Shown here: one piece after another, positions 1 through 59,833 of the stretch
How the letters are laid out: each line of letters starts with the position of its first letter
Position numbering within the stretch: the first letter of the stretch is position 1
Origin: a virus
Virus record (IMG/VR): IMGVR_UViG_3300042691_051270
Span: 1-59,833 of that record
Direction: 5' to 3' (one strand)
Length of the DNA: 59,833 bases
Translations under genes and position numbers: made by a program
Notes under the pieces: model-generated
The model's input: the letters and a program-made list of their open reading frames with translations, nothing else
Database searches by the model: none
What the model was told of the DNA's origin: nothing

Positions 1-84
1 AGAGCTTGAAATATAGACACGACTTGGCGTTGTTACTAAAGTAAAATTCTCAACATCATTTTTTGTAACACGGATGACTGACAT
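1..84 (-). CDS. Partial CDS, N-terminus of an unidentified structural protein
   Basis: An ATG on the minus strand at 82-84 opens a frame of 28 codons with no stop before the window edge, beginning MSVIRVTKNDVENFTLVTTP. It lies 21 bases beyond the stop of the next gene, in the same direction as the structural block, so it is probably the next gene of that operon. No Shine-Dalgarno sequence is obvious. The fragment is too short to identify; a virion role is inferred only from position. Confidence 0.5.
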   Translation of the reverse strand, partial: MSVIRVTKNDVENFTLVTTPSRVYISSS

Positions 85-105
85 GGTTGTTCGCTAGAAT
101 TTATA

Positions 106-1401
106 TCAAAAATCCAGTCGAACTCTAAATGTAAGATCTCTTCCGGGATTTTTTTCAACAGGTCTGCTCAACTTAGCAACTGCTAAAAGGCCCCCTGCAT
201 TATCATAAAGACCGATCGTAGTAATGTAAGTAAAAGGCTCTTGAGTATCTTCAGGTACTGCAGGATCATAGATGGTTAGTCTACCTTGATAATCTCCTGA
301 TGTCTCAACGTAAGTTGGATTTGAGGAGTAGTTGAAATCATCCGGTAAAGCCCTGCAGAATATGAGCGAAGAGTTAATATTGGTTACATTCTGGAAGGTC
401 ATGGCTGTGAGCGCACCACTTCCAAATCTTGAATAACAAAAGTGGTCCACAATGTCATCTATGCTTCCAGACGTCAAGAGATCTGGGACGACCTTGGCTT
501 TCCTTGCAGTTTCTGTTCCTGTTCCACCAAGAGTAATTCTACCAAGAGGATGCATTGCAGAAATGGTCCCAGAGATAAACTGAGATCCTGAAACTATCTT
601 CTCGGCATCGAGAACAACCATACCAGAATCATAGTAGATTAAACCTACAGCATTTGACGTATTAGAAGCATTTACTAGATAGCCATATTGACCACCCACT
701 TCAAAGTATCTTGAGTCTGACGATCCGATATCTGTAAATATTGCAGACCCAGAGGTCGAAGTAACGTAAAGGTTTGGAACTCCGGCAGAATCAAGCGCAG
801 GTGGCTCATCATTGGGACCAGTTCTGCTGACGAAAGAAGCAGACTGATAGAATCTCATTGCAAAAGTCTCTCTCTTTATTTGGTCTCTTGCAAAGAGGCG
901 TTTAAATGCTATAAAAAGAGCTGCATCTATGTCAGTCGTTGTAGTCGTCGTAGTCAAAGAAGTGTCTACGGGCAGCTTGAACATGGATGTTCTACTTCCA
1001 AGAAGAGTCTGAGCAAACTGTCCGTAAATGTCAGTTTTTTCTCTCATCATCAGAGAGCTGCTTGGATAAAGATACTTTCCTGTAATGTCCTGTGCTGTCG
1101 AAGTCGATCCTGCAATTCCATCTGAATTGTTTGAACCATCACTTTTAACAGCATCGACAGGAGAAAGACCAAAAGTAATATCAAAGACTGGGTTTGCTGT
1201 CTGCAAAGTAAAGTCTTGGTCATAAACAGTCTGAAAAAGTGACGAAGTGACTCCTGGTCCTATCCCGCCAGTCACAAATACTTGATATTTTCTTCTTGAC
1301 ACAGAAGAGCTAATGTCTTCTTGCAAAACATCGATCAGCTGATTGAGAAAAGATCTTGTCGTCTTTTTATCGGAGGCTAAAATCTCTTTAGTTGTTGCCA
1401 T
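106..1401 (-). CDS. Phage structural protein, 431 aa, tail or fibre associated
   Basis: No enzyme motif is visible. The protein is rich in Ser, Thr, Gly and Asn and looks beta-rich, as virion proteins do. The C-terminus (TYITTIGLYDNAGGLLAVAK followed by PVEKNPGRDLTFRVRLDF) resembles the closing segment I associate with tail or baseplate proteins of large marine myophages. A run of seven threonines occurs near residue 150, encoded by mixed ACT/ACG/ACA codons. It sits 19 bases after the next upstream gene on the same strand and appears to be part of a structural operon. A role in the virion is inferred from composition and neighbours; the exact part is unknown. Confidence 0.6.
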   Translation of the reverse strand: MATTKEILASDKKTTRSFLNQLIDVLQEDISSSVSRRKYQVFVTGGIGPGVTSSLFQTVYDQDFTLQTANPVFDITFGLSPVDAVKSDGSNNSDGIAGSTSTAQDITGKYLYPSSSLMMREKTDIYGQFAQTLLGSRTSMFKLPVDTSLTTTTTTTDIDAALFIAFKRLFARDQIKRETFAMRFYQSASFVSRTGPNDEPPALDSAGVPNLYVTSTSGSAIFTDIGSSDSRYFEVGGQYGYLVNASNTSNAVGLIYYDSGMVVLDAEKIVSGSQFISGTISAMHPLGRITLGGTGTETARKAKVVPDLLTSGSIDDIVDHFCYSRFGSGALTAMTFQNVTNINSSLIFCRALPDDFNYSSNPTYVETSGDYQGRLTIYDPAVPEDTQEPFTYITTIGLYDNAGGLLAVAKLSRPVEKNPGRDLTFRVRLDF

Positions 1402-1420
1402 TTTGTTTTTAAATCCACGT

Positions 1421-2170
1421 TCAGATTAAAGATGCTCTGTAAGTGACAGGAATGTCCAGCGTACATCCGTGCCTTTCGCCTACAACGGTAATATAACTCG
1501 TTATTTGTCTAACTGAAGAATTTGTGGCAATTCTTTTTCCATAAACAGAAAGCGTAGTGTTGTCAATATTTCTTGCTTTTACATTAAAAGAAATAGAAGT
1601 TTGCGTACTTGAAGATGTCGTAAATGTGTACGTCGCAATCCTGTTGGGATCACCTGCATTTGCCAAATTCCTGGCTGTGTCTGGTTGTGTTAGATTTCCT
1701 CCAACGGGTGTATCTATGGTAAAGAATCTATCCGAGACTTTTATCTTATAGATAGTCTGTATCAATTCTGCAGGAACAGAAGCACCAGTGGAGTTGTTAA
1801 AATAGAGGTCAACTTTTACTGAAACTGAAGAATTTTGTGTTTTCTCTAGCGCGACCGTGGAATTTGTTTTTAAAACTGGGAGATAAATTGTAGAAATGGA
1901 GGTTCCATCATTCTCTCTTCCAATTAGTCTGTACTTGAGAGCAATTGAAGAATTTGTTAATGCCTCGAATATGGGCGTGTTTTTCTCTATCTTCTCTTTA
2001 CCGACAGTTCTTCCATACTTCTTTATAATTCTGTAATCTACTTCATCGTCTCCAAGGGAGTAATGAGTTACATTAAAAGAACTATTCGCTGTCGCAAGTC
2101 TTTGACGACCGTAATCAGTTAAAACTGCGTCCAGTATTATGTTGTTTGTGCTATGATCAAGATATCCCAT
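1421..2170 (-). CDS. Structural protein with N-terminal ILDAVLT-GR module, 249 aa
   Basis: The first 50 residues carry the pattern IILDAVLTDYGRQRLA, then FNVTHYSLGDDEVDY. A diverged version opens the 479-aa protein at 10832-12271 (IIDAILTSEGRRQMA, then FEVSYATFTDSGVSY), so the two share an N-terminal module. The rest is Ser/Thr/Asn-rich with alternating hydrophobic stretches suggesting beta-sandwich domains, ending ITVVGERHGCTLDIPVTYRA. A GAGGG Shine-Dalgarno lies just before the ATG. I infer a virion or assembly role from the neighbours. No specific function is recognised. Confidence 0.6.
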   Translation of the reverse strand: MGYLDHSTNNIILDAVLTDYGRQRLATANSSFNVTHYSLGDDEVDYRIIKKYGRTVGKEKIEKNTPIFEALTNSSIALKYRLIGRENDGTSISTIYLPVLKTNSTVALEKTQNSSVSVKVDLYFNNSTGASVPAELIQTIYKIKVSDRFFTIDTPVGGNLTQPDTARNLANAGDPNRIATYTFTTSSSTQTSISFNVKARNIDNTTLSVYGKRIATNSSVRQITSYITVVGERHGCTLDIPVTYRASLI

Positions 2171-2251
2171 ACGCCCTCAGGTTTGGTCTTCTAATGCTGT
2201 AATTATTCAAAGTTCTTTTTTTTAGCTTGAATTAGTTGTTTCTAGCAATCA

Positions 2252-4189
2252 CTAAGACTCAGTAAGTCTTCCCGGATCTTTTACATTGATTTTTATAGTT
2301 TGAATCTTTTGATTGTCAAGATTGATAAACTGAAGAAGATAATAAGAATTCTGATTGTCAATTTGAGATTCTACTATCTTATAAGTAATATTTCTTTCAT
2401 CCTTGACTTTAAGGTATTCGGGAGCAAAGTAAACATTAAGCTTCTTTGTAGAATCTCCCGATATGTTAATTACGTCTTTGAATGCGTCAGACCTGAGATT
2501 CATATTGGGATACTGTCGAGGCGAACCAGCATCACAGATAACACTAGTTACTAGCTTATTTTTATATGGATCAAAAGTTACTCTATGCTGAGAAGAGTAA
2601 TTAGATATCATTCCATGGGCATCTATGCTACAAATTGCATAGATGTAATCAGAAGAAATGTAGAATTCTGGGTCCACGGTAAAATCTTCATCAACGTGCA
2701 TATAGACCGGATTTTCAGAGATTTTTACAAGTCTCTTATAGTCTGACGGAACTCTTTCAAGATTGTTGGAATCAACAATTTCTCCTGTAAGATATCGAAA
2801 AACCCCTTCTCCGATATCCGTATTATCAAATCCATATTGAGCAATTAATTCAAATGGCTCTCTAATGGTTTTTCTCCTAAATACTTGAAATTGTTTAATA
2901 TCTTTCTGAGGATTGACTGGTGTGTCCCAATGAATTTTTAAGTTTCTCTTGACATAATCAAATACAAATCTTATATCGTTAGGTTCTGGTGGAGGGTTGT
3001 ACTCATAACACTCCACGGGAATTGATACAGGTCTCGAGCTTACATAAATTGTAGAAGAATTAACTGAAGATCCATCGTATGTGTATGTGAGCAACTTGAC
3101 ACTTGCTACTACTCTAACAGAATAAACGTAAGTTATTCCATAAACAACAGCAACGTCCTCAAAATTAGTTTTTTGTATATCTTCAATGTAATAAGTTTTA
3201 TCTTTTTGAAATCCGTCGTTAGTGATCTTGTATCTATCAATGATATATCCAAGAAGCTTTATAGGACTTGTCAATTTGGACTTCGCAGTGTCTGCATAAT
3301 CATTTTGAACAGGAACTAGGCTAAGACCTTCTCTATTCTTGAATCCGCTGAGAGATTCAGAATATGAGACACGCAATGTTTCGTAATTTGTTTGATTGTT
3401 TTTTACTGAAGAATTACTGAAGATATCAGGAATGACAGAGTTGTTAATTTTTACAGTTAGAGATACTGAATTTGTAATAGATCTGAGAAGATCGTCTTCA
3501 TCAACGGCTTTTTTTTGCTCATCATAAACTCTAAGACCTAGAGAGTTTTTTGGTAAATCAGCAAGTTTGGTATATGTTTCAGTTAGATCACCTAAAATTC
3601 TACTATAATTTGGATTGTTCTCTCTCTCAGACAAAGAAGCGTTCTCTATCTGAACTTTTGACATTTTGAATATACTCTCTTCAGTTCTTCTAGAGATTCT
3701 GCTGTAATTTTCTATGTCTGAAGCTCCCTGTTCTATCATGTCTATGTTAGAAAAGGTGTAGTTGACATAACTCGGGTTAAAGAAATTATCCTCTGATACA
3801 ATCTTATCAGAATTGTTCTCTATGGAGAGATCTGCGGAGCTGTTTTTTTCAAGATCTAATTTAGACTCTTCTAGATTAGAAGCTTTTGGAGAAGTCCATC
3901 TTAAAGAAACATACCTTGGAATCTTTTCAAGGCTATTTTTTTGATTATCAGAAAGTTCGTTGATTCTTTCATCTTTAGTGTAAAAATTGTAGATAAACTC
4001 TGACTTGTAATCAGTTATTTCAGGAACATTAACGTCATCGACTGATAAAGACGGGTCAGACATCTTGTTCTTAGAAAATTGATAAGACTTTCCAAGATCC
4101 TCTGCGGGTACCCTAATTTCTTCTCTAACAGTAAATTCTCTGTCAGAATCTATTGTTCTAATTTCACTCAACAGAGAAGGCTTAATCAT
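2252..4189 (-). CDS. Structural protein with fibronectin-III-like segment, 645 aa
   Basis: The first 250 residues are highly charged and Ser/Asn-rich with no recognised fold. From about residue 390 a proline-rich linker (ECYEYNPPPEPNDIRFVF) leads into a fibronectin-III-like segment with LKIHWDTP and FQVFRRKT strands, as in FN3 repeats of phage tail proteins. The ATG overlaps the stop of the 1316-aa gene upstream by four bases (ATGA), so the two are translationally coupled. It probably belongs to the tail or adhesion apparatus with the other FN3-containing protein at 8151-10835. FN3 is judged by eye and the virion role is inferred from context. Confidence 0.6.
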   Translation of the reverse strand: MIKPSLLSEIRTIDSDREFTVREEIRVPAEDLGKSYQFSKNKMSDPSLSVDDVNVPEITDYKSEFIYNFYTKDERINELSDNQKNSLEKIPRYVSLRWTSPKASNLEESKLDLEKNSSADLSIENNSDKIVSEDNFFNPSYVNYTFSNIDMIEQGASDIENYSRISRRTEESIFKMSKVQIENASLSERENNPNYSRILGDLTETYTKLADLPKNSLGLRVYDEQKKAVDEDDLLRSITNSVSLTVKINNSVIPDIFSNSSVKNNQTNYETLRVSYSESLSGFKNREGLSLVPVQNDYADTAKSKLTSPIKLLGYIIDRYKITNDGFQKDKTYYIEDIQKTNFEDVAVVYGITYVYSVRVVASVKLLTYTYDGSSVNSSTIYVSSRPVSIPVECYEYNPPPEPNDIRFVFDYVKRNLKIHWDTPVNPQKDIKQFQVFRRKTIREPFELIAQYGFDNTDIGEGVFRYLTGEIVDSNNLERVPSDYKRLVKISENPVYMHVDEDFTVDPEFYISSDYIYAICSIDAHGMISNYSSQHRVTFDPYKNKLVTSVICDAGSPRQYPNMNLRSDAFKDVINISGDSTKKLNVYFAPEYLKVKDERNITYKIVESQIDNQNSYYLLQFINLDNQKIQTIKINVKDPGRLTES

Positions 4190-7100
4190 TTTTCCTCATA
4201 TTCTTGGACGTAATCGTAAGGTTCTAGCGTTACAAAATATTCGTCAAGTGTAACATCTCCAGGAACTGTATCCCTATTCTTGTACGGAGATTCATCCTTT
4301 GAAGTTCCCATGTCTCCTCCGACAAGTATCCCTAAATTTTTTAGCGATTCTAGCGTAGTCTTGGATGAAACAGAAGTATCTACGTAAAAATCATCTGGGT
4401 CGAATACTACTGTAAAGACTCTGTCAAATTTTTTCAAACACGAAATTCTTCTTTTTACTTCAGAAGGATCTATAACAAGTGTCTCATTTGAAAAATACGA
4501 AAGAATCGTACTGTCCATTGGAATAACGTAAGATTTTGTATTTGCTGACGTAGAAGTAGAAGAATTGGATTTTTCAGGAGAGCTTATTGGTACAGTGAAC
4601 GTTTCTCCGCTTGTGGGATCTGTGAATCTACCTGCAACTTTTTGAGAAAAATCCTGTGTTGAAAGATTATTCTTTGCAAATCCCAGGTAAGTCTTGTACT
4701 GGCTTCCTTTTATGTCAACAGATTTGTCTATCCCTGAAAAATTAACGTATCTACTTTCGTCAAAGTGTATGTCTGTAAACCATCTAAGATATTCTTCTAA
4801 AAGAAAGCTGGTAGAATGGTTTGAGTATATCTCGAATTTTTCTTCTTCTTTTAAAATGTCTCCATAAACTGAGGCCGGAAATGCTTCGATGTAATTCTTT
4901 TTCAAACTAATATTTCCTTCAGGATCTATTAGTTTGCTTGGAATGTTGAGTAGATTAAAATCATCATCTACGAAGGAATCATAATTCCAGTTAGAAATAA
5001 TTCTCGTAGGGAATCTATTCATCTCAAAAAGATAAGTCTTTGGAAGATAGACTATATCCGGATGAAGTCTGTCGATCTTATAGATCTTAATTCTAATCAA
5101 TCCTTCTTTGATAGATTTCTCAGAAATTGTTGAAGTTCTTGCTATGGTTCTTATTTTTCTATTGAGACGAGGAGGAATTCCAATTGAAATGATCTTCTTG
5201 TTGTTTCCCTTTTCTTTTAAAAATTCAATCGATTTAAAGTAAGGAGAAAGCATAGTGTAAGAAACCATATCGGTCTCGTTGAGAGGTAAAAAATCAGAAA
5301 ATCCTCTTGGAAAGTCTGAGAAAGTTGGTAAAGATCTTAACTGACCTTCAAGATTACTTGTGCCTTTTATTCTGTCCTTTATTTCTGACATCAAGTATCT
5401 GGTCAGCCTTATTTGCTCTTCTGAGAACGTTAAGTTCATTAAAGAAGTCTTTTGACTTTCATTTAGATTTGTGTCTAAGTCATAGAGGCTTTTTAGAGTT
5501 GCAATATGAGATTCAAAGTTATTCTTTAAAAAAGAACTAAAAAGACCAAGAGAAATACCAAGGTCTAAGAGATATTTTCTAAAAATAGCAACGTGGTTAA
5601 TAACAGCTGTATTTTCTGAATTTACGAAGCCTACAGCGTCAGATATCTTCCGGGAGAATTTTGTTGACTTATAGCTTGGACCTATGTAATTTGCGTCAAA
5701 ACACTCATTGAGATTGCTCTTGGTAACTTTGTCAATTAAAAATCCAGTTTCAGAAATTGTTATTGATCCAAAAGATGAATTGTACTCATAAGAAGTTGAA
5801 TAAGTTCCTAAAAGATTTTCTGGTGTTTGAGAAGATACTATCCTTAAGACAAGGTCAAAGAAAGAAAATACATAAGCAAACTTTGATATTCCCGAGTAGG
5901 AAGTAAAATCTCCTGTATAGAGGCTGGTCGTTAAAACTTTCTTTAGCAATCCAATGATCTCGAACCAGATTCCTTTTCCAGGATCTATTTGAAAAACTCT
6001 GTAGTTAACTGACTGTACGTAAGTTATTAGGGCAGCTTTTTTCTCTCTTACTGCGGGTGTGTCGTTAATTTCAGCTTCATATGTTCTTATACCTGGAGAA
6101 CTGCCAGCAGCAAGTGGAAAAGTTCTCGCCTCTTTATTTGCTTGTGATATTTCTGATGCGTTTGAAGAAACAGCTATAGAGGCAAGATGCTCAGAAATTT
6201 TTGTTTTTAGTAAACTTATCAGACTATCATTGTTTATAGAAGTGTCTATTTGTTTTAAGGCAACATTAACTGTCCAAAGAAAAAGGAGAGACTTTAGTCT
6301 ATTTGAAGTCTTTTCAAAGTTTTTGGTTGGATATACAGCTGCCTTACAAATAAGGGATGCAAGTCTAATACCAACTGATTCATTTAACGTGAGACCGAAT
6401 CCAGAACTCATGTAAGTAGAATCTAAAGAATCAATTTCTTTCTGGGAAGAAATCTTAGTGCATTTTTTATAGGTTGAAGCAACTATAGAAAGCTTATCAA
6501 TGAGTTGATCAAGATTAAATTCTTGATTTTTCTTTACATACTTCTCGTTAAATCCGGCGGGATTAGAGATCTTTTCTATGTTATAGCCGAGAATATCAAC
6601 AATTGTTTTTGTTGTATCGTGTGCTTCTTTTGTCTTTCTGATAAGTTGATCAAGCCTCGAAGTATCAAATGATCTACCGTCAAGAGTCATTAAAGAACTA
6701 TCAATGTAATAGCTTGACCCGGGAGTTACACTGGTGCCTTCTATTACATTATTTTCAAACGTAAGTATGTTAAAAGTGCTTTCTCCCTGCGCAACATATT
6801 CTTGTGAAAATGAAGACAAAGAATTCTTATTTCCCGTAGGATTTTGAGAAAATTGTAAGACTGATCTTGGAAATCTGCCGACGATATAATCCCACACAGG
6901 AAAGTTGTCTCCTGATGGAGACAATCTATAATTGAATTTATACTCAATGCTAGAGTAATTTTCTGGTTTCAACAGATAGGAAGCGTAAGTTGATTCTTTT
7001 AAAACTGTGTTAGCTACTATGCTGATATCTCTTCCTGTATAAGAAAAAGAAGAAATGAATCCACTTATATTATTTGTAATACCTGAGTAGCTAGAAGAAT

Positions 7101-8136
7101 TAGAAATTGATAGATTTACAAACTGCTTGTTGTCAAAATCAGAAAAATTTCTAATATTATCTTCTAGTTTAGAAATATTGGTAATTTCGCTAGAGGTAGG
7201 CAAAGTCAAATAAGGATTTATCCATATCCTCTTAAGACCCTCAGGCTCTTTTTCAACGTCAGAAAGAACAAAAGGATCGCTATCTGAGCTTATATTCCTT
7301 CTATTAAATTTTATTGAAGTTAATTCTTGTGTGTGAGTTAAGAGTGATCTCTTTAGCTCAATCAATGACTGATTCCACAGCTTAGTTTCAGAAAATTTAA
7401 CTATATTGTCTGCGCTATAGCCAGATTTTTTTAACGTCTCATACAGGCTTCCCACAAAATTTGACTTGGTAAAAACAGGAACTGCATATGAGCTTACATC
7501 TAAAGACTCTAAAGATTTAGAAGTTACTCTAGACAGCTGATTAAGAAACGAGTCTTCTTCCAAAATATAGCTGCTTAGTTCTTGTTTATTTGATTTTATA
7601 AATGATCTAGTATCATTACTTTGAGAAAGAACAGTTATTGCAACTTTTGCATTTATGATTTTGGAATTCTCTTTTATGCCAAGAGCCTTTCCTTGTTCGC
7701 TCTTTGATCCTCCGGAAAATATGGGAGAAAATTCTGACATTAAGATAACAGAAGGCTCACTTTCATTTATTCCCGTGTATTGAGAAAAAATTTTCTGTTC
7801 CAGGTTAGTCTCTGAGACTTCAAGATCAGATGAATCTTGAAAAAGATTTGGAGACGTAATTGGTTTTTGAATTATAGGAGTTTTTATAGATACAGTAGGT
7901 ATTTTTTGAGATACTGCATCCTGAATGAATTCATTTGAAACGTTAAAATTACTAACTTCACCAGAAATTCCAAATGAAGACTTACTTGATAAAAGAGATG
8001 ATTGAATTCCTTGTATAGGAACTACTGGTACAGAGAAATTTGAAACTGCTGCAGAAATTCCAACTGGGGTTGAATGTAGTGTAACTTTGGGAATAGAAGA
8101 AGCAGTTCCACTAAAGATCTTTGAAGTTTTTATCAT
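4186..8136 (-). CDS. Very large structural protein of unknown function, 1316 aa
   Basis: This is the longest protein in the window. It shows no enzyme signature, signal peptide or clear transmembrane segment. It is rich in Ser, Asn, Lys and Ile; the first 200 residues look disordered and repetitive in character (many VPI, SSK and ISG stretches), and the middle and end are mixed helical and beta with many aromatic residues. Its stop overlaps the next gene's start by four bases. Length and position between FN3-like structural genes suggest a baseplate, fibre or tape-like virion component, but no homologue is recognised. Codon use is AT-rich with AGA arginine, like its neighbours. Confidence 0.55.
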   Translation of the reverse strand: MIKTSKIFSGTASSIPKVTLHSTPVGISAAVSNFSVPVVPIQGIQSSLLSSKSSFGISGEVSNFNVSNEFIQDAVSQKIPTVSIKTPIIQKPITSPNLFQDSSDLEVSETNLEQKIFSQYTGINESEPSVILMSEFSPIFSGGSKSEQGKALGIKENSKIINAKVAITVLSQSNDTRSFIKSNKQELSSYILEEDSFLNQLSRVTSKSLESLDVSSYAVPVFTKSNFVGSLYETLKKSGYSADNIVKFSETKLWNQSLIELKRSLLTHTQELTSIKFNRRNISSDSDPFVLSDVEKEPEGLKRIWINPYLTLPTSSEITNISKLEDNIRNFSDFDNKQFVNLSISNSSSYSGITNNISGFISSFSYTGRDISIVANTVLKESTYASYLLKPENYSSIEYKFNYRLSPSGDNFPVWDYIVGRFPRSVLQFSQNPTGNKNSLSSFSQEYVAQGESTFNILTFENNVIEGTSVTPGSSYYIDSSLMTLDGRSFDTSRLDQLIRKTKEAHDTTKTIVDILGYNIEKISNPAGFNEKYVKKNQEFNLDQLIDKLSIVASTYKKCTKISSQKEIDSLDSTYMSSGFGLTLNESVGIRLASLICKAAVYPTKNFEKTSNRLKSLLFLWTVNVALKQIDTSINNDSLISLLKTKISEHLASIAVSSNASEISQANKEARTFPLAAGSSPGIRTYEAEINDTPAVREKKAALITYVQSVNYRVFQIDPGKGIWFEIIGLLKKVLTTSLYTGDFTSYSGISKFAYVFSFFDLVLRIVSSQTPENLLGTYSTSYEYNSSFGSITISETGFLIDKVTKSNLNECFDANYIGPSYKSTKFSRKISDAVGFVNSENTAVINHVAIFRKYLLDLGISLGLFSSFLKNNFESHIATLKSLYDLDTNLNESQKTSLMNLTFSEEQIRLTRYLMSEIKDRIKGTSNLEGQLRSLPTFSDFPRGFSDFLPLNETDMVSYTMLSPYFKSIEFLKEKGNNKKIISIGIPPRLNRKIRTIARTSTISEKSIKEGLIRIKIYKIDRLHPDIVYLPKTYLFEMNRFPTRIISNWNYDSFVDDDFNLLNIPSKLIDPEGNISLKKNYIEAFPASVYGDILKEEEKFEIYSNHSTSFLLEEYLRWFTDIHFDESRYVNFSGIDKSVDIKGSQYKTYLGFAKNNLSTQDFSQKVAGRFTDPTSGETFTVPISSPEKSNSSTSTSANTKSYVIPMDSTILSYFSNETLVIDPSEVKRRISCLKKFDRVFTVVFDPDDFYVDTSVSSKTTLESLKNLGILVGGDMGTSKDESPYKNRDTVPGDVTLDEYFVTLEPYDYVQEYEEK

Positions 8137-8150
8137 TTTGCTTTATCCAT

Positions 8151-10835
8151 TCAGATTTTTTTAAAAGATGATTTCTGCTTTAAAGAAGACAAGAGGGAGC
8201 TGTTCTTTTCAACATTAAAAATGTTTTCATTCATCTTTATGGATGAATCATCAATTAGTTTGGAAGAAAGAGAAGTCACCTTGACTCTTGGCGTTAAACC
8301 TTCGGGAGAGACATAAATTGTTTCAGAATAAGCAGGTGTGTCGATGTCAAATTCTGACATTATAGGCACAACGATGTAATAAATGCTTCCCAAATCTAAA
8401 TCAGTCAATTGATGGTAAATGTAATTCTTGCAAGTTCTTCCAACAAAACTTCTTATTCCGTTCACTACTTTCATAACAACAAAAGAGTCTAAAACTTCCT
8501 GTATATTGTTATTTGAAGACCAGCTTATTCTTACAGTATTTACGTCGATTCTATCCAGGTCTATTTGATCTATTGAATAATACTGAGAAGAAGATTCGAT
8601 TTGATATTGAGCAGTAAGTCCAAAAGACTCAGAAGTAAAGTTTTCATATGCATCAACAACAGGAATTCCATGATTATCATCAGGGTAAAGTTTTCCAAGC
8701 TTTACGACTGGTTGTTTCCACTTGTACGGAAGATAAAACCATTCTTTCCCTCTGTTGTCAATACCTCTTACCACAAATTTCTTAAAAATTTCTACAGGAT
8801 TCTTTTTATAAGTAAAGATCTGGTAGACGTAAGAATGGTTGGGATTTATGGATTTTACGTTGTTTATCTTTTGAGTTTCTTGATTATCTATAAATGTACC
8901 ATCTGAAACTAAATCGAAAGTTTCTCTCTCTGAGGTATTCAAGTTAGTTCTTACTACTTCATGAAAGAAAATATTTGAATATTGCGGTATTCCTGAACTG
9001 TCCTCCCCAAGAGGCGAAGAGGAATTTGTTGCGGGATTTAGAAACTGATTGTAAAGTTCTCCTAGCTGATCTTTAAGAGTTTGAGTTATTTTTTCATTTT
9101 CAGATTTTGATATTGAAGTGAGAAGATCGAATGATACGCTTGGAGAAAGATCAGACGTAGAAAATTTTGAATTTAGCAAATTTACATTTATTGATGCGTC
9201 TGTTGAAGGACCAGAAGAGCTCTTAAAAACAGAAAAATTTGAATATACCGATATTTCTTCTTTTGAATTATCTTCAATACAAATTGCTATTGCATAATAC
9301 TCATATACTCTTCCAATATTAGTAAACCTATCTGTTATTGTCGAAATATTACTACTGTTAACAATCTTAATTGTCTCAATTGGTTCAAAATTACCTTCCG
9401 TGTTATCTGTGCAATCTCTTCTATACAGAGACAAAGAAATACAATTAGAAGGAACATTTAAAACATCTATTTTAATTCCATTCTTTCCAAAATGACTTGG
9501 CAATATTGTTAAAGCTCCTATGCTTTTATAGCCAGGCCCTATAACAATATTGGTAAATGTATTTGACTCTTTGTTCTGTGAATCTAGCGGTATCACTCTA
9601 AGAATTGATAGCTTGGACTTGGTTAAGACTTGAAATTCATTTATTTTTTCATTTTTTAATTGAGATATCTTTTCATAGGGAGAAACATTACCTTGAGCGT
9701 CTATAGACTTTAGATAGACATTATACCCATCTATTTTTTTAGAAATTTCTCTATCGATGACTGTTACATTGCAAAGAGAAGATTCTTCATTTTTTTGAAA
9801 AAATTTAGCATAAGAAAATTTAACTTCCGGAGGATTAGAAATGCAATTAAAAGCCTCTACATGACTGGGAAGAAATAAATCTGTAGAGAATGTTTCGTCA
9901 ATAATATTAGATCCTATCTTGTATAGATCGAATCTAACTTCTAAGTTGACGTTCTTGTTATTTTTTTTAATGGGAATAGAATGACTAATAGAGATATCAT
10001 CAAGATTCTTAGTAGAAATTCTCTTTTCATACAATGTAGAAGTATCTTCAGCAGGTGCTGGTTGGATGTCGCTCAAGTAGTACTTGACTATATCAAAAAA
10101 TAGCGGAGGATTTCCACTGGATATATGACTCATTCTTAACTTAGGATTTTCAAACAAGGACTCCGAGCTAAGACTTGAAATAGATTCTTCAGATAGCGGG
10201 TATGTTATATCGCACAACTCTGAATTAATTCGAGTTAGAACGGAAGATGGATCTATTCTATTCGTGTCTATATCGCTAACAATGCTAGATTTTTCATCTA
10301 AAATGATTTGATTTCTAAGCTGAGTATCTCTGTCTCTGGCTTCTTTTCTACTCTTCTTAAAGTCTTCGGCATATAGTTCCGTGAGAGTATACTTGTTTGA
10401 AGCAGCTTCAACTATTAATGAATTGATTAATATTGATGATTGTCCTATAAACTGCTCTTTTTTATCAATGTCTTTTACTAAATTCAATCCTGAATAAAGC
10501 TTGTTAGAAACTTTATCAGGCAGAATTTTTGTAGGAGAATTTGAAAACTTTTTCTGAGGAGTGGTCGAAAGTGGATAATTGATAACCCTGTTTGCTGTTT
10601 CGCTTGCAATATTAGAAAACAAATCAGAGTAATTATCTTCTTTTCTTTTTACAGTTATTACAACTTTGTCATACTGTCTAGGATCTTTTCTTGAATTTTT
10701 TAAAGAAATACTAAAAGTAAAGTTAAAGTTAAAAAAATCAGTGCTCTCAGAAATTAATTCTGCGAAAGTGTCCTTATTAATCTTTAGTACGGAAGAAGAC
10801 CTATCAGAAATTACAGGTTTTTGATAAATTTTCAT
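8151..10835 (-). CDS. Structural protein with several FN3-like segments, 894 aa
   Basis: At least three segments look like fibronectin-III domains: one around residue 370 (KIDGYNVYLKSIDAQGNVSP), a middle region with repeated SLYRRD and YEYYAIAI strands, and one near residue 780 (DRIDVNTVRISWSSNNN, then SFVVMKVVNG and IYYIVVPI). The N-terminal 300 residues are charged and lysine/serine-rich. The start overlaps the stop of the upstream 479-aa gene by four bases. Multi-FN3 proteins are common in phage tails and receptor-binding assemblies. The domain calls are by eye and the role is inferred. Confidence 0.6.
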   Translation of the reverse strand: MKIYQKPVISDRSSSVLKINKDTFAELISESTDFFNFNFTFSISLKNSRKDPRQYDKVVITVKRKEDNYSDLFSNIASETANRVINYPLSTTPQKKFSNSPTKILPDKVSNKLYSGLNLVKDIDKKEQFIGQSSILINSLIVEAASNKYTLTELYAEDFKKSRKEARDRDTQLRNQIILDEKSSIVSDIDTNRIDPSSVLTRINSELCDITYPLSEESISSLSSESLFENPKLRMSHISSGNPPLFFDIVKYYLSDIQPAPAEDTSTLYEKRISTKNLDDISISHSIPIKKNNKNVNLEVRFDLYKIGSNIIDETFSTDLFLPSHVEAFNCISNPPEVKFSYAKFFQKNEESSLCNVTVIDREISKKIDGYNVYLKSIDAQGNVSPYEKISQLKNEKINEFQVLTKSKLSILRVIPLDSQNKESNTFTNIVIGPGYKSIGALTILPSHFGKNGIKIDVLNVPSNCISLSLYRRDCTDNTEGNFEPIETIKIVNSSNISTITDRFTNIGRVYEYYAIAICIEDNSKEEISVYSNFSVFKSSSGPSTDASINVNLLNSKFSTSDLSPSVSFDLLTSISKSENEKITQTLKDQLGELYNQFLNPATNSSSPLGEDSSGIPQYSNIFFHEVVRTNLNTSERETFDLVSDGTFIDNQETQKINNVKSINPNHSYVYQIFTYKKNPVEIFKKFVVRGIDNRGKEWFYLPYKWKQPVVKLGKLYPDDNHGIPVVDAYENFTSESFGLTAQYQIESSSQYYSIDQIDLDRIDVNTVRISWSSNNNIQEVLDSFVVMKVVNGIRSFVGRTCKNYIYHQLTDLDLGSIYYIVVPIMSEFDIDTPAYSETIYVSPEGLTPRVKVTSLSSKLIDDSSIKMNENIFNVEKNSSLLSSLKQKSSFKKI

Positions 10836-12271
10836 TTGACTACCTCTAGAGAGCTTCTATCATCTCTTGAAAAAACAAGAGTAAACATATTGACAAAGCA
10901 GGTAGTTCCTCTGTTGTCCAAAAATGTCTTGCCTATAAAAAATATTCTGTTTAAGTCTTGAGAATTATTAGACAAATCTCCAAAATCAACAATATCAAGC
11001 TTGTTCACTGTATTGTTTGTAATTTCAAAAATTTGACCAATGACCCTATTCTTTCTAGAAGTAAAGTTAAAGTAAACAGGCTTTTCATCATTGTCAAATG
11101 ATTTAATTTCTTCCATTATGTCTGAATAAGACATTCTCACTTCGTTATCTCCCCAAGAAGGATAATTCCCTAAAAGATAGGGCGTTAAATTCTCTATTCT
11201 TGTCTTGTCAGACACGGTTGAATCTGAAGTTTTTACTATGGGAGGAAGATACATGAAATTTTCTAGATGACTCAATTTTTTATCATTAAAGAGTGAATCA
11301 ATTGAATTGAGAGACGGAGGTGCTTCCCTAAAAGATTTGAGAGATTTTGAAGATGATTTTGAGAGATCGAATGTTAATTCATTTTCAGACAAGAAAAATT
11401 TATCATCTTCAAAAAGTCTGTCAACGCTTGAAATTGTCTGCAAATCAATAAAATTGTCAAGAGAAGAAGTTAAAATTCCCCTTATCTGACTTGAAAAAGA
11501 TGCATTTTCAATTTCGTCGGTAAGAATTTTTCCACCAATTGCTCCTTCTTCTAGTTGTAGCGGAGAGGAAAGAGTACCCGTTGCAAATAACTTAGTTCCT
11601 GAAAAAGATTCTAAGAAATCCAAATAAACTGAGTCATTAATGGCCCTGCAAGAAACATCAGGACCACCAATGTTCTTTAAAGAACTAATGGCTCCAGATA
11701 TTGCAATGCAAAATTCTTTGGGACCAGAACCTCCCCTTGTTCCCACATATCCAATATAAGGTCCTCCAGGAGAAGGTGCAGTTACTGTGTATGTGCCTCC
11801 TAAGAGTCTAGGTTTAACCAGTATGCTTCCTGTGACACCTAGAGAATCAGAATAAATGAATCCTTTGTTGTCATCGTTTATATTCTCTGTAATTAAAGAA
11901 GCCTTTATTCTCCTTCCATGATGGTATTGATATGCAGTTAGTCTACCATTGACTATGCTTCCTTCAGCCATAGCGTTGGGTATATTTCCTTCAGGAGTTT
12001 CTACTTTAATATCCTGAGATCTGAAGGGAACAAGTTTTCCTTCATCGTTTGATTCAAATGTTATTTGATCTTGCGGAAGATTACAGGCTTCAAAATAAAT
12101 TTTATCAGTTGGGTCTTGGTGTCCGTTAACTAAGTCTGGTATATAGGAGACGCCTGAGTCAGTAAAAGTTGCATAAGAAACTTCAAAAGTACCCTGCGCC
12201 ATTTGCCTTCTTCCCTCTGAGGTTAGAATGGCATCTATTATTCTAGATCTATTATCTAATATTCCGCTCAT
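10832..12271 (-). CDS. Structural protein with N-terminal IIDAILT-GR module, 479 aa
   Basis: Begins MSGILDNRSRIIDAILTSEG and shares its first 40 or so residues in pattern with the 249-aa protein at 1421-2170. The middle has a glycine-rich stretch (PSPGGPYIGYVGTRGGSGPK, about residues 164-183); the C-terminal third is acidic and serine-rich, with segments such as YPSWGDNEVRMSYSDIMEEI. It is the first gene of the left structural run, 51 bases after phoH, and is coupled by ATGA to the next gene. The shared module may be a docking domain that joins these proteins to a common partner. Function not recognised; virion role inferred. Confidence 0.6.
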   Translation of the reverse strand: MSGILDNRSRIIDAILTSEGRRQMAQGTFEVSYATFTDSGVSYIPDLVNGHQDPTDKIYFEACNLPQDQITFESNDEGKLVPFRSQDIKVETPEGNIPNAMAEGSIVNGRLTAYQYHHGRRIKASLITENINDDNKGFIYSDSLGVTGSILVKPRLLGGTYTVTAPSPGGPYIGYVGTRGGSGPKEFCIAISGAISSLKNIGGPDVSCRAINDSVYLDFLESFSGTKLFATGTLSSPLQLEEGAIGGKILTDEIENASFSSQIRGILTSSLDNFIDLQTISSVDRLFEDDKFFLSENELTFDLSKSSSKSLKSFREAPPSLNSIDSLFNDKKLSHLENFMYLPPIVKTSDSTVSDKTRIENLTPYLLGNYPSWGDNEVRMSYSDIMEEIKSFDNDEKPVYFNFTSRKNRVIGQIFEITNNTVNKLDIVDFGDLSNNSQDLNRIFFIGKTFLDNRGTTCFVNMFTLVFSRDDRSSLEVVK

Positions 12272-12322
12272 TGATCTTCTAGAGAAATTATGTCGGAATA
12301 TAAATAATTGGACAGGTTTAGA

Positions 12323-13726
12323 TTAAAGAATCTTAGAAGCAAGAGTTGCAAGCTCACTGCGTTCTCCCTTGAGAAGAGTTACGTGACCTGAGATTTCTTG
12401 GTCCTTAAACTTCTCAACAGCGTGTGTGAGACCGTTGGTGAAGGTGTCCACGTGATTGTTGTCGATCTGTTCAACATCACCAGTGAGAACAATCTTTGTG
12501 CCTTCGCCAGCACGAGTCACGATGGTTTTTAACTCGTGCATCGAGAGGTTCTGCGCCTCGTCGATGATGATGAATGCGTTGGGGATTGAGCGGCCGCGGA
12601 TGAAGGTGATCGCCTCCACCTCGATGAGGCCCTTCGATTGCATTAACTCGAGGAAAGGATCCTTGCTGAGACCTGATGTTCCACTGCCGCCTGCGAGTTC
12701 ATCCATCCGCTTCTTGCTACGGCTGTTTCCCTTCTTACCAGACTTGCTGCTGAGGAGGTACTCGAGGTTGTCCCTGATGGGAGCAATCCATGGTTCCATC
12801 TTCTCAGCAAGAGTGCCGGGCAGGAAGCCGATGTCTCGTCCTACTGGTTGAACTGGTCGAGAAACGATAAGCTTCTGGTATGGTCCATCGTTTCCCATTG
12901 CCTCGAGTTGCTCCAATCCTGCCGCAATGGCGATGAGAGTCTTTCCACAGCCCGCCTTGCCGGTGAGTGTCACCAGTTTGACACTGGGATCCATCAGGAG
13001 TTCGATAGAAAATGTCTGTTCTTTGTTACGTGGTTTCACACCAAAGACTTGATCGATTTTTCTGAGGTGGTGGAGCATGTCTCCCTTGACCCTACAGATC
13101 GCAGACTTGAGAGTGTTACCTTCGGAATCAACTGACTTGATGACGAGTATCTGATTGGGATACAGTTTCTCCGTGGTTACGTTGTCCATGTGGATAGAGT
13201 CTCTTGCGTAGAACATCTCTACGACATCGTAAGGAACCACGAATACTTTCACGCCTGTGTAGAGATGCTCTGCAGAATCAGTGGCTCTGTTAGACAGATA
13301 GTCCTGAGCCTCGATGCCTAGAGAAGAGCACTTAACACGGACGTTGATGTCCTTGGAAACGAGGATTGCTTCAGGAACTTCCCGCTGAAGCATCAGGACG
13401 AATCCAATGATCATATTGTCTACCGAAGATCCAACAACAAGCTCGGGCGGGAGAAGTGCGTTGTATCCAGTCGGTGAGGACATCACTCTAAGAATTCCTC
13501 CGGAAGGTAGAGAGACACCTTCTTTTAGAGAACCTGATTCACTAATCTTATCGAGGATCCTGTTGACCTCTCGAGCGGTTCGTCCTACCTCATCTGACCT
13601 GCCTTTATGTTTGTCAAGTTCTTCCAAGACAAGGATCGGAAGGATCACATCATTGTCTTGAAAGTTATTGAAGCAGTTTGGATCGCTGAGGAGGACGTTT
13701 GTGTCGAGTATGTAAGTTTTTTTCAT
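12323..13726 (-). CDS. phoH: PhoH-family ATPase with N-terminal PIN domain
   Basis: Two domains are visible. Residues 1 to about 150 form a PIN-like nuclease domain, with Asp8 in YILDTNVLL and acidic residues in LVLEELDKHK (35-38). The C-terminal half is the PhoH P-loop ATPase, with Walker A GKAGCGKT at 256-263 and Walker B in FIIIDEAQN. This is the PIN-PhoH (PhoH2/YlaK) arrangement, known to couple RNA unwinding with RNA cleavage in bacteria. PhoH is very common in marine phages, with no settled role. Base composition is clearly more GC-rich than the structural genes beside it, suggesting a different history. The length of 467 aa is normal for the fused form. Confidence 0.92.
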   Translation of the reverse strand: MKKTYILDTNVLLSDPNCFNNFQDNDVILPILVLEELDKHKGRSDEVGRTAREVNRILDKISESGSLKEGVSLPSGGILRVMSSPTGYNALLPPELVVGSSVDNMIIGFVLMLQREVPEAILVSKDINVRVKCSSLGIEAQDYLSNRATDSAEHLYTGVKVFVVPYDVVEMFYARDSIHMDNVTTEKLYPNQILVIKSVDSEGNTLKSAICRVKGDMLHHLRKIDQVFGVKPRNKEQTFSIELLMDPSVKLVTLTGKAGCGKTLIAIAAGLEQLEAMGNDGPYQKLIVSRPVQPVGRDIGFLPGTLAEKMEPWIAPIRDNLEYLLSSKSGKKGNSRSKKRMDELAGGSGTSGLSKDPFLELMQSKGLIEVEAITFIRGRSIPNAFIIIDEAQNLSMHELKTIVTRAGEGTKIVLTGDVEQIDNNHVDTFTNGLTHAVEKFKDQEISGHVTLLKGERSELATLASKIL

Positions 13727-13786
13727 GTGTATTAGAAGATGACTTATACAAAAATCATTCCTTGCTAAATTATCTTACACAGATCT

Positions 13787-14053
13787 ATGAGCAACAATCA
13801 AGAAAAAATAAAGTTAAATGTAGTGAAAGAAAAATGCTATGATGCTGTAGAAAAAAGCTCTTGCAAATGTGAGAGAAAATCTTGTAAACAGTGGATAGAT
13901 TTCCCAAAAGGTAAAAATTGTATTTTAATAACGAGTCAGGCCGGACCTTTAACCCTAAACGAGATTGGGAAGATCTACGGCCTGACGAGAATGAGAATTT
14001 GTCAAATAGAAAAAAATATTTATCAAAAAATTAGAAGCTTTATTCAAAGCTAA
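13787..14053 (+). CDS. Small Cys-rich protein with sigma-70 region 4-like HTH, 88 aa
   Basis: The C-terminal half, TLNEIGKIYGLTRMRICQIE (residues 56-75), matches the sigma-70 region 4 helix-turn-helix pattern (TLEEIG..LG.TRERIRQIE), the part of sigma that reads the -35 element and touches the polymerase flap. Ahead of it, Cys26, Cys28, Cys33 and Cys45 (CKCERKSC plus a later C) could bind zinc. No regions 1-3 are present. The gene stands alone on the + strand between minus-strand genes and ends on a strong intrinsic terminator, so it is probably its own transcription unit. It could be a phage transcription regulator, or supply a region-4 function missing from the gp55-like factor at 42637-43422. 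The HTH is clear; the role is inferred. Confidence 0.75.
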   Translation: MSNNQEKIKLNVVKEKCYDAVEKSSCKCERKSCKQWIDFPKGKNCILITSQAGPLTLNEIGKIYGLTRMRICQIEKNIYQKIRSFIQS

Positions 14054-14289
14054 ACGCCTGATTCAGGCGTTTTTTTCTTTTTTGAAGGGAAAGTATTTTT
14101 CTTTTTTGAAGTTTCCTTAACTGTAGAATTACTTTCAGTTTGAGAATGTTTCTCTTGCTCAAGAGAAACATTATTTTTATCTTCTACGGGAGGCACTTCA
14201 TTAGACTCATTGATCTCTGAATTATTTTCAGCAATAACTTCCTGAGCTTTATTTGCTAAAATTCTTTTGATCAAATCAATTTGTCTCAT
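14050..14289 (-). CDS. Small lysine-rich, low-complexity protein, 79 aa
   Basis: I place the start at the ATG at 14287-14289 (MRQIDLIKRILANKAQ), one base after the stop of the H1-like gene upstream. A start 12 codons earlier, at 14325, is also open but would overlap that gene. After a short helix the protein becomes acidic (Glu, Asn), then ends in a strongly basic tail (KETSKKKNTFPSKKKKTPES). The basic tail beside an H1-like protein suggests nucleic-acid binding or a disordered packaging-related protein. No family is recognised. Its last codons contain the terminator of the convergent + strand gene. Confidence 0.5.
   Translation of the reverse strand: MRQIDLIKRILANKAQEVIAENNSEINESNEVPPVEDKNNVSLEQEKHSQTESNSTVKETSKKKNTFPSKKKKTPESGV
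14053..14076 (+). terminator. Intrinsic terminator after the region-4 HTH gene
   Basis: A 9-bp inverted repeat (AACGCCTGA / TCAGGCGTT) with one central base is followed at once by a run of T residues on the + strand. It begins at the stop codon of the + strand gene and lies inside the last codons of the convergent lysine-rich gene. The U-tract favours + strand termination. On the minus strand the hairpin exists but only a short T run follows. Confidence 0.85.
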
Positions 14290-14290
14290 G

Positions 14291-14494
14291 CTACTTCTCT
14301 TGTTTTCCAGCTTTGTCAGTCTCAATCATGAGCTTAACAATCTCTTTTGACTTTGACTGTAACTGGCGAAGACCCTTGCGAGCCCGCACGCCGGCAGCAG
14401 CAACGCCCTTTGCATTCTTGGCAACATCGGCCTCGAGAGCTTCAACTAGGGCCTTCAACTCATTCCACTTCGATACGATTGGGTTATCACTCAT
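14291..14494 (-). CDS. Histone H1/Hc1-like DNA-binding protein, 67 aa
   Basis: Short helical basic protein. The central run NAKGVAAAGVRARKGLRQLQ, followed by SKSKEIVKLMI, resembles the N-terminal half of chlamydial histone H1-like Hc1 (a GNKAAAQRVR..SIKLEKVAK pattern), a family of nucleoid-binding proteins. The acidic N-terminal helix (ALVEALEADVAK) also fits. The AAA..K-rich tail of full Hc1 proteins is absent, but the adjacent gene at 14050-14289 has a basic tail. A strong AGGAGGT ribosome-binding site (14506-14512 on the minus strand) lies 11 bases before the ATG and is partly inside a hairpin. It may compact phage or host DNA. The similarity is judged by eye. Confidence 0.7.
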   Translation of the reverse strand: MSDNPIVSKWNELKALVEALEADVAKNAKGVAAAGVRARKGLRQLQSKSKEIVKLMIETDKAGKQEK

Positions 14495-14505
14495 TTGTTA
14501 ATGTG

Positions 14506-14521
14506 ACCTCCTGATTCAGGA
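14506..14521 (-). promoter_or_regulatory. Strong Shine-Dalgarno overlapping a small hairpin, H1-like gene
   Basis: On the minus strand AGGAGGT (14506-14512) is the strongest ribosome-binding site in this block. Its 5' part forms the right arm of the inverted repeat TCCTGA-A-TCAGGA (14509-14521). The hairpin would partly hide the site, as translational operators do in T4. The stem is short, so regulation is only a possibility. Confidence 0.4.
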
Positions 14522-14549
14522 ATATATGGACCAACTTCAAAAAAGTAAA

Positions 14550-16199
14550 CTACTTGATGAAGGATGACCTAAATTCCTGGGGGAACATGTGGATGTTCCG
14601 GGAGTAGAACCTGTCCCAGTCTGAGTCCAGAATGTAGGAAACTGCGTGGTCTTTCTCGTTTCGAATAGATCGACCGAATGCCTGGATGACAGACTTCGCG
14701 GTGGTGTAAGGGTACCACATTTTGTCCTTCTCCATTCGCTTCTTGATCACGAGGTCACCGAGGTACGGGAAGGGTACCTTGCACAGTATCTGAAACCGCG
14801 AGGCATCATCAGCGAGGTCAACACCTTCCATCATCGAAGGAGATAGGAGTACTGTAGGCTCTGAGGAAGTCACGTGGAACTTAAGAACCTCATCGCGGTT
14901 GGCGGACTCATGGGTGAGGAACCGGTTGGTCTTCACATTCTCCATAAGGTATTTTGCAACTTTATAATTGCTCGTATGGATGATTCCCTTCACATCAGGA
15001 TGCTTGTCGAGAATCATCTTGACCGCCTCCGCCATGATTGGAAGGGTCTTGTCGATTGAGTCCTTGCCCATCGAACCCACAGGTATGTAGTGGGCAGGCC
15101 TGTTCTCCACGGGGAAGGGAGATCCGATGCGGAGGTAGGCAACATCGGCAGGATCTAGGCCGATAGATTTGCAGAAAACTTCGTGGTCCACAACAGTGGC
15201 ACTCATCATCAGGGTTCGAGCACCTGATCGAAGGAACACCTTCTGCGAGTATGGTCCCAGATCGACGGGTTTGAACTCGAACTTACGGGCTCCCCTGCGA
15301 TTGCCCTCCTGTGGGTAGGCCACGTTCATCACCCAATTGGTTGGATTGTATACCTCGATGAACTGATCGATCTTACCGGTATGCTTCTCGAGCATCTCGT
15401 ACTGCTTCGAGAACTCACCTTGGCCTTCCGAATCTGAGAGCCTCACGAGGTTCTTCTCCAACTCTCGAACGTACTTGTTCACCGCCTTGCGGTACGGGCC
15501 CTTCACCCACTCGAGAACGGCCTCCTGGGTGTCCAGCTTCGGTATCTTACACTTGAGAACATCTCGAGCGAACTTCTCAGAGAAACTCACCTCAATGAAC
15601 TTGCCCAGCTCCGTTTCCGTGTTGTGGCACTCATCCACCACGAGGAGGGCTCGAGGAGTTAACTTTCCTGCGTACGTGGTCTCCGCCAGAAAATAGGAGA
15701 AATTCGTGATGGAGATTGGTGATTCAATAAAATCTTGTTTTTCCAGGGAGTACGTGCATTCATTCTTGCAGGTTTTGGCGAAATCTGTACCTGCCACCTG
15801 TTTGCCAAGTTTCTGTAGCAATCTCTTTGACTCAGAGCAGGAGTTATCTGAGTAGTGCTTGCACCGATAGTTTGAGGATGATTTAATCGTACGAATAAGG
15901 TTCTTTCCGGATTGTGGCCCGAAATCGTTCATGTATTGCTCCTGGAGAATCTTCTGTGTTGTTATAATGTAGGAGCCTGCTAGAGGCATTCCCTCCTCAT
16001 CCTTCACAACAGGAGCATGGGCCTCCATATAACGGGAGATACAGATACCTGTGGCGGATTTACCTGTACCCGTTCCCATTTCTAGCAGAACGGCCTTCTT
16101 GCCGGATTCGTATGCATCCAGGGCGAATTCAATCGCATTTCGTTGTTCAGGACGGATCCTGTCAAATGGAAAATACCTCACGTAGTCATGTTTAGGCAT
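14550..16199 (-). CDS. Superfamily 2 helicase of the DinG/XPD (Rad3) type with Fe-S cluster
   Basis: Motif order is that of DinG/XPD 5'-3' DNA helicases: Q-motif region around RPEQRN (16-21), Walker A GTGTGKS (42-48), four cysteines at 113, 121, 144 and 148 placed as in the 4Fe-4S domain inserted after motif Ia, a DECH Walker B box at 189-192, and motif VI QAFGRSIRN near the C-terminus. At 549 aa it is shorter than E. coli DinG (about 715 aa) but complete in motifs. It probably unwinds forked or RNA:DNA structures during phage replication or repair. The region is more GC-rich than the structural genes, like phoH and clpP. A TATAAT on the minus strand at 16211-16216 would give an almost leaderless transcript. 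Confidence 0.9.
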   Translation of the reverse strand: MPKHDYVRYFPFDRIRPEQRNAIEFALDAYESGKKAVLLEMGTGTGKSATGICISRYMEAHAPVVKDEEGMPLAGSYIITTQKILQEQYMNDFGPQSGKNLIRTIKSSSNYRCKHYSDNSCSESKRLLQKLGKQVAGTDFAKTCKNECTYSLEKQDFIESPISITNFSYFLAETTYAGKLTPRALLVVDECHNTETELGKFIEVSFSEKFARDVLKCKIPKLDTQEAVLEWVKGPYRKAVNKYVRELEKNLVRLSDSEGQGEFSKQYEMLEKHTGKIDQFIEVYNPTNWVMNVAYPQEGNRRGARKFEFKPVDLGPYSQKVFLRSGARTLMMSATVVDHEVFCKSIGLDPADVAYLRIGSPFPVENRPAHYIPVGSMGKDSIDKTLPIMAEAVKMILDKHPDVKGIIHTSNYKVAKYLMENVKTNRFLTHESANRDEVLKFHVTSSEPTVLLSPSMMEGVDLADDASRFQILCKVPFPYLGDLVIKKRMEKDKMWYPYTTAKSVIQAFGRSIRNEKDHAVSYILDSDWDRFYSRNIHMFPQEFRSSFIK

Positions 16200-16243
16200 G
16201 TTGGCCTGACATTATACCGCGTGGGGTACACTTTGCACCGGTA

Positions 16244-16837
16244 TCAGTCACCAATGATCTTGTCTACGATTCCGAGCTTGACGGCTTGTTCTGGAAGGAG
16301 GTAGAAGTCGTGTCCGGACTTCATGATCTTCTCAATCTCCGCCTTGGAACCCTTGGTCTCGCGGACAATCGCATCCACCATCTGGTCCTGCATGCGCTTG
16401 TGCTCCTTAGACTCGTTGATCACTTCGAACACATTTCCTCCGACACCGCCGGAGATTGGATGGATCATCACTCGAGCGTTCCGGCCGATCATCCTCTTGC
16501 CTTTGGCTCCTGTGGCGAGGAGTAGAACACCTGCACTCATGACCTTTCCGAGGGCGATGGTGTGGACTGGACATGGGAGAAATTTGATCGTATCGTACAA
16601 GGTGAACATCTCGTCCACCGATCCGCCGTACGTGGAGATCACGAGGTGGATGGGCTTGTGGTTCTGAGAGGCGAGGTGGAGTAACTGGGCGACCACCAGT
16701 GAGATGGATGCCTCGTTCACCTCGCCGTGGAGGACAACGAGTCGCTGAGAGTCTCCCATCGCGATTCCCATTGTGGTAGATGATTCATCACTATTTGTTT
16801 TCGAAACTCTCGCGGAGTTGCTGACTAATCTTCCCAT
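16244..16837 (-). CDS. clpP: ClpP-like serine protease
   Basis: The ClpP/crotonase fold is clear: YGGSVDEMFTLYDTI, then the nucleophile region GKVMSAGVLLLATG, the His region ARVMIHPISGG and the Asp region GHDFYLLPEQAVKLGIVDKI. With the start at the ATG at 16835-16837 (AAGGAG ahead of it), the triad is Ser101, His126 and Asp177, all present, so it should be active. Length (197 aa) equals cellular ClpP. It could be a self-compartmentalised protease acting with a host Clp ATPase, or a prohead-type protease. ClpP homologues occur in several aquatic phages. The start overlaps the stop of the upstream gene by one base (TGATG). Confidence 0.9.
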   Translation of the reverse strand: MGRLVSNSARVSKTNSDESSTTMGIAMGDSQRLVVLHGEVNEASISLVVAQLLHLASQNHKPIHLVISTYGGSVDEMFTLYDTIKFLPCPVHTIALGKVMSAGVLLLATGAKGKRMIGRNARVMIHPISGGVGGNVFEVINESKEHKRMQDQMVDAIVRETKGSKAEIEKIMKSGHDFYLLPEQAVKLGIVDKIIGD

Positions 16838-17085
16838 CACTCGTCTCCTTCTGTGGCACCATAGATCTTGGAGATGAAGAGGTCCTTGCCTTTGAACTCC
16901 TTCACGAATCCCGTGAGCTCCTTCAACTCGTCCACGTTCTCCAGTTCGAGGCCGAGGTAATAGATGATCAACCAGCGCTGTCGATCATTGATTCCGAAAT
17001 GGTTGATTTCTCGGACAATCTCGTGTGCCACCTTGTTATCGGCAGCTAACTTCTCAGATTCTAACTGACCGTATATCTCTGACAT
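16837..17085 (-). CDS. Conserved-looking small protein, 82 aa, unknown function
   Basis: Helical and charged; the core is EINHFGINDRQRWLIIYYLG followed by ELENVDELKELTGFVKEF. No cysteines, signal peptide or membrane segment. It immediately precedes clpP with a TGATG junction and shares its GC-rich composition, so they are probably co-expressed. An adaptor or partner role for the protease is possible, but no sequence signature shows it. Confidence 0.6.
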   Translation of the reverse strand: MSEIYGQLESEKLAADNKVAHEIVREINHFGINDRQRWLIIYYLGLELENVDELKELTGFVKEFKGKDLFISKIYGATEGDE

Positions 17086-17087
17086 TT

Positions 17088-17561
17088 TTACTCCGATGGT
17101 ACAGCGACATCTTCTCGAGAGAATGATTCCACCTTGAAGAAGGTCTCGCTCATAATCCTAACATATTTTCCTTGTTTCGTGCCTGCTTCTTCTTCTTGAG
17201 CAAGGATAACGAAATTTCCCCACTGTTTATTCTCCAATATGAACTGAGCTTGCTCCCATGTTGCTAAATCAACATTATTTCTCTCAAGTATGTCTGAAAG
17301 ATTATGTGGAAGTGAAAGTTTAATGTCTTCTATTTTAACAATAGAAGACATTGCTTCTTTTCCGGGAATTATATCTGAAGTACATACATCTATGACTTTA
17401 TGAACAATACCGCAGTTATTGCACTGAGAATATTTTATTCTCACCGTATCGTCATCATTAACTACAGAAAATACAATGAAGTGATGGGCAGGTGGGCTTG
17501 ATAAGCCTTTGTATTGAGGTAAAACACACCTGCATTTAACAAGGTGTCTGTAGCCTTTCAT
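17088..17561 (-). CDS. Protein with zinc-ribbon-like cysteines, 157 aa
   Basis: Cysteines occur as CRC (about 10-12) and CNNCGIVHK (around residues 47-55), with a further Cys soon after. The CxxCG knuckle suggests a small zinc-binding domain. A conserved-looking core follows (LATWEQAQFILENKQWGNFV). Composition is AT-rich again, unlike the preceding genes. It lies in an operon-like run (one-base overlap upstream, two-base gap downstream). No function recognised. Confidence 0.55.
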   Translation of the reverse strand: MKGYRHLVKCRCVLPQYKGLSSPPAHHFIVFSVVNDDDTVRIKYSQCNNCGIVHKVIDVCTSDIIPGKEAMSSIVKIEDIKLSLPHNLSDILERNNVDLATWEQAQFILENKQWGNFVILAQEEEAGTKQGKYVRIMSETFFKVESFSREDVAVPSE

Positions 17562-17794
17562 TACAAATACTTCTTTATCATTGTCTGATAGAAAGGAAGA
17601 GTCTTTTGAAAGGACTCATCCAGAGACAAAGTAACTAAGCTAATCAGTTTTTCAACTTGATCATTGCTTAATTCTAAGTCTTTGTTTCTCATCATAGTGA
17701 GAAAATTTGACACAAAAGTGTCTTTTGCACTGTCTATCAGTATTCTAGAGTCTCTTGAAATCTTATCAACGATGTTCATAAAATTTATATACAC
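17561..17794 (-). CDS. Small helical protein, 77 aa, unknown function
   Basis: Predicted mostly alpha-helical, with segments such as IVDKISRDSRILIDSAKDTF and LSNDQVEKLISLVTLSLDES. A second ATG five codons in (MNIVDKIS) could be the true start; neither has a clear ribosome-binding site. Its stop overlaps the next gene's start by one base (TAATG). No family recognised. Confidence 0.5.
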   Translation of the reverse strand: MYINFMNIVDKISRDSRILIDSAKDTFVSNFLTMMRNKDLELSNDQVEKLISLVTLSLDESFQKTLPFYQTMIKKYL

Positions 17795-17803
17795 AAGAGA
17801 GAG

Positions 17804-18928
17804 CTAAAGTAAAAATCTTACAGAAGATTCAAAGTTTTTCTGAAAAGAATCATAAAATTTCTTTGCATTTTCTTCAGGATTGAATGTGTTATTCATGATT
17901 GAAGAAATGATTCTGATCCCTTCATCTATCTGACTAGATCTATAAAAAAAATCCATATCATCTGGTATGCAGATGTTGATACACTCAGAAGATAATGATT
18001 TTATCCTATTAGAGAGGATATCAGATAATTCTGGTCTTTCTTTAGATTTTCTTATCAACTCATCTACGTGTCTTTTGACTGAAGATGAAAAATTAGAATT
18101 TCCGCTAAAAGACTTTTCCGTTAAAATACAAGTATTTAGTTCTCCTAATAACTCCGGATTTAGCGATGATATTAAATTTCCTTTTGTAGTAGAGATTACA
18201 TCTGCTCCGGAAACTGTCGCTACGTCCACAATAGTGTTAACTTCATCAAGATCAAAAGCAGTCTTGTAGGGATATACCTGTATTGTCTTTCTATCATTGT
18301 TGACTTTTAGTGTATTGAGAACGTCATTTGACAATCCTCTGACTAGAAGAAGACAAGGAATTTTAGTCTCTGACAGGAAACTTAAAAGATGATGTATTTC
18401 AGATACATTTTCTATGTATCCATCGATACATGCCACTTTCAATCTTGGAATCTCTTGTGTTTGAATCTTAAGAAGAGAATTTAATAAAAAGTGGTAACCT
18501 TTTACTAGCTCTAGATAAGAAGAAGTTGAAGTAGATTTCTTTAAAAAGATTCTAGAGCTAGATGAGGCAAGATTCAAAGAGTCTTTTAGCAAATTTTCTA
18601 CTAAAGAAGCATACCCAAAACTTTCAATTAATCTAATGACTTCTTTTTTAGACTTTGTTGAATGAAAGCCCACTCTATTTTTCTTACCACAGAAAAGTTC
18701 TAGAAATAGAACTCCCGAACTGGGACAATTCATTTCAGCTTGAAATGCATAAGAAAGAACACTTTCTAATTGAATTTTTACTTCATATTCTTTTGGATTT
18801 AAGGAAGCTAAATGCTGTAATCTTCTTCTAGTTCTTATCGAGTTAGAAGAATTCTCCAGTGAAAGATTGACTTCAAGATTTTCTTCTATTAGTTTTTTTA
18901 CTTTTTCTAATGATTCTTGATTTGTCAC
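17804..18928 (-). CDS. Diverged GroEL-like protein with apical domain but no ATPase, 374 aa
   Basis: The region from about residue 138 to 260 follows the GroEL apical domain: LELVKGYHF matches the VVEGMQFDRG segment, VACIDGYIENVSEIHHLL matches LLADKKISNIREMLPVLE, CLLLVRGLSNDVLNTLKVNN matches [20 protein letters not shown], and VNTIVDVATVSGADVIS matches AMLQDIATLTGGTVIS. Residues 283-345 resemble the returning intermediate helices (SSVKRHVDELIRKSKE, then SSQIDEGIRIISSIM). The equatorial ATPase signatures, GDGTTT early and the GGG turn late, are missing, and the protein stops about 170 residues short of GroEL. The start codon appears to be GTG. The fold match is my by-eye alignment. It may be a substrate-binding chaperone, a decoy or adaptor for host chaperonin, or a virion protein with a borrowed fold. 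Confidence 0.65.
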   Translation of the reverse strand: MTNQESLEKVKKLIEENLEVNLSLENSSNSIRTRRRLQHLASLNPKEYEVKIQLESVLSYAFQAEMNCPSSGVLFLELFCGKKNRVGFHSTKSKKEVIRLIESFGYASLVENLLKDSLNLASSSSRIFLKKSTSTSSYLELVKGYHFLLNSLLKIQTQEIPRLKVACIDGYIENVSEIHHLLSFLSETKIPCLLLVRGLSNDVLNTLKVNNDRKTIQVYPYKTAFDLDEVNTIVDVATVSGADVISTTKGNLISSLNPELLGELNTCILTEKSFSGNSNFSSSVKRHVDELIRKSKERPELSDILSNRIKSLSSECINICIPDDMDFFYRSSQIDEGIRIISSIMNNTFNPEENAKKFYDSFQKNFESSVRFLL

Positions 18929-18960
18929 AAGTTAATCGTAACACCAAGAATCAAATTTGG

Positions 18961-19473
18961 TCAACTAAATTTTTTTTGAAACCAATCAAGTGCAAAAGTA
19001 ACTGCTGCGCCACCTACAGCAACAATTATCCACCTAAAAAACGACCAAGCTGTATCTTTGCTCTTCGTAAGAGACTCGACATTATTTTCAAGAATAGTAA
19101 TTTTTTTAGTTGCTAGTTCAACTGCTTTGTCGTCTTTCAGATCTTCTTTTTCTGCATGAATTTTCCATACTTGAAGTTCTGTAATTTTTTGCTTGACATC
19201 ATTCACTTCGTTGGTATTATTAAGTCTGTACTCAGACAATTTTGAAAAAATACCATCTTGAGGATCGTAGATTGCTTCGTGAATCTTGTCTACTTTAGAT
19301 ACTAGATTTCCTTGACTTTGTTCAATTTTATCTATCTTGAACAAAAGTGTATCAAATCCCCCGTTAAGAGCGGTACTGTCTGCAAGCTTCTTTTGTATTT
19401 CACTCAAAGTTTGTCTCTGATTTTCTGGAGAGTTTGATGTAAATGCGTTTCTATTCGGTGATTTTTTCTTCAT
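18961..19473 (-). CDS. Coiled-coil protein with C-terminal membrane anchor, 170 aa
   Basis: Residues 30-140 show heptad-like helices (FKIDKIEQSQGNLVSKVDKI, VNDVKQKITELQVWKIH), and the last 30 residues hold one hydrophobic segment, FFRWIIVAVGGAAVTFALDW, followed by a short basic tail. The layout (coiled coil, then a single C-terminal membrane helix) resembles XhlA-type haemolysin/holin proteins of phages. I choose the ATG at 19471-19473 because AGGGAGA lies at ideal spacing before it; an ATG two codons earlier is too close. It heads the left operon, facing the glycan island. A lysis or membrane-anchoring role is an inference. Confidence 0.6.
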   Translation of the reverse strand: MKKKSPNRNAFTSNSPENQRQTLSEIQKKLADSTALNGGFDTLLFKIDKIEQSQGNLVSKVDKIHEAIYDPQDGIFSKLSEYRLNNTNEVNDVKQKITELQVWKIHAEKEDLKDDKAVELATKKITILENNVESLTKSKDTAWSFFRWIIVAVGGAAVTFALDWFQKKFS

Positions 19474-19547
19474 ATACATTTCTCCCTAGCTCAGTACTTT
19501 CTTAAGAGTTAAATAGAAATAAATTTAGAAATTTGAGAAATGAAATT

Positions 19548-21464
19548 ATGAATTTTAAAGAACAGATCTTTGTAAATCCAAAAAATTTAATCAGAGAAGA
19601 TACAGATATTATTTTTGTAGCTGATTTATTTGAATCTGATTATGCTGGGGGAGCCGAGATGACCTCAGAAGCTTTGATAGAAAGTTCTCCACTTAATATT
19701 CAAAAAATCTACTCAAAAGATGTAAATCTTTCTGTTCTGAACAATGGTGTAAAAAAACACTGGGTTTTTGGAAATTTTTCGGGACTTAACCCAGAACTTA
19801 TTCCAAGCATCGTGGCAAATATCAAGTATTCAGTTCTTGAATACGACTACAAGTTTTGCAAGTATAGATCCCCAGAAAAGCACTTGGCTCTTGAAGGAAG
19901 TAATTGTAATTGTCACAACAATATAAACGGTAATATAATCTCTTCTTTCTACTACGGAGCTCAGTCTCTTTGGTGGATGTCTGAAAAACAGAAGAATCTT
20001 TATCTTTCTCTTTTTCCTTTTTTGAATGAAAAAGATAGCACAGTTCTATCTTCTGTATTTTCAAAGAAAACTCTTGCGTCTTTAAGAGTCCTAAGAGAAA
20101 CTCTTAAGAATGATCCTAAGCGTGGATGGTTGGTTCTTGGTTCTCAATCCTGGGTAAAAGGATTCGAAGCTGCCAAAAAGTGGTGCGAAGACAATAGCAA
20201 ACCTTACGAAGTCGTATGGAACGTTCCCTATGAGCAGCTTTTAGCCAAGATGGCAGCAGCTGAAGGTTTTGTATACTTGCCAGCCGGAGGAGACACATGC
20301 CCACGAATGGTGATAGAGGCGAAACTTTTGGGATGTAATCTACACATCAACGACAACGTCCAGCACAAAGACGAAGAGTGGTTCAATACTGACGATTTAA
20401 ATTCGATCGAAGAGTATCTTACCAGTGCTACAGACGTTTTTTGGAACTCGATAAGGAACATCATCAACAAGAAGCCCACGATAAGTGGTTACATAACAAC
20501 TTACAATTGTGAGAAACAAGGTTATCCCTATGTTCAGTCAATCAAATCTATGCTAAATTTTTGCGATGAAGTTTGCGTAGTGGATGGAGGTTCAACAGAT
20601 GGAACATGGGAAAAACTGACAGATCTTTGCGAGAATCACAATAACAAGAAAATTGTAATCAAGCAAATAAAAAGAAACTGGGAAGACCCAAGATTTGCCA
20701 TATTTGACGGTATGCAAAAAGCAGAAGCAAGAGCTTTGTGTACTTCTGATTTTTGTTGGCAAATGGATTCAGATGAAGTTGTTCATGAAGACGATGCTAA
20801 AAAGATAATTGATTTATGTTCGAAATTCCCACCTGGTGTTGAACTGATATCGCTTCCGGTCATAGAGTACTGGGGAGGTCCTAATAAAATTAGGATCGAT
20901 ATTCAACCATGGAAGTGGAGGCTAAGTAGAAACTTATCCCACATAACCCACGGAATACCTTCTTATCTTAGAAAAGAAGACGAGAAGGGTATATATGCGC
21001 TTCCTGGTACTGATGGATGCGATATGATTCATAAGCAGACAGGAATTCCAATTCAGCACCTAACTTTTCATACAAACGAATCAGAGAGAGTAAGAATCGC
21101 TGCTCTCGCTGGTAACAAAGAAGCCCTAGATGTGTATGAAAAGTGGTTCAATCAGATTGTACAAAATATTCCTGGAGTTCACCATTATTCTTGGTACAAC
21201 ATGTCAAGAAAGATGAGACTTTACAGAGACTACTGGACTAGACACTGGAATTCTCTCTTTAACGGGTCTCTAGAAGACAATGAAAAAACAAATATGATGT
21301 TTGATGTTCCTTGGTCTCAAGTCACAGAAGAAATGATAGAAACCAGAGCAAAAGAACTATCAGAAAAAACTGGTGGCTGGATTTGGCATCAGAAGTGGAA
21401 TGGATCGAATACGCCTCACATTCAAGTTAATAGACCTGAACCAGGAGTAATGTCTGAGACATGA
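19548..21464 (+). CDS. Bifunctional glycosyltransferase, GT-B-like plus GT2 domains, 638 aa
   Basis: The N-terminal half (to about residue 300) is GT-B-like: it opens with DIIFVADLFESDYAGGAEMT, has GWLVLGSQSWVKGFEAAKKW and ends with TCPRMVIEAKLLGCN near residue 250, the acidic donor-site region of GT4-type enzymes. From residue 312 a GT2 (GT-A) domain begins, ISGYITTYNCEKQG, with VVDGGSTDGTW and the metal-binding DSDE near 407. Two linked transferases suggest consecutive sugar additions. I start at the ATG at 19548; a TTG at 19533 is also in frame. First gene of the island; its stop overlaps the next start (ATGA). Confidence 0.85.
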   Translation: MNFKEQIFVNPKNLIREDTDIIFVADLFESDYAGGAEMTSEALIESSPLNIQKIYSKDVNLSVLNNGVKKHWVFGNFSGLNPELIPSIVANIKYSVLEYDYKFCKYRSPEKHLALEGSNCNCHNNINGNIISSFYYGAQSLWWMSEKQKNLYLSLFPFLNEKDSTVLSSVFSKKTLASLRVLRETLKNDPKRGWLVLGSQSWVKGFEAAKKWCEDNSKPYEVVWNVPYEQLLAKMAAAEGFVYLPAGGDTCPRMVIEAKLLGCNLHINDNVQHKDEEWFNTDDLNSIEEYLTSATDVFWNSIRNIINKKPTISGYITTYNCEKQGYPYVQSIKSMLNFCDEVCVVDGGSTDGTWEKLTDLCENHNNKKIVIKQIKRNWEDPRFAIFDGMQKAEARALCTSDFCWQMDSDEVVHEDDAKKIIDLCSKFPPGVELISLPVIEYWGGPNKIRIDIQPWKWRLSRNLSHITHGIPSYLRKEDEKGIYALPGTDGCDMIHKQTGIPIQHLTFHTNESERVRIAALAGNKEALDVYEKWFNQIVQNIPGVHHYSWYNMSRKMRLYRDYWTRHWNSLFNGSLEDNEKTNMMFDVPWSQVTEEMIETRAKELSEKTGGWIWHQKWNGSNTPHIQVNRPEPGVMSET

Positions 21465-22204
21465 AAAACAAATTTGTTTTTGTAATACCTTACTATAACT
21501 GCAAAGAAGACATAGAAAAGACAATATTTTCTATGTTGTCTCAGAGCTATGATAACTGGCGTGCTATTTTAATCAATGATCTATCCACAGATGGAACAGA
21601 TTTGTTAGTAAAAGAAACGTGCAATAGCTTGCCTGAAATCCTAAAAAGAAAATTTCTTTTGGTGAACAATAAAGAAAAGCACGGAGAAGTAAGAAATACT
21701 TTAGAATCAATTAAGTCAATAGATGATAGAGAAATTGTCTGTAGACTTGACGGAGGAGACTGGTTAACCGAAAATGACCTTCTTTATATTTTAGATCAAG
21801 TATACCAAGATGAAAATGTCGCCGTGGCATGGACTGCACATAGATGGAGCTATACGACTCAAAACATTTCTGGTCCACTTAATCTTAGAAATAATCAAAC
21901 AGTCTACCAGCACCCATGGGTATCAAGTCATCTAAAGACTTTTAGATGCGGACAATTAAAGAAAGTACCTGACAAAAATTTTAGAGATGAGACTGGTGAT
22001 TACATCATGATAGCATGTGATCAAGCTATATTTTTGCCAATGATGCATTTATCACTAAGCGAAGGTAAAAAATTACAATTTGTACCTGTTGTTGGCTACC
22101 ATTACAATATAGATCTTTCCAATAAAAATCTGTTTCTTAGCGAAAGATCCATAAGACAAAAAATGTCTGCAGAGACTATTCGATCAAGAGGATTTATATC
22201 TTGA
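21461..22204 (+). CDS. Family 2 (GT-A) glycosyltransferase, 247 aa
   Basis: Begins FVFVIPYYNCKEDIEKTIFS, the usual GT2 opening, followed by INDLSTDGTD and, near residue 95, CRLDGGDWLTEND, which holds the metal/nucleotide-binding acidic motif. Length suits a single-domain soluble enzyme; no membrane segment is seen. Coupled by ATGA to the gene before and by TTGA to the gene after. Donor and acceptor cannot be told. Confidence 0.85.
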   Translation: MKNKFVFVIPYYNCKEDIEKTIFSMLSQSYDNWRAILINDLSTDGTDLLVKETCNSLPEILKRKFLLVNNKEKHGEVRNTLESIKSIDDREIVCRLDGGDWLTENDLLYILDQVYQDENVAVAWTAHRWSYTTQNISGPLNLRNNQTVYQHPWVSSHLKTFRCGQLKKVPDKNFRDETGDYIMIACDQAIFLPMMHLSLSEGKKLQFVPVVGYHYNIDLSNKNLFLSERSIRQKMSAETIRSRGFIS

Positions 22205-23100
22205 AAATAATTCTTGACAATGTCAATTTAAATTCTCTTTCGGGTCCAAATTCATTTGGAAGAAGACTAAAGAGTGAAATTGAAAGATCGAATCTTCATA
22301 AATTTGTAGAAAAAGAACCTGCAGACGTTCAACTTTCTTTTATAAGTGCAACAGCCAAAGTAGCGCCCTTGGCGCTAAGATTGGATGGTATATACTTCAA
22401 TACCAGACAAGATTGGCAGTCTAATAATTCATTGATTAAAAAGTCATTTGATTCTGCAGACATTGTTATCTATCAGTCAAAATTTAACAAAGAACTAACT
22501 GAAAGATATTTCTCAACATCGAAAAATTCTGTCATAATAGGAAATGGAACTTCATTAGAAGAGATAGAAAAAATACCTACTAATAACTCTAGTATTCTTG
22601 ATCAATTTTCAGAGATTTGGGCATGCTCTTCTTCCTGGAGACCTCACAAGAGACTAAGAGAAAACATCAGATATTTTTTTGAAAAATCTCCTAAAGATGC
22701 TTGTCTAGTAATAATCGGAGAAAATCCTGACCATCTCGTAAAAGATGCTAGAGTATTTTACACAGGGCAGATTTCTTGGGAGAGCTGTATTTCTCTATAT
22801 AAAAGAGCAAAAGTTTTTATTCACCTCGCTTTTTTAGATCATTGTCCAAATGTAGTCGTTGATGCTCGAGCATCCGGTTGTGAAATAGTAGTTTCATCTT
22901 CTGGTGGTACAAAAGAAATATCTGGTTTTGGATCTACCATAATAAAAGATATAGACTGGGACTTTAAACCAATTGACCTTTATTCCCCGCCAGATCTTAA
23001 TTTTTTAGAAACTTATAAAAATAATATAGAGTCTAATATAGACATAACACAAGTTTCTAAAAAATACTTGAATGCACTAGAGGAGATAGCTCTAACATGA
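22201..23100 (+). CDS. GT4-like glycosyltransferase, 299 aa
   Basis: Starts with TTG overlapping the previous stop (TTGA). A short GT-B enzyme: N-terminal MKIILDNVNLNSLSGPNSFG, middle WACSSSWRPHKRLRENIRYF, then VFYTGQISWESCISLYKRAK and LDHCPNVVVDARASGC. These follow the order of GT4 enzymes, though the usual E-x7-E is represented here by D and E. No membrane segment. Donor sugar unknown. Confidence 0.8.
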   Translation: MKIILDNVNLNSLSGPNSFGRRLKSEIERSNLHKFVEKEPADVQLSFISATAKVAPLALRLDGIYFNTRQDWQSNNSLIKKSFDSADIVIYQSKFNKELTERYFSTSKNSVIIGNGTSLEEIEKIPTNNSSILDQFSEIWACSSSWRPHKRLRENIRYFFEKSPKDACLVIIGENPDHLVKDARVFYTGQISWESCISLYKRAKVFIHLAFLDHCPNVVVDARASGCEIVVSSSGGTKEISGFGSTIIKDIDWDFKPIDLYSPPDLNFLETYKNNIESNIDITQVSKKYLNALEEIALT

Positions 23101-23816
23101 GAGGAATAATTCTTGCTGGAGGTACTGGAAGTAGACTCTATCCGCTGACCAAAGTTACAAATAAATGTCTACTTCCAGTAGGAAGAGAGCCGATGATTTT
23201 TAGAATGATAGATCTTTTAAAAAGATCCAATATAACTGACATTATGATTATAACTGGTCTGGAACACATGGGTCAAGTCGTTTCAGTCCTCGGTTCAGGA
23301 TCGGACTTGGGGTGTTCTATAACATATAGAGTTCAAGACGTCGCAGACGGAATTGCGGCTGCACTAAAATTATGCAGAGATTTTGTGAGAGACGATAAAT
23401 TCGTTGTATTACTTGGAGACAATATTTTTAGTGATCACGAGCAAATCAAAGGATTCTTAAAAGAATTTGAATCATCTAGTGGAAGATATAGGCTTTTTGG
23501 AAAAAAAGTCAAAGATCCCGAAAGATTCGGAGTACCAGTATATAAAGATGGAATTGTAGTCGACATTGTTGAAAAACCAAAATTTCCTCCCACAAACATC
23601 GCGATAGTAGGTCTGTATTGCTATAGTCCTGAAGTCTTTCCAGTGATAGACAGTTTAAAAATTTCAGGAAGAGGTGAATATGAGATAAGCGATGTCAATT
23701 CCTGGCTTGTTAAAAATAGTATCGGCGATGTCGTAGAATTAAAGTGTGAGTGGATAGACGCAGGAACACATGAGTCTTATAAAAGAGCTAACGAAACAGT
23801 TTGGAGACTAAAGTGA
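23097..23816 (+). CDS. rmlA: Sugar-1-phosphate nucleotidyltransferase (RmlA-like)
   Basis: Nucleotide-binding signature at the N-terminus, GGTGSRLYPLTKVTNKCLLP (residues 8-27), with the catalytic Lys23; the metal-binding Asp lies in LLGDNIFSD near 108 and EKPK near 160. At 239 aa it is the short RmlA form that makes dTDP-glucose (or a related NDP-sugar) from sugar-1-phosphate. With the RmlD-like and RmlB-like genes that follow, it suggests a dTDP-deoxysugar route. ATGA overlap with the previous gene. Confidence 0.85.
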   Translation: MRGIILAGGTGSRLYPLTKVTNKCLLPVGREPMIFRMIDLLKRSNITDIMIITGLEHMGQVVSVLGSGSDLGCSITYRVQDVADGIAAALKLCRDFVRDDKFVVLLGDNIFSDHEQIKGFLKEFESSSGRYRLFGKKVKDPERFGVPVYKDGIVVDIVEKPKFPPTNIAIVGLYCYSPEVFPVIDSLKISGRGEYEISDVNSWLVKNSIGDVVELKCEWIDAGTHESYKRANETVWRLK

Positions 23817-24634
23817 AAGCAATAATTGGTTCTGGAAAAGTTTCTAACATAATAAAAGAAGACAGCGACGTAGTTTTTTCCCATAGAGAAATAGAGATAA
23901 AAGATATTGAATCAGTAAGAAAGTGTCTTTCTTCTATTCCTAAAGGAACTACAGTTATTAACACTGCTGCAAAAATAAATTTGGAGTGGTGCGAAGAAAA
24001 TGAAGATGAGTGCTATGAAGTAAATGTAGTAGGAGCTCTTAATGTCGCGAAGGTTTGTAGAGATCTCGGTCTTCACCTGTTTCACTTGAGTAGCGGATGT
24101 ATTTTTGATGGAATGGAGACGGGAAGAGCTTATGACGAGAATGATAAGCCCAACCCATCTGCATGGTATACAAAGTGCAAAGCACAAGCAGACGATCTTA
24201 TAATGAATCTTGGATATGAAAAAATAACAATCGGTAGACCAAGACAGCTGGTCTCTTCGGTACCAAATCCAACAAACATGCTAACAAAATTTGCTTCTTT
24301 GAAGTCAGGAAATTTTATTGATGTTCCTAATAGTATGACATGTATAGAAGACATGAAAGACATGATTAACCACCTGATAGAGGGTAATCATTATGGCATA
24401 TTTAATCTTGCAAATTCCGGAACTGTAACTCCTTACAAAATAGCTAAAAGAGTAAAGAGGACAATAAGCCCAGACCTTGAAGTCAAAAAGATTGACTATA
24501 GTTCTTATTTGAAAACTTTAAAAGTAAAAAGAGTAAATACTATTTTGAGTCTTGAAAAGATAACGTCTACAGGTTACATTCCGAGGAACTCAGAAGTTGC
24601 TCTTGATTGGTGTCTTGAAAATTACGGAAAATAA
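23813..24634 (+). CDS. NAD(P)-dependent sugar reductase/epimerase (RmlD-like)
   Basis: I start at the GTG at 23813, which overlaps the rmlA stop (GTGA); a TTG four codons earlier is in frame but less likely. Short-chain dehydrogenase fold of the RmlD branch: VINTAAKINLEWCEENEDEC, the HLSSGCIFDG strand, and catalytic Tyr119 and Lys123 in WYTKCKAQ. The N-terminal nucleotide loop (IIGSGKVSN) is short, as in RmlD. It could be dTDP-4-dehydrorhamnose reductase or another 4-ketosugar reductase; substrate not certain. No RmlC (3,5-epimerase) is seen in the window. Confidence 0.75.
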   Translation: MKAIIGSGKVSNIIKEDSDVVFSHREIEIKDIESVRKCLSSIPKGTTVINTAAKINLEWCEENEDECYEVNVVGALNVAKVCRDLGLHLFHLSSGCIFDGMETGRAYDENDKPNPSAWYTKCKAQADDLIMNLGYEKITIGRPRQLVSSVPNPTNMLTKFASLKSGNFIDVPNSMTCIEDMKDMINHLIEGNHYGIFNLANSGTVTPYKIAKRVKRTISPDLEVKKIDYSSYLKTLKVKRVNTILSLEKITSTGYIPRNSEVALDWCLENYGK

Positions 24635-25570
24635 ATGAGAGTTATCATAACGGGTGGAGCTGGATTTATTGGCAGTCATGCTGTAAGACACTTCGTAGAA
24701 TCTGGTGATGATGTTCTCAATGTTGATAAGTTGACCTACGCTTCAAATTTAGAAACAACTAAACTTTCAAAGTTTGTCAATCTTGATATTAAAGACACAA
24801 AATCTCTGTTAGAAGAAGTAGAAAAATTTTGTCCCGACGTAATTGTTAATTTTGCCGCAGAGACACATGTTGATAATTCAATAAACGATTGCAATCCTTT
24901 TATTGAATCCAATATTTTTGGAACTACTTCCGTACTAAAAGTATGTAAGGAACTAAAAATTAAACTTCTTCATATATCAACAGACGAAGTATATGGTCCT
25001 GCATCTTCTAATACATTCACAGAAGATTCTATACTAAATCCAATGAATCCTTATTCTGTTACAAAAGCTGCAGCAGATCTAATGATCAAGTCCTGGTGGA
25101 ATACTTTTGGAATTGACTATATTATAGTTAGACCTTCCAACAATTACGGCCCAGGTCAATACAAAGAAAAGCTAATTCCTAAGTTTCTTGATTGTATAGA
25201 AAATTCAAAAAAATTTCCCCTATATGGAGCAGGAGACCAGGAAAGAGAATGGACTTACGTTGAAGACACTGCAAAAATTGTAAGATCTATTCTAAATAAA
25301 GAATCTGTTGTCTGGAATAACACGTATAACTTGAGCTCCGGCATCTCTTTGAAGAATATCGAAGTATTAAGAAAAGTTCTTAACGCTTACAACAAAAAGA
25401 AAGACAAAACTATTAAATTTGAAGATATTGTAGTTACTTCACAAGATAGACCAGGACATGACAAACGGTACAGCATATCTTCAAAAAAGCTTTCAAGAAT
25501 AATAAAAACTAATTACACATCTTTTGATGACGGACTTGAAAAAACAATAAATGGAATGACAAATGAATAA
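24635..25570 (+). CDS. rmlB: dTDP-glucose 4,6-dehydratase (RmlB-like)
   Basis: Extended SDR enzyme with GGAGFIGSH at residues 7-15, the dehydratase motif STDEVYG with Thr116, Asp117 and Glu118, and Tyr140/Lys144 in YSVTK, plus RPSNNYGPGQY. The Asp-Glu pair after Thr is diagnostic of sugar 4,6-dehydratases. At 311 aa it is slightly shorter than bacterial RmlB (about 340-360). It should convert dTDP-glucose to the 4-keto-6-deoxy sugar. It begins right after the RmlD-like stop. Confidence 0.88.
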   Translation: MRVIITGGAGFIGSHAVRHFVESGDDVLNVDKLTYASNLETTKLSKFVNLDIKDTKSLLEEVEKFCPDVIVNFAAETHVDNSINDCNPFIESNIFGTTSVLKVCKELKIKLLHISTDEVYGPASSNTFTEDSILNPMNPYSVTKAAADLMIKSWWNTFGIDYIIVRPSNNYGPGQYKEKLIPKFLDCIENSKKFPLYGAGDQEREWTYVEDTAKIVRSILNKESVVWNNTYNLSSGISLKNIEVLRKVLNAYNKKKDKTIKFEDIVVTSQDRPGHDKRYSISSKKLSRIIKTNYTSFDDGLEKTINGMTNE

Positions 25571-25922
25571 GCAAATTCACGATTCTTTATCTAAGCTACT
25601 TGTTTCTAAGCTAGAGTCCTACAAAGAGAGTAATTTAAATTCTTCTACGTGTATTCAAATTTATACAGATATCTTCAATTGTCTAGTAGACGTATTTCAA
25701 GAGTCAAACATTCCCATTTCTAATGAAGGTGTTAATCTAATAGCACAGATGTATTATGATTCCGTAAACATAAACGGAAGAGAAGAACTAGATCCAAACA
25801 TCTTTGACAAGAGAGCAAAGCTTGAAAATATTACAACCAAAGAATTGGCGATGCTAGCAACGATGTTTAATGGTACTGCTTTTTCTCCAATATTTGTTCA
25901 CGAAATTAAGAAGAGGTCTTGA
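25563..25922 (+). CDS. Small helical protein of unknown function in glycan operon, 119 aa
   Basis: No domain recognised. Helical, with segments IYTDIFNCLVDVFQESNIPI, NLIAQMYYDSVNINGREELD and ITTKELAMLATMFNGTAFSP. Not secreted, no cysteine cluster. It overlaps rmlB by eight bases and gmd by one base, so it is co-translated with them and may belong to a shared assembly step or be an unrelated passenger. Confidence 0.6.
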   Translation: MNKQIHDSLSKLLVSKLESYKESNLNSSTCIQIYTDIFNCLVDVFQESNIPISNEGVNLIAQMYYDSVNINGREELDPNIFDKRAKLENITTKELAMLATMFNGTAFSPIFVHEIKKRS

Positions 25923-26917
25923 TGAAAAAGGCATTTATAACAGGTGTGACAGGTCAAGATGGAAGCTATCTTGTAGATCTTTTAATAGACAAAGGATACG
26001 AAGTACATGGTCTTATAAGACAGTCAACACAATTCACACCAGATAGGTGGGGTCATCTCAAGAATGCTATGTTGACCAACAAGCTAGTTGTCCACCACGG
26101 AGATTTAATGGACGCGTCTGGTATGAGAGGACTGCTAGAAGACATAGGGCCTGATGAAGTTTATAATCTTGCAGCTCAAAGTCACGTAGGTCTTTCTTTC
26201 GATCAGCCTGTTAATACTTCTGAAGTAACTGCTTTAGGTGCACTTAATCTTCTCGACGCAATTAGAAGATCAAAAATTAATTGTAAATTTTATCAAGCAT
26301 CATCCAGCGAAATGTTTGGCAAAGTGAGAGAAACTCCACAAAATGAATCTACGCCGTTCTACCCTAGAAGCCCATATGGATGTGCAAAGGTGTATGCCCA
26401 TTACATCACCCAGAACTATAGAGAATCATATGGAATATTTGCATGTAGCGGAATTCTTTTTAATCATGAGTCTGAGCGCAGAGGAGAAAATTTCGTCACA
26501 AGAAAGATAACGAGGGCTGTTGGAAGAATTAAGGAAGGTCTTCAGGAAGATCTTAAGCTGGGAAATACTTCTGCCATGAGAGACTGGGGTTATGCTCCTG
26601 AATATGTGGAAGCAATGTGGCGAATGTTACAGCATGAATCTCCTGAAGATTTTGTGATTGGAACAGGAGTGCAGCATTCTGTTCATGATTTTGTGAATGC
26701 AGCATTTGAAGCTGCTCAACTTGATCCTAAAAAATATTTAAAGATAGACGAGAAATTCATGAGGCCTTCAGAAGTTGATACTCTGACAGGCGACTACAAC
26801 AAAGCAAAAACTTTACTTGGGTGGTCTCCCAAAGTTGATTTTAAGTCTTTGGTCACTAAAATGGTAGTTCATGACATTGAACTTGCAAAAAGAGAAAAGG
26901 CTTCACTTGGTCTATGA
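25922..26917 (+). CDS. gmd: GDP-mannose 4,6-dehydratase
   Basis: Strong match to GMD: FITGVTGQDGSYLVDLL at the N-terminus, YNLAAQSHVGLSF, SSSEMFGKVRETPQNE with Glu130, and Tyr152/Lys156 in SPYGCAK, then NHESERRGENFVTRKI, a GMD signature. It should make GDP-4-keto-6-deoxymannose, the precursor of GDP-fucose, GDP-rhamnose or GDP-perosamine. The next enzyme for those sugars is not obvious here unless the RmlD-like protein or the host supplies it. The start is the ATG at 25922, sharing one base with the previous stop. 331 aa, slightly shorter than bacterial GMD. Confidence 0.93.
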   Translation: MKKAFITGVTGQDGSYLVDLLIDKGYEVHGLIRQSTQFTPDRWGHLKNAMLTNKLVVHHGDLMDASGMRGLLEDIGPDEVYNLAAQSHVGLSFDQPVNTSEVTALGALNLLDAIRRSKINCKFYQASSSEMFGKVRETPQNESTPFYPRSPYGCAKVYAHYITQNYRESYGIFACSGILFNHESERRGENFVTRKITRAVGRIKEGLQEDLKLGNTSAMRDWGYAPEYVEAMWRMLQHESPEDFVIGTGVQHSVHDFVNAAFEAAQLDPKKYLKIDEKFMRPSEVDTLTGDYNKAKTLLGWSPKVDFKSLVTKMVVHDIELAKREKASLGL

Positions 26918-27807
26918 ACAAAGTATTTCTACTTAGACCATCAGAAGACTGGATAGTAGACAGGCTTGTTGATGAGTGGTATCAAGATAATTTTGATATT
27001 AGCACAAACAACATAGTTGAAGCTGATGTAGTCTGGTTGATGGCAAGTTGGTGTTATAACAATATACCCAGAAATTTCTTGACAAAAAAGAAGGTTATAA
27101 CTACGATACATCATATCGTAGAAGATAAATTTAACAACAATAAGCTTAAAGAATTTCTAGATAGAGATTCTTTGACATCAGTTTACCACGTTCCAAATTT
27201 TAGAACAGAAAAATTTGTAAAAAATATAACAGATAAACCTGTTCATGTAATTCCTTATTGGGCAAATCAAAAAATTTGGAAAAGGACAGGAGATAAGAAA
27301 GATCTTAGAGCAAAGCATGGACTGCCTGTCGATAGTTTCTGCGTGGGATCATTTCAAAGAGATACGGAAGGTTCCGATCTTTTGTCTCCAAAGTTAGAAA
27401 AAGGCCCAGATCTTCTAGTTGACTATCTAGAGAAGATAAAAAGAGATGATCTTCATGTTGTCCTTGCAGGTTGGCGTAGACAATATGTCATTAATAAGCT
27501 GATGGACTTAAACATCAATTACACATATTTTGATAGACCATCTCAGAATGTCTTGAACGAGCTATATCAATGCCTTGATCTATACCCTGTTACATCTAGG
27601 TGTGAAGGCGGTCCACAGTCTTTGATAGAATGCGGTCTTCTCAATATACCGGTCGTATCCAGGCCCGTAGGAATCGCTGAGATTGTTCTTGAAAAAGATT
27701 CAATATCAGAAGATGTTTCCAAAGCAATTTCTCAAGTTCCTAACGTAGATCTTCTAAAGATTCCATCGGGTTATTCATCTTATAGAAATTTAATATTATC
27801 TCTCTAG
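26914..27807 (+). CDS. GT4-like glycosyltransferase, 297 aa
   Basis: GT-B fold elements: VIPYWANQKIWKR (acceptor-domain end), FCVGSFQRDTEGSDL, an LEKGPDLLVDYLEKIK helix, VVLAGWRRQYVINKL and, at the donor site, CEGGPQSLIECGLLNIPVVS with an E-x7-E arrangement. No membrane segment. ATGA overlap with gmd. Donor unknown. Confidence 0.85.
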   Translation: MNKVFLLRPSEDWIVDRLVDEWYQDNFDISTNNIVEADVVWLMASWCYNNIPRNFLTKKKVITTIHHIVEDKFNNNKLKEFLDRDSLTSVYHVPNFRTEKFVKNITDKPVHVIPYWANQKIWKRTGDKKDLRAKHGLPVDSFCVGSFQRDTEGSDLLSPKLEKGPDLLVDYLEKIKRDDLHVVLAGWRRQYVINKLMDLNINYTYFDRPSQNVLNELYQCLDLYPVTSRCEGGPQSLIECGLLNIPVVSRPVGIAEIVLEKDSISEDVSKAISQVPNVDLLKIPSGYSSYRNLILSL

Positions 27808-27808
27808 G

Positions 27809-28510
27809 ATGAAAATAACCCACATTAAAGAAAAACTATCTCAACTTGGCTGCCCTGTTGATTCTCTGTCTTTGGGAGATTTTGACACAATAGGAGAATT
27901 TACAGCAAAAAAAACTAGATCTCCTGGATCTGACCTTTACAAGAAGGTAGGCTGTTTTTATAGACCCAATTACGAAAGAGGCATGCTAATTCATGCACTA
28001 ATAAAAAAGTATAACGTAAGTTCATATCTTGAGGTAGGGTTTGGTAGAGGATATTCCGCCTTTTGTGCCGTTAAAGCGATGGAAGAAGCTGGTATTGATG
28101 GCAAGGTAACTACAATAGATCCAAACTTTGACAAGAATCACATACAAAATCTATTAAAGATATTTCCTTCAAGCTGGTTTCAAAGAATAAACTTTGTTCA
28201 AGAAAAATCAGAAATTGCTCTTAAAAATATTGGCAATTTTGACATGATATACATTGATGGAGATCACACTTACGAAGGTGTAAAGAAAGACTGGGATTTA
28301 TGTAAAGATAAATGGCAAAAAGTTCTTCTCTTTGACGATTATCACATGCCTTCAAAAGTTCAAAAAGACATAGAGTGTTCAAAATTAATCAATGAAATTG
28401 AAGATGAATCTAAAGAACTCATAATCATGGATAGGAGAATTTTCTTTGACGATAGAAGGCTTTCTGATGAAGAAATAGATTACGGTCAGGTTCTACTAAC
28501 CCGGTTTTAA
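27809..28510 (+). CDS. SAM-dependent methyltransferase, class I (Methyltransf_24 type), 233 aa
   Basis: Motif I is YLEVGFGRGYSAFCAVKAM; after VTTIDPN comes the distinctive DMIYIDGDHTYEGVKKDW and then LLFDDYHMP. That order fits the small-molecule methyltransferase family often found in glycan clusters. It may methylate a sugar hydroxyl or amine. Placed one base after the previous gene. Confidence 0.85.
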   Translation: MKITHIKEKLSQLGCPVDSLSLGDFDTIGEFTAKKTRSPGSDLYKKVGCFYRPNYERGMLIHALIKKYNVSSYLEVGFGRGYSAFCAVKAMEEAGIDGKVTTIDPNFDKNHIQNLLKIFPSSWFQRINFVQEKSEIALKNIGNFDMIYIDGDHTYEGVKKDWDLCKDKWQKVLLFDDYHMPSKVQKDIECSKLINEIEDESKELIIMDRRIFFDDRRLSDEEIDYGQVLLTRF

Positions 28511-28514
28511 TAAC

Positions 28515-29621
28515 ATGAAAAAGCTATACGTTTTTAATTCTCCATCTTACGTAATGGACCACCCAAGCCACACTTGTGGACAAGTGCTAAACTCAGACCC
28601 ACTTTCTGAGCATTACACATACATGTATTATAACTTTATTAAGTTTGGACTTGTAGATCAGGTAGTCATTTTTCCAAGAAAAGGACCCCACGACAATCAC
28701 AGAGATGAAATTATAGACAAGATAGAAGTAGAAAAAGGAAAATTTATTGTCAATAATTGGGATAGAGAAAATATGATAAAAATTATTAACTCTGATCCTG
28801 GATCTTATGGTTATTGTTTTAGCGAATATGAAACATGCAGGGAATTAAAAGACATATTCGTTATGTTCAATCCAGTTATTCTTGGTACTAATTCTAGAAA
28901 TTGTCTTGACAAGAAATACCACCATTACGCTATCTTGGAAGGAATTTCTCATCAAGCAAAATTTAAAACAGTCCCGGCAGATATTCCCATAGGAATATCG
29001 AGAACAACTTGCAAGAAATTTACAGAACTAGACGTAGACAAAATTCAAAAGACAGAAAAAGTCTACGACTGGATAATGATTTCTTCTTTCGATCCAAGAA
29101 AAAGACAAGTTGAATTCTTAAGAATGTTGTCAAGAGATCCAAGATTTAAAAACTTAAAGGGCTGCATAGCAGGAAGAAACCCTGACAATAAAGGATATCT
29201 CAATAATGGACACCACGTCCTTAAAGAAGTCAAAAATATAGCTTCAAATGTAGACATATACTTTAATACAAACGATGAGCTAAAGATCGAATTACTCTCA
29301 AAGAGCAAGATTTTTGTAAATACCGCCGAGTTTGAATATGGACCGAGGGCAATGATAGAGGCCATTCAAGCAGGAGTACCAATTTTTACTATGCCTCATA
29401 TTGGTGTTTCGGACCTAGTAACACCAGGTAAAAACGGTGAGACAATTCAAAGAATGGAAGATGTCTCAAAATTTTATGAAATGCTAGACAAGTATAATGC
29501 TGGCGAGTATCTAACTTCCGCCAAGCATGTATCTCAGTCTATCAAGCCCGAATTCATATACCCAGAGCTGGTAAAAGACATAAAAGAAAAGAGTAAAATT
29601 TTTAATGAAAATCTATTTTAA
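28515..29621 (+). CDS. GT-B glycosyltransferase, 368 aa
   Basis: The C-terminal half has ISSFDPRKRQVEFLRMLSRD, LKGCIAGRNPDNKGYL, and the donor-site stretch EYGPRAMIEAIQAGVPIFTM with E-x7-E, typical of GT4. The N-terminal half (VFNSPSYVMDHPSHTCGQVL) is not a standard GT4 start and may bind an unusual acceptor. Overlaps the next gene by 17 bases. Confidence 0.8.
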   Translation: MKKLYVFNSPSYVMDHPSHTCGQVLNSDPLSEHYTYMYYNFIKFGLVDQVVIFPRKGPHDNHRDEIIDKIEVEKGKFIVNNWDRENMIKIINSDPGSYGYCFSEYETCRELKDIFVMFNPVILGTNSRNCLDKKYHHYAILEGISHQAKFKTVPADIPIGISRTTCKKFTELDVDKIQKTEKVYDWIMISSFDPRKRQVEFLRMLSRDPRFKNLKGCIAGRNPDNKGYLNNGHHVLKEVKNIASNVDIYFNTNDELKIELLSKSKIFVNTAEFEYGPRAMIEAIQAGVPIFTMPHIGVSDLVTPGKNGETIQRMEDVSKFYEMLDKYNAGEYLTSAKHVSQSIKPEFIYPELVKDIKEKSKIFNENLF

Positions 29622-30522
29622 CAGAAGACCTAATCCTGGACCTTGGGGTGGAGGATCTAAAGTTCTTTCTGCGATAGTGGAAGAAGCTCAAAGAAGGAAA
29701 CATCAAGTTTTCTTCGAAGAAGAGCTACATAAATCTAATTCATTTGACATTTATTTTTGTTTGGATCCAAGATCTACTCAGCATGTCTCTTACATGGACA
29801 TGCTCTTAAAGAGAAGAAATAATAGTAATTCTAAAATTGTTCAAAGAATAGGTGATCTTGGAACACATGGCAAGCCTGAGCTTTTTGACATAGTTTCCCA
29901 GACTGCTAGACTTTCTGACGTACTGATATATCCGAGCTTCTGGGCTAAGAATTACCTTGGTCTAAATCATAAGAACGACAAGGTCATAGCAAATGCTCCT
30001 CTGAAAGATTTCTTTCTCAATACAAATAAACTTCAGTTTTCCAATACTATAAAGATAGTGTCTCATCACTGGTCCAACAACCAGATGAAAGGATTTGACT
30101 TATACCAAGAATTAGATGAATTTTGTATAAATAGCAAGGGTGAATACAGTTTTCTTTTCGTAGGAAGAAAACCTGAAGGAGTTAATCTAACAAATTACCT
30201 CGGACCCCAAGATACGCAAAGTCTTTCAAGAATTTTACCTGAAAATCATCTTTATATAACTGCATCTAAGAAAGAGGCAGGAGCGAATCACGTACTAGAA
30301 GCTATGGCTGCAGGTCTTCCTGTTCTTTACCATTGTGAAGGAGGAAGTATTAATGAATATTGTCAAAATAATGGAATGAGTTACAATAACTTTGAGAATC
30401 TAAAAGATATACTAAAAAATAAAAAGACAGAGTTTGAAAATCTCTACAAGGAATCTTGTTACGTAAGAAATTCTCACGATATGTCAAAAGAATACTTAGA
30501 TTTCTTGGAGGAAATTGCATGA
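29605..30522 (+). CDS. GT4-like glycosyltransferase, 305 aa
   Basis: Begins MKIYFNRRPNPGPWGGGSKV, a glycine-rich acceptor loop, followed by DVLIYPSFWAKNYLG, VSHHWSNNQMKGFDLYQELD, FLFVGRKPEG and ASKKEAGANHVLEAMAAGLP, the donor-binding E-x7-E motif. A complete compact GT-B enzyme with no membrane segment. It overlaps both neighbours. Confidence 0.85.
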   Translation: MKIYFNRRPNPGPWGGGSKVLSAIVEEAQRRKHQVFFEEELHKSNSFDIYFCLDPRSTQHVSYMDMLLKRRNNSNSKIVQRIGDLGTHGKPELFDIVSQTARLSDVLIYPSFWAKNYLGLNHKNDKVIANAPLKDFFLNTNKLQFSNTIKIVSHHWSNNQMKGFDLYQELDEFCINSKGEYSFLFVGRKPEGVNLTNYLGPQDTQSLSRILPENHLYITASKKEAGANHVLEAMAAGLPVLYHCEGGSINEYCQNNGMSYNNFENLKDILKNKKTEFENLYKESCYVRNSHDMSKEYLDFLEEIA

Positions 30523-31232
30523 AGGTTAACATAAGCATAGATGATGTCTCACCTCATCCCTTGTCTTCAATAAAAGTTTTAGATTCCTGCTTTGAATTAA
30601 TAGAAAAATTTCCCAATATTAAGTTTACACTTTTTATTCCTATCGCCTATTGGCGAACAATAAAAAGAGAAACTATATCCGACAGACCCTTGGTTATTTC
30701 TGACTATCAAGATTTTATTTTCTTTATCAATAGCCTACCTGAAAAAAATTTCGAGATTTGCTATCACGGATTATTTCATGGAATACCGGGGAAATCAGAT
30801 AATGATGAATTTCAATACTTGACATACGATCAGGCCATTGAAAAATTCAATACAATGTTTTCAATTGTATCTCAATCAGGTCTAGAGAGTAAGTTTAAAA
30901 AGATTTTCAGGCCACCAGCATGGAGAATGTCTCCTAGTGCTATAAAAGCTGCGGCAGACGTTGGAATTAAGACACTTGCTCTTTCAAAAAAAGACTATGC
31001 AAAAGAGACTTACGCAAAAGAAGACGAATCCTTCAATAAGGTAGTCTATTACGACATAAGTCCACCCTTCGAGCCCCTACCAGAAACTTATGAAAGAGAA
31101 GCTCTTGAAATAGTTTACCATGCGTGCGAATGGGACAAAAGTTATTTGAGTAAAAACATGAAGGAAGATCTTCAAAATTGGATCCTGAGAAAAGAAGAAA
31201 GTATACAATTTTGTTTTATTGAAGAATTATAA
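30519..31232 (+). CDS. Polysaccharide deacetylase-like protein, 237 aa
   Basis: The start is the ATG at 30519 (GGAGG ahead of it) overlapping the previous stop; longer forms start inside the previous gene. NodB-type metal ligands are visible: SIDDVS with Asp8/Asp9, and YHGLFHG with His83 and His87, followed by FRPPAWRMSPSAIKAAADVG, the Arg/Pro motif of carbohydrate esterase family 4. It may remove acetyl groups from an amino sugar in the glycan being made. No signal peptide, so it should act in the cytoplasm, unlike most bacterial deacetylases. Confidence 0.8.
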   Translation: MKVNISIDDVSPHPLSSIKVLDSCFELIEKFPNIKFTLFIPIAYWRTIKRETISDRPLVISDYQDFIFFINSLPEKNFEICYHGLFHGIPGKSDNDEFQYLTYDQAIEKFNTMFSIVSQSGLESKFKKIFRPPAWRMSPSAIKAAADVGIKTLALSKKDYAKETYAKEDESFNKVVYYDISPPFEPLPETYEREALEIVYHACEWDKSYLSKNMKEDLQNWILRKEESIQFCFIEEL

Positions 31233-31236
31233 AAAA

Positions 31237-31980
31237 ATGAGTCAATATGAGATAACAGTAGTGTCAGCTACGTACAAAACTCCCGATCTCCTAGAGATTA
31301 TGATCAAGAGTTTTAAGAAATTCTTAACAAAAGACTTCTCTTTAAAGTTTATAGTGATAGAAAATTCTGATTTTAATTTGGAGAAATTTTCTTCTGAAGA
31401 CTGTTTAGTCTTAAAAAATCCTACTAATTTAAAAAATTCAGATGCTCACGCCGAAGCGCTAGAAATTTCTAAGTCTCACATTAATACCAATTATGTTTTT
31501 ACTTGTCACAGCGATACGTGCGTTGTATCTAGCAGCTTTTTCGATGAATTAAAAAGATGTATAGAAGATAACGTCTTTTTAGCAGGAGTCTGTGAAGACA
31601 AAGCTGACAATAGAGTAAATGCCTTGCACAGTTCAGGTCTTTTTGTTGAATCTTCTTTATTTAAATCTACTTCTCTTTTTCCTGTATACCCGCACATCGA
31701 CTCCGCAGACCTTTTGACAGTCTATTGTAGAGAAAACGGTCTAAAAACTCGTTTATTTAGAAATACCTACAACGACTCTTCACTTGTTGACATTTGCAAT
31801 TCTCCCTTTAGAGAACTTGGAAAAGACTGCGGGATGGATAGGTGTCTTGACTCTTCTAATAAGGTAATGTTTATTCATCAAGGAAGAGGAACGCCAAAAT
31901 ACGATAATTCTTATTCAAATGACAAGAAAATATCTTTTTCTAAGTGGAAACAAATCTGTGACAACATTCTGAACGGCTAA
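31237..31980 (+). CDS. GT2-like glycosyltransferase, 247 aa
   Basis: The start is the ATG at 31237 (MSQYEITVVSATYKTPDLLE); a TTG at 31219 is in frame but overlaps the deacetylase. The opening strand, the FIVIENSDF strand and FTCHSDTCVVSSSFFDEL, where HSDT sits at the usual DxD position, suggest a diverged GT-A glycosyltransferase. The DxD is imperfect, so activity is less certain. Five bases before the next gene. Confidence 0.7.
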   Translation: MSQYEITVVSATYKTPDLLEIMIKSFKKFLTKDFSLKFIVIENSDFNLEKFSSEDCLVLKNPTNLKNSDAHAEALEISKSHINTNYVFTCHSDTCVVSSSFFDELKRCIEDNVFLAGVCEDKADNRVNALHSSGLFVESSLFKSTSLFPVYPHIDSADLLTVYCRENGLKTRLFRNTYNDSSLVDICNSPFRELGKDCGMDRCLDSSNKVMFIHQGRGTPKYDNSYSNDKKISFSKWKQICDNILNG

Positions 31981-31984
31981 TTTA

Positions 31985-32614
31985 ATGAGTAAAAAACTTT
32001 CATATTCTGAAATAGTTTCTTTTAGATCAAAAGTATCTGAAAAATTTCCAAAGCCTATTAGAAAGCCTAGAATGTGGAAGGATTATCCCACTACGGGACC
32101 CGTACTCAATTTTGGATCAGGAAAAAAAGACGGAGCTCACAATTTAGAATTACTTCATTACTATCAGGAAGTATTTTGTTGTGATTCTGATCCAAATTCA
32201 GGAGCAGATTTTTCTTCAATTGAAGAAGTTGACTCAAAATTTAGTCTAATAATCGCTGAACACGTTTTAGAGCATGTTGAAACTAATTATTTTGTTCATG
32301 AATTATCTAAAAGATTCTATGATTTGCTTTTAGATGACGGGAAATTAATAATAACAGTTCCTAACATGTATTGCTATGGAGTCTTCTTTTCTGATTTTGA
32401 TCATAAGAATATTTGCGGCCATTTAGACATGGCGTGCATTATGTGTGCAAGAAATTTACAAATAAGCGACTATTTCTTGTGGTCAAAAATTAAGTACATG
32501 AATCTTCAGAATAATTTTTCAGATACTGAAAAATTTATAGAATCTTTTATAGAAAAACATTACGGTTTACAGACGGACAGGTATGTAACGTTGGTGTTTC
32601 AAAAAAATGGGTAA
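31985..32614 (+). CDS. SAM-dependent methyltransferase, type 11 like, 209 aa
   Basis: SAM-binding loop LNFGSGKKDGAHNLELL, acidic strand end VFCCDSDPNSGADF, and the type-11 motif IIAEHVLEHVETNYFVHE, then DDGKLIITVPN. Probably a small-molecule or sugar methyltransferase. It overlaps the next gene by eight bases. Confidence 0.8.
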   Translation: MSKKLSYSEIVSFRSKVSEKFPKPIRKPRMWKDYPTTGPVLNFGSGKKDGAHNLELLHYYQEVFCCDSDPNSGADFSSIEEVDSKFSLIIAEHVLEHVETNYFVHELSKRFYDLLLDDGKLIITVPNMYCYGVFFSDFDHKNICGHLDMACIMCARNLQISDYFLWSKIKYMNLQNNFSDTEKFIESFIEKHYGLQTDRYVTLVFQKNG

Positions 32615-33245
32615 ATCAGATTTCTTAATATTTCAAGACTATCTAGACATTTTGGGAGAAGTCAATAATCCCAATGTAGAATCCGTTGCATTTTTAGGAT
32701 TTTCTTCTGAAAACGAACTAACAAGAAGAATTTTTGGAAAAATAAGACACTTTTACGATATAAGTCTTGGAAATTGGGATGTTAATACAAACTATTCTTT
32801 GAAAGAAGAATACGACTTAATCATATGTACAAGATGCGCATATTTCTGTAAGATTCCCGATAAATTACTCCTTGAATGTCAGAAAAAGCTAAAAGCAAAC
32901 GGTCATCTTTTAATGGACTGGGGACTGGGTGATCATTGGAGATTTAGCAACTATAAAGTAGGGTGGGTAAGAAACGGAGAGCATGAAAATGCATACTCAA
33001 AAGACAACTTTCTGTATTCCTGCTTTTGGAGAGACAGTCTAGTAAAAGACGAACAGGTAAAGCTCTTCTGGCAGAATGTTTTGTCCATGAAAAACTCTCC
33101 CTACAGTTCAAAAGACGATCTAGCACAGGTAATAAAATCAGAAGTACCTGTATTAATTGACTACAAGACAAAAGAACTAAGAACCAGATTTCTATGGCCA
33201 GAAAAACCGCAGCTTTATATCATTACACTTGTAGATAAGTACTAA
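32607..33245 (+). CDS. Methyltransferase-like protein, 212 aa
   Basis: Rossmann-like order: VESVAFLGFSSENELTRRIF, then EEYDLIICTRCAYFCKIPDK, then QKKLKANGHLLMDWGLGDHW. These are the positions of motifs I, IV and V-VI of class I methyltransferases, but the glycine-rich motif I is eroded (LGFSS). It might be a degenerate or specialised methyltransferase. Overlaps the previous methyltransferase by eight bases. Confidence 0.6.
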   Translation: MGKSDFLIFQDYLDILGEVNNPNVESVAFLGFSSENELTRRIFGKIRHFYDISLGNWDVNTNYSLKEEYDLIICTRCAYFCKIPDKLLLECQKKLKANGHLLMDWGLGDHWRFSNYKVGWVRNGEHENAYSKDNFLYSCFWRDSLVKDEQVKLFWQNVLSMKNSPYSSKDDLAQVIKSEVPVLIDYKTKELRTRFLWPEKPQLYIITLVDKY

Positions 33246-33246
33246 A

Positions 33247-33981
33247 ATGACAAATTTATACAGCACGATATCTGAAGATATTCAAAAGTCAAGAGAGACA
33301 GTTAGAAATATGGGTCTCTCTGTTGGAGACAACGTATTCACAATATGCTACGCTCTTGAAAAAACAAAAAATTTAAAAGGGTCTTACGTTGAATGCGGTG
33401 TTTTTAAGGGAACCACTCTTTTAACTGCAAATGAATTTTGTAGACTAAGAAAGATAGATAGGAATTTTATCGGTTGTGACACTTTTTCAGGTTTTCCTGA
33501 GACAGAAGAAGTCAACAACAACGACAAGCCTGAGATGTTTGAAAAGCTACACAGCGAAGGAAGAATAACAAAAAATCACTATGAATTAAGCAAGAAAAGG
33601 CTAGTTTCTTTATCTAATCAAGAGCACCTTTCGACTGAGTATTTTGCAAATACTGAAAGTCTAGTGTTTTCTGAGTCTTCAAACAGGAATATAAGATTAA
33701 TAAAAGGTAAATTTTCAGACACGCTGCCTTTTTTAAAAGAAGAAATAGCTGTTCTTCATATTGACTGTGATCTGTACGATCCTTATAAAATTTGCCTGGA
33801 AACTCAATTTTGCAACGTTGCCAAAGGCGGAATAATAGTTCTAGACGAATATTACTCCTTAAAGTACCCAGGAGCTAGAATAGCCGTAGATGAATTCCTC
33901 AAATCTTTAAATTCTAATACCTATGAATTAAAAATGCATCTAACAGGCGATTTTGAGAGATGGTTCATAGTAAAGAAGTAA
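33247..33981 (+). CDS. TylF/MycF-family O-methyltransferase, 244 aa
   Basis: Clear TylF-family pattern: GSYVECGVFKGTTLLTANEF, IGCDTFSGFPE, LIKGKFSDTLPFL, LHIDCDLYDPYKICLETQF and IIVLDEYYSLKYPGARIAVD. This family uses SAM and a metal ion to methylate sugar hydroxyls (macrocin, mycinamicin) and is common in bacterial and phage glycan clusters. Complete length. It overlaps the next gene by 22 bases. Confidence 0.88.
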   Translation: MTNLYSTISEDIQKSRETVRNMGLSVGDNVFTICYALEKTKNLKGSYVECGVFKGTTLLTANEFCRLRKIDRNFIGCDTFSGFPETEEVNNNDKPEMFEKLHSEGRITKNHYELSKKRLVSLSNQEHLSTEYFANTESLVFSESSNRNIRLIKGKFSDTLPFLKEEIAVLHIDCDLYDPYKICLETQFCNVAKGGIIVLDEYYSLKYPGARIAVDEFLKSLNSNTYELKMHLTGDFERWFIVKK

Positions 33982-35096
33982 AAAAAGTAGCTGTTCTACT
34001 AGGAGATTTTTTCTGGAGTAGCATTCCTTACGACGGAATTGAGCTTTTAGATAGACTAAAATCTCAAGGCATAGAAGCAGATCTCCTAATGTTTGAGAAA
34101 GACATTAGATTAAATAAAAAATTTGGAGACAAGGAAAGGTATAGATTTTCTACAGATATCTTTTCCAAGAATGACTCTTTGGTTGTTTTGAAAGACTGGG
34201 AAGATCTTTATAAGTGTAGCAAAAATTACAGATTAATTCTTTCCTCTGTTCACATCGCTCCAAAGACCAGGTATCCACACGAAATAAAAAGAAGCTTGAA
34301 ATGCCCAGTTGCTTGCTGGGACATAGGAGGCGCGGACATCTTGACAAATGCTCCCCATTTTTCAACCTTTTACTTCGTAAAAGGAAAAATTTGGAAAAAT
34401 TGGCTAGGTAACTTGGGGATAAATAAAGACAACATATTTGTCACAGGATCTCCCCATTACGATCCCTACGCAATTACCAAAGATATTAGTCTTTTCGAAA
34501 AAAAGTATCAGCTAGAGAATAAAAGAAAAATACTGGTGTGTCCCTCCAATCCAGGATCACACAAGATTCAATTCAATGAAAATATTGAAATCTTAAAAAG
34601 AATTGTAGAAGCATCAAAAGAGATAGATGCCAAAGTCATGGTAAAGACATATCCCAATGACTATCTTTTCTATGATAGTGATGAAAAGTATACAGGAGTT
34701 TATAGACGTACTTTCTCTGACGTTCCTCAATATGAACTAATAAGGTCTATGTTTCCTGAGATAATAATACTGGAGAGTCAAGATCACTTTGAAGCTATTT
34801 CTCACTGCGATTCTTTGTTTAACATGTCTGGTTCTCACGTTTCTTGGGAAACTCATTTTACAAAAAATCAGTCCTATACTTCAAATCATTCAGACAAACC
34901 TTACTATAAGTCTGTCAATTATCTAAAAGGTATTGTCTATCCGGATGACATTTATAACAAAGAGATTAAGTCAATTCAAGACGTCTTTAAGTTTGAAAAA
35001 GTTCACAAAGAAGAAAATGATTACTTTGAAAGAACTGAATCAATCCAAAAAATAGTTGAAATAGTAAAAGATATGCTGTATAATGACAAAATATGA
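33960..35096 (+). CDS. GT-B-like glycan synthesis protein, 378 aa, type uncertain
   Basis: Two-domain GT-B-like layout. N-terminal: KKVAVLLGDFFWSSIPYDGI and an ACWDIGGADILTN region. C-terminal: NIFVTGSPHYDPYAI, ILVCPSNPGSHKIQF, AKVMVKTYPNDYLF and SHCDSLFNMSGSHVSWE. These resemble CDP-glycerol glycerophosphotransferase or capsule-transferase families more than GT4, but no diagnostic motif decides it. It starts inside the TylF-like gene and ends in an ATGA overlap with neuB. Involvement in adding the CMP-activated sugar made downstream is a guess. Confidence 0.55.
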   Translation: MVHSKEVKKVAVLLGDFFWSSIPYDGIELLDRLKSQGIEADLLMFEKDIRLNKKFGDKERYRFSTDIFSKNDSLVVLKDWEDLYKCSKNYRLILSSVHIAPKTRYPHEIKRSLKCPVACWDIGGADILTNAPHFSTFYFVKGKIWKNWLGNLGINKDNIFVTGSPHYDPYAITKDISLFEKKYQLENKRKILVCPSNPGSHKIQFNENIEILKRIVEASKEIDAKVMVKTYPNDYLFYDSDEKYTGVYRRTFSDVPQYELIRSMFPEIIILESQDHFEAISHCDSLFNMSGSHVSWETHFTKNQSYTSNHSDKPYYKSVNYLKGIVYPDDIYNKEIKSIQDVFKFEKVHKEENDYFERTESIQKIVEIVKDMLYNDKI

Positions 35097-35812
35097 AATT
35101 AAGCATTATATCAGAGATAGGAATTAATCATAACGGTGATTTTAGATTAATAGAAGAGCTGGTAAGGCAATCGAAATCTGGTGGTGCAGATTTCGCAAAG
35201 TTTCAACTATACGATTCTGTTAGAGTCTTTGGTGATGAATCAAGAAAGAAGAATGAATTTACTTTTAATCAAGTAAAAGACATCAAAGACATCTGTGACA
35301 CATACGGTATTGAATTTTTTGCATCTGTTTTTGATGAAGAAAAATTACAGTGGTGTCTAGATCTAAACGTCAAAAACTTTAAAGTGGCAAGTAGAACACT
35401 TGTTAAAGAGCCTGATTTATTTGAAAAAATAATAAAAACAGGAATCAATTCCTATGTTTCTCTTGGCATGTGGAAAGAAGATTTATTACTTTCTACACTT
35501 CCGAACGTGTTTTATTTTAACTGTATTTCAAAATATCCGACAAGCATAAATTATCTTTCAGAGCACCAATACTATTCTTACGACAATAGAGTAGTTGGGT
35601 TAAGTGACCACGGATATGGAATATCCAATTGTTTGTATCACATAGCGCTCGGTGCAAATGTGATAGAAAAGCACTTTACTTTGAACAAATCTTCACAAGG
35701 AAATGATCACATAGGTTCTATGGATTTAAAAGAGCTATGCGATCTCAGACGAATGGGAGATGAGATCTTAATTTGTAGAAACAAGACCAAAGAATTAAAG
35801 AGGATTCCATGA
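35093..35812 (+). CDS. neuB: NeuB-like nonulosonic-acid synthase, barrel domain only, 239 aa
   Basis: NeuB signatures run through the whole protein: [68 protein letters not shown] and the closing [13 protein letters not shown]. NeuB condenses phosphoenolpyruvate with an amino-hexose to make sialic-acid-like nine-carbon sugars. The C-terminal antifreeze-like (SAF) domain, which in bacterial NeuB (about 345 aa) helps close the active site of the partner subunit, is absent. It lies directly before neuA. No NeuC is seen, so the hexose precursor must come from the host or from an unrecognised gene. Confidence 0.85.
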
Positions 35813-36522
35813 AAATACTCGGAGTTATTCTGGCTAGGGGTGGATCAAAAGGCATACCAAAAAAGAATATTAAGCTACTTGAAGGAAAGCCTTTGATAGG
35901 CTATACGATTGAGGCTGCTTTAAAGACAGGACTTTTTGAAGACTTTGTTGTAAGTACAGATTCCAAAGAAATTGCAGAAGTTGCAAAGTCTTTTGGAGCA
36001 AGTGTTCCCTTCGTTAGACCTGAAGAACTGTCAGGAGACTCCGTTTGGTCAAGAGACGCGCTAAAACACGCTGTACTGGAATGTGAAAAAATATTTCACA
36101 AGACATACGACTACGTAGTGGAACTACCTTGCGTATCTCCTCTTAGAAATGAGCTTCACATAAAAGAAGCAATTGATAAGTTAGTGGCGACAAATGCAGA
36201 TAGCGTCATATCTGTCTGTAAGATGCAGGACAAACATCCTGTAAGAATGAAAAGAATAACTTCCGAAGATACTTTGCAAGATTTTTGCAAGGAATTCCCA
36301 GAGGGAGAGGGTTCAAGGAGACAGGATTTAGAAGCCTGCTATATTAGAAATGGCGCAATTTATGCAATGACTAGAAAGTGCATTGTTGAGTTCTTTTCAA
36401 GAAACGGCAATGTTTCTAGACCTTATGTCATGGATGAATTGCATTCAGTCAACATAGACTCAATGATAGATTTTTATCTTGCTGAAACTCTTATTAGGCT
36501 AAAAAATGAAGGTAAAATTTGA
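35809..36522 (+). CDS. neuA: CMP-nonulosonic acid synthetase (NeuA-like)
   Basis: The N-terminus [20 protein letters not shown] is the CTP-binding signature of CMP-sialate synthetases, followed by [31 protein letters not shown] and [11 protein letters not shown]. At 237 aa the length is that of a complete single-domain enzyme. It would activate the NeuB product with CMP for transfer. Overlaps neuB by four bases (ATGA) and the dehydrogenase by 17 bases, indicating one functional unit. Confidence 0.9.
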
Positions 36523-37426
36523 GTGTCCCTTAGACTTTTACAGCAAAGAAGATTTATCTTCTCTCTTGCTACGACACAGTCTTGTCGTAGATGACAAAGA
36601 CCCAGAAATTCTCGTCGTCAATCCAGGAACAGAAAAATTTCTCGATAAAAGACACTTTTCTAGCATAAAGTCTTTGAAGGTAGTTGCAACACCGTCTACC
36701 GGTGTGAACCACATAGATGTGAACTATCTAAAAGAAAGAAACGTAAAGACTTTATGCTTGCTTGACGATAGAGATTCGTTGGACAATATTCATGCTTCGG
36801 CAGAGTTTACCTGGATTCACATAATGAATTTGTGTAGAAAATTCAGTCTTTCTATAAAGAACGTCGATAGCTGGAGAGACAAGTCTAACGAAAATTTTCT
36901 TAGATCTAATGAATTACACGGCAAAAAAATTGGAATTATAGGTCTAGGTAGAATAGGAAAAAAGATCGCAAAGTACGCAAACTCTTTTGGGCTTGAGATA
37001 TTCTACTACGACCCTTATGTCAATCAAGAACTTGCCCCCGAATACGCCAAAAAAATTAGCAATTTACATGAATTGTGTCAATGCCACATAATAAGCATTA
37101 ATTGTTATTTAACTTCTGAGACCTACGGAATGATAACGTGGGGCTCTCTAGACGACTTAAAAGAAGGATCAATAGTTGTGAATACCTCTCGAGGAGAAGT
37201 TGTTGACGAGAGGTATATTTGTCACTTAATAGAAAACAAGTCTATAAGATTTGCAGCAGATGTTCTTTGCGGAGAACAAGATGTAAATGAATTAAAAAAA
37301 TCAAGACTTTTAAGTCTTTCAAAGGCAAGAGAAGACGTGATAATAACCCCTCACGTGGCAGGAGCTACCATAGAAAGCCAAAAAAAAGCGCTTGAAGCCG
37401 TCATTAATCTTTCAGTAAAGGTCTAA
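36506..37426 (+). CDS. D-isomer-specific 2-hydroxyacid dehydrogenase, 306 aa
   Basis: NAD-binding loop [15 protein letters not shown] and the catalytic set of the family: Arg229 in [12 protein letters not shown], Glu257 in DVLCGEQD and His283 in ITPHVAGAT. All are present, so it should be active. In this family the enzyme interconverts a 2-keto and a 2-hydroxy acid; nonulosonic acids are 2-keto acids, so a role linked to the neighbouring NeuB/NeuA genes is attractive but unproven. It could instead supply a hydroxyacid decoration. Confidence 0.85.
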
Positions 37427-37432
37427 GAATAG

Positions 37433-38080
37433 ATGAAAGTAACTGTTGGAATTTCTTGCTATAAGCAGAAAAAGTGGCTATATCGTTGCCTCAGAAGCCT
37501 TGAGAATCAGACTTTACCAAAAGATGAATTCGAAGTTGTCATTGTAAACGACGATCCTGAAGAATCTTTGGAAGATGTTTGTGAAATTGTCAAGGATAGA
37601 ATTAACGTCAGAATCATAAAAAATCCTACAAATTTAGGGCTTCCTTCGTCTTTAAATAAAATACTAAAGACTGCAAGAGGAAGATATTTTGTTAGAGTGG
37701 ACAGTGACGACTATGTTTCTTCTCACTTTTTACAAACTTTATCCTTAATACTCGACTTAAACAGAACCTACCAGGCAGTCTCTTGCGACTATAGCAAGGT
37801 AAATGAGGTAGGAACTCCTATTAAAGTATGCTCTTATCAAGAAGAGCCTATTGCATGTGGAATCATGTTTACATATGAATCTTTATGCGATATTAATTTC
37901 TATGATGAAAATTTTAAAATGAGGGAAGGACATGATCTCATTGAAAGATTTTCAAATAGGTTCAAGATCTTTCATCTACCAGTATCTCTATACAGGTATA
38001 GAATGCATGAACACAACAGAACCAACAATTCTGAAGAATTAAAAATATACGATACTCTTCTTAAAGGAAAATATCAATGA
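37433..38080 (+). CDS. Family 2 glycosyltransferase, 215 aa
   Basis: Classic GT2 start VTVGISCYKQKKWLYRCLRS, VVIVNDDPEES, NPTNLGLPSSLNKILK and the metal site YFVRVDSDDYVSSHFL with DSDD. The small, complete GT-A domain lacks an obvious membrane anchor. ATGA overlap with the next gene. Confidence 0.88.
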   Translation: MKVTVGISCYKQKKWLYRCLRSLENQTLPKDEFEVVIVNDDPEESLEDVCEIVKDRINVRIIKNPTNLGLPSSLNKILKTARGRYFVRVDSDDYVSSHFLQTLSLILDLNRTYQAVSCDYSKVNEVGTPIKVCSYQEEPIACGIMFTYESLCDINFYDENFKMREGHDLIERFSNRFKIFHLPVSLYRYRMHEHNRTNNSEELKIYDTLLKGKYQ

Positions 38081-38991
38081 ACAAGACAATTGCTGTCATA
38101 GGACAGGGATTTGTAGGCGGATCTTTAAGCACTGTTTTTTCTGAAAAGGGATTTAATGTTATAGCTTATGACAAGGCTGGAAAGATTGCAAATGGAGTAA
38201 GCAAACATAGACCAAGCAGCATCAAAGATTTAGTAGATATATCAGAATCTCAGAAAGATTTTTCAGGCATTTACTTTGTTTGTTTGCCGACTCCTATGTT
38301 CGAAGATGGATCTGCAGATTTAAGCATTGTCAATGAAGTTCTTGATCAATTAGCAGAAATACCCGGCAAGAGGATAGCAGTTGTCAAGTCAACGGTGCCA
38401 CCAGGATCTACAGAATCTTGGAATAAAAAGTATGAAAATTCCGAGCTAAGAGTTGTGTTCAATCCAGAGTTTTTAACTGAGAGAACAGCCTTAGAAGACA
38501 TGAGAAATCAAGATAGAATAATTCTTGGAGGCCCGCGCCCTTGGATCAACCAAGTCAAGCAGATTTTTAGAATAGCTTTTAGCAACGTACCAATAGTGAA
38601 GACATCTTCGACAACTGCAGAGATGATCAAGTATCTAACTAATAATTTTCTTACAGTTAAGGTTGCATTTGCAAACGAGATGGCTCAGATTTGTGAGGCT
38701 CTCGATGCCTCCGGCCTCAATGTCGACTATGACAAGGTGGTTGAATATGCATCTTACGATGAAAGAGTAGGAAAGAGTCACTGGAATGTACCCGGACCAG
38801 ATGGATATAGGGGGTATGGTGGTCACTGCTTTCCAAAGGACATCAATGCCATGATTAGTGTCGCCAAGAAGAACGGAGTGGATCCAAAAATTCTAATTGC
38901 TGCCTGGGAGAAGAACCTCGAGGTGCGGCAACCTGAGCATAGAGATTGGGAGAAGATGTCAGGTCGGGCCGTGTCAAAGAAGAGAACTTGA
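38077..38991 (+). CDS. UDP-glucose/GDP-mannose dehydrogenase family, short form, 304 aa
   Basis: N-terminal Rossmann loop GQGFVGGSLSTVFSEKGFNV, then VKSTVPPGSTE, NPEFLTERTALEDMRNQDRI, the bridging helix AEMIKYLTNNFLTVKVAFAN and the catalytic-cysteine motif GYGGHCFPKD (Cys251). These are the hallmarks of UDP-glucose 6-dehydrogenase, which makes UDP-glucuronate. Cellular enzymes are 390-450 aa; the C-terminal nucleotide-binding domain is missing here, as in some phage versions. From about 38690 the DNA becomes clearly more GC-rich, like the gene that follows, while the 5' part is AT-rich. The gene looks like a joint between two lineages. Confidence 0.85.
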   Translation: MNKTIAVIGQGFVGGSLSTVFSEKGFNVIAYDKAGKIANGVSKHRPSSIKDLVDISESQKDFSGIYFVCLPTPMFEDGSADLSIVNEVLDQLAEIPGKRIAVVKSTVPPGSTESWNKKYENSELRVVFNPEFLTERTALEDMRNQDRIILGGPRPWINQVKQIFRIAFSNVPIVKTSSTTAEMIKYLTNNFLTVKVAFANEMAQICEALDASGLNVDYDKVVEYASYDERVGKSHWNVPGPDGYRGYGGHCFPKDINAMISVAKKNGVDPKILIAAWEKNLEVRQPEHRDWEKMSGRAVSKKRT

Positions 38992-39008
38992 ACTGTTACC
39001 GTCTCACG

Positions 39009-39028
39009 TGTTAGTATCAAAACTAACA
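39009..39028 (+). promoter_or_regulatory. Inverted repeat touching the start codon of the nuclease gene
   Basis: TGTTAGT and ACTAACA form a 7-bp stem around a 6-base loop, ending on the A of the ATG. No Shine-Dalgarno sequence is visible here. It could be an operator or an RNA hairpin that limits translation. Such repeats also occur by chance in AT-rich DNA. Confidence 0.3.
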
Positions 39029-39840
39029 TGTCAGAAACTGAATTCCAAGTACTTCCAACAGGCAAACCGCACGTATCTTTTTCGGAGGTGAAGACCTGGA
39101 AGGATTGTTCCTACAGACACCACCTCACCCACGTGAAGAAGATCGATTTCTTCAAGCCCTCACCCGTGCTTGAGTTTGGTACAGCAGTCCACGCGTCCTG
39201 CGAGAAGTACCTACTCACTCGCGAGATGGACGTGAAGTTGTGTCACGATGCTCTTGATGAGGCATGGACCAAACACAGTGGTCAGGAAGAATTCTCAGAA
39301 AAGGCATTAAAGGTTGCCAAGACAGAGTCCGAATCAATTCTCTTGGAGGTTCCTGCCTTCCTTGACAGGGAGTTTCCGGAGTGGACTGTTGTGGATGCGG
39401 AGCATGCCCTATATGAATCAGTGGAGGGTCATCCCCACGCATTCAAAGGCTTCATCGATGGCGTTATCAAGTGCAAAGGTAAGCGAGGGGAAGACCTCTA
39501 CTGGATCATCGACTGGAAGACTTCCGCGAATGGGTGGAGGCGAGAGAAGCGTTCGGATGAGATGACCAAGGCCCAATTGGCCCTCTACAAGAACTATTGG
39601 CACCAGAAGAACCCACAGGTTCCCTTCAAGGATATCAGGTGTGCCTTCGCCATCCTCAAGAAGTCGGCGAAACCTGGCCAACACTGTGAACTCTTCTCCG
39701 TCTCCATGGGTGATGTTCCCATCAAGAAGTCTCTCAAGGTTGTCAGCAACATGATCACCTCAGTCAAGCGCGGAATCGCCCTGAAGAACAGAGATTCCTG
39801 TACGTACTGTGAGTACAAGGGAACAGAACACTGCACTTGA
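39028..39840 (+). CDS. PD-(D/E)XK nuclease of the RecB/Cas4 family with Fe-S cysteines, 270 aa
   Basis: Motifs in order: SFSEVKTWKDCSYRHHLTHV with Cys27, FGTAVHASCEKYL, the metal-binding Asp144 in GFIDGVIK, Asp162-x-Lys164 in IIDWKTS, then AQLALYKNYW, and a C-terminal CTYCEYKGTEHC with Cys258, Cys261 and Cys269. Cys27 plus the three C-terminal cysteines match the Fe-S clamp of AddB/Cas4-type nucleases. It is probably a single-strand DNA exonuclease in phage recombination or replication. GC-rich compared with the glycan genes, like the helicase at 14550-16199. There is no CRISPR array or cas1/cas2 nearby, so an adaptation role is unsupported. Confidence 0.88.
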   Translation: MSETEFQVLPTGKPHVSFSEVKTWKDCSYRHHLTHVKKIDFFKPSPVLEFGTAVHASCEKYLLTREMDVKLCHDALDEAWTKHSGQEEFSEKALKVAKTESESILLEVPAFLDREFPEWTVVDAEHALYESVEGHPHAFKGFIDGVIKCKGKRGEDLYWIIDWKTSANGWRREKRSDEMTKAQLALYKNYWHQKNPQVPFKDIRCAFAILKKSAKPGQHCELFSVSMGDVPIKKSLKVVSNMITSVKRGIALKNRDSCTYCEYKGTEHCT

Positions 39841-39885
39841 TCTAACTTTTATTACAACTTTTCATTTTTGGGTAATATAGGGACA

Positions 39886-41139
39886 ATGCAGAATCAAAAG
39901 AAGACTATCTTATTTTTGTCGGATCACCCCTTGAGCACTTCCGGTGTTGGAACTCAAGCACGTTGGTTGATAAATGGCCTCATAAACACAGGCAAATACA
40001 GTTTTAAGTGCTTTGGAGGCGCAATCAGGCATGACAGCTACGAAACTGTAGTTGTCAACCCAGATTTCATCATCAAGCCAACAAACGGGTTTGGAGATAA
40101 GTCTCTTCTAAGAAAAACTCTTGCCCAGGTAAGACCAGACGCAGTCTTTCTCTTCACAGATCCTAGATTTTTTATCTGGACGTGGGAGATGTCTGATGAG
40201 ATACACCAAATATGCCCAATAGTTTATTGGCATCTATGGGATAATCCTCCGTGGCCAGATTTTAACAGACCTCTATATGAATCTACAGATTTAATTAACT
40301 GCATTAACTATCCAACGTACGAGATGGTAAAGGAAAGATTTCCTGAAAAAACAAATTATATCCCTCATGCAGTACCAGAAGATCTATTTTGTCCAATTCC
40401 AAGCGAAGAGACGCTAAAGTTTAAATCAGCTCTCTTGGGTCAAGAAAGAATAGACCACTTTACGTGTCTGTATGTTTCAAGAAATGCAAGAAGAAAAATG
40501 GTAAGTGATATTCTTGTATCTTGGAGAGATTTTATTAATGAATTAGAAGAAAAGCACGGACACAAAAAAGCAACGCTTGTTTTGCACACTGATCCCATGG
40601 ATCAAGAAGGAACTAACCTTCATCAGGTCATAGACCTTCTGGAGATAAAGGACAATATCGTCTTTTCAAAAGATAGAATTGGATTTCATGAAATGAAATC
40701 CCTTTACAACGTATGTGACACAATCATCAATAGGAGTTGCAATGAAGGTTTTGGGCTCCCCACTCTCGAAATGATGATGTGTGGAAAGCCCATCATCGCA
40801 ATTAAGACGGGTGGTTTAACTCGTCAAGTTGAAGATCCAGAGACAGGTGAGCAGTTCGGAATCGGAATGGAACCAGAGGTCAGAACGATGGTAGGAAATC
40901 ACATGGTTCCTTACATCTATGAAGATTTTGTCTCTCATGAAACTGTCAAGAATGCATTCATGAAGATGTATGAAATGGGGTCTGAAGCACGAGAATCTCT
41001 TGGTCTAAGGGCAATGGAAAGAGCAAGAAGTGAATACAGTCTTAAAAAAGTCGTCGATGATTGGGATAGGACTTTAAGCGATACAATAGAGAAGTGGAAT
41101 TCAAAGGAAAATCCACTGTGGAAGGCCATTGAACTATGA
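39886..41139 (+). CDS. GT4 glycosyltransferase, 417 aa
   Basis: Complete GT4: LSDHPLSTSGVGTQARWLIN (acceptor-domain glycine loop), TCLYVSRNARRKMVSDILVS, LVLHTDPMDQEG, NIVFSKDRIGFHEMKSLYN, and the donor site CNEGFGLPTLEMMMCGKPII with E-x7-E. The start is the ATG at 39886 with AGGGA close before it; an in-frame TTG at 39868 is less likely. It is coupled by ATGA to a second GT4 gene. The pair lies outside the main glycan island, among core phage genes, so it could glycosylate virion proteins or DNA rather than a surface polymer; this is inference. Confidence 0.85.
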   Translation: MQNQKKTILFLSDHPLSTSGVGTQARWLINGLINTGKYSFKCFGGAIRHDSYETVVVNPDFIIKPTNGFGDKSLLRKTLAQVRPDAVFLFTDPRFFIWTWEMSDEIHQICPIVYWHLWDNPPWPDFNRPLYESTDLINCINYPTYEMVKERFPEKTNYIPHAVPEDLFCPIPSEETLKFKSALLGQERIDHFTCLYVSRNARRKMVSDILVSWRDFINELEEKHGHKKATLVLHTDPMDQEGTNLHQVIDLLEIKDNIVFSKDRIGFHEMKSLYNVCDTIINRSCNEGFGLPTLEMMMCGKPIIAIKTGGLTRQVEDPETGEQFGIGMEPEVRTMVGNHMVPYIYEDFVSHETVKNAFMKMYEMGSEARESLGLRAMERARSEYSLKKVVDDWDRTLSDTIEKWNSKENPLWKAIEL

Positions 41140-42332
41140 ATCTATTTGAAATGACAAGCAAATCAGAAAGAAAGAAAGTCTTACTCAGGGGACCAGTTCT
41201 TACCCAATCTGGGTACGGTGTACACACAAGGCAAGTTGCAAAATGGCTGTTCGATAGAGACGACCTTGACGTTGAAGTTCAAGCTCTTCCCTGGGGTGAC
41301 ACTCCGTGGTTAATTGATAAAAATCTATATGACGGATTTGTCGGCAGGATTATGGAAAGGACAGTGGATCCCACGGGCAAAAGATATGACGCTACCGTTC
41401 AGGTTCAATTACCAAATGAATGGGATACTCAATTTTCCAATACAAACATTGGAATTACAGCTTCTGTTGAAACAGATAGATGCAATCCTGAGTGGGTAAG
41501 TTGTTGCAATAAGATGTCTTTAATCATTGTTCCTTCTTTGCATGCAAAAAGCAGTTTGTGCAATACTGGTAAAATTTTAACTCGTATCGAAGTAATTCCC
41601 GAAGCTTATTCAAACGCAATTCTTAATTTTAAAGAGACTAGAGTTGATGAATTAGATTTTTCTACTAGCTTTAATTTTTTAATTTTTGGACAAATAACTG
41701 GGAACAATCCAGAAAATGAAAGAAAGAACATCTTTTATACAGTTAAGTGGTTGTGCGAAGTTTTTTCCAAGGACCCGGACGCAGGCATCGTAATAAAGAC
41801 AAATTCTGGTAGAAATACTTGTATTGATAGAAGATTAATGCAACAAACTTTCGAAGCCTTGATCAAGGAAGTAAGAAAAGGCCCATTCCCAAGAATTCAT
41901 TTAATTCACGGAGACATGTCCGACGAAGAAATTAGCTCTTTGTACAGACATCCCAAGATTAAATGTCTAGTTTCTCTAACAAAGGGAGAAGGGTACGGAT
42001 TACCAATTCTTGAAGCTGCAGCGTCAGGTCTTCCTGTCATGGCAACGAATTGGTCGGGTCACAAGGACTTTTTATCTCACGGAAAATTTATCGAAATCGA
42101 CTACAAGCTTTCTGAAATTCATCCCTCTAGAGTCGACAACAGAATTTTTATGAAGGGGAGTAAGTGGGCAAATGTAATAGAAGACGACTTTAAGAAAAAA
42201 GTCATGAAGTTCAGATCAGCTTCGACCATTCCAAAGGAATGGGCAAAAGATCTAAGAGAAAAAATACAAAAGAAATATTCAATAGAAGCTGTAAAATCTT
42301 TATACGAAGAAGCTACAAGAGGCATGATGTAA
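41136..42332 (+). CDS. GT4 glycosyltransferase, 398 aa
   Basis: Related in layout to the gene before it: LRGPVLTQSGYGVHTRQVAK opens the acceptor domain, NFLIFGQITGNNPENERKNI begins the donor domain and KGEGYGLPILEAAASGLPVM gives the E-x7-E motif. The insertion around residues 190-230 is longer than usual. Starts by ATGA overlap, and its stop shares one base with the next ATG. Donor and acceptor unknown. Confidence 0.85.
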   Translation: MNLFEMTSKSERKKVLLRGPVLTQSGYGVHTRQVAKWLFDRDDLDVEVQALPWGDTPWLIDKNLYDGFVGRIMERTVDPTGKRYDATVQVQLPNEWDTQFSNTNIGITASVETDRCNPEWVSCCNKMSLIIVPSLHAKSSLCNTGKILTRIEVIPEAYSNAILNFKETRVDELDFSTSFNFLIFGQITGNNPENERKNIFYTVKWLCEVFSKDPDAGIVIKTNSGRNTCIDRRLMQQTFEALIKEVRKGPFPRIHLIHGDMSDEEISSLYRHPKIKCLVSLTKGEGYGLPILEAAASGLPVMATNWSGHKDFLSHGKFIEIDYKLSEIHPSRVDNRIFMKGSKWANVIEDDFKKKVMKFRSASTIPKEWAKDLREKIQKKYSIEAVKSLYEEATRGMM

Positions 42333-42640
42333 TGATAGAAATTGTTTCAGTATCATTTTTTTTGATTGCGTCATTTCTAGCCATAAGTCTAAAAAAGAAC
42401 ATAGAGCTTATGGAAAAGATAGACGAAATACAAGAAGCTCTTGAGAATTCTTTAGAAATACTCGAAATCCAATCCAAAAAGATCGAGCAAAAAGCTAAAT
42501 TAGAGGTTTTTTCTGATGAACCCGTTGTGAGAAACTTAATAAAAGACATCATAGAATCAAAAAATGCTGTCGTACGAGTTGCAAAATTACTAGATGATTC
42601 TATGATTGAAGATTCAATAGAAGGCAAAGAAGAAGAATGA
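42332..42640 (+). CDS. Small membrane-anchored coiled-coil protein, 102 aa
   Basis: The ATG at 42332 shares one base with the previous stop (TAATG). Residues 2-20 (IEIVSVSFFLIASFLAISL) form a hydrophobic N-terminal segment, followed by coiled-coil helices (MEKIDEIQEALENSLEILEI) and an acidic tail. A longer reading beginning at 42239 would overlap the glycosyltransferase and is unlikely. Function unknown; it precedes the sigma factor gene with a four-base overlap. Confidence 0.6.
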   Translation: MIEIVSVSFFLIASFLAISLKKNIELMEKIDEIQEALENSLEILEIQSKKIEQKAKLEVFSDEPVVRNLIKDIIESKNAVVRVAKLLDDSMIEDSIEGKEEE

Positions 42641-43422
42641 AAACAAGAATAGCAAAAAAAAGAAAGGAGAAAAAGATAGAGAAAGTCTCCGAAGAAATTA
42701 ATAAAACTCCTGAGAAAAAGGAGACCAAAGAGGAAAAAGACAAACTCAAACTTTATTTCAACTCAGACACCCAAGATGCAATTGTAGCATATCAGTCAGA
42801 AAATTTAAAGAAAGAAAAAGACAAACTCTACGTAGAGAAGATACTACCAGCATTCAAGAAGTTAGTTGAAAATCTTATCAACATTCATAAGTTTACTGGG
42901 ATGCATGACACATATGAAGAGCTTAAGAACGATTGTGTCAATTTTCTATTCGAGACTATCCACAAGTTTGATGCATCGAGAGGAACGAATGCTTTTTCCT
43001 ACTTCAATGTCGTTGCCAAAAATTGGCTTATTATAAAGACGAAACAAAAGTCACAGAGAACAAAAAAGAGCGTAAGTCTAGATGATCCTCAGTCACTTAC
43101 GACTCATGAATCTCTAATAATAGAGGAATACAATACTGTAGAAGCTCAGGATCTTTTCTTTGAATCTGGTGGTACAGTTGAAGGCACTATCGGCCTCCTG
43201 TACGAAATTAGGTCTAGAGTGAAAACAGAAAACGAGCTGACTTGTATTAATGCAATAATTACAATTTTTGAGAATATTGACGAGATTGACCTCTTGAATA
43301 AGAGTGCAGTTTTACTCTACATGAGAGAGCTTTCAGGTCTTTCTCCAAAGCAACTTACAACAGCAATGCAATCCATAAAGAGAAGGTATAAAAAGTCTAG
43401 AATCGACTTTAGAGATATCTGA
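42637..43422 (+). CDS. T4 gp55-like late sigma factor, 261 aa
   Basis: After a very basic N-terminus, residues 60-130 carry a sigma region 2-like segment: ILPAFKKLVENLINIHKFTG, then ELKNDCVNFLFETIHKFDAS and GTNAFSYFNVVAKNWLI, the FD..RGTNAFSYF pattern of T4-type gp55 proteins that bind core polymerase and open late promoters. The C-terminal 60 residues are helical and could form a helix-turn-helix (ELSGLSPKQLTTAMQSIKRR). Located just before the baseplate genes, which are late genes in T4. I do not see a clean set of TATAAATA late promoters in the window, so its promoter may differ. Confidence 0.75.
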   Translation: MKTRIAKKRKEKKIEKVSEEINKTPEKKETKEEKDKLKLYFNSDTQDAIVAYQSENLKKEKDKLYVEKILPAFKKLVENLINIHKFTGMHDTYEELKNDCVNFLFETIHKFDASRGTNAFSYFNVVAKNWLIIKTKQKSQRTKKSVSLDDPQSLTTHESLIIEEYNTVEAQDLFFESGGTVEGTIGLLYEIRSRVKTENELTCINAIITIFENIDEIDLLNKSAVLLYMRELSGLSPKQLTTAMQSIKRRYKKSRIDFRDI

Positions 43423-43439
43423 TCTAGGAGAAGTCAAAT

Positions 43440-43790
43440 ATGAAAAAAGACAAGACAATGACTTTAGACGAAAAAATCAAAGATTTTTCTGATCTATTGC
43501 AACAGCTGGACGGTGTAACTGATAAGAAAAAAAGACTCTGGAAAGAGATTTATGAAAATGCTGTAACTGATAGGCAGAATGCATACGTCTTGTTCACTAC
43601 GCTCGTGGAAATGGTTCAAGACAAAAGCACTGAGCACGCCATTCATGGAAAAACAATGGCCACCTACATAGAGAGAATGAGTCGAGCAAATGATCAAATC
43701 ATAAAGCTCGCAGAATTAGTTTCAAAATCTGAGCAAAAGCAAGAAGAAGAAATTGACGCGGAAGAAATGTTTAAAAAGATAGGATCTTGA
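43440..43790 (+). CDS. Helical protein of unknown function, 116 aa
   Basis: A good AGGAG site (43426-43430) precedes the ATG. Predicted all helical, with DKKKRLWKEIYENAVTDRQN and ATYIERMSRANDQIIKLAEL, and an acidic tail (EEEIDAEEMFKKI). Size and helicity would fit a small terminase subunit or a late-transcription helper, but no diagnostic motif is seen. It lies between the sigma factor and the baseplate genes. Confidence 0.6.
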   Translation: MKKDKTMTLDEKIKDFSDLLQQLDGVTDKKKRLWKEIYENAVTDRQNAYVLFTTLVEMVQDKSTEHAIHGKTMATYIERMSRANDQIIKLAELVSKSEQKQEEEIDAEEMFKKIGS

Positions 43791-43794
43791 TTGA

Positions 43795-45267
43795 ATGACT
43801 CTTAAATCTTCTACGAAGACAAAATTTTCTGACAATCTTCGACAAATAGCAGAAGGAAGTTTTGATTCTGACAATTACATACATTCTCCTCCTGCAGCCT
43901 CCACATTTGTCAGAATGATAGTTCTGGATGTCATCTCTGATCCTAATACGTCTCTAAAAAGCGAGAACAAAAAAACTGAGTGGCAATCTCTGGGCATCTC
44001 AAACATGAGATATGCAGATACTCTCCCTAGAAACACAATAATTGCAAAAAAAATTGGAGAAGACGTCAATCCCATGTTTGTCTTCCCATTTTTTCCTTCA
44101 CACCTATCCATGCCTTGCAAGCCGGGAGAATGCATGTGGGTGATGTTTGAAAAGCCTGACGCCGTTCAATCTGACATGGCATTCTGGTTCTGCAGAGTGG
44201 TCGAACCTCACATATCAGACGATGTAAATCACACTCACATTGGAGCTAGTCTTGACGTTGGAAACTCTCTCACCATGCAGGAAAGAGCACAAAGAGAGAA
44301 ATCGGGAGATCAAGACTCTCAAAAAATTAGAGAGCTGAGAAATGGACCAACAATAAAAGTTGCAGGAGAACGCCGAACTTCTATCGACAATCTTTTTCTT
44401 AAGGGTGAACCTGAAGACATCTTTGAAAAACTGATAACTCAATCAGACGCATCTAAGCTGATGTCTTATGCATCAATTCCAAGATTTAGAAAAAGACCTG
44501 GAGATGTGGTTCTAGAAGGAAGCAATAATTCTCTCGTGGTCTTGGGAACAGACCGTCAGGGGCCTATAGCGAAGACTAGATTTGATTCAGGAGCTATAGA
44601 CATAGTTGCTGGTAGAGGGCAGACAAAGAAGACGTCTGGAAAAGAAACCTCGACCTTTAGCATCATAGGATCGGGCCCAGACAAAAGAGGAAAAGATTTA
44701 AAGGAGTTAAAGAAAGAGCTAGAAAAGAATATCGACGACCTCGTACCAGAAGAAGGAGACCCTGACTTTGATAATGACAGAAGTAGAATTTTAGTCTCTC
44801 AAAGAACCGAGGTCGATAAGAATTTTAAGCTATCTAGCTATAACAGCAAATTTTCAAAACCTGACTTGAAAGACTCAGACACAGGAGATGCAGCAATCAT
44901 TATAAAGTCTGACAAAATTAGAATGATTGCGAGATCTGACGTGGAGATACTGGTTACAGGATTTGATTCTGGAGAATCTGTCGATAAAAAAGACATAAAA
45001 AATGAAAGCGGAGACACTAAGAGATGGTCTTCGATAGTCATTAAATCAAATGGAGATATCGTGTTTACACCTTCAGAAGAAGGTGTCATTAAGCTTGGCG
45101 GCGAGGAAGCAAATCTTGCTGTTCTTTGTGAAAAAGCAACCGTTGCAAAACCTGGTCTAGTAACATGTCCGGGAGGTATAACTGATACTATGGGTGGAAA
45201 ACAAGGAATTTCTCCTGAGGGTGGGACAAGTCTCGGAACTTTTGCAAAGAAAGTTTTAATGAAGTAG
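43795..45267 (+). CDS. Baseplate central-spike protein, gp5/VgrG-like, 490 aa
   Basis: The N-terminal third looks like an OB-fold spike base (LSMPCKPGECMWVMFEKPDA, then FWFCRVVEPHISDD). The C-terminal 130 residues have alternating short beta strands of a spike helix: AAIIIKSDKIRMIARSDVEI and SSIVIKSNGDIVFTPSEEGV, ending in VIKLGGEEANLAV. No lysozyme domain is seen, unlike T4 gp5. It precedes gp25 and gp6, as expected for a baseplate cluster. The middle is charged and probably flexible. Confidence 0.72.
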   Translation: MTLKSSTKTKFSDNLRQIAEGSFDSDNYIHSPPAASTFVRMIVLDVISDPNTSLKSENKKTEWQSLGISNMRYADTLPRNTIIAKKIGEDVNPMFVFPFFPSHLSMPCKPGECMWVMFEKPDAVQSDMAFWFCRVVEPHISDDVNHTHIGASLDVGNSLTMQERAQREKSGDQDSQKIRELRNGPTIKVAGERRTSIDNLFLKGEPEDIFEKLITQSDASKLMSYASIPRFRKRPGDVVLEGSNNSLVVLGTDRQGPIAKTRFDSGAIDIVAGRGQTKKTSGKETSTFSIIGSGPDKRGKDLKELKKELEKNIDDLVPEEGDPDFDNDRSRILVSQRTEVDKNFKLSSYNSKFSKPDLKDSDTGDAAIIIKSDKIRMIARSDVEILVTGFDSGESVDKKDIKNESGDTKRWSSIVIKSNGDIVFTPSEEGVIKLGGEEANLAVLCEKATVAKPGLVTCPGGITDTMGGKQGISPEGGTSLGTFAKKVLMK

Positions 45268-45322
45268 TCTCTGGCAACAAAAACTACGTACTCTAAGTTA
45301 AATTGATCGATAGTTAAGCTGT

Positions 45323-45790
45323 ATGGCAGCTTATAGCTTTAAAAGCGTTGGAAAGACAAGAGAGCAAATTGCAGAAGAAACTCCTGAGGTTTCTCGCATA
45401 CCTTTTGGAATTAAGACACCGCTAGCGCTCGGAACTAGCGAGGGCATATTTGCTATGAACTATAGCTTGGCAGACCAATTTGCTGACAATCTAAAAAATC
45501 TTTTACTGACAAATTGGGGAGAAAGATTAGGACATTATGATTTTGGAGCAAATTTAAAGCCCTTGACTTCAGAATTTGTTTCTCAAGATTCTTTTGATAC
45601 GGAAGCAATTGACAGAATAAGAAACGCAGTACAAAAGTGGATGCCTTTCATCGACCTAGAAGACTTTTCCTCTACAGTAGATAGAATTGAAAATAAAAAT
45701 ACGGCAATTATTAAGATTACAATCACATACAATATACCCGCACTTGAAGTGACAAAGAAATCTCTTCAAATAGTCTTGTATGTTATGTAA
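45323..45790 (+). CDS. gp25: Baseplate wedge protein gp25
   Basis: Typical gp25/W family: LKNLLLTNWGERLGHYDFGA, then NLKPLTSEF, and a conserved AVQKWMPFIDLEDF segment. In T4 this sheath-initiator protein sits at the base of the wedge and nucleates sheath assembly. 155 aa, close to T4 gp25 (132 aa) with a short N-terminal extension. It is followed by gp6 after 30 bases. The 55-base gap before it shows no clear promoter. Confidence 0.92.
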   Translation: MAAYSFKSVGKTREQIAEETPEVSRIPFGIKTPLALGTSEGIFAMNYSLADQFADNLKNLLLTNWGERLGHYDFGANLKPLTSEFVSQDSFDTEAIDRIRNAVQKWMPFIDLEDFSSTVDRIENKNTAIIKITITYNIPALEVTKKSLQIVLYVM

Positions 45791-45820
45791 CAGATATTTT
45801 ATTACCTGATAGGACATGAA

Positions 45821-47692
45821 ATGGCTATTGAAGATAACAAAACTGCTCTTAAATCGGTAAGGCAAAGAAATTACCTTGCGAGAGATTTTGATGGTTTTAG
45901 AGCTGTCTTGCTGGAGTATGCTAGACAATACTACCCTGATAGAATTCAAGATTTTTCTGAGTCTTCTCTTGGTGGTCTTTTCTTAGACATGGCCGCGTAT
46001 ATTGGCGACAACATGTCGTTTTATCTAGATCATTTGTACGGAGAGCTACATAACGACACAGTCGTAGAGACCGTAAATATAGAGCGCGCTCTCAGAAATG
46101 CAGGAGTCCCGATCGTAGGTGCATCTTCTGCGATAGCTACGATTGACTTTTATGTAGAGATACCGGTTCTGGGAGATGGATCATTAAACCCAGACCCAGT
46201 TCTTTTACCGACTATTAATGCAGGCACTACAATTCAATCTGAAAACGGCATAGAATTTTCACTGCTGGAAGACGTTCAGTTTTGGGATGTCAATCCTGTT
46301 ACAGGAGAGATTTCTGTTTCGAGTACTGTAGAAATTATCAACGGAAGAAGAATAACCGGAGAAGTTGTAACAAAAATTCTAAAAAAGTCGGGTCTGTGTA
46401 CGTCCGGTGTTCAGACTACCGACACATTCACGATAGGAAATTTCGTACAATTCAGAAGATTATCTCTCAATAATTCTAATGTAACACAGATAATATCTGT
46501 GACAGATGCTCTTGGCAACACATATTATGAAGTTGAAAATTTAACACACGATGTTGTTTACAAAAATGTTCTTAACAATACGACCAACGCAAACGCACTG
46601 GGACTTGTCAAGGACAATCTTAAGGTTATTCCTGCTCCGTATAGATTTGTTAAAGAAGTGTCTTTGAGAGACAGAAAAGCAACTCTTGTTTTTGGTGGAG
46701 GCACAGCGGATAATTTAGAAGACGACGTAATACCAGATCCCTCAGAATTTTCTATACCGTTGCCTTACTCACAAGTTTTTTCAAGAGTTCCTGTAAATCC
46801 CCAGAAAATGTTACAAACTTCAACTCTTGGAGTTGCTGCATCAAATACAACCCTGTCTGTAACTTACAGATATGGAGGCGGACTATCACATAACGTCCCG
46901 GCAAATACAATTAGAAGTATTACTAATATTTTAGTTTCTTTTCCTTCAAACCCTTCACCTGGTCAGCAAGCACAGATCAGAAGCACAATAGAAGCAACCA
47001 ATCCACTCCCTGCCTCTGGTGGTGAAGATGCTCCAACTGCAGAAGAACTCCTAGCTTTAGTTCCAACCATCAGAAATTCTCAAGAGAGAATAGTAACTAA
47101 AGAAGATCTCTTGTCAAGAGTATACACGATGCCAAGCAATCTTGGAAGAGTCTTTAGGGCATCAATAGTAAAGAACCCAGACAATCCCTTGGCTTCTCGC
47201 CTCTTTATAATATCAAGAAATACAGAAAATCAATTGATAACTTCTCCTGACGAACTAAAGATAAATCTAAAGAGATATCTTAGTTCATATAGAATGATAT
47301 CGGATGCAATCGATGTAATGGATGCTGGTGTAATAAACCTTGAGATTTTCTTTCAAATAGTAGTAGATCCTTCACTTAACAAACAGCTAGTTTTACAGAG
47401 CATAATAGCAGATCTTAAGTCCCAATTCTCAATAACTAATTTTCACATAGGACAGCCAATCGTTATATCAGATATCATCTCGACAATTTTTTCAAAAAAG
47501 GGAGTTATCTCTGTAGATTCAATAAAAATTAACAATCTTTACGGAAACGTAAAGAACAGGCAATATTCTCCCGTGATATTCGATGTACAGTTGAACACTA
47601 AGAATCAGATCGTTTATCCCCCGGAAGGTGCAATTTTTGAAATTAAGTACCCAGACATCAATATCGTGGGTAAATGCGTCACTAACCTTTGA
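45821..47692 (+). CDS. gp6: Baseplate wedge protein gp6 (baseplate J-like), 623 aa
   Basis: The N-terminus NYLARDFDGFRAVLLEYARQ, then ESSLGGLFLDMAAYIGDNMS and FYLDHLYGELHNDTVVETVN, is the hallmark of T4 gp6 and gpJ wedge proteins. The central part holds beta-domain inserts, and the C-terminal third (RIVTKEDLLSRVYTMPSNLG) is the conserved gpJ core. gp6 dimers join the wedges into the baseplate ring. Length is near T4 gp6 (660 aa). Confidence 0.92.
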   Translation: MAIEDNKTALKSVRQRNYLARDFDGFRAVLLEYARQYYPDRIQDFSESSLGGLFLDMAAYIGDNMSFYLDHLYGELHNDTVVETVNIERALRNAGVPIVGASSAIATIDFYVEIPVLGDGSLNPDPVLLPTINAGTTIQSENGIEFSLLEDVQFWDVNPVTGEISVSSTVEIINGRRITGEVVTKILKKSGLCTSGVQTTDTFTIGNFVQFRRLSLNNSNVTQIISVTDALGNTYYEVENLTHDVVYKNVLNNTTNANALGLVKDNLKVIPAPYRFVKEVSLRDRKATLVFGGGTADNLEDDVIPDPSEFSIPLPYSQVFSRVPVNPQKMLQTSTLGVAASNTTLSVTYRYGGGLSHNVPANTIRSITNILVSFPSNPSPGQQAQIRSTIEATNPLPASGGEDAPTAEELLALVPTIRNSQERIVTKEDLLSRVYTMPSNLGRVFRASIVKNPDNPLASRLFIISRNTENQLITSPDELKINLKRYLSSYRMISDAIDVMDAGVINLEIFFQIVVDPSLNKQLVLQSIIADLKSQFSITNFHIGQPIVISDIISTIFSKKGVISVDSIKINNLYGNVKNRQYSPVIFDVQLNTKNQIVYPPEGAIFEIKYPDINIVGKCVTNL

Positions 47693-47703
47693 TAGGAAAA
47701 GAT

Positions 47704-49218
47704 ATGTTTAAAATAGTCAAAGCAGACAAAGACGCCTACATTACAAACAAGGTAGTTAGAGGAGAAAGAAAGAACAACTCAAACACCGGAGGGGCAGGAA
47801 CTCTTGACCTGTTTAAACTTTACGGATCTACTTTTTCAGGATCTTCTCCAAACACAGAAATTTCAAGAATTCTGATTCACTTTGATCTTTCTTCTATAAA
47901 GTCTCTTGTGAAACAAGGTAAGCTGGATGTAAGTGACTCCAGCTTTTGGTGCAAAGTACACTTAAGCGATGTCTACGGTGGACAGACAACTCCCAGCAAT
48001 TTTGATGTCAGTGTTTTTCCTTTATCTTCGTCATTTGACGAAGGAGTAGGAAAAGACATATCTTATTTCTCTGATTACGATGCCTGCAACTGGATTACTG
48101 CTTCGTTAGGAAATAGTTGGTATTTACCGGGATGCAATCTTTCGGTTGACGCGACTAGCGCAGGAGACTACATAACTAGTTCAGTAAGCATACCAAACAC
48201 AGAAGTCACACAAAGATTTCAGAGCGGTGAAGAAGAGCTTCTAGTAGATGTGACAAAGATAATGTCTGCCACGCTTACCGGGGAGCTTCCGGATAGTGGT
48301 CTCAGAATAAGTTTTAAAAATTCAATTGAAGACAATAATCAAACTTATTTCGTAAAAAGATTTGCCTCAAGGACAGCATATAGCGAATTAAAAAGACCGA
48401 GACTGACGATCGGATTTGACGATTCAATCTCAGATGATTCACAAAATCTAACTTTTGATACAAACTGCAATCTCAATCTTTACAACTACGCTGCAGGATC
48501 TCTGAGCAACATCCTTTCAGGCAGTTCTTTGTCAGAAGTAACTGGGAGCAATTGTGTTGTACTCAGTCTTCTTACAGAAGTTTCAGGAGGATTTTATAAA
48601 ACTCAGTTTTCTGGTTCTCAATTTTCTTTGGGTTCGACGTACTTGACAGGAACATATTCCTCTGTCGTGAACCTCTCTTCAAACGACCCCGTTATAAAAA
48701 CAAAGATATTACAGTCTGGATCCGTAGATTTCACCCCGGTCTGGTCTTCTATTGACGGAACAGTCGATTACTTGACAGGAAGCACTCTTACTTTTTCGTC
48801 TCCGCATCGTAACTCTACTAGAAGCATAAAGAACTATACTGTCACCATCACAGATATCAAAGATTCGTACTTTGACAACGAAGAACAGACGGTGAGAGTC
48901 AACATATTTGATGCATCCCACCCAGGAATTAAGATTTCTAAGCTCCCAGTAGAGTCTCCACGTGCTGTAATAAGAAATGTTTTTTACCAAATAAGAGACG
49001 CTGTATCGGGAAATACAATAGTCCCGTTTGATGAAGAGAAAAATTCAACAAGAATCTCGAGCGATTCAAGCGGTATGTTTTTTAATCTTGACGCTTCAAA
49101 TTTGTCTCCTGGTCGAACTTATGTCATAGATGTTCTAATATCTCACAATGGGATCAAAAAGCTGTTTCGAGACGTCTCCCCGATTTTTAAAATCGAAAGA
49201 TCTTTTTATGCATCTTGA
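47704..49218 (+). CDS. DNRLRE-domain-like structural protein, 504 aa
   Basis: I choose the ATG at 47704 (AGGAAA ahead of it) over a TTG at 47689. Begins MFKIVKADKDAYITNKVV; a leading region with LDLFKLYG, then ISRILIHFDLSSIKSL and CNWITASLGNSWYLPG, matches the DNRLRE pattern (aligned D..yi, R.lL.FDLSsI, W). Such beta-sandwich domains are found on surface and carbohydrate-binding proteins. Two or three further beta-rich segments follow. It lies between gp6 and the LamG protein, so a baseplate-periphery or fibre-attachment role is likely. Confidence 0.65.
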   Translation: MFKIVKADKDAYITNKVVRGERKNNSNTGGAGTLDLFKLYGSTFSGSSPNTEISRILIHFDLSSIKSLVKQGKLDVSDSSFWCKVHLSDVYGGQTTPSNFDVSVFPLSSSFDEGVGKDISYFSDYDACNWITASLGNSWYLPGCNLSVDATSAGDYITSSVSIPNTEVTQRFQSGEEELLVDVTKIMSATLTGELPDSGLRISFKNSIEDNNQTYFVKRFASRTAYSELKRPRLTIGFDDSISDDSQNLTFDTNCNLNLYNYAAGSLSNILSGSSLSEVTGSNCVVLSLLTEVSGGFYKTQFSGSQFSLGSTYLTGTYSSVVNLSSNDPVIKTKILQSGSVDFTPVWSSIDGTVDYLTGSTLTFSSPHRNSTRSIKNYTVTITDIKDSYFDNEEQTVRVNIFDASHPGIKISKLPVESPRAVIRNVFYQIRDAVSGNTIVPFDEEKNSTRISSDSSGMFFNLDASNLSPGRTYVIDVLISHNGIKKLFRDVSPIFKIERSFYAS

Positions 49219-49230
49219 AAGGAGAAATAA

Positions 49231-52200
49231 ATGACAACTAGATCCAACTCTCCTTTTGTACCTTCTTTCATAAAAAGCTCAATTAGGGACACCAGGCCCA
49301 TACAGCTAAGCTACTCAGACTTTAATCTTTCGGACTCTAACAGCGAAAGTGAAAATTCTTTTAAATACGATCCACTAGACTATCCATTAAAAAGCACACA
49401 GCAGATAAATCTAGACTGGTCGAAGTTTGAAAATCATACATTTTTCTCTTCGGCAGAGGTCAAAGTTAACGAAGCATTCAATAGAATCATTAATGGTTAT
49501 CCCTTTGATGGAACAAAAAAAGAAGTAGAAGAATTTTTAGATTCTCTTACGGGATATGAGAAGTGGGTATTTGATTCTTTTCCTACGTGGTCGGGAGCTC
49601 TTCACTTTTCTGGCACGCAAGTAGGAGAAATTCCTTCATCTAACAGCGGCAACTGGATATCTGTCAAGGATAAATCTGGAACGTTGTATCCCGACCTCGC
49701 AAAGAACAAGAAGGGAGAGCCCGTATTAAATCCCGGGGATGGTGATTCTCTTTCTTTGGAGATTTTACTATTTTTACCAACAATTACGAATGACACACAG
49801 ATTGTAATTCAAAAAACATCGTCACTGATAGATGGTTTTACTTTTTACCTAGAGCCCTCTTCATCGACAGAATACACAAATGCTGTATTCTGCGTTGCTT
49901 CCGGATCTGTAAGAAATAATGTTACTGCAACACTAGCAAAAGGCAAATACAATCATCTATGCTTAATTCTTAACAAACAAGACACAAGGGAAGATGTCCT
50001 ACAGTTCTATGTAAACGAAACTCTTGCCTCACAAAGTTTCAATTCTTTAAGAATTAAAAAGTTAAACATAGACAATTCAAACTTCTTGATAGGGTCAGGC
50101 AGCTCCTTCTATTCAGGTGATACACTTGTTAGTCCAACTCAAACTCTAAGCGGAACGATGGATGAACTAAGAGTTTTTCACTCTGTCAGAGATGAAAAAA
50201 CTCAAAAACTCTTCTCTTCGATGGGTCTATACTCGACCCCTGATTTGAAGCTATATTATAGATTTAATGAACCCTCCGGTTCTCTTTCTTTGAATGGAAA
50301 TTCTTCAATTGATTCAATTGTCCTTGACAGTTCTGGTAATTCTTTGCATGCAAATGTGAATAATTTCAATAGCGATCTTAGAATTAATGCATCTGACCAA
50401 GAAGGTAACCTGCTTGTCAATGAAAGAAGCGACTTTCAAAAAATATTATTTCCTGCTTACTCTGAGATTTTAAATCTAAACGCAAGCTTGCTCTTGTCAG
50501 CAAGCAACTTCGACAGAAATAATCCCAACAATATTATTAAATTAATCCCGCAGCACTATCTTCTCGAGGGTGCTTCTCAGGATGGATTTAACACGATCGA
50601 AGGAGAAGGAGGTAGTCCTTACGGAGGAGAAGGGATACCGGGTCAAGGAAAGAGAGGCTCTGTACAGATAATTCTGTCTTTTCTTTACATTTGGGCAAAA
50701 TTCTTTGATGAGATTAAAACTTACATAGACGCTTTTGTGACTCTCAAGACGGTAAGCTACAACGACGAAGAGAGCATACCAGACAACTTTCTAGAAGACA
50801 TGATTAGACACTATGGCTTCTATCTTCCTAAGTTCTTTAACAATTCTACAGTTGAACAATTTGCTGAGGGTCAGGCAATAGAGGGTTTAACAAATTTTGA
50901 AACTCCGCTAAAGAAGATACAATCAATTTTAACACGAAGAGTGCTAATAAACATGCCTGACATCATCAGGTCAAAAGGTACTCAACACAGCATAAGATCT
51001 TTCTTGAGATCGATTGGAATAGATCCTGATAACAGCATTAGAATAAGAGAATACGGTGGATCATCCATAAAGCAGCTGTCTTCATCAAGAGAAAAGAGGA
51101 TAGAGTCGCTTGCGATGGTCGATTTTCTAACTTCTTCCCTCGTAGTTACTTACCCGCTATCGTCTTCTAGAGTTGAACCTGGGTTCCCTTTACCGAGAGG
51201 TAATTTTTATAAAAATGATCTTGGCGTCAATCTAGGAACTGACTATCAATGGGACGGTCTATTGACGTCGGGCTCTTGGAACATGGAGGCAATATTCAAA
51301 ATTCCTCCCCAAAAATTATCTCAAGCGACAAGCGCAGAAGGTCAATCTATCTTTAGGATATTTGTAACGGGCAGCAATGTTACGTCAGGTCCTGGTCTTA
51401 TTGCAAACGTTGTAGCCGTACAGAACAAAGAATATCCAAAGCAGCCTGCATCCATCAAGGCATTCTTGAGACCTGGCATGTCGTCTAATTCTCCCGTGCT
51501 TTCTCTCAACATTGACATGAGAGGAAAAGGAATATTTGACGGAGACGTCTGGAATGTGTCGCTCGGATGTAAAAGAAACGACGAAATAGAATCAGACGTT
51601 TCTTCTTCTTACTATCTCAGGGTTGGAAAGTGTGAATCAGGAGAGCTTTCAGATGCTTATGTTACCGCATCATACTTTCAAGAAGACCCAGCTAACGCTG
51701 GGAATATTTTTAGAACTGGATCGATACAGTACAATTCTTCGGGCTCCTTTATATCGATTGGATCTAATCAGACAATTCCCGAAGGAATTGGATACCTGTT
51801 CTTGAATGACACGCTAAACGTCGACGACGTTGCAAGAACGACAGAATTCGTAGGCAGAGCTGGTAATCTTAGATTTTGGACAAAATCTATGACTGCGGAA
51901 GAGTGGAAAGAGCACGTAAGAAATCCGAAGTCTGTTGGTGTCAACAATCCCTTAGTAAACTACAATTTTATCAATAAAGCTTCAGGATCTTTCCAGAAGT
52001 TACGTCTGGACACGCTTCAAAAGCAACCTCAAAAAAACTCAGACAATCTAGGAAATATACAGTTTCTTGATTTTAGCAAGAATAATTTGGAAGCTACAGG
52101 CAGTGGTTTCTCACCTGGAGAAAAGGTTCTCTCTGGAGAGATATTCAACTATTCATATCTTTCTCCGTTCTTTGATGAAGCCGCAACTGACGACAAGATT

Positions 52201-52728
52201 AGAATCAGAAGTTTTGAGAGCAACGATCTAATAGAAGAGAATCCCTGGGCAATACCGGCGCCCAGCTTCTTAAGTAACGAGAGATTCTTACAAGAGGAGC
52301 CCGTTGACGACTTAAGGCTATCCATCGAATTTTCAATGGTAGACTCTCTAGACAAAGACATAATCTCCATGTTCTCGTCATTTGACGCTTTGAATAATGC
52401 GCTAGGCGCACCAGAGCTGATGTTCTCACCAGACTACCCAGACCTTGAGAGACTGAGAGACGTCTATTTCAACAGACTCTCAGGAAAACCAGATTTTAGA
52501 AAGTTTCTCGAGTTTTATCGATGGTTTGATGTATCGATGTCGTCTTTCATCGAACAGCTCATACCAAGCAAAACTCTTTACAAGGGAACCAATTTTGTAG
52601 TTGAGTCTCACGTTCTTGAAAGGCACAAGAACACGTACAGACACAGCGACAATTACCTCGGAGATAGGCAGGTAATAGAAGACAGCTTATTGGTTCAACA
52701 AATTGTCGGAAAGCTAAAGAAGTACTAG
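49231..52728 (+). CDS. Large LamG-domain tail/baseplate protein, 1165 aa
   Basis: Two concanavalin/LamG-like domains are visible: residues about 165-360 (LEILLFLPTITNDTQIVIQK, GKYNHLCLILNKQDTRED, LSGTMDELRVFHSVRD) and about 665-880 (SGSWNMEAIFKIPPQKLSQA, NVSLGCKRND, RAGNLRFWTKSM). Between them, about 470-610, is a helical region (FLYIWAKFFDEIKTYIDAFV, DMIRHYGFYLPKFFNNST, IRSKGTQHSIRSFLRSIGID) resembling the core of tail protein I-type wedge proteins. LamG folds often bind glycans, so this may be a wedge protein with receptor-binding domains. AGGAGA precedes the ATG. Confidence 0.72.
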   Translation: MTTRSNSPFVPSFIKSSIRDTRPIQLSYSDFNLSDSNSESENSFKYDPLDYPLKSTQQINLDWSKFENHTFFSSAEVKVNEAFNRIINGYPFDGTKKEVEEFLDSLTGYEKWVFDSFPTWSGALHFSGTQVGEIPSSNSGNWISVKDKSGTLYPDLAKNKKGEPVLNPGDGDSLSLEILLFLPTITNDTQIVIQKTSSLIDGFTFYLEPSSSTEYTNAVFCVASGSVRNNVTATLAKGKYNHLCLILNKQDTREDVLQFYVNETLASQSFNSLRIKKLNIDNSNFLIGSGSSFYSGDTLVSPTQTLSGTMDELRVFHSVRDEKTQKLFSSMGLYSTPDLKLYYRFNEPSGSLSLNGNSSIDSIVLDSSGNSLHANVNNFNSDLRINASDQEGNLLVNERSDFQKILFPAYSEILNLNASLLLSASNFDRNNPNNIIKLIPQHYLLEGASQDGFNTIEGEGGSPYGGEGIPGQGKRGSVQIILSFLYIWAKFFDEIKTYIDAFVTLKTVSYNDEESIPDNFLEDMIRHYGFYLPKFFNNSTVEQFAEGQAIEGLTNFETPLKKIQSILTRRVLINMPDIIRSKGTQHSIRSFLRSIGIDPDNSIRIREYGGSSIKQLSSSREKRIESLAMVDFLTSSLVVTYPLSSSRVEPGFPLPRGNFYKNDLGVNLGTDYQWDGLLTSGSWNMEAIFKIPPQKLSQATSAEGQSIFRIFVTGSNVTSGPGLIANVVAVQNKEYPKQPASIKAFLRPGMSSNSPVLSLNIDMRGKGIFDGDVWNVSLGCKRNDEIESDVSSSYYLRVGKCESGELSDAYVTASYFQEDPANAGNIFRTGSIQYNSSGSFISIGSNQTIPEGIGYLFLNDTLNVDDVARTTEFVGRAGNLRFWTKSMTAEEWKEHVRNPKSVGVNNPLVNYNFINKASGSFQKLRLDTLQKQPQKNSDNLGNIQFLDFSKNNLEATGSGFSPGEKVLSGEIFNYSYLSPFFDEAATDDKIRIRSFESNDLIEENPWAIPAPSFLSNERFLQEEPVDDLRLSIEFSMVDSLDKDIISMFSSFDALNNALGAPELMFSPDYPDLERLRDVYFNRLSGKPDFRKFLEFYRWFDVSMSSFIEQLIPSKTLYKGTNFVVESHVLERHKNTYRHSDNYLGDRQVIEDSLLVQQIVGKLKKY

Positions 52729-52731
52729 GCC

Positions 52732-54069
52732 ATGAGTCAGCAACCAAAAAAGATAGACTTTATCAATATTGACTGTGAAAGTAATTACTTTAACACGAGA
52801 GAACAGATAGAGATAAGACGAAATCGAAGCTTCCTAGAAACCACGTCTCCGTCAAGAATTTCTGGGTCAAATGCAGTTTCGGGTCTAATGTCCAGAAAGA
52901 GGATAGTTAAAGATGACCTGGAGTACGGCCACAGCCTTTACTTGACAAGCTCGACTGTCACAGATGCGAGCGGTAATGATAGAAAAATTCTAGCATCTTC
53001 AAATGACTATCTGATATCTGGGAGCATAGACTCCTACAAGAACGGAATAGAAATAACGCAGGAGAAGCACTGGACGGCTGGTGTTGCCAAGATAACTGCC
53101 GGAACACCGGGTCACTTGTACGATTCTCAGAGATATGGATACACAGATTTTGACATACTGTCTCCTGACGTCTACTACGAGGTAGAGACTTTCAATCCTG
53201 TCACTTTTGTTGAAATCGGAGGTAGTTCAAATAACATAGTCTACCCCATAGTCACCTCCAACAGCAATCAAGAAGAAAATCTCGTCTTAAACGGAATCAT
53301 AGAGCCTTTCCCGATAAGACCTGTAATTTCAAATTCTTCAATTAATTTCCCATTCGAGCCGCACGCGACCCGCGGAGAGTTCGGAAATGGAAACACCACA
53401 ATTCTTCTGTACTCAGATCAAGTGTTGTCGGTCGACTACTTCGAACCATCAAGGACAAATAAGTCGCCCTATTTCGATGCAGTAGATCTGATCGGAATGC
53501 CAGATGAAAACGGGGGCGGCGTGATTGTTGGTCCTTCGCTAGGATATGCTTCAACTGGAGAGAACGGCATCTCATTCTTTGAGGATGCTCGCTATACGAG
53601 GGGAGAAAAACCGAATTCTTCCTACACGGAAGACTTGATATCTGCTCTTGAAGATCTTCCGCCCGGTGGAACCACTTACGTAACATCGAAGGAAAGATCT
53701 GCAACTTGTGGATTTACCTATGATCAGGCTGTAAAAGGGACGGATTCAATTGCATACGGCGGATACTTGAGAAGTGAGTCTAAAAAACAAAACAGATCAA
53801 TTATAAAAGCTAGGGATGAAAGATCTTTTCTCTCGAGCGGCGCAACATTTAACGACTTATCTACCGTGAGTTTTATTGCGCAGAGCGTAGAATATCCCTC
53901 AATGATTCCGTCGTCTTTTCTTTCTTCTTCTATAACAGCTTTGTCAAGTTCTGCATCTGAAATATGCCGTGGAGGCGGGATAAGAGTTCAAAGAACTACG
54001 AAACCTGGATTATTTGATTCCGCATTAAATGACAGCATAATTCTTACTGAAAGAGACGTTAATCCATGA
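52732..54069 (+). CDS. Structural protein, 445 aa, unknown role
   Basis: Beta-rich, Ser/Gly/Tyr-rich protein with no enzyme motif; a recognisable stretch is IEITQEKHWTAGVAKITAGT. It starts three bases after the LamG gene and ends in an ATGA overlap with the next gene, so it belongs to the same late operon. A baseplate or tail decoration role is inferred from position only. Confidence 0.6.
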   Translation: MSQQPKKIDFINIDCESNYFNTREQIEIRRNRSFLETTSPSRISGSNAVSGLMSRKRIVKDDLEYGHSLYLTSSTVTDASGNDRKILASSNDYLISGSIDSYKNGIEITQEKHWTAGVAKITAGTPGHLYDSQRYGYTDFDILSPDVYYEVETFNPVTFVEIGGSSNNIVYPIVTSNSNQEENLVLNGIIEPFPIRPVISNSSINFPFEPHATRGEFGNGNTTILLYSDQVLSVDYFEPSRTNKSPYFDAVDLIGMPDENGGGVIVGPSLGYASTGENGISFFEDARYTRGEKPNSSYTEDLISALEDLPPGGTTYVTSKERSATCGFTYDQAVKGTDSIAYGGYLRSESKKQNRSIIKARDERSFLSSGATFNDLSTVSFIAQSVEYPSMIPSSFLSSSITALSSSASEICRGGGIRVQRTTKPGLFDSALNDSIILTERDVNP

Positions 54070-55913
54070 AGCCTTTTTCTGAATATGCAAGATTTGAGCA
54101 AGGTAATTTAAATGATTCCTTTTATGCAACGGGGTCTGCCGGACCAATTGGTGAAACACCAGGCAGCTTTTCTCGCTCTCTTTTAAGCAAAGAGCAGATC
54201 AAGATGTCATTTAATATAGCAGCAAAGACTTCAATGCTGCCTAGCAGTTGCAGCATTTATTACTTTAACAAGACATTAAAATCTTGGAACATACCGGCAC
54301 GCAGCACAGGAGATCACGTCGGCCCTTTTAATAGATTTGCAATAAATACTCAATGGAGTCCAGCTTCTGGGACATTAGGAGATGGTTATACAGTAGGCTC
54401 TCTTATTATTGAAGACGCAAAGGGATTTGATTGTTACGGTCATCCTGTAATGTCAGGAAGTCTTGACATATACAGACAAGTCACAGAAGCTGATGCTGGT
54501 GGACTGGGCCGCTCAAACTCAACGTCTCGCTATGTTGGATCACAAATAATTGGAAATAAGATACGTGACGCGCAAGGGCGGCGCGGCGCGAGCGTAATTG
54601 ATGCATTGCTCGAAGATTTCCCAAAGTCAGTTCAAAGATCTGAAATTTATGATGCTTCTAGTGATGAGACTTTTGAACTTGACATAGACAGACCGTTCTT
54701 ATTGGAAAAAGCGGTATTTGAAATACCTTTTTGTTTGGGAGAATCCTGGTTCCAGGATAGGACTGTTACGTCTTTGGCGACCGCAACTGGGACTTACTTG
54801 CCAACCAATACTCAAATAAAACAGAATTTGTATATTGATTCGGGAGGACCTGCTTTAACGCTCTCGCTCTTTTGCCAAAAAAAATACGGTCAAAGCAACA
54901 TAAGAGACTTAGTTGCCAAAGGGACCATAACACACTTACAAGATTCAAAGTTGACCGCAATAGCAAGGAGGCTTCCTCCGGAATCTGCAGAAAGAGGAGC
55001 TTATGCAGTCGTCGTCGAGCCCTACGGGCTAAGAAGCCCAAATGCCACTATTTATCAACCTTCTGCAAATTCAGCTTTTACAGGATCTATAACTGTAAAA
55101 ACTGTAGCCAACATATCAAATGGCGTAAACGGACTCTCTCTTGCCGTGTGGTATATGACTTCAAGCATTCCAAATGCAGCAGTTGATGCTTATAAGCAGC
55201 CACAGTTTGGGCGTGAAGTTTATTATTATCGTGAGATAATGGATAAGTATAGAAAGATCGTTTGGGAACCTGAATATTTTGGAAATAAAACTTTTTCGCT
55301 CTCAACTTTTGCTCAAAGTCAGCTTTCTATCGTTTCTTCTATAGATCCGTTTGGCAGAGGAATGACAGGATTTGCTCCCAGCGGAGGGTCTATATTCGGA
55401 GGAGAATACACATCCAGTCAGGCTTTTAGCAAAACAGGAGACCCGACTATTTTAAACCCTTATTACTCAGAAAATTCTACTGAGGTTGATAGATCAACAG
55501 CTTACGGTAACTTAAAAGAATTTTTCTCTCAGCTTGACATCGATATTCAAAGCTATGTTCCCAATTATAACGGTGTGCCTGTAGACCTGCCATACTCCAC
55601 CACGTTCACGCCCCAAGCTTGGATTTACAATGTATACCCATCTGAAGTATTTTCATCAAGTAAAGACGCTCCCTATCTCTTAAATCCTGGAGATAAGTTA
55701 GTTTTGGCAATATCAAAAACAAGACCTGCTGTATCAGCAAGTGGTCACAATATTAACAGCGCTGCAGACGCAAACACAGGAAATAATGTTTTAACAAAAT
55801 TGATTCCGCTAGTAGGCTCAGTTACAGGTCATGATGTGACTTTGAATACTGGTAGTATTAATATGACTTTCTACGGATCATATGTAAGAGCAGGAAACAG
55901 CTACATACCATGA
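54066..55913 (+). CDS. Structural protein, 615 aa, unknown role
   Basis: Opens MKPFSEYARFEQGNLNDSFY and continues as beta-rich sequence with many Gly, Ser and Tyr residues (NIPARSTGDHVGPFNRFAIN, GREVYYYREIMDKYRKIVWE). No catalytic motif, no membrane segment. ATGA overlaps at both ends couple it with its neighbours. Virion role inferred from operon position and composition. Confidence 0.6.
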   Translation: MKPFSEYARFEQGNLNDSFYATGSAGPIGETPGSFSRSLLSKEQIKMSFNIAAKTSMLPSSCSIYYFNKTLKSWNIPARSTGDHVGPFNRFAINTQWSPASGTLGDGYTVGSLIIEDAKGFDCYGHPVMSGSLDIYRQVTEADAGGLGRSNSTSRYVGSQIIGNKIRDAQGRRGASVIDALLEDFPKSVQRSEIYDASSDETFELDIDRPFLLEKAVFEIPFCLGESWFQDRTVTSLATATGTYLPTNTQIKQNLYIDSGGPALTLSLFCQKKYGQSNIRDLVAKGTITHLQDSKLTAIARRLPPESAERGAYAVVVEPYGLRSPNATIYQPSANSAFTGSITVKTVANISNGVNGLSLAVWYMTSSIPNAAVDAYKQPQFGREVYYYREIMDKYRKIVWEPEYFGNKTFSLSTFAQSQLSIVSSIDPFGRGMTGFAPSGGSIFGGEYTSSQAFSKTGDPTILNPYYSENSTEVDRSTAYGNLKEFFSQLDIDIQSYVPNYNGVPVDLPYSTTFTPQAWIYNVYPSEVFSSSKDAPYLLNPGDKLVLAISKTRPAVSASGHNINSAADANTGNNVLTKLIPLVGSVTGHDVTLNTGSINMTFYGSYVRAGNSYIP

Positions 55914-58495
55914 GTTATGAAAAAGTCTACACAGATGTCGTCAAAGACGTAATAGGAAATGATCCCGTCTTAGATCAGTTTGACACTTATTACGAAGCAT
56001 CCTTTTACGGAACGATGCAGGACGACTTCGTCACAGGCACAATAGTGTCAGAAGTTGTATCCGATTATACGAGATCTAAGTCAGAGAAAAAAGACAGAAT
56101 CTTCGTCACTGGGTCTAGGGGACGACTTTTTAGCAAATACTACGCAGAATCTTTTCCCGCGCTTGATTCAACGTACGGATCAGACGCCGTGAGAAGTATT
56201 CCAAGACTTTCTTATAGGTTGGTCCCCTGGCATGAAAAGACTTCGACTACGTCGTACAGAATCAATCAACACTTCGATCCAAGTGAAAGATACTACGATT
56301 CTTGTCTGCCCAACATACCGGAATGTCTAGGGGCAGAAGGCTCTAGAGTGTGGACTAGCCAAAATTCGGAGCACACAGTCTTGTCTCCGTACGGCACCAC
56401 CGTGACGGGCAGCGGAGGATATTTAATATTTAACTCACTTGTTCAAGACAGATCGGGCGAGGGATACGACACTGACCCGACCGTCAACAACAGCTGGACG
56501 TGGTCGTTCCCGTTCGAAGGGAAATATAATCCCGAAAAGAGATTTGTAGGATTTGACAAAACTCTCGGATTGAGATCAACTCTTTCTGCAAGATTGCCTG
56601 TTTACGACAAGCGAGAGAGAGAATTTAAAAGCTTTGACTCTGGTTCAATTGAAACAGACGCGACACCCGTAGATCTTGTAGAATTTAACAAGACGTTAAA
56701 AATAGACAATTTCTTTCCGTTGCTTCCCGGGTACAACGAAAACGCGAGAAATTCACTAAGAATAAAGTCAAATATTGAAGGATCTCTAGGCACTGGCAAG
56801 ATAAGACCGGGCTGGTACGGACCAGAAACTGGAGAAGAATGGAATTACAAGAGAATAGCCGACACGTCTTACGGCTATTCTCTTTTAGTGCCCGGAGATG
56901 TCAATCTTTCGAAATTTTCTGACAGAGATTTTCTTTCAACATATGCTAATGCAGAAGCCGGTTCGATGCTGTTGACACAGTCAATGGGTACCGACGACAT
57001 CATAAAATTTTTGTTTGGATTTGGAGACGTTAACAATATAACGTACGGAAAGAGAACCTTCGATCCTACGAAATTTATTTTGTCATACAAGCTAGACCTA
57101 GAAACCATACCAGACGGAACTCCTGCAGATCAAATACCGAGCTATGAAGAAGAAGGACTTAAAGTAAGCTGGTCTGCAAGCAACGTTTCAGATCCTGATT
57201 GGTCATTTCCATGGGTGGTGACAAGCTATAAAACCGCAGACTATCCTTATCAAGGCGATCTATACAATATTGTAAGTGGAACAACCTCCACAAAGGGAAT
57301 AGCATGGAGAAAGCAAGAAGGAGGAAATAAGATTCTTCTGTCGAATACTTTGACAGATTACGGCGGTCTAATGAGCTCAGAAGACAATAAGTCACCAGTC
57401 ATTGTTGACATAACTTCTTCTTATCCGTGGAATTTTAGCTATGACAGAGCCATTGCAGGAAGATATAATTACGGTTCATTGACGTGCTATTTTGGTGCCT
57501 ATCCTGGAAATCCTTCGGGTGATGTTATAATTGGAACAAATTATGGCCCTGATAGAACTTTTGATCATGTTTCGGGATCGTCATCTACATTAAATACATT
57601 TGTCACAATGTCAAATTATAACTTTAAGGAGAGCTATTATCCTGGTTTTGAATATGGGTCGCCTGGGTACGGATTGTCTTACCCGCCTGATAATCTGGGA
57701 GATTATCTTCTTGATCCCGGCGAATATAGATTTATATTTTTATATACTCTTGCGCTACCAAATGATCCTCCTCTCGCAACATCAGACCCTCAAGCTGCTG
57801 CAATTGATAACTTCAAGATCTTCACATACAGAGAAGAATCGTTTCCTGTCGTAGATAACAGCAGAATAGGTGGCAATAATTACCCGAAATTTAAAGGGTA
57901 TAGAACAGACGACAGATTAAATCCAATTCTTTCTGGTACGTCAGCGTTCAACACTGAGTACCTCGTGTCTGGTTCAGCGGCCACCTCAAAATCAATAGTA
58001 TTTGGAATATCGCCTGAAATCAGAGGATGGAAGTACGGTCTATTCAGCGGCCTCCCCGTAAACTCAAAGGTGATATTCAGGAGAGACAAGTTCGGACAAT
58101 TCAGAGACATGCTCGAGCAACGTCCTTATACGAAGTTTATAAACGTAAATTCGTCCGTCGTGGACGACGACGCCATGACGAACGATAACTTCAACAATCA
58201 GACAGATTCAAAGTTGACGATACTAAAAGAGATAACACAGATAGGACCTCCTGCCGCGGAGGTCAATTTCATACGCCAGCGCTACAAGAAAGACGACAGA
58301 GGGATTGGTTATATATACAACGAGAAGGTGAACCCCGCAAGAACCTACTCACAGAACCTCAGCCCAGAAGTGACCTCTTCCCTTCCGTACTTCGATGGAG
58401 AAGCAAAGTTGAGGCAGGAATCTGATTTGAGATTAATTACTGATGCAACCCTCACCTCGCTTCAGTTCGATCCGAGTGGGCTTACGGTAACTTGA
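55910..58495 (+). CDS. Structural protein, 861 aa, unknown role
   Basis: Long Tyr/Ser/Gly/Asp-rich protein with repeated aromatic-turn motifs (RIFVTGSRGRLFSKYYAESF, NIPECLGAEGSRVWTSQN, GKIRPGWYGPETGEEWNYKR). The last part is more charged (PAAEVNFIRQRYKKDDRGIG). From about 58030 to the end the DNA is noticeably more GC-rich than the 5' part, matching the fibre gene that follows. No recognised domain. Overlaps the previous gene (ATGA); the fibre gene starts one base after its stop. Confidence 0.6.
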   Translation: MSYEKVYTDVVKDVIGNDPVLDQFDTYYEASFYGTMQDDFVTGTIVSEVVSDYTRSKSEKKDRIFVTGSRGRLFSKYYAESFPALDSTYGSDAVRSIPRLSYRLVPWHEKTSTTSYRINQHFDPSERYYDSCLPNIPECLGAEGSRVWTSQNSEHTVLSPYGTTVTGSGGYLIFNSLVQDRSGEGYDTDPTVNNSWTWSFPFEGKYNPEKRFVGFDKTLGLRSTLSARLPVYDKREREFKSFDSGSIETDATPVDLVEFNKTLKIDNFFPLLPGYNENARNSLRIKSNIEGSLGTGKIRPGWYGPETGEEWNYKRIADTSYGYSLLVPGDVNLSKFSDRDFLSTYANAEAGSMLLTQSMGTDDIIKFLFGFGDVNNITYGKRTFDPTKFILSYKLDLETIPDGTPADQIPSYEEEGLKVSWSASNVSDPDWSFPWVVTSYKTADYPYQGDLYNIVSGTTSTKGIAWRKQEGGNKILLSNTLTDYGGLMSSEDNKSPVIVDITSSYPWNFSYDRAIAGRYNYGSLTCYFGAYPGNPSGDVIIGTNYGPDRTFDHVSGSSSTLNTFVTMSNYNFKESYYPGFEYGSPGYGLSYPPDNLGDYLLDPGEYRFIFLYTLALPNDPPLATSDPQAAAIDNFKIFTYREESFPVVDNSRIGGNNYPKFKGYRTDDRLNPILSGTSAFNTEYLVSGSAATSKSIVFGISPEIRGWKYGLFSGLPVNSKVIFRRDKFGQFRDMLEQRPYTKFINVNSSVVDDDAMTNDNFNNQTDSKLTILKEITQIGPPAAEVNFIRQRYKKDDRGIGYIYNEKVNPARTYSQNLSPEVTSSLPYFDGEAKLRQESDLRLITDATLTSLQFDPSGLTVT

Positions 58496-58496
58496 A

Positions 58497-59833
58497 ATGG
58501 CGATCAACAAAAAACCAAACGATGTAATCGTTTTTGTTTCTGAGAACGGCGGTGTGAAGCGTACCGTACTCACCACCGATGTGCAGATTGGTACACCTGT
58601 GGATGAATCGGAGTTGCAGGTAACAGGAGATCTGATACTCCGCACTCGTCCCGTCTCGATCGCACCGGGTGCCACGCACTCGATCGGGCGTGCATCCACG
58701 ATACTAGATGTAACGATCAAACCAGGAAACGGATCCGTAACGATCTCACTTCCAGCCTCACCTCGTGAAGGAACCCTGTATTACATCAAAGATTCAGCAG
58801 GCAGGTGTTCTACGAACAACATCATGCTTCAATCATCGAAGAGCGGAGTTTTAATTGATGGATCGACAACAAAAGTTCTATCTAACAATTATGATGCAGT
58901 AGGAATCACCTGGTCTGGAGGCAGGTGGATAACTCTCTCAACAACAGGTGGTGGAGGTGGAGCTGCAGGCGCCACGGGTGCAACGGGGTCAGCCGGGCCT
59001 GCAGGACCAGCTGGAGCATCCGGAACCCCAGGATCTGCAGGTCCTACAGGCGCCACGGGACCAACTGGTGCAACCGGTCCGGTGGGTGCTACCGGAGCCA
59101 CCGGACCCATCGCAGGATCTGATACTCAGGTAATATTCAACGATGGGGGAGCTCCTGCTGGATCTTCTCTCCTCACCTTCAATAAACTCACTGGTGCCCT
59201 CACAGCATCCACCTTCAGGGCAACCAACGGCTTCTCAGGATCTCTCACACGCCTCGCGGACGGCACTTCCTATCTCATTGCCGGCAACAACATCGGCATA
59301 TCCTCGGCATCGAACGGATCCGTAACAATCTCCACGAACGCAACTGCGAACTCCGATTTCTTCTTCTCCACCACCGCCGGCTCCATCTACACCACGGGCT
59401 CCGCCGCATTCATAGGAAATCAAGTGGGAATCGATTCTCCTTTCGATGTGGGTGCGAGCGTGAACTTCTACGTTTCAGGAACGCGAACCTCCACGGGAGC
59501 CGATGATCCCTCGATAGTTTTCGGTGGAGATACGTTCATCTCCGGTGCCTTCGGGGTATCCGATTACATCCAGATGAAGCCGGTTGGTAACCTCAGGATA
59601 CCCACGAACACATCGGCATCGTACATCTACACATCGGGCTCCACCAACGATCTCTACTACACCCAGTACCAACCCGGCACGGGATTCACCAACACCGTTA
59701 GAATGAGGTGGTTTGAAGGTTCCCTCTCCACGGGCCTCCTGCACGGTGGTGTTCTCTCCACTGCGAACGGTTCCACTTCATTCTCAATCACTTCGGGCAG
59801 CGGCCTCGTGGTGGATTACAACGCCTCCACCAC
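58497..59833 (+). CDS. Collagen-repeat tail fibre or adhesin, N-terminal 445 aa, partial
   Basis: An ATG at 58497, one base after the previous stop, opens a frame with no stop before the window end. The N-terminal 150 residues look like a virion-attachment domain (MAINKKPNDVIVFVSENGGV), followed by a Gly-rich hinge and about 17 Gly-X-Y triplets (about residues 155-205; for example GATGPTGATGPVGATGATGP), which form trimeric collagen-like rods in phage fibres. After IAGSDTQVIFND come Ser/Thr/Gly-rich repeats (SGSTNDLYYTQYQPGT) as in fibre shafts. The receptor-binding tip and any chaperone domain lie outside the window. GC-rich composition and use of CTC/GCC/ACC codons differ from the core structural genes. 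Confidence 0.85.
   Translation, partial: MAINKKPNDVIVFVSENGGVKRTVLTTDVQIGTPVDESELQVTGDLILRTRPVSIAPGATHSIGRASTILDVTIKPGNGSVTISLPASPREGTLYYIKDSAGRCSTNNIMLQSSKSGVLIDGSTTKVLSNNYDAVGITWSGGRWITLSTTGGGGGAAGATGATGSAGPAGPAGASGTPGSAGPTGATGPTGATGPVGATGATGPIAGSDTQVIFNDGGAPAGSSLLTFNKLTGALTASTFRATNGFSGSLTRLADGTSYLIAGNNIGISSASNGSVTISTNATANSDFFFSTTAGSIYTTGSAAFIGNQVGIDSPFDVGASVNFYVSGTRTSTGADDPSIVFGGDTFISGAFGVSDYIQMKPVGNLRIPTNTSASYIYTSGSTNDLYYTQYQPGTGFTNTVRMRWFEGSLSTGLLHGGVLSTANGSTSFSITSGSGLVVDYNAST

Follow-up and report, generated by a model that had tools for sequence, protein, structure and literature searches.

The T4 protein gp33 is described as structurally unrelated to sigma region 4, as clamping the flap tip and as tethering the sliding clamp (PMC7892883, excerpt), and a review of T4 asks why the late sigma domains 2 and 4, represented by gp55 and gp33, are always encoded by separate genes (PMC2988020, excerpt). 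In Bacillus subtilis, SigO-RsoA constitutes a two-subunit sigma factor (PMC10141391, excerpt), and phage SPO1 encodes two proteins of sigma type, gp28 and gp34, that regulate its middle and late genes (PMC9429907, excerpt). The phage group analysed here bears on the question raised for T4: a true region 4 stands alone beside a gp55-like sigma protein, with no detectable T4 clamp, and whether the two cooperate or serve different promoter classes would tell how phages dismantle sigma. Our analysis centres on a 59.8-kb viral record (the window, meaning the whole stretch of 59,833 nt) that encodes a small protein, denoted SIG4C, and the other features collected in Table 1.

Table 1. Position, strand and description of the window features discussed in the text.
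Feature	Position (nt)	Strand	Description
PhoH-like gene	12323..13726	-	phrog_2765, E 7e-106; divergent neighbour of SIG4C
-35-like box ATACAA	13746..13751	+	Upstream of SIG4C
-10-like box ATTATC	13769..13774	+	17 bp after the ATACAA box, upstream of SIG4C
SIG4C	13787..14053	+	88 aa, ATG start; N-terminal Cys module and C-terminal helix-turn-helix (HTH) at ~52-85
Histone H1/Hc1-like small protein	14291..14494	-	PF07432, E 1.4e-11; synteny
gp55-like late sigma protein	42637..43422	+	261 aa; sigma-2-like residues ~42-143; phrog_234
116-aa helical-hairpin protein	43440..43790	+	Directly downstream of the gp55-like gene; candidate gp33 counterpart
ATAGTTA, candidate late-promoter motif	45310..45316	+	13 nt before the gp25-like baseplate gene

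SIG4C had been picked out in the initial annotation as a protein with a region-4 HTH, a description that held: its reading frame is exact and intact and contains TLNEIGKIYGLTRMRICQIE, and its residues 53-83 fit positions 19-49 of the 50-position Pfam model Sigma70_r4 (PF04545; E 7.3e-9, 35.5 bits; cut-off, 24.1), which assigns SIG4C to the sigma region-4 domain family. In PHROGs, the match is limited to the region-4 end of phrog_351, a large general sigma family (E 7e-6). Among PDB sequences, the single protein best matched actinobacterial SigA, in region 4 (E 2e-4), and the family profile reached region 4.2 of solved SigA structures at E 7e-6; these alignments nearly always covered residues ~51-84, with one weak longer alignment between profile positions 33-86 and RpoS (E 0.053). 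In the AlphaFold2 model (mean pLDDT 62.6), confidence is confined to residues ~51-88, the HTH; its N-terminal half is below 50 (mostly so for residues 1-33), and a low-confidence helix is predicted at 40-51. Foldseek gave no match to this model below E 0.001, and its list includes many region-4 structures over ~30 columns. Only region 4.2 is recognisable in SIG4C, and the flap-binding region 4.1 is not.

The closest known relative is region 4.2 of the housekeeping factors SigA/HrdB, with which SIG4C has the HTH TLxEIGxxxGLTRxRIxQIE in common over ~31-33 aligned residues; unlike sigma-70, it comes without sigma-2, sigma-3 or a recognisable region 4.1, and has a Cys module instead. M69 and C72 of SIG4C deviate from SigA in the alignments. 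They correspond to E585 and R588 in the numbering of Escherichia coli sigma-70, while R68, R70 and Q73 are DNA-contact residues of the sigma type. With M69 and C72 in place of E585 and R588, DNA specificity should therefore differ from TTGACA.

Relatives were collected from IMG/VR in a first scan, which gave 27 (68 stretches matched the pattern), and in a profile scan, which gave 201 among 312 stretches, the best 80 of the 201 being kept. Across the collected loci, including the window and its own copy (L028), there are 84 SIG4C ORFs, or 74 distinct sequences judged by the last 85 residues. C17, C28, C33, C45, C72, N44, G53, L57 and G61 are identical in all 74, as are T67, R68, M69, R70, Q73, E75 and K76; the recognition helix is nearly invariant, and its sigma-type residues R68, R70 and Q73 are kept throughout. 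Against seven relatives, dN/dS was 0.04, 0.11, 0.07, 0.11, 0.12 and 0.18 in six pairs, synonymous sites being saturated in the seventh (L007). Given these values and the 27 relatives of the first scan, SIG4C is a real gene under strong purifying selection.

The family runs through a large group of uncultured phages related to T4, which come from freshwater and marine sources and include several of jumbo size. Yet, large as it is (201 IMG/VR stretches in one scan), it has no counterpart in INPHARED, where tblastn of 50,697 phage records with query P0001 gave no match at E 0.01, and the listings of a literature search contain no report of it. In cellular data it occurs in 1 of 64 pattern stretches in genome_contigs and in 1 of 150 genomes of that phylum, both being one and the same contig. 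This 305-kb contig (L161 / G066:C5), binned into a Methylococcaceae TMED69 MAG, is probably a phage genome, since PhoH, Hc1-like and gp55-like genes accompany SIG4C on it.

Cysteines 26, 28, 33 and 45 had been proposed as a possible zinc site. All four are present, but position 26 is unconserved (Cys in only 8 of the 74 sequences), and SIG4C has C17 and C72 besides. Because C17, C28, C33 and C45 are invariant, the plausible metal set shifts from 26/28/33/45 to 17/28/33/45; so amended, the set offers four potential ligands lying apart from the helix in 74/74 sequences, the number looked for in a zinc-binding protein. We infer that these four cysteines hold a metal, probably zinc.

The protein encoded at 42637-43422 had been read as a gp55-like carrier of region 2. 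This stands in so far as PHROG 234, ‘late sigma transcription factor’, matches its residues 42-143 (E 1.1e-5), but no Pfam region-2 model does, and its hhalign match to T4 gp55 is weak (p 0.0085, residues 37-139). A conserved C-terminal helical segment at residues ~200-252 (LLNKSAVLLYMRELSGLSPKQLTTAMQSIKRRYKK) is absent from T4 gp55, which has 185 aa. By eye, this segment looks like an HTH; considered as a region-4 HTH, it has neither a Pfam match nor an hhalign match to the SIG4C alignment, and the resemblance is kept as a visual impression.

An IMG/VR scan with the gp55-like protein gave 78 distinct loci. SIG4C was found in 20 of 38 gp55 records (35 IMG/VR records from these loci, T4, Flavobacterium phage immuto and Microcystis phage Mel-JY01) and, among the gp55-like IMG/VR records, in all 11 searched that reach 100 kb; it was not found in T4, immuto or Mel-JY01, all three gp55 carriers. 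Conversely, 32 of the 45 SIG4C records searched, drawn from both SIG4C scans, have the gp55-like gene, as do 17 of the 18 that are at least 100 kb long. The distance between the two genes is ~25-29 kb in the window, G002 and the MAG contig. Of 19 group records scanned with PF04545, 17 have no region-4 match besides SIG4C, the exceptions being G028 and G045. In the window, the SIG4C cluster is separated from the gp55-baseplate cluster by a long run of glycosyltransferase, sugar-nucleotide and sialic-acid-type genes (19533-38991; NeuB/NeuA-looking by eye).

Separate region-2 and region-4 proteins are thus carried together, as in a two-subunit sigma factor. The initial annotation had gone further and suggested that the phage may use a split sigma whose region-4 half still binds DNA. 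Spelled out, SIG4C would be the detached region-4 half, bind both the beta-flap and DNA and work with the gp55-like protein at late promoters. We consider this unlikely, although it has a two-subunit precedent in SigO-RsoA (PMC10141391, excerpt), and the reciprocal presence of the two genes in long records (11/11 and 17/18) fits it and would be equally expected under it. Since both genes seem to belong to the core of a single phage group, however, this co-occurrence is weak evidence by itself, and both the added C-terminal segment of the gp55-like protein and the distant gp55-like carriers immuto and Mel-JY01, which do without SIG4C, tell against a split.

A second candidate for the partner of the gp55-like protein is the 116-aa protein encoded next to it, which is found in 78/78 loci as well as in the window. 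Its gene starts at most 700 nt past the gp55-like stop codon in 76 of 79 cases and ~750-900 nt past it in the other three. The predicted structure is a helical hairpin (pLDDT 86), and all 57 distinct sequences end in a short acidic-hydrophobic motif such as IDPEEMF, the corresponding C-terminal ends being NTLDFLL in T4 gp33 and SLDFLYEAND in T4 gp55. According to the T4 review, ‘hydrophobic and acidic C-termini’ of gp33 and gp55 bind the sliding clamp (PMC2988020, excerpt), and by analogy the tail of the 116-aa protein would bind a clamp.

Identification of this protein as gp33 from position and tail drew no support from PHROG, Pfam, PDB-sequence, hhalign, Foldseek or VIA comparisons: hhalign against T4 gp33 gave p 0.094 and a probability of 0.6%, and no gp33 structure was among the matches listed by Foldseek and VIA. 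As sequence and fold comparisons were negative or uninformative, the protein is a gp33 candidate by position, size and tail only. Homology to the downstream genes of immuto (hhalign p 7.5e-4, probability only 25%) and Mel-JY01 (p 0.18) is not claimed. Sequence searches turned up no homologue of T4 gp33, and no gp33 is annotated in the examined Syn9 regions. That no gp33 is identified with certainty favours a split sigma; nevertheless, the gp33 role probably fits the 116-aa protein better than SIG4C, which is probably not the gp33 of this phage.

The replication genes of the group also differ from those of T4. Family-B DNA polymerase, the third domain of the bacterial clamp and the T4-type clamp (for which T4 itself was detected as a control) were each found in 0 of 15 group records (G002, G037, G024 and others), an absence of clamp and polymerase that is not proof because several of the 15 are fragments. 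PolIII alpha was present in eight of the 15, all eight of at least 187 kb. Genes for a T4-like virion and gp55 are, on these matches, combined with a different replisome in the group, and with no detectable T4-type DNA polymerase and clamp, the clamp-coupled late mechanism of T4 is therefore not simply transferable to it. Eight frames of the phage DnaE were inspected for a bacterial-clamp motif; seven had none, and the eighth had a single poor match (QNHRLF). By eye, the PolIII alpha frames in L244, L248 and L250 end in intein (Hint)-like sequence, suggesting inteins in the DNA polymerase of these phages.

Upstream regions, in which gene starts are those called by a simple script, contained a candidate late promoter. 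Three 7-mers, ATACTTA, ATATTTA and ATAGTTA, stood out in record G037, where the 203 upstream regions contain 38 copies of ATA[CTG]TTA (5.9 expected). Seven other records that were not used in choosing the motif, the window among them, have 51 copies where ~16 would be expected, but only 14 of its reverse complement (expected, ~15), so that enrichment is strand-specific. By raw counts, 21 of 51 distinct gp25 genes, that of the window included, have ATANTTA in the 60 nt ahead of them, and the motif is also upstream of gp6 in 9/44, the gp5-like gene in 2/54 and the gene at 10832-12271 in 1/47. We regard it as a candidate late promoter of the phage group. The T4 late promoter TATAAATA was found once against ~2.6 expected in 534 upstream regions of eight records, and is not used by the group in that form.

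When 105 of the 107 ATANTTA sites found are aligned, no upstream column rises above 0.21 bits, and a -35 box is therefore not apparent; in G037 alone, columns reach 0.43 bits over 27 full-length rows and are A/T-rich only. The split-sigma proposal is partly supported. In its favour is a stand-alone region 4.2 with a near-invariant helix, which almost all long records carry together with the gp55-like gene, but a late role for SIG4C is opposed by the candidate late motif, in which no -35 box is conserved, and by the separate gp33-like candidate beside the gp55-like gene.

PhoH lies divergently on the left of SIG4C in 77 of 84 listed places, the contig beginning too close in the other seven; on its right, the Hc1-like gene follows in almost all loci and then usually DinG and ClpP. 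SIG4C is a lone forward gene within a reverse cluster, with an upstream region of its own, the conserved phoH-SIG4C intergenic region being only ~60 bp. TATC(A/T)TACA is conserved there in close relatives. The pattern RWACAA-N17-AHTATM, chosen post hoc from the same upstream sequences of related records, is present ahead of SIG4C in 22 of 75 distinct sequences (mean 0.21 and maximum 3 in 200 shuffles), and a looser version occurs in 34 of the 75, at spacings of 17 (22), 18 (4) and 19 (8); the spacers between the boxes are strongly diverged and their spacing is fixed. This bipartite region looks unlike the candidate late motif ATANTTA and, as a promoter, would suit early or middle expression.

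A divergent position beside phoH, across so short a conserved gap, is also what a plain operator-binding regulator would have. SIG4C would then act without polymerase contact, repressing or activating, for instance, the phoH-SIG4C region, in keeping with the DNA-reading region 4.2 being recognisable in it and the flap-binding 4.1 not. We judge this reading, too, to be unlikely, as the recognition helix and its neighbours are still very sigma-like and no conserved palindromic operator has been demonstrated across the group.

The search for a conserved DNA site of SIG4C identified none in the group records. TTGTA(C/T)A from the phoH-SIG4C gap was dropped as a group-wide site, since elsewhere the number of upstream regions containing it is as low as 0 to 6 per record (raw counts). 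The GGTGCAAA motif, seen in G037 through the 7-mer GGTGCAA (15 upstream against 1.4 expected), is at most a doubtful candidate for the SIG4C target: some of its G037 sites look by eye like tRNA or terminator hairpins, it occurs genome-wide in G037 only 79 times against 41 expected, and it is absent from the top 7- and 8-mers listed for other records. Rfam gave no match on its sites, which in G037 lie ~37-40 nt before several start codons (L194-L208). As a separate observation, the window at ~16205-16240 and several relatives have TGCAAA ~15-17 bp before TATAAT-like boxes, upstream of DinG.

We favour, tentatively and at near-even probability, a reading of SIG4C as a DNA-binding factor derived from sigma region 4.2 and stabilised by cysteines (zinc?) that acts at a class of promoters other than the late ones. 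SIG4C is probably a switch in phage transcription; it would derive from region 4.2, the last part of a sigma-70 factor, and as its cysteines are invariant, a metal-held Cys module may replace the absent region-4.1 helix as the scaffold. Because the recognition helix is invariant, one specific short site of the -35 type would be common to the whole phage group. By binding it, SIG4C would steer host RNA polymerase at non-late, that is early or middle, phage promoters, among which may be the divergent one of its own with phoH. Service at another promoter class is suggested by the late motif without a -35 box together with the gp33-like candidate beside the gp55-like gene, and the bipartite upstream region of SIG4C itself, unlike ATANTTA, also leans against a late role.

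Phage proteins such as T4 AsiA target region 4 or the flap. Following this general strategy, SIG4C might instead appropriate RNA polymerase: it would compete with host sigma region 4 for the beta-flap and silence host promoters that depend on a -35 box, and its DNA binding would be of secondary importance. We hold this to be very improbable, as the residues kept invariant in SIG4C belong to the DNA-reading helix and not to a flap-binding face, and no region 4.1 can be recognised. A broader view, in which the gp55-like protein, the 116-aa partner and a zinc-held SIG4C form a three-part phage sigma that replaces the clamp-driven late switch of T4, we regard as decidedly unlikely; if it were true, host RNA polymerase would be run by a dismantled sigma whose parts are exchangeable for different promoter classes.

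Set against the described systems, SIG4C is like SPO1 gp28 and gp34 in being phage-encoded and of sigma type, but no relative of it was found in the 50,697 INPHARED records. With T4 gp33 it shares a small size, a gene far from that of gp55 and carriage with gp55. It differs from gp33 in having the sigma-4.2 HTH, and its C-termini vary and share no acidic-hydrophobic motif of the clamp-binding kind (the 20 commonest endings were listed); judged by sequence, SIG4C is not a T4 gp33. As in SigO-RsoA, sigma domains are split over two proteins, here encoded by co-carried genes, whereas the Cys module and candidate late promoters without a -35 box set SIG4C apart from that pair. By analogy, SIG4C may nonetheless functionally resemble one half of a two-subunit sigma factor.
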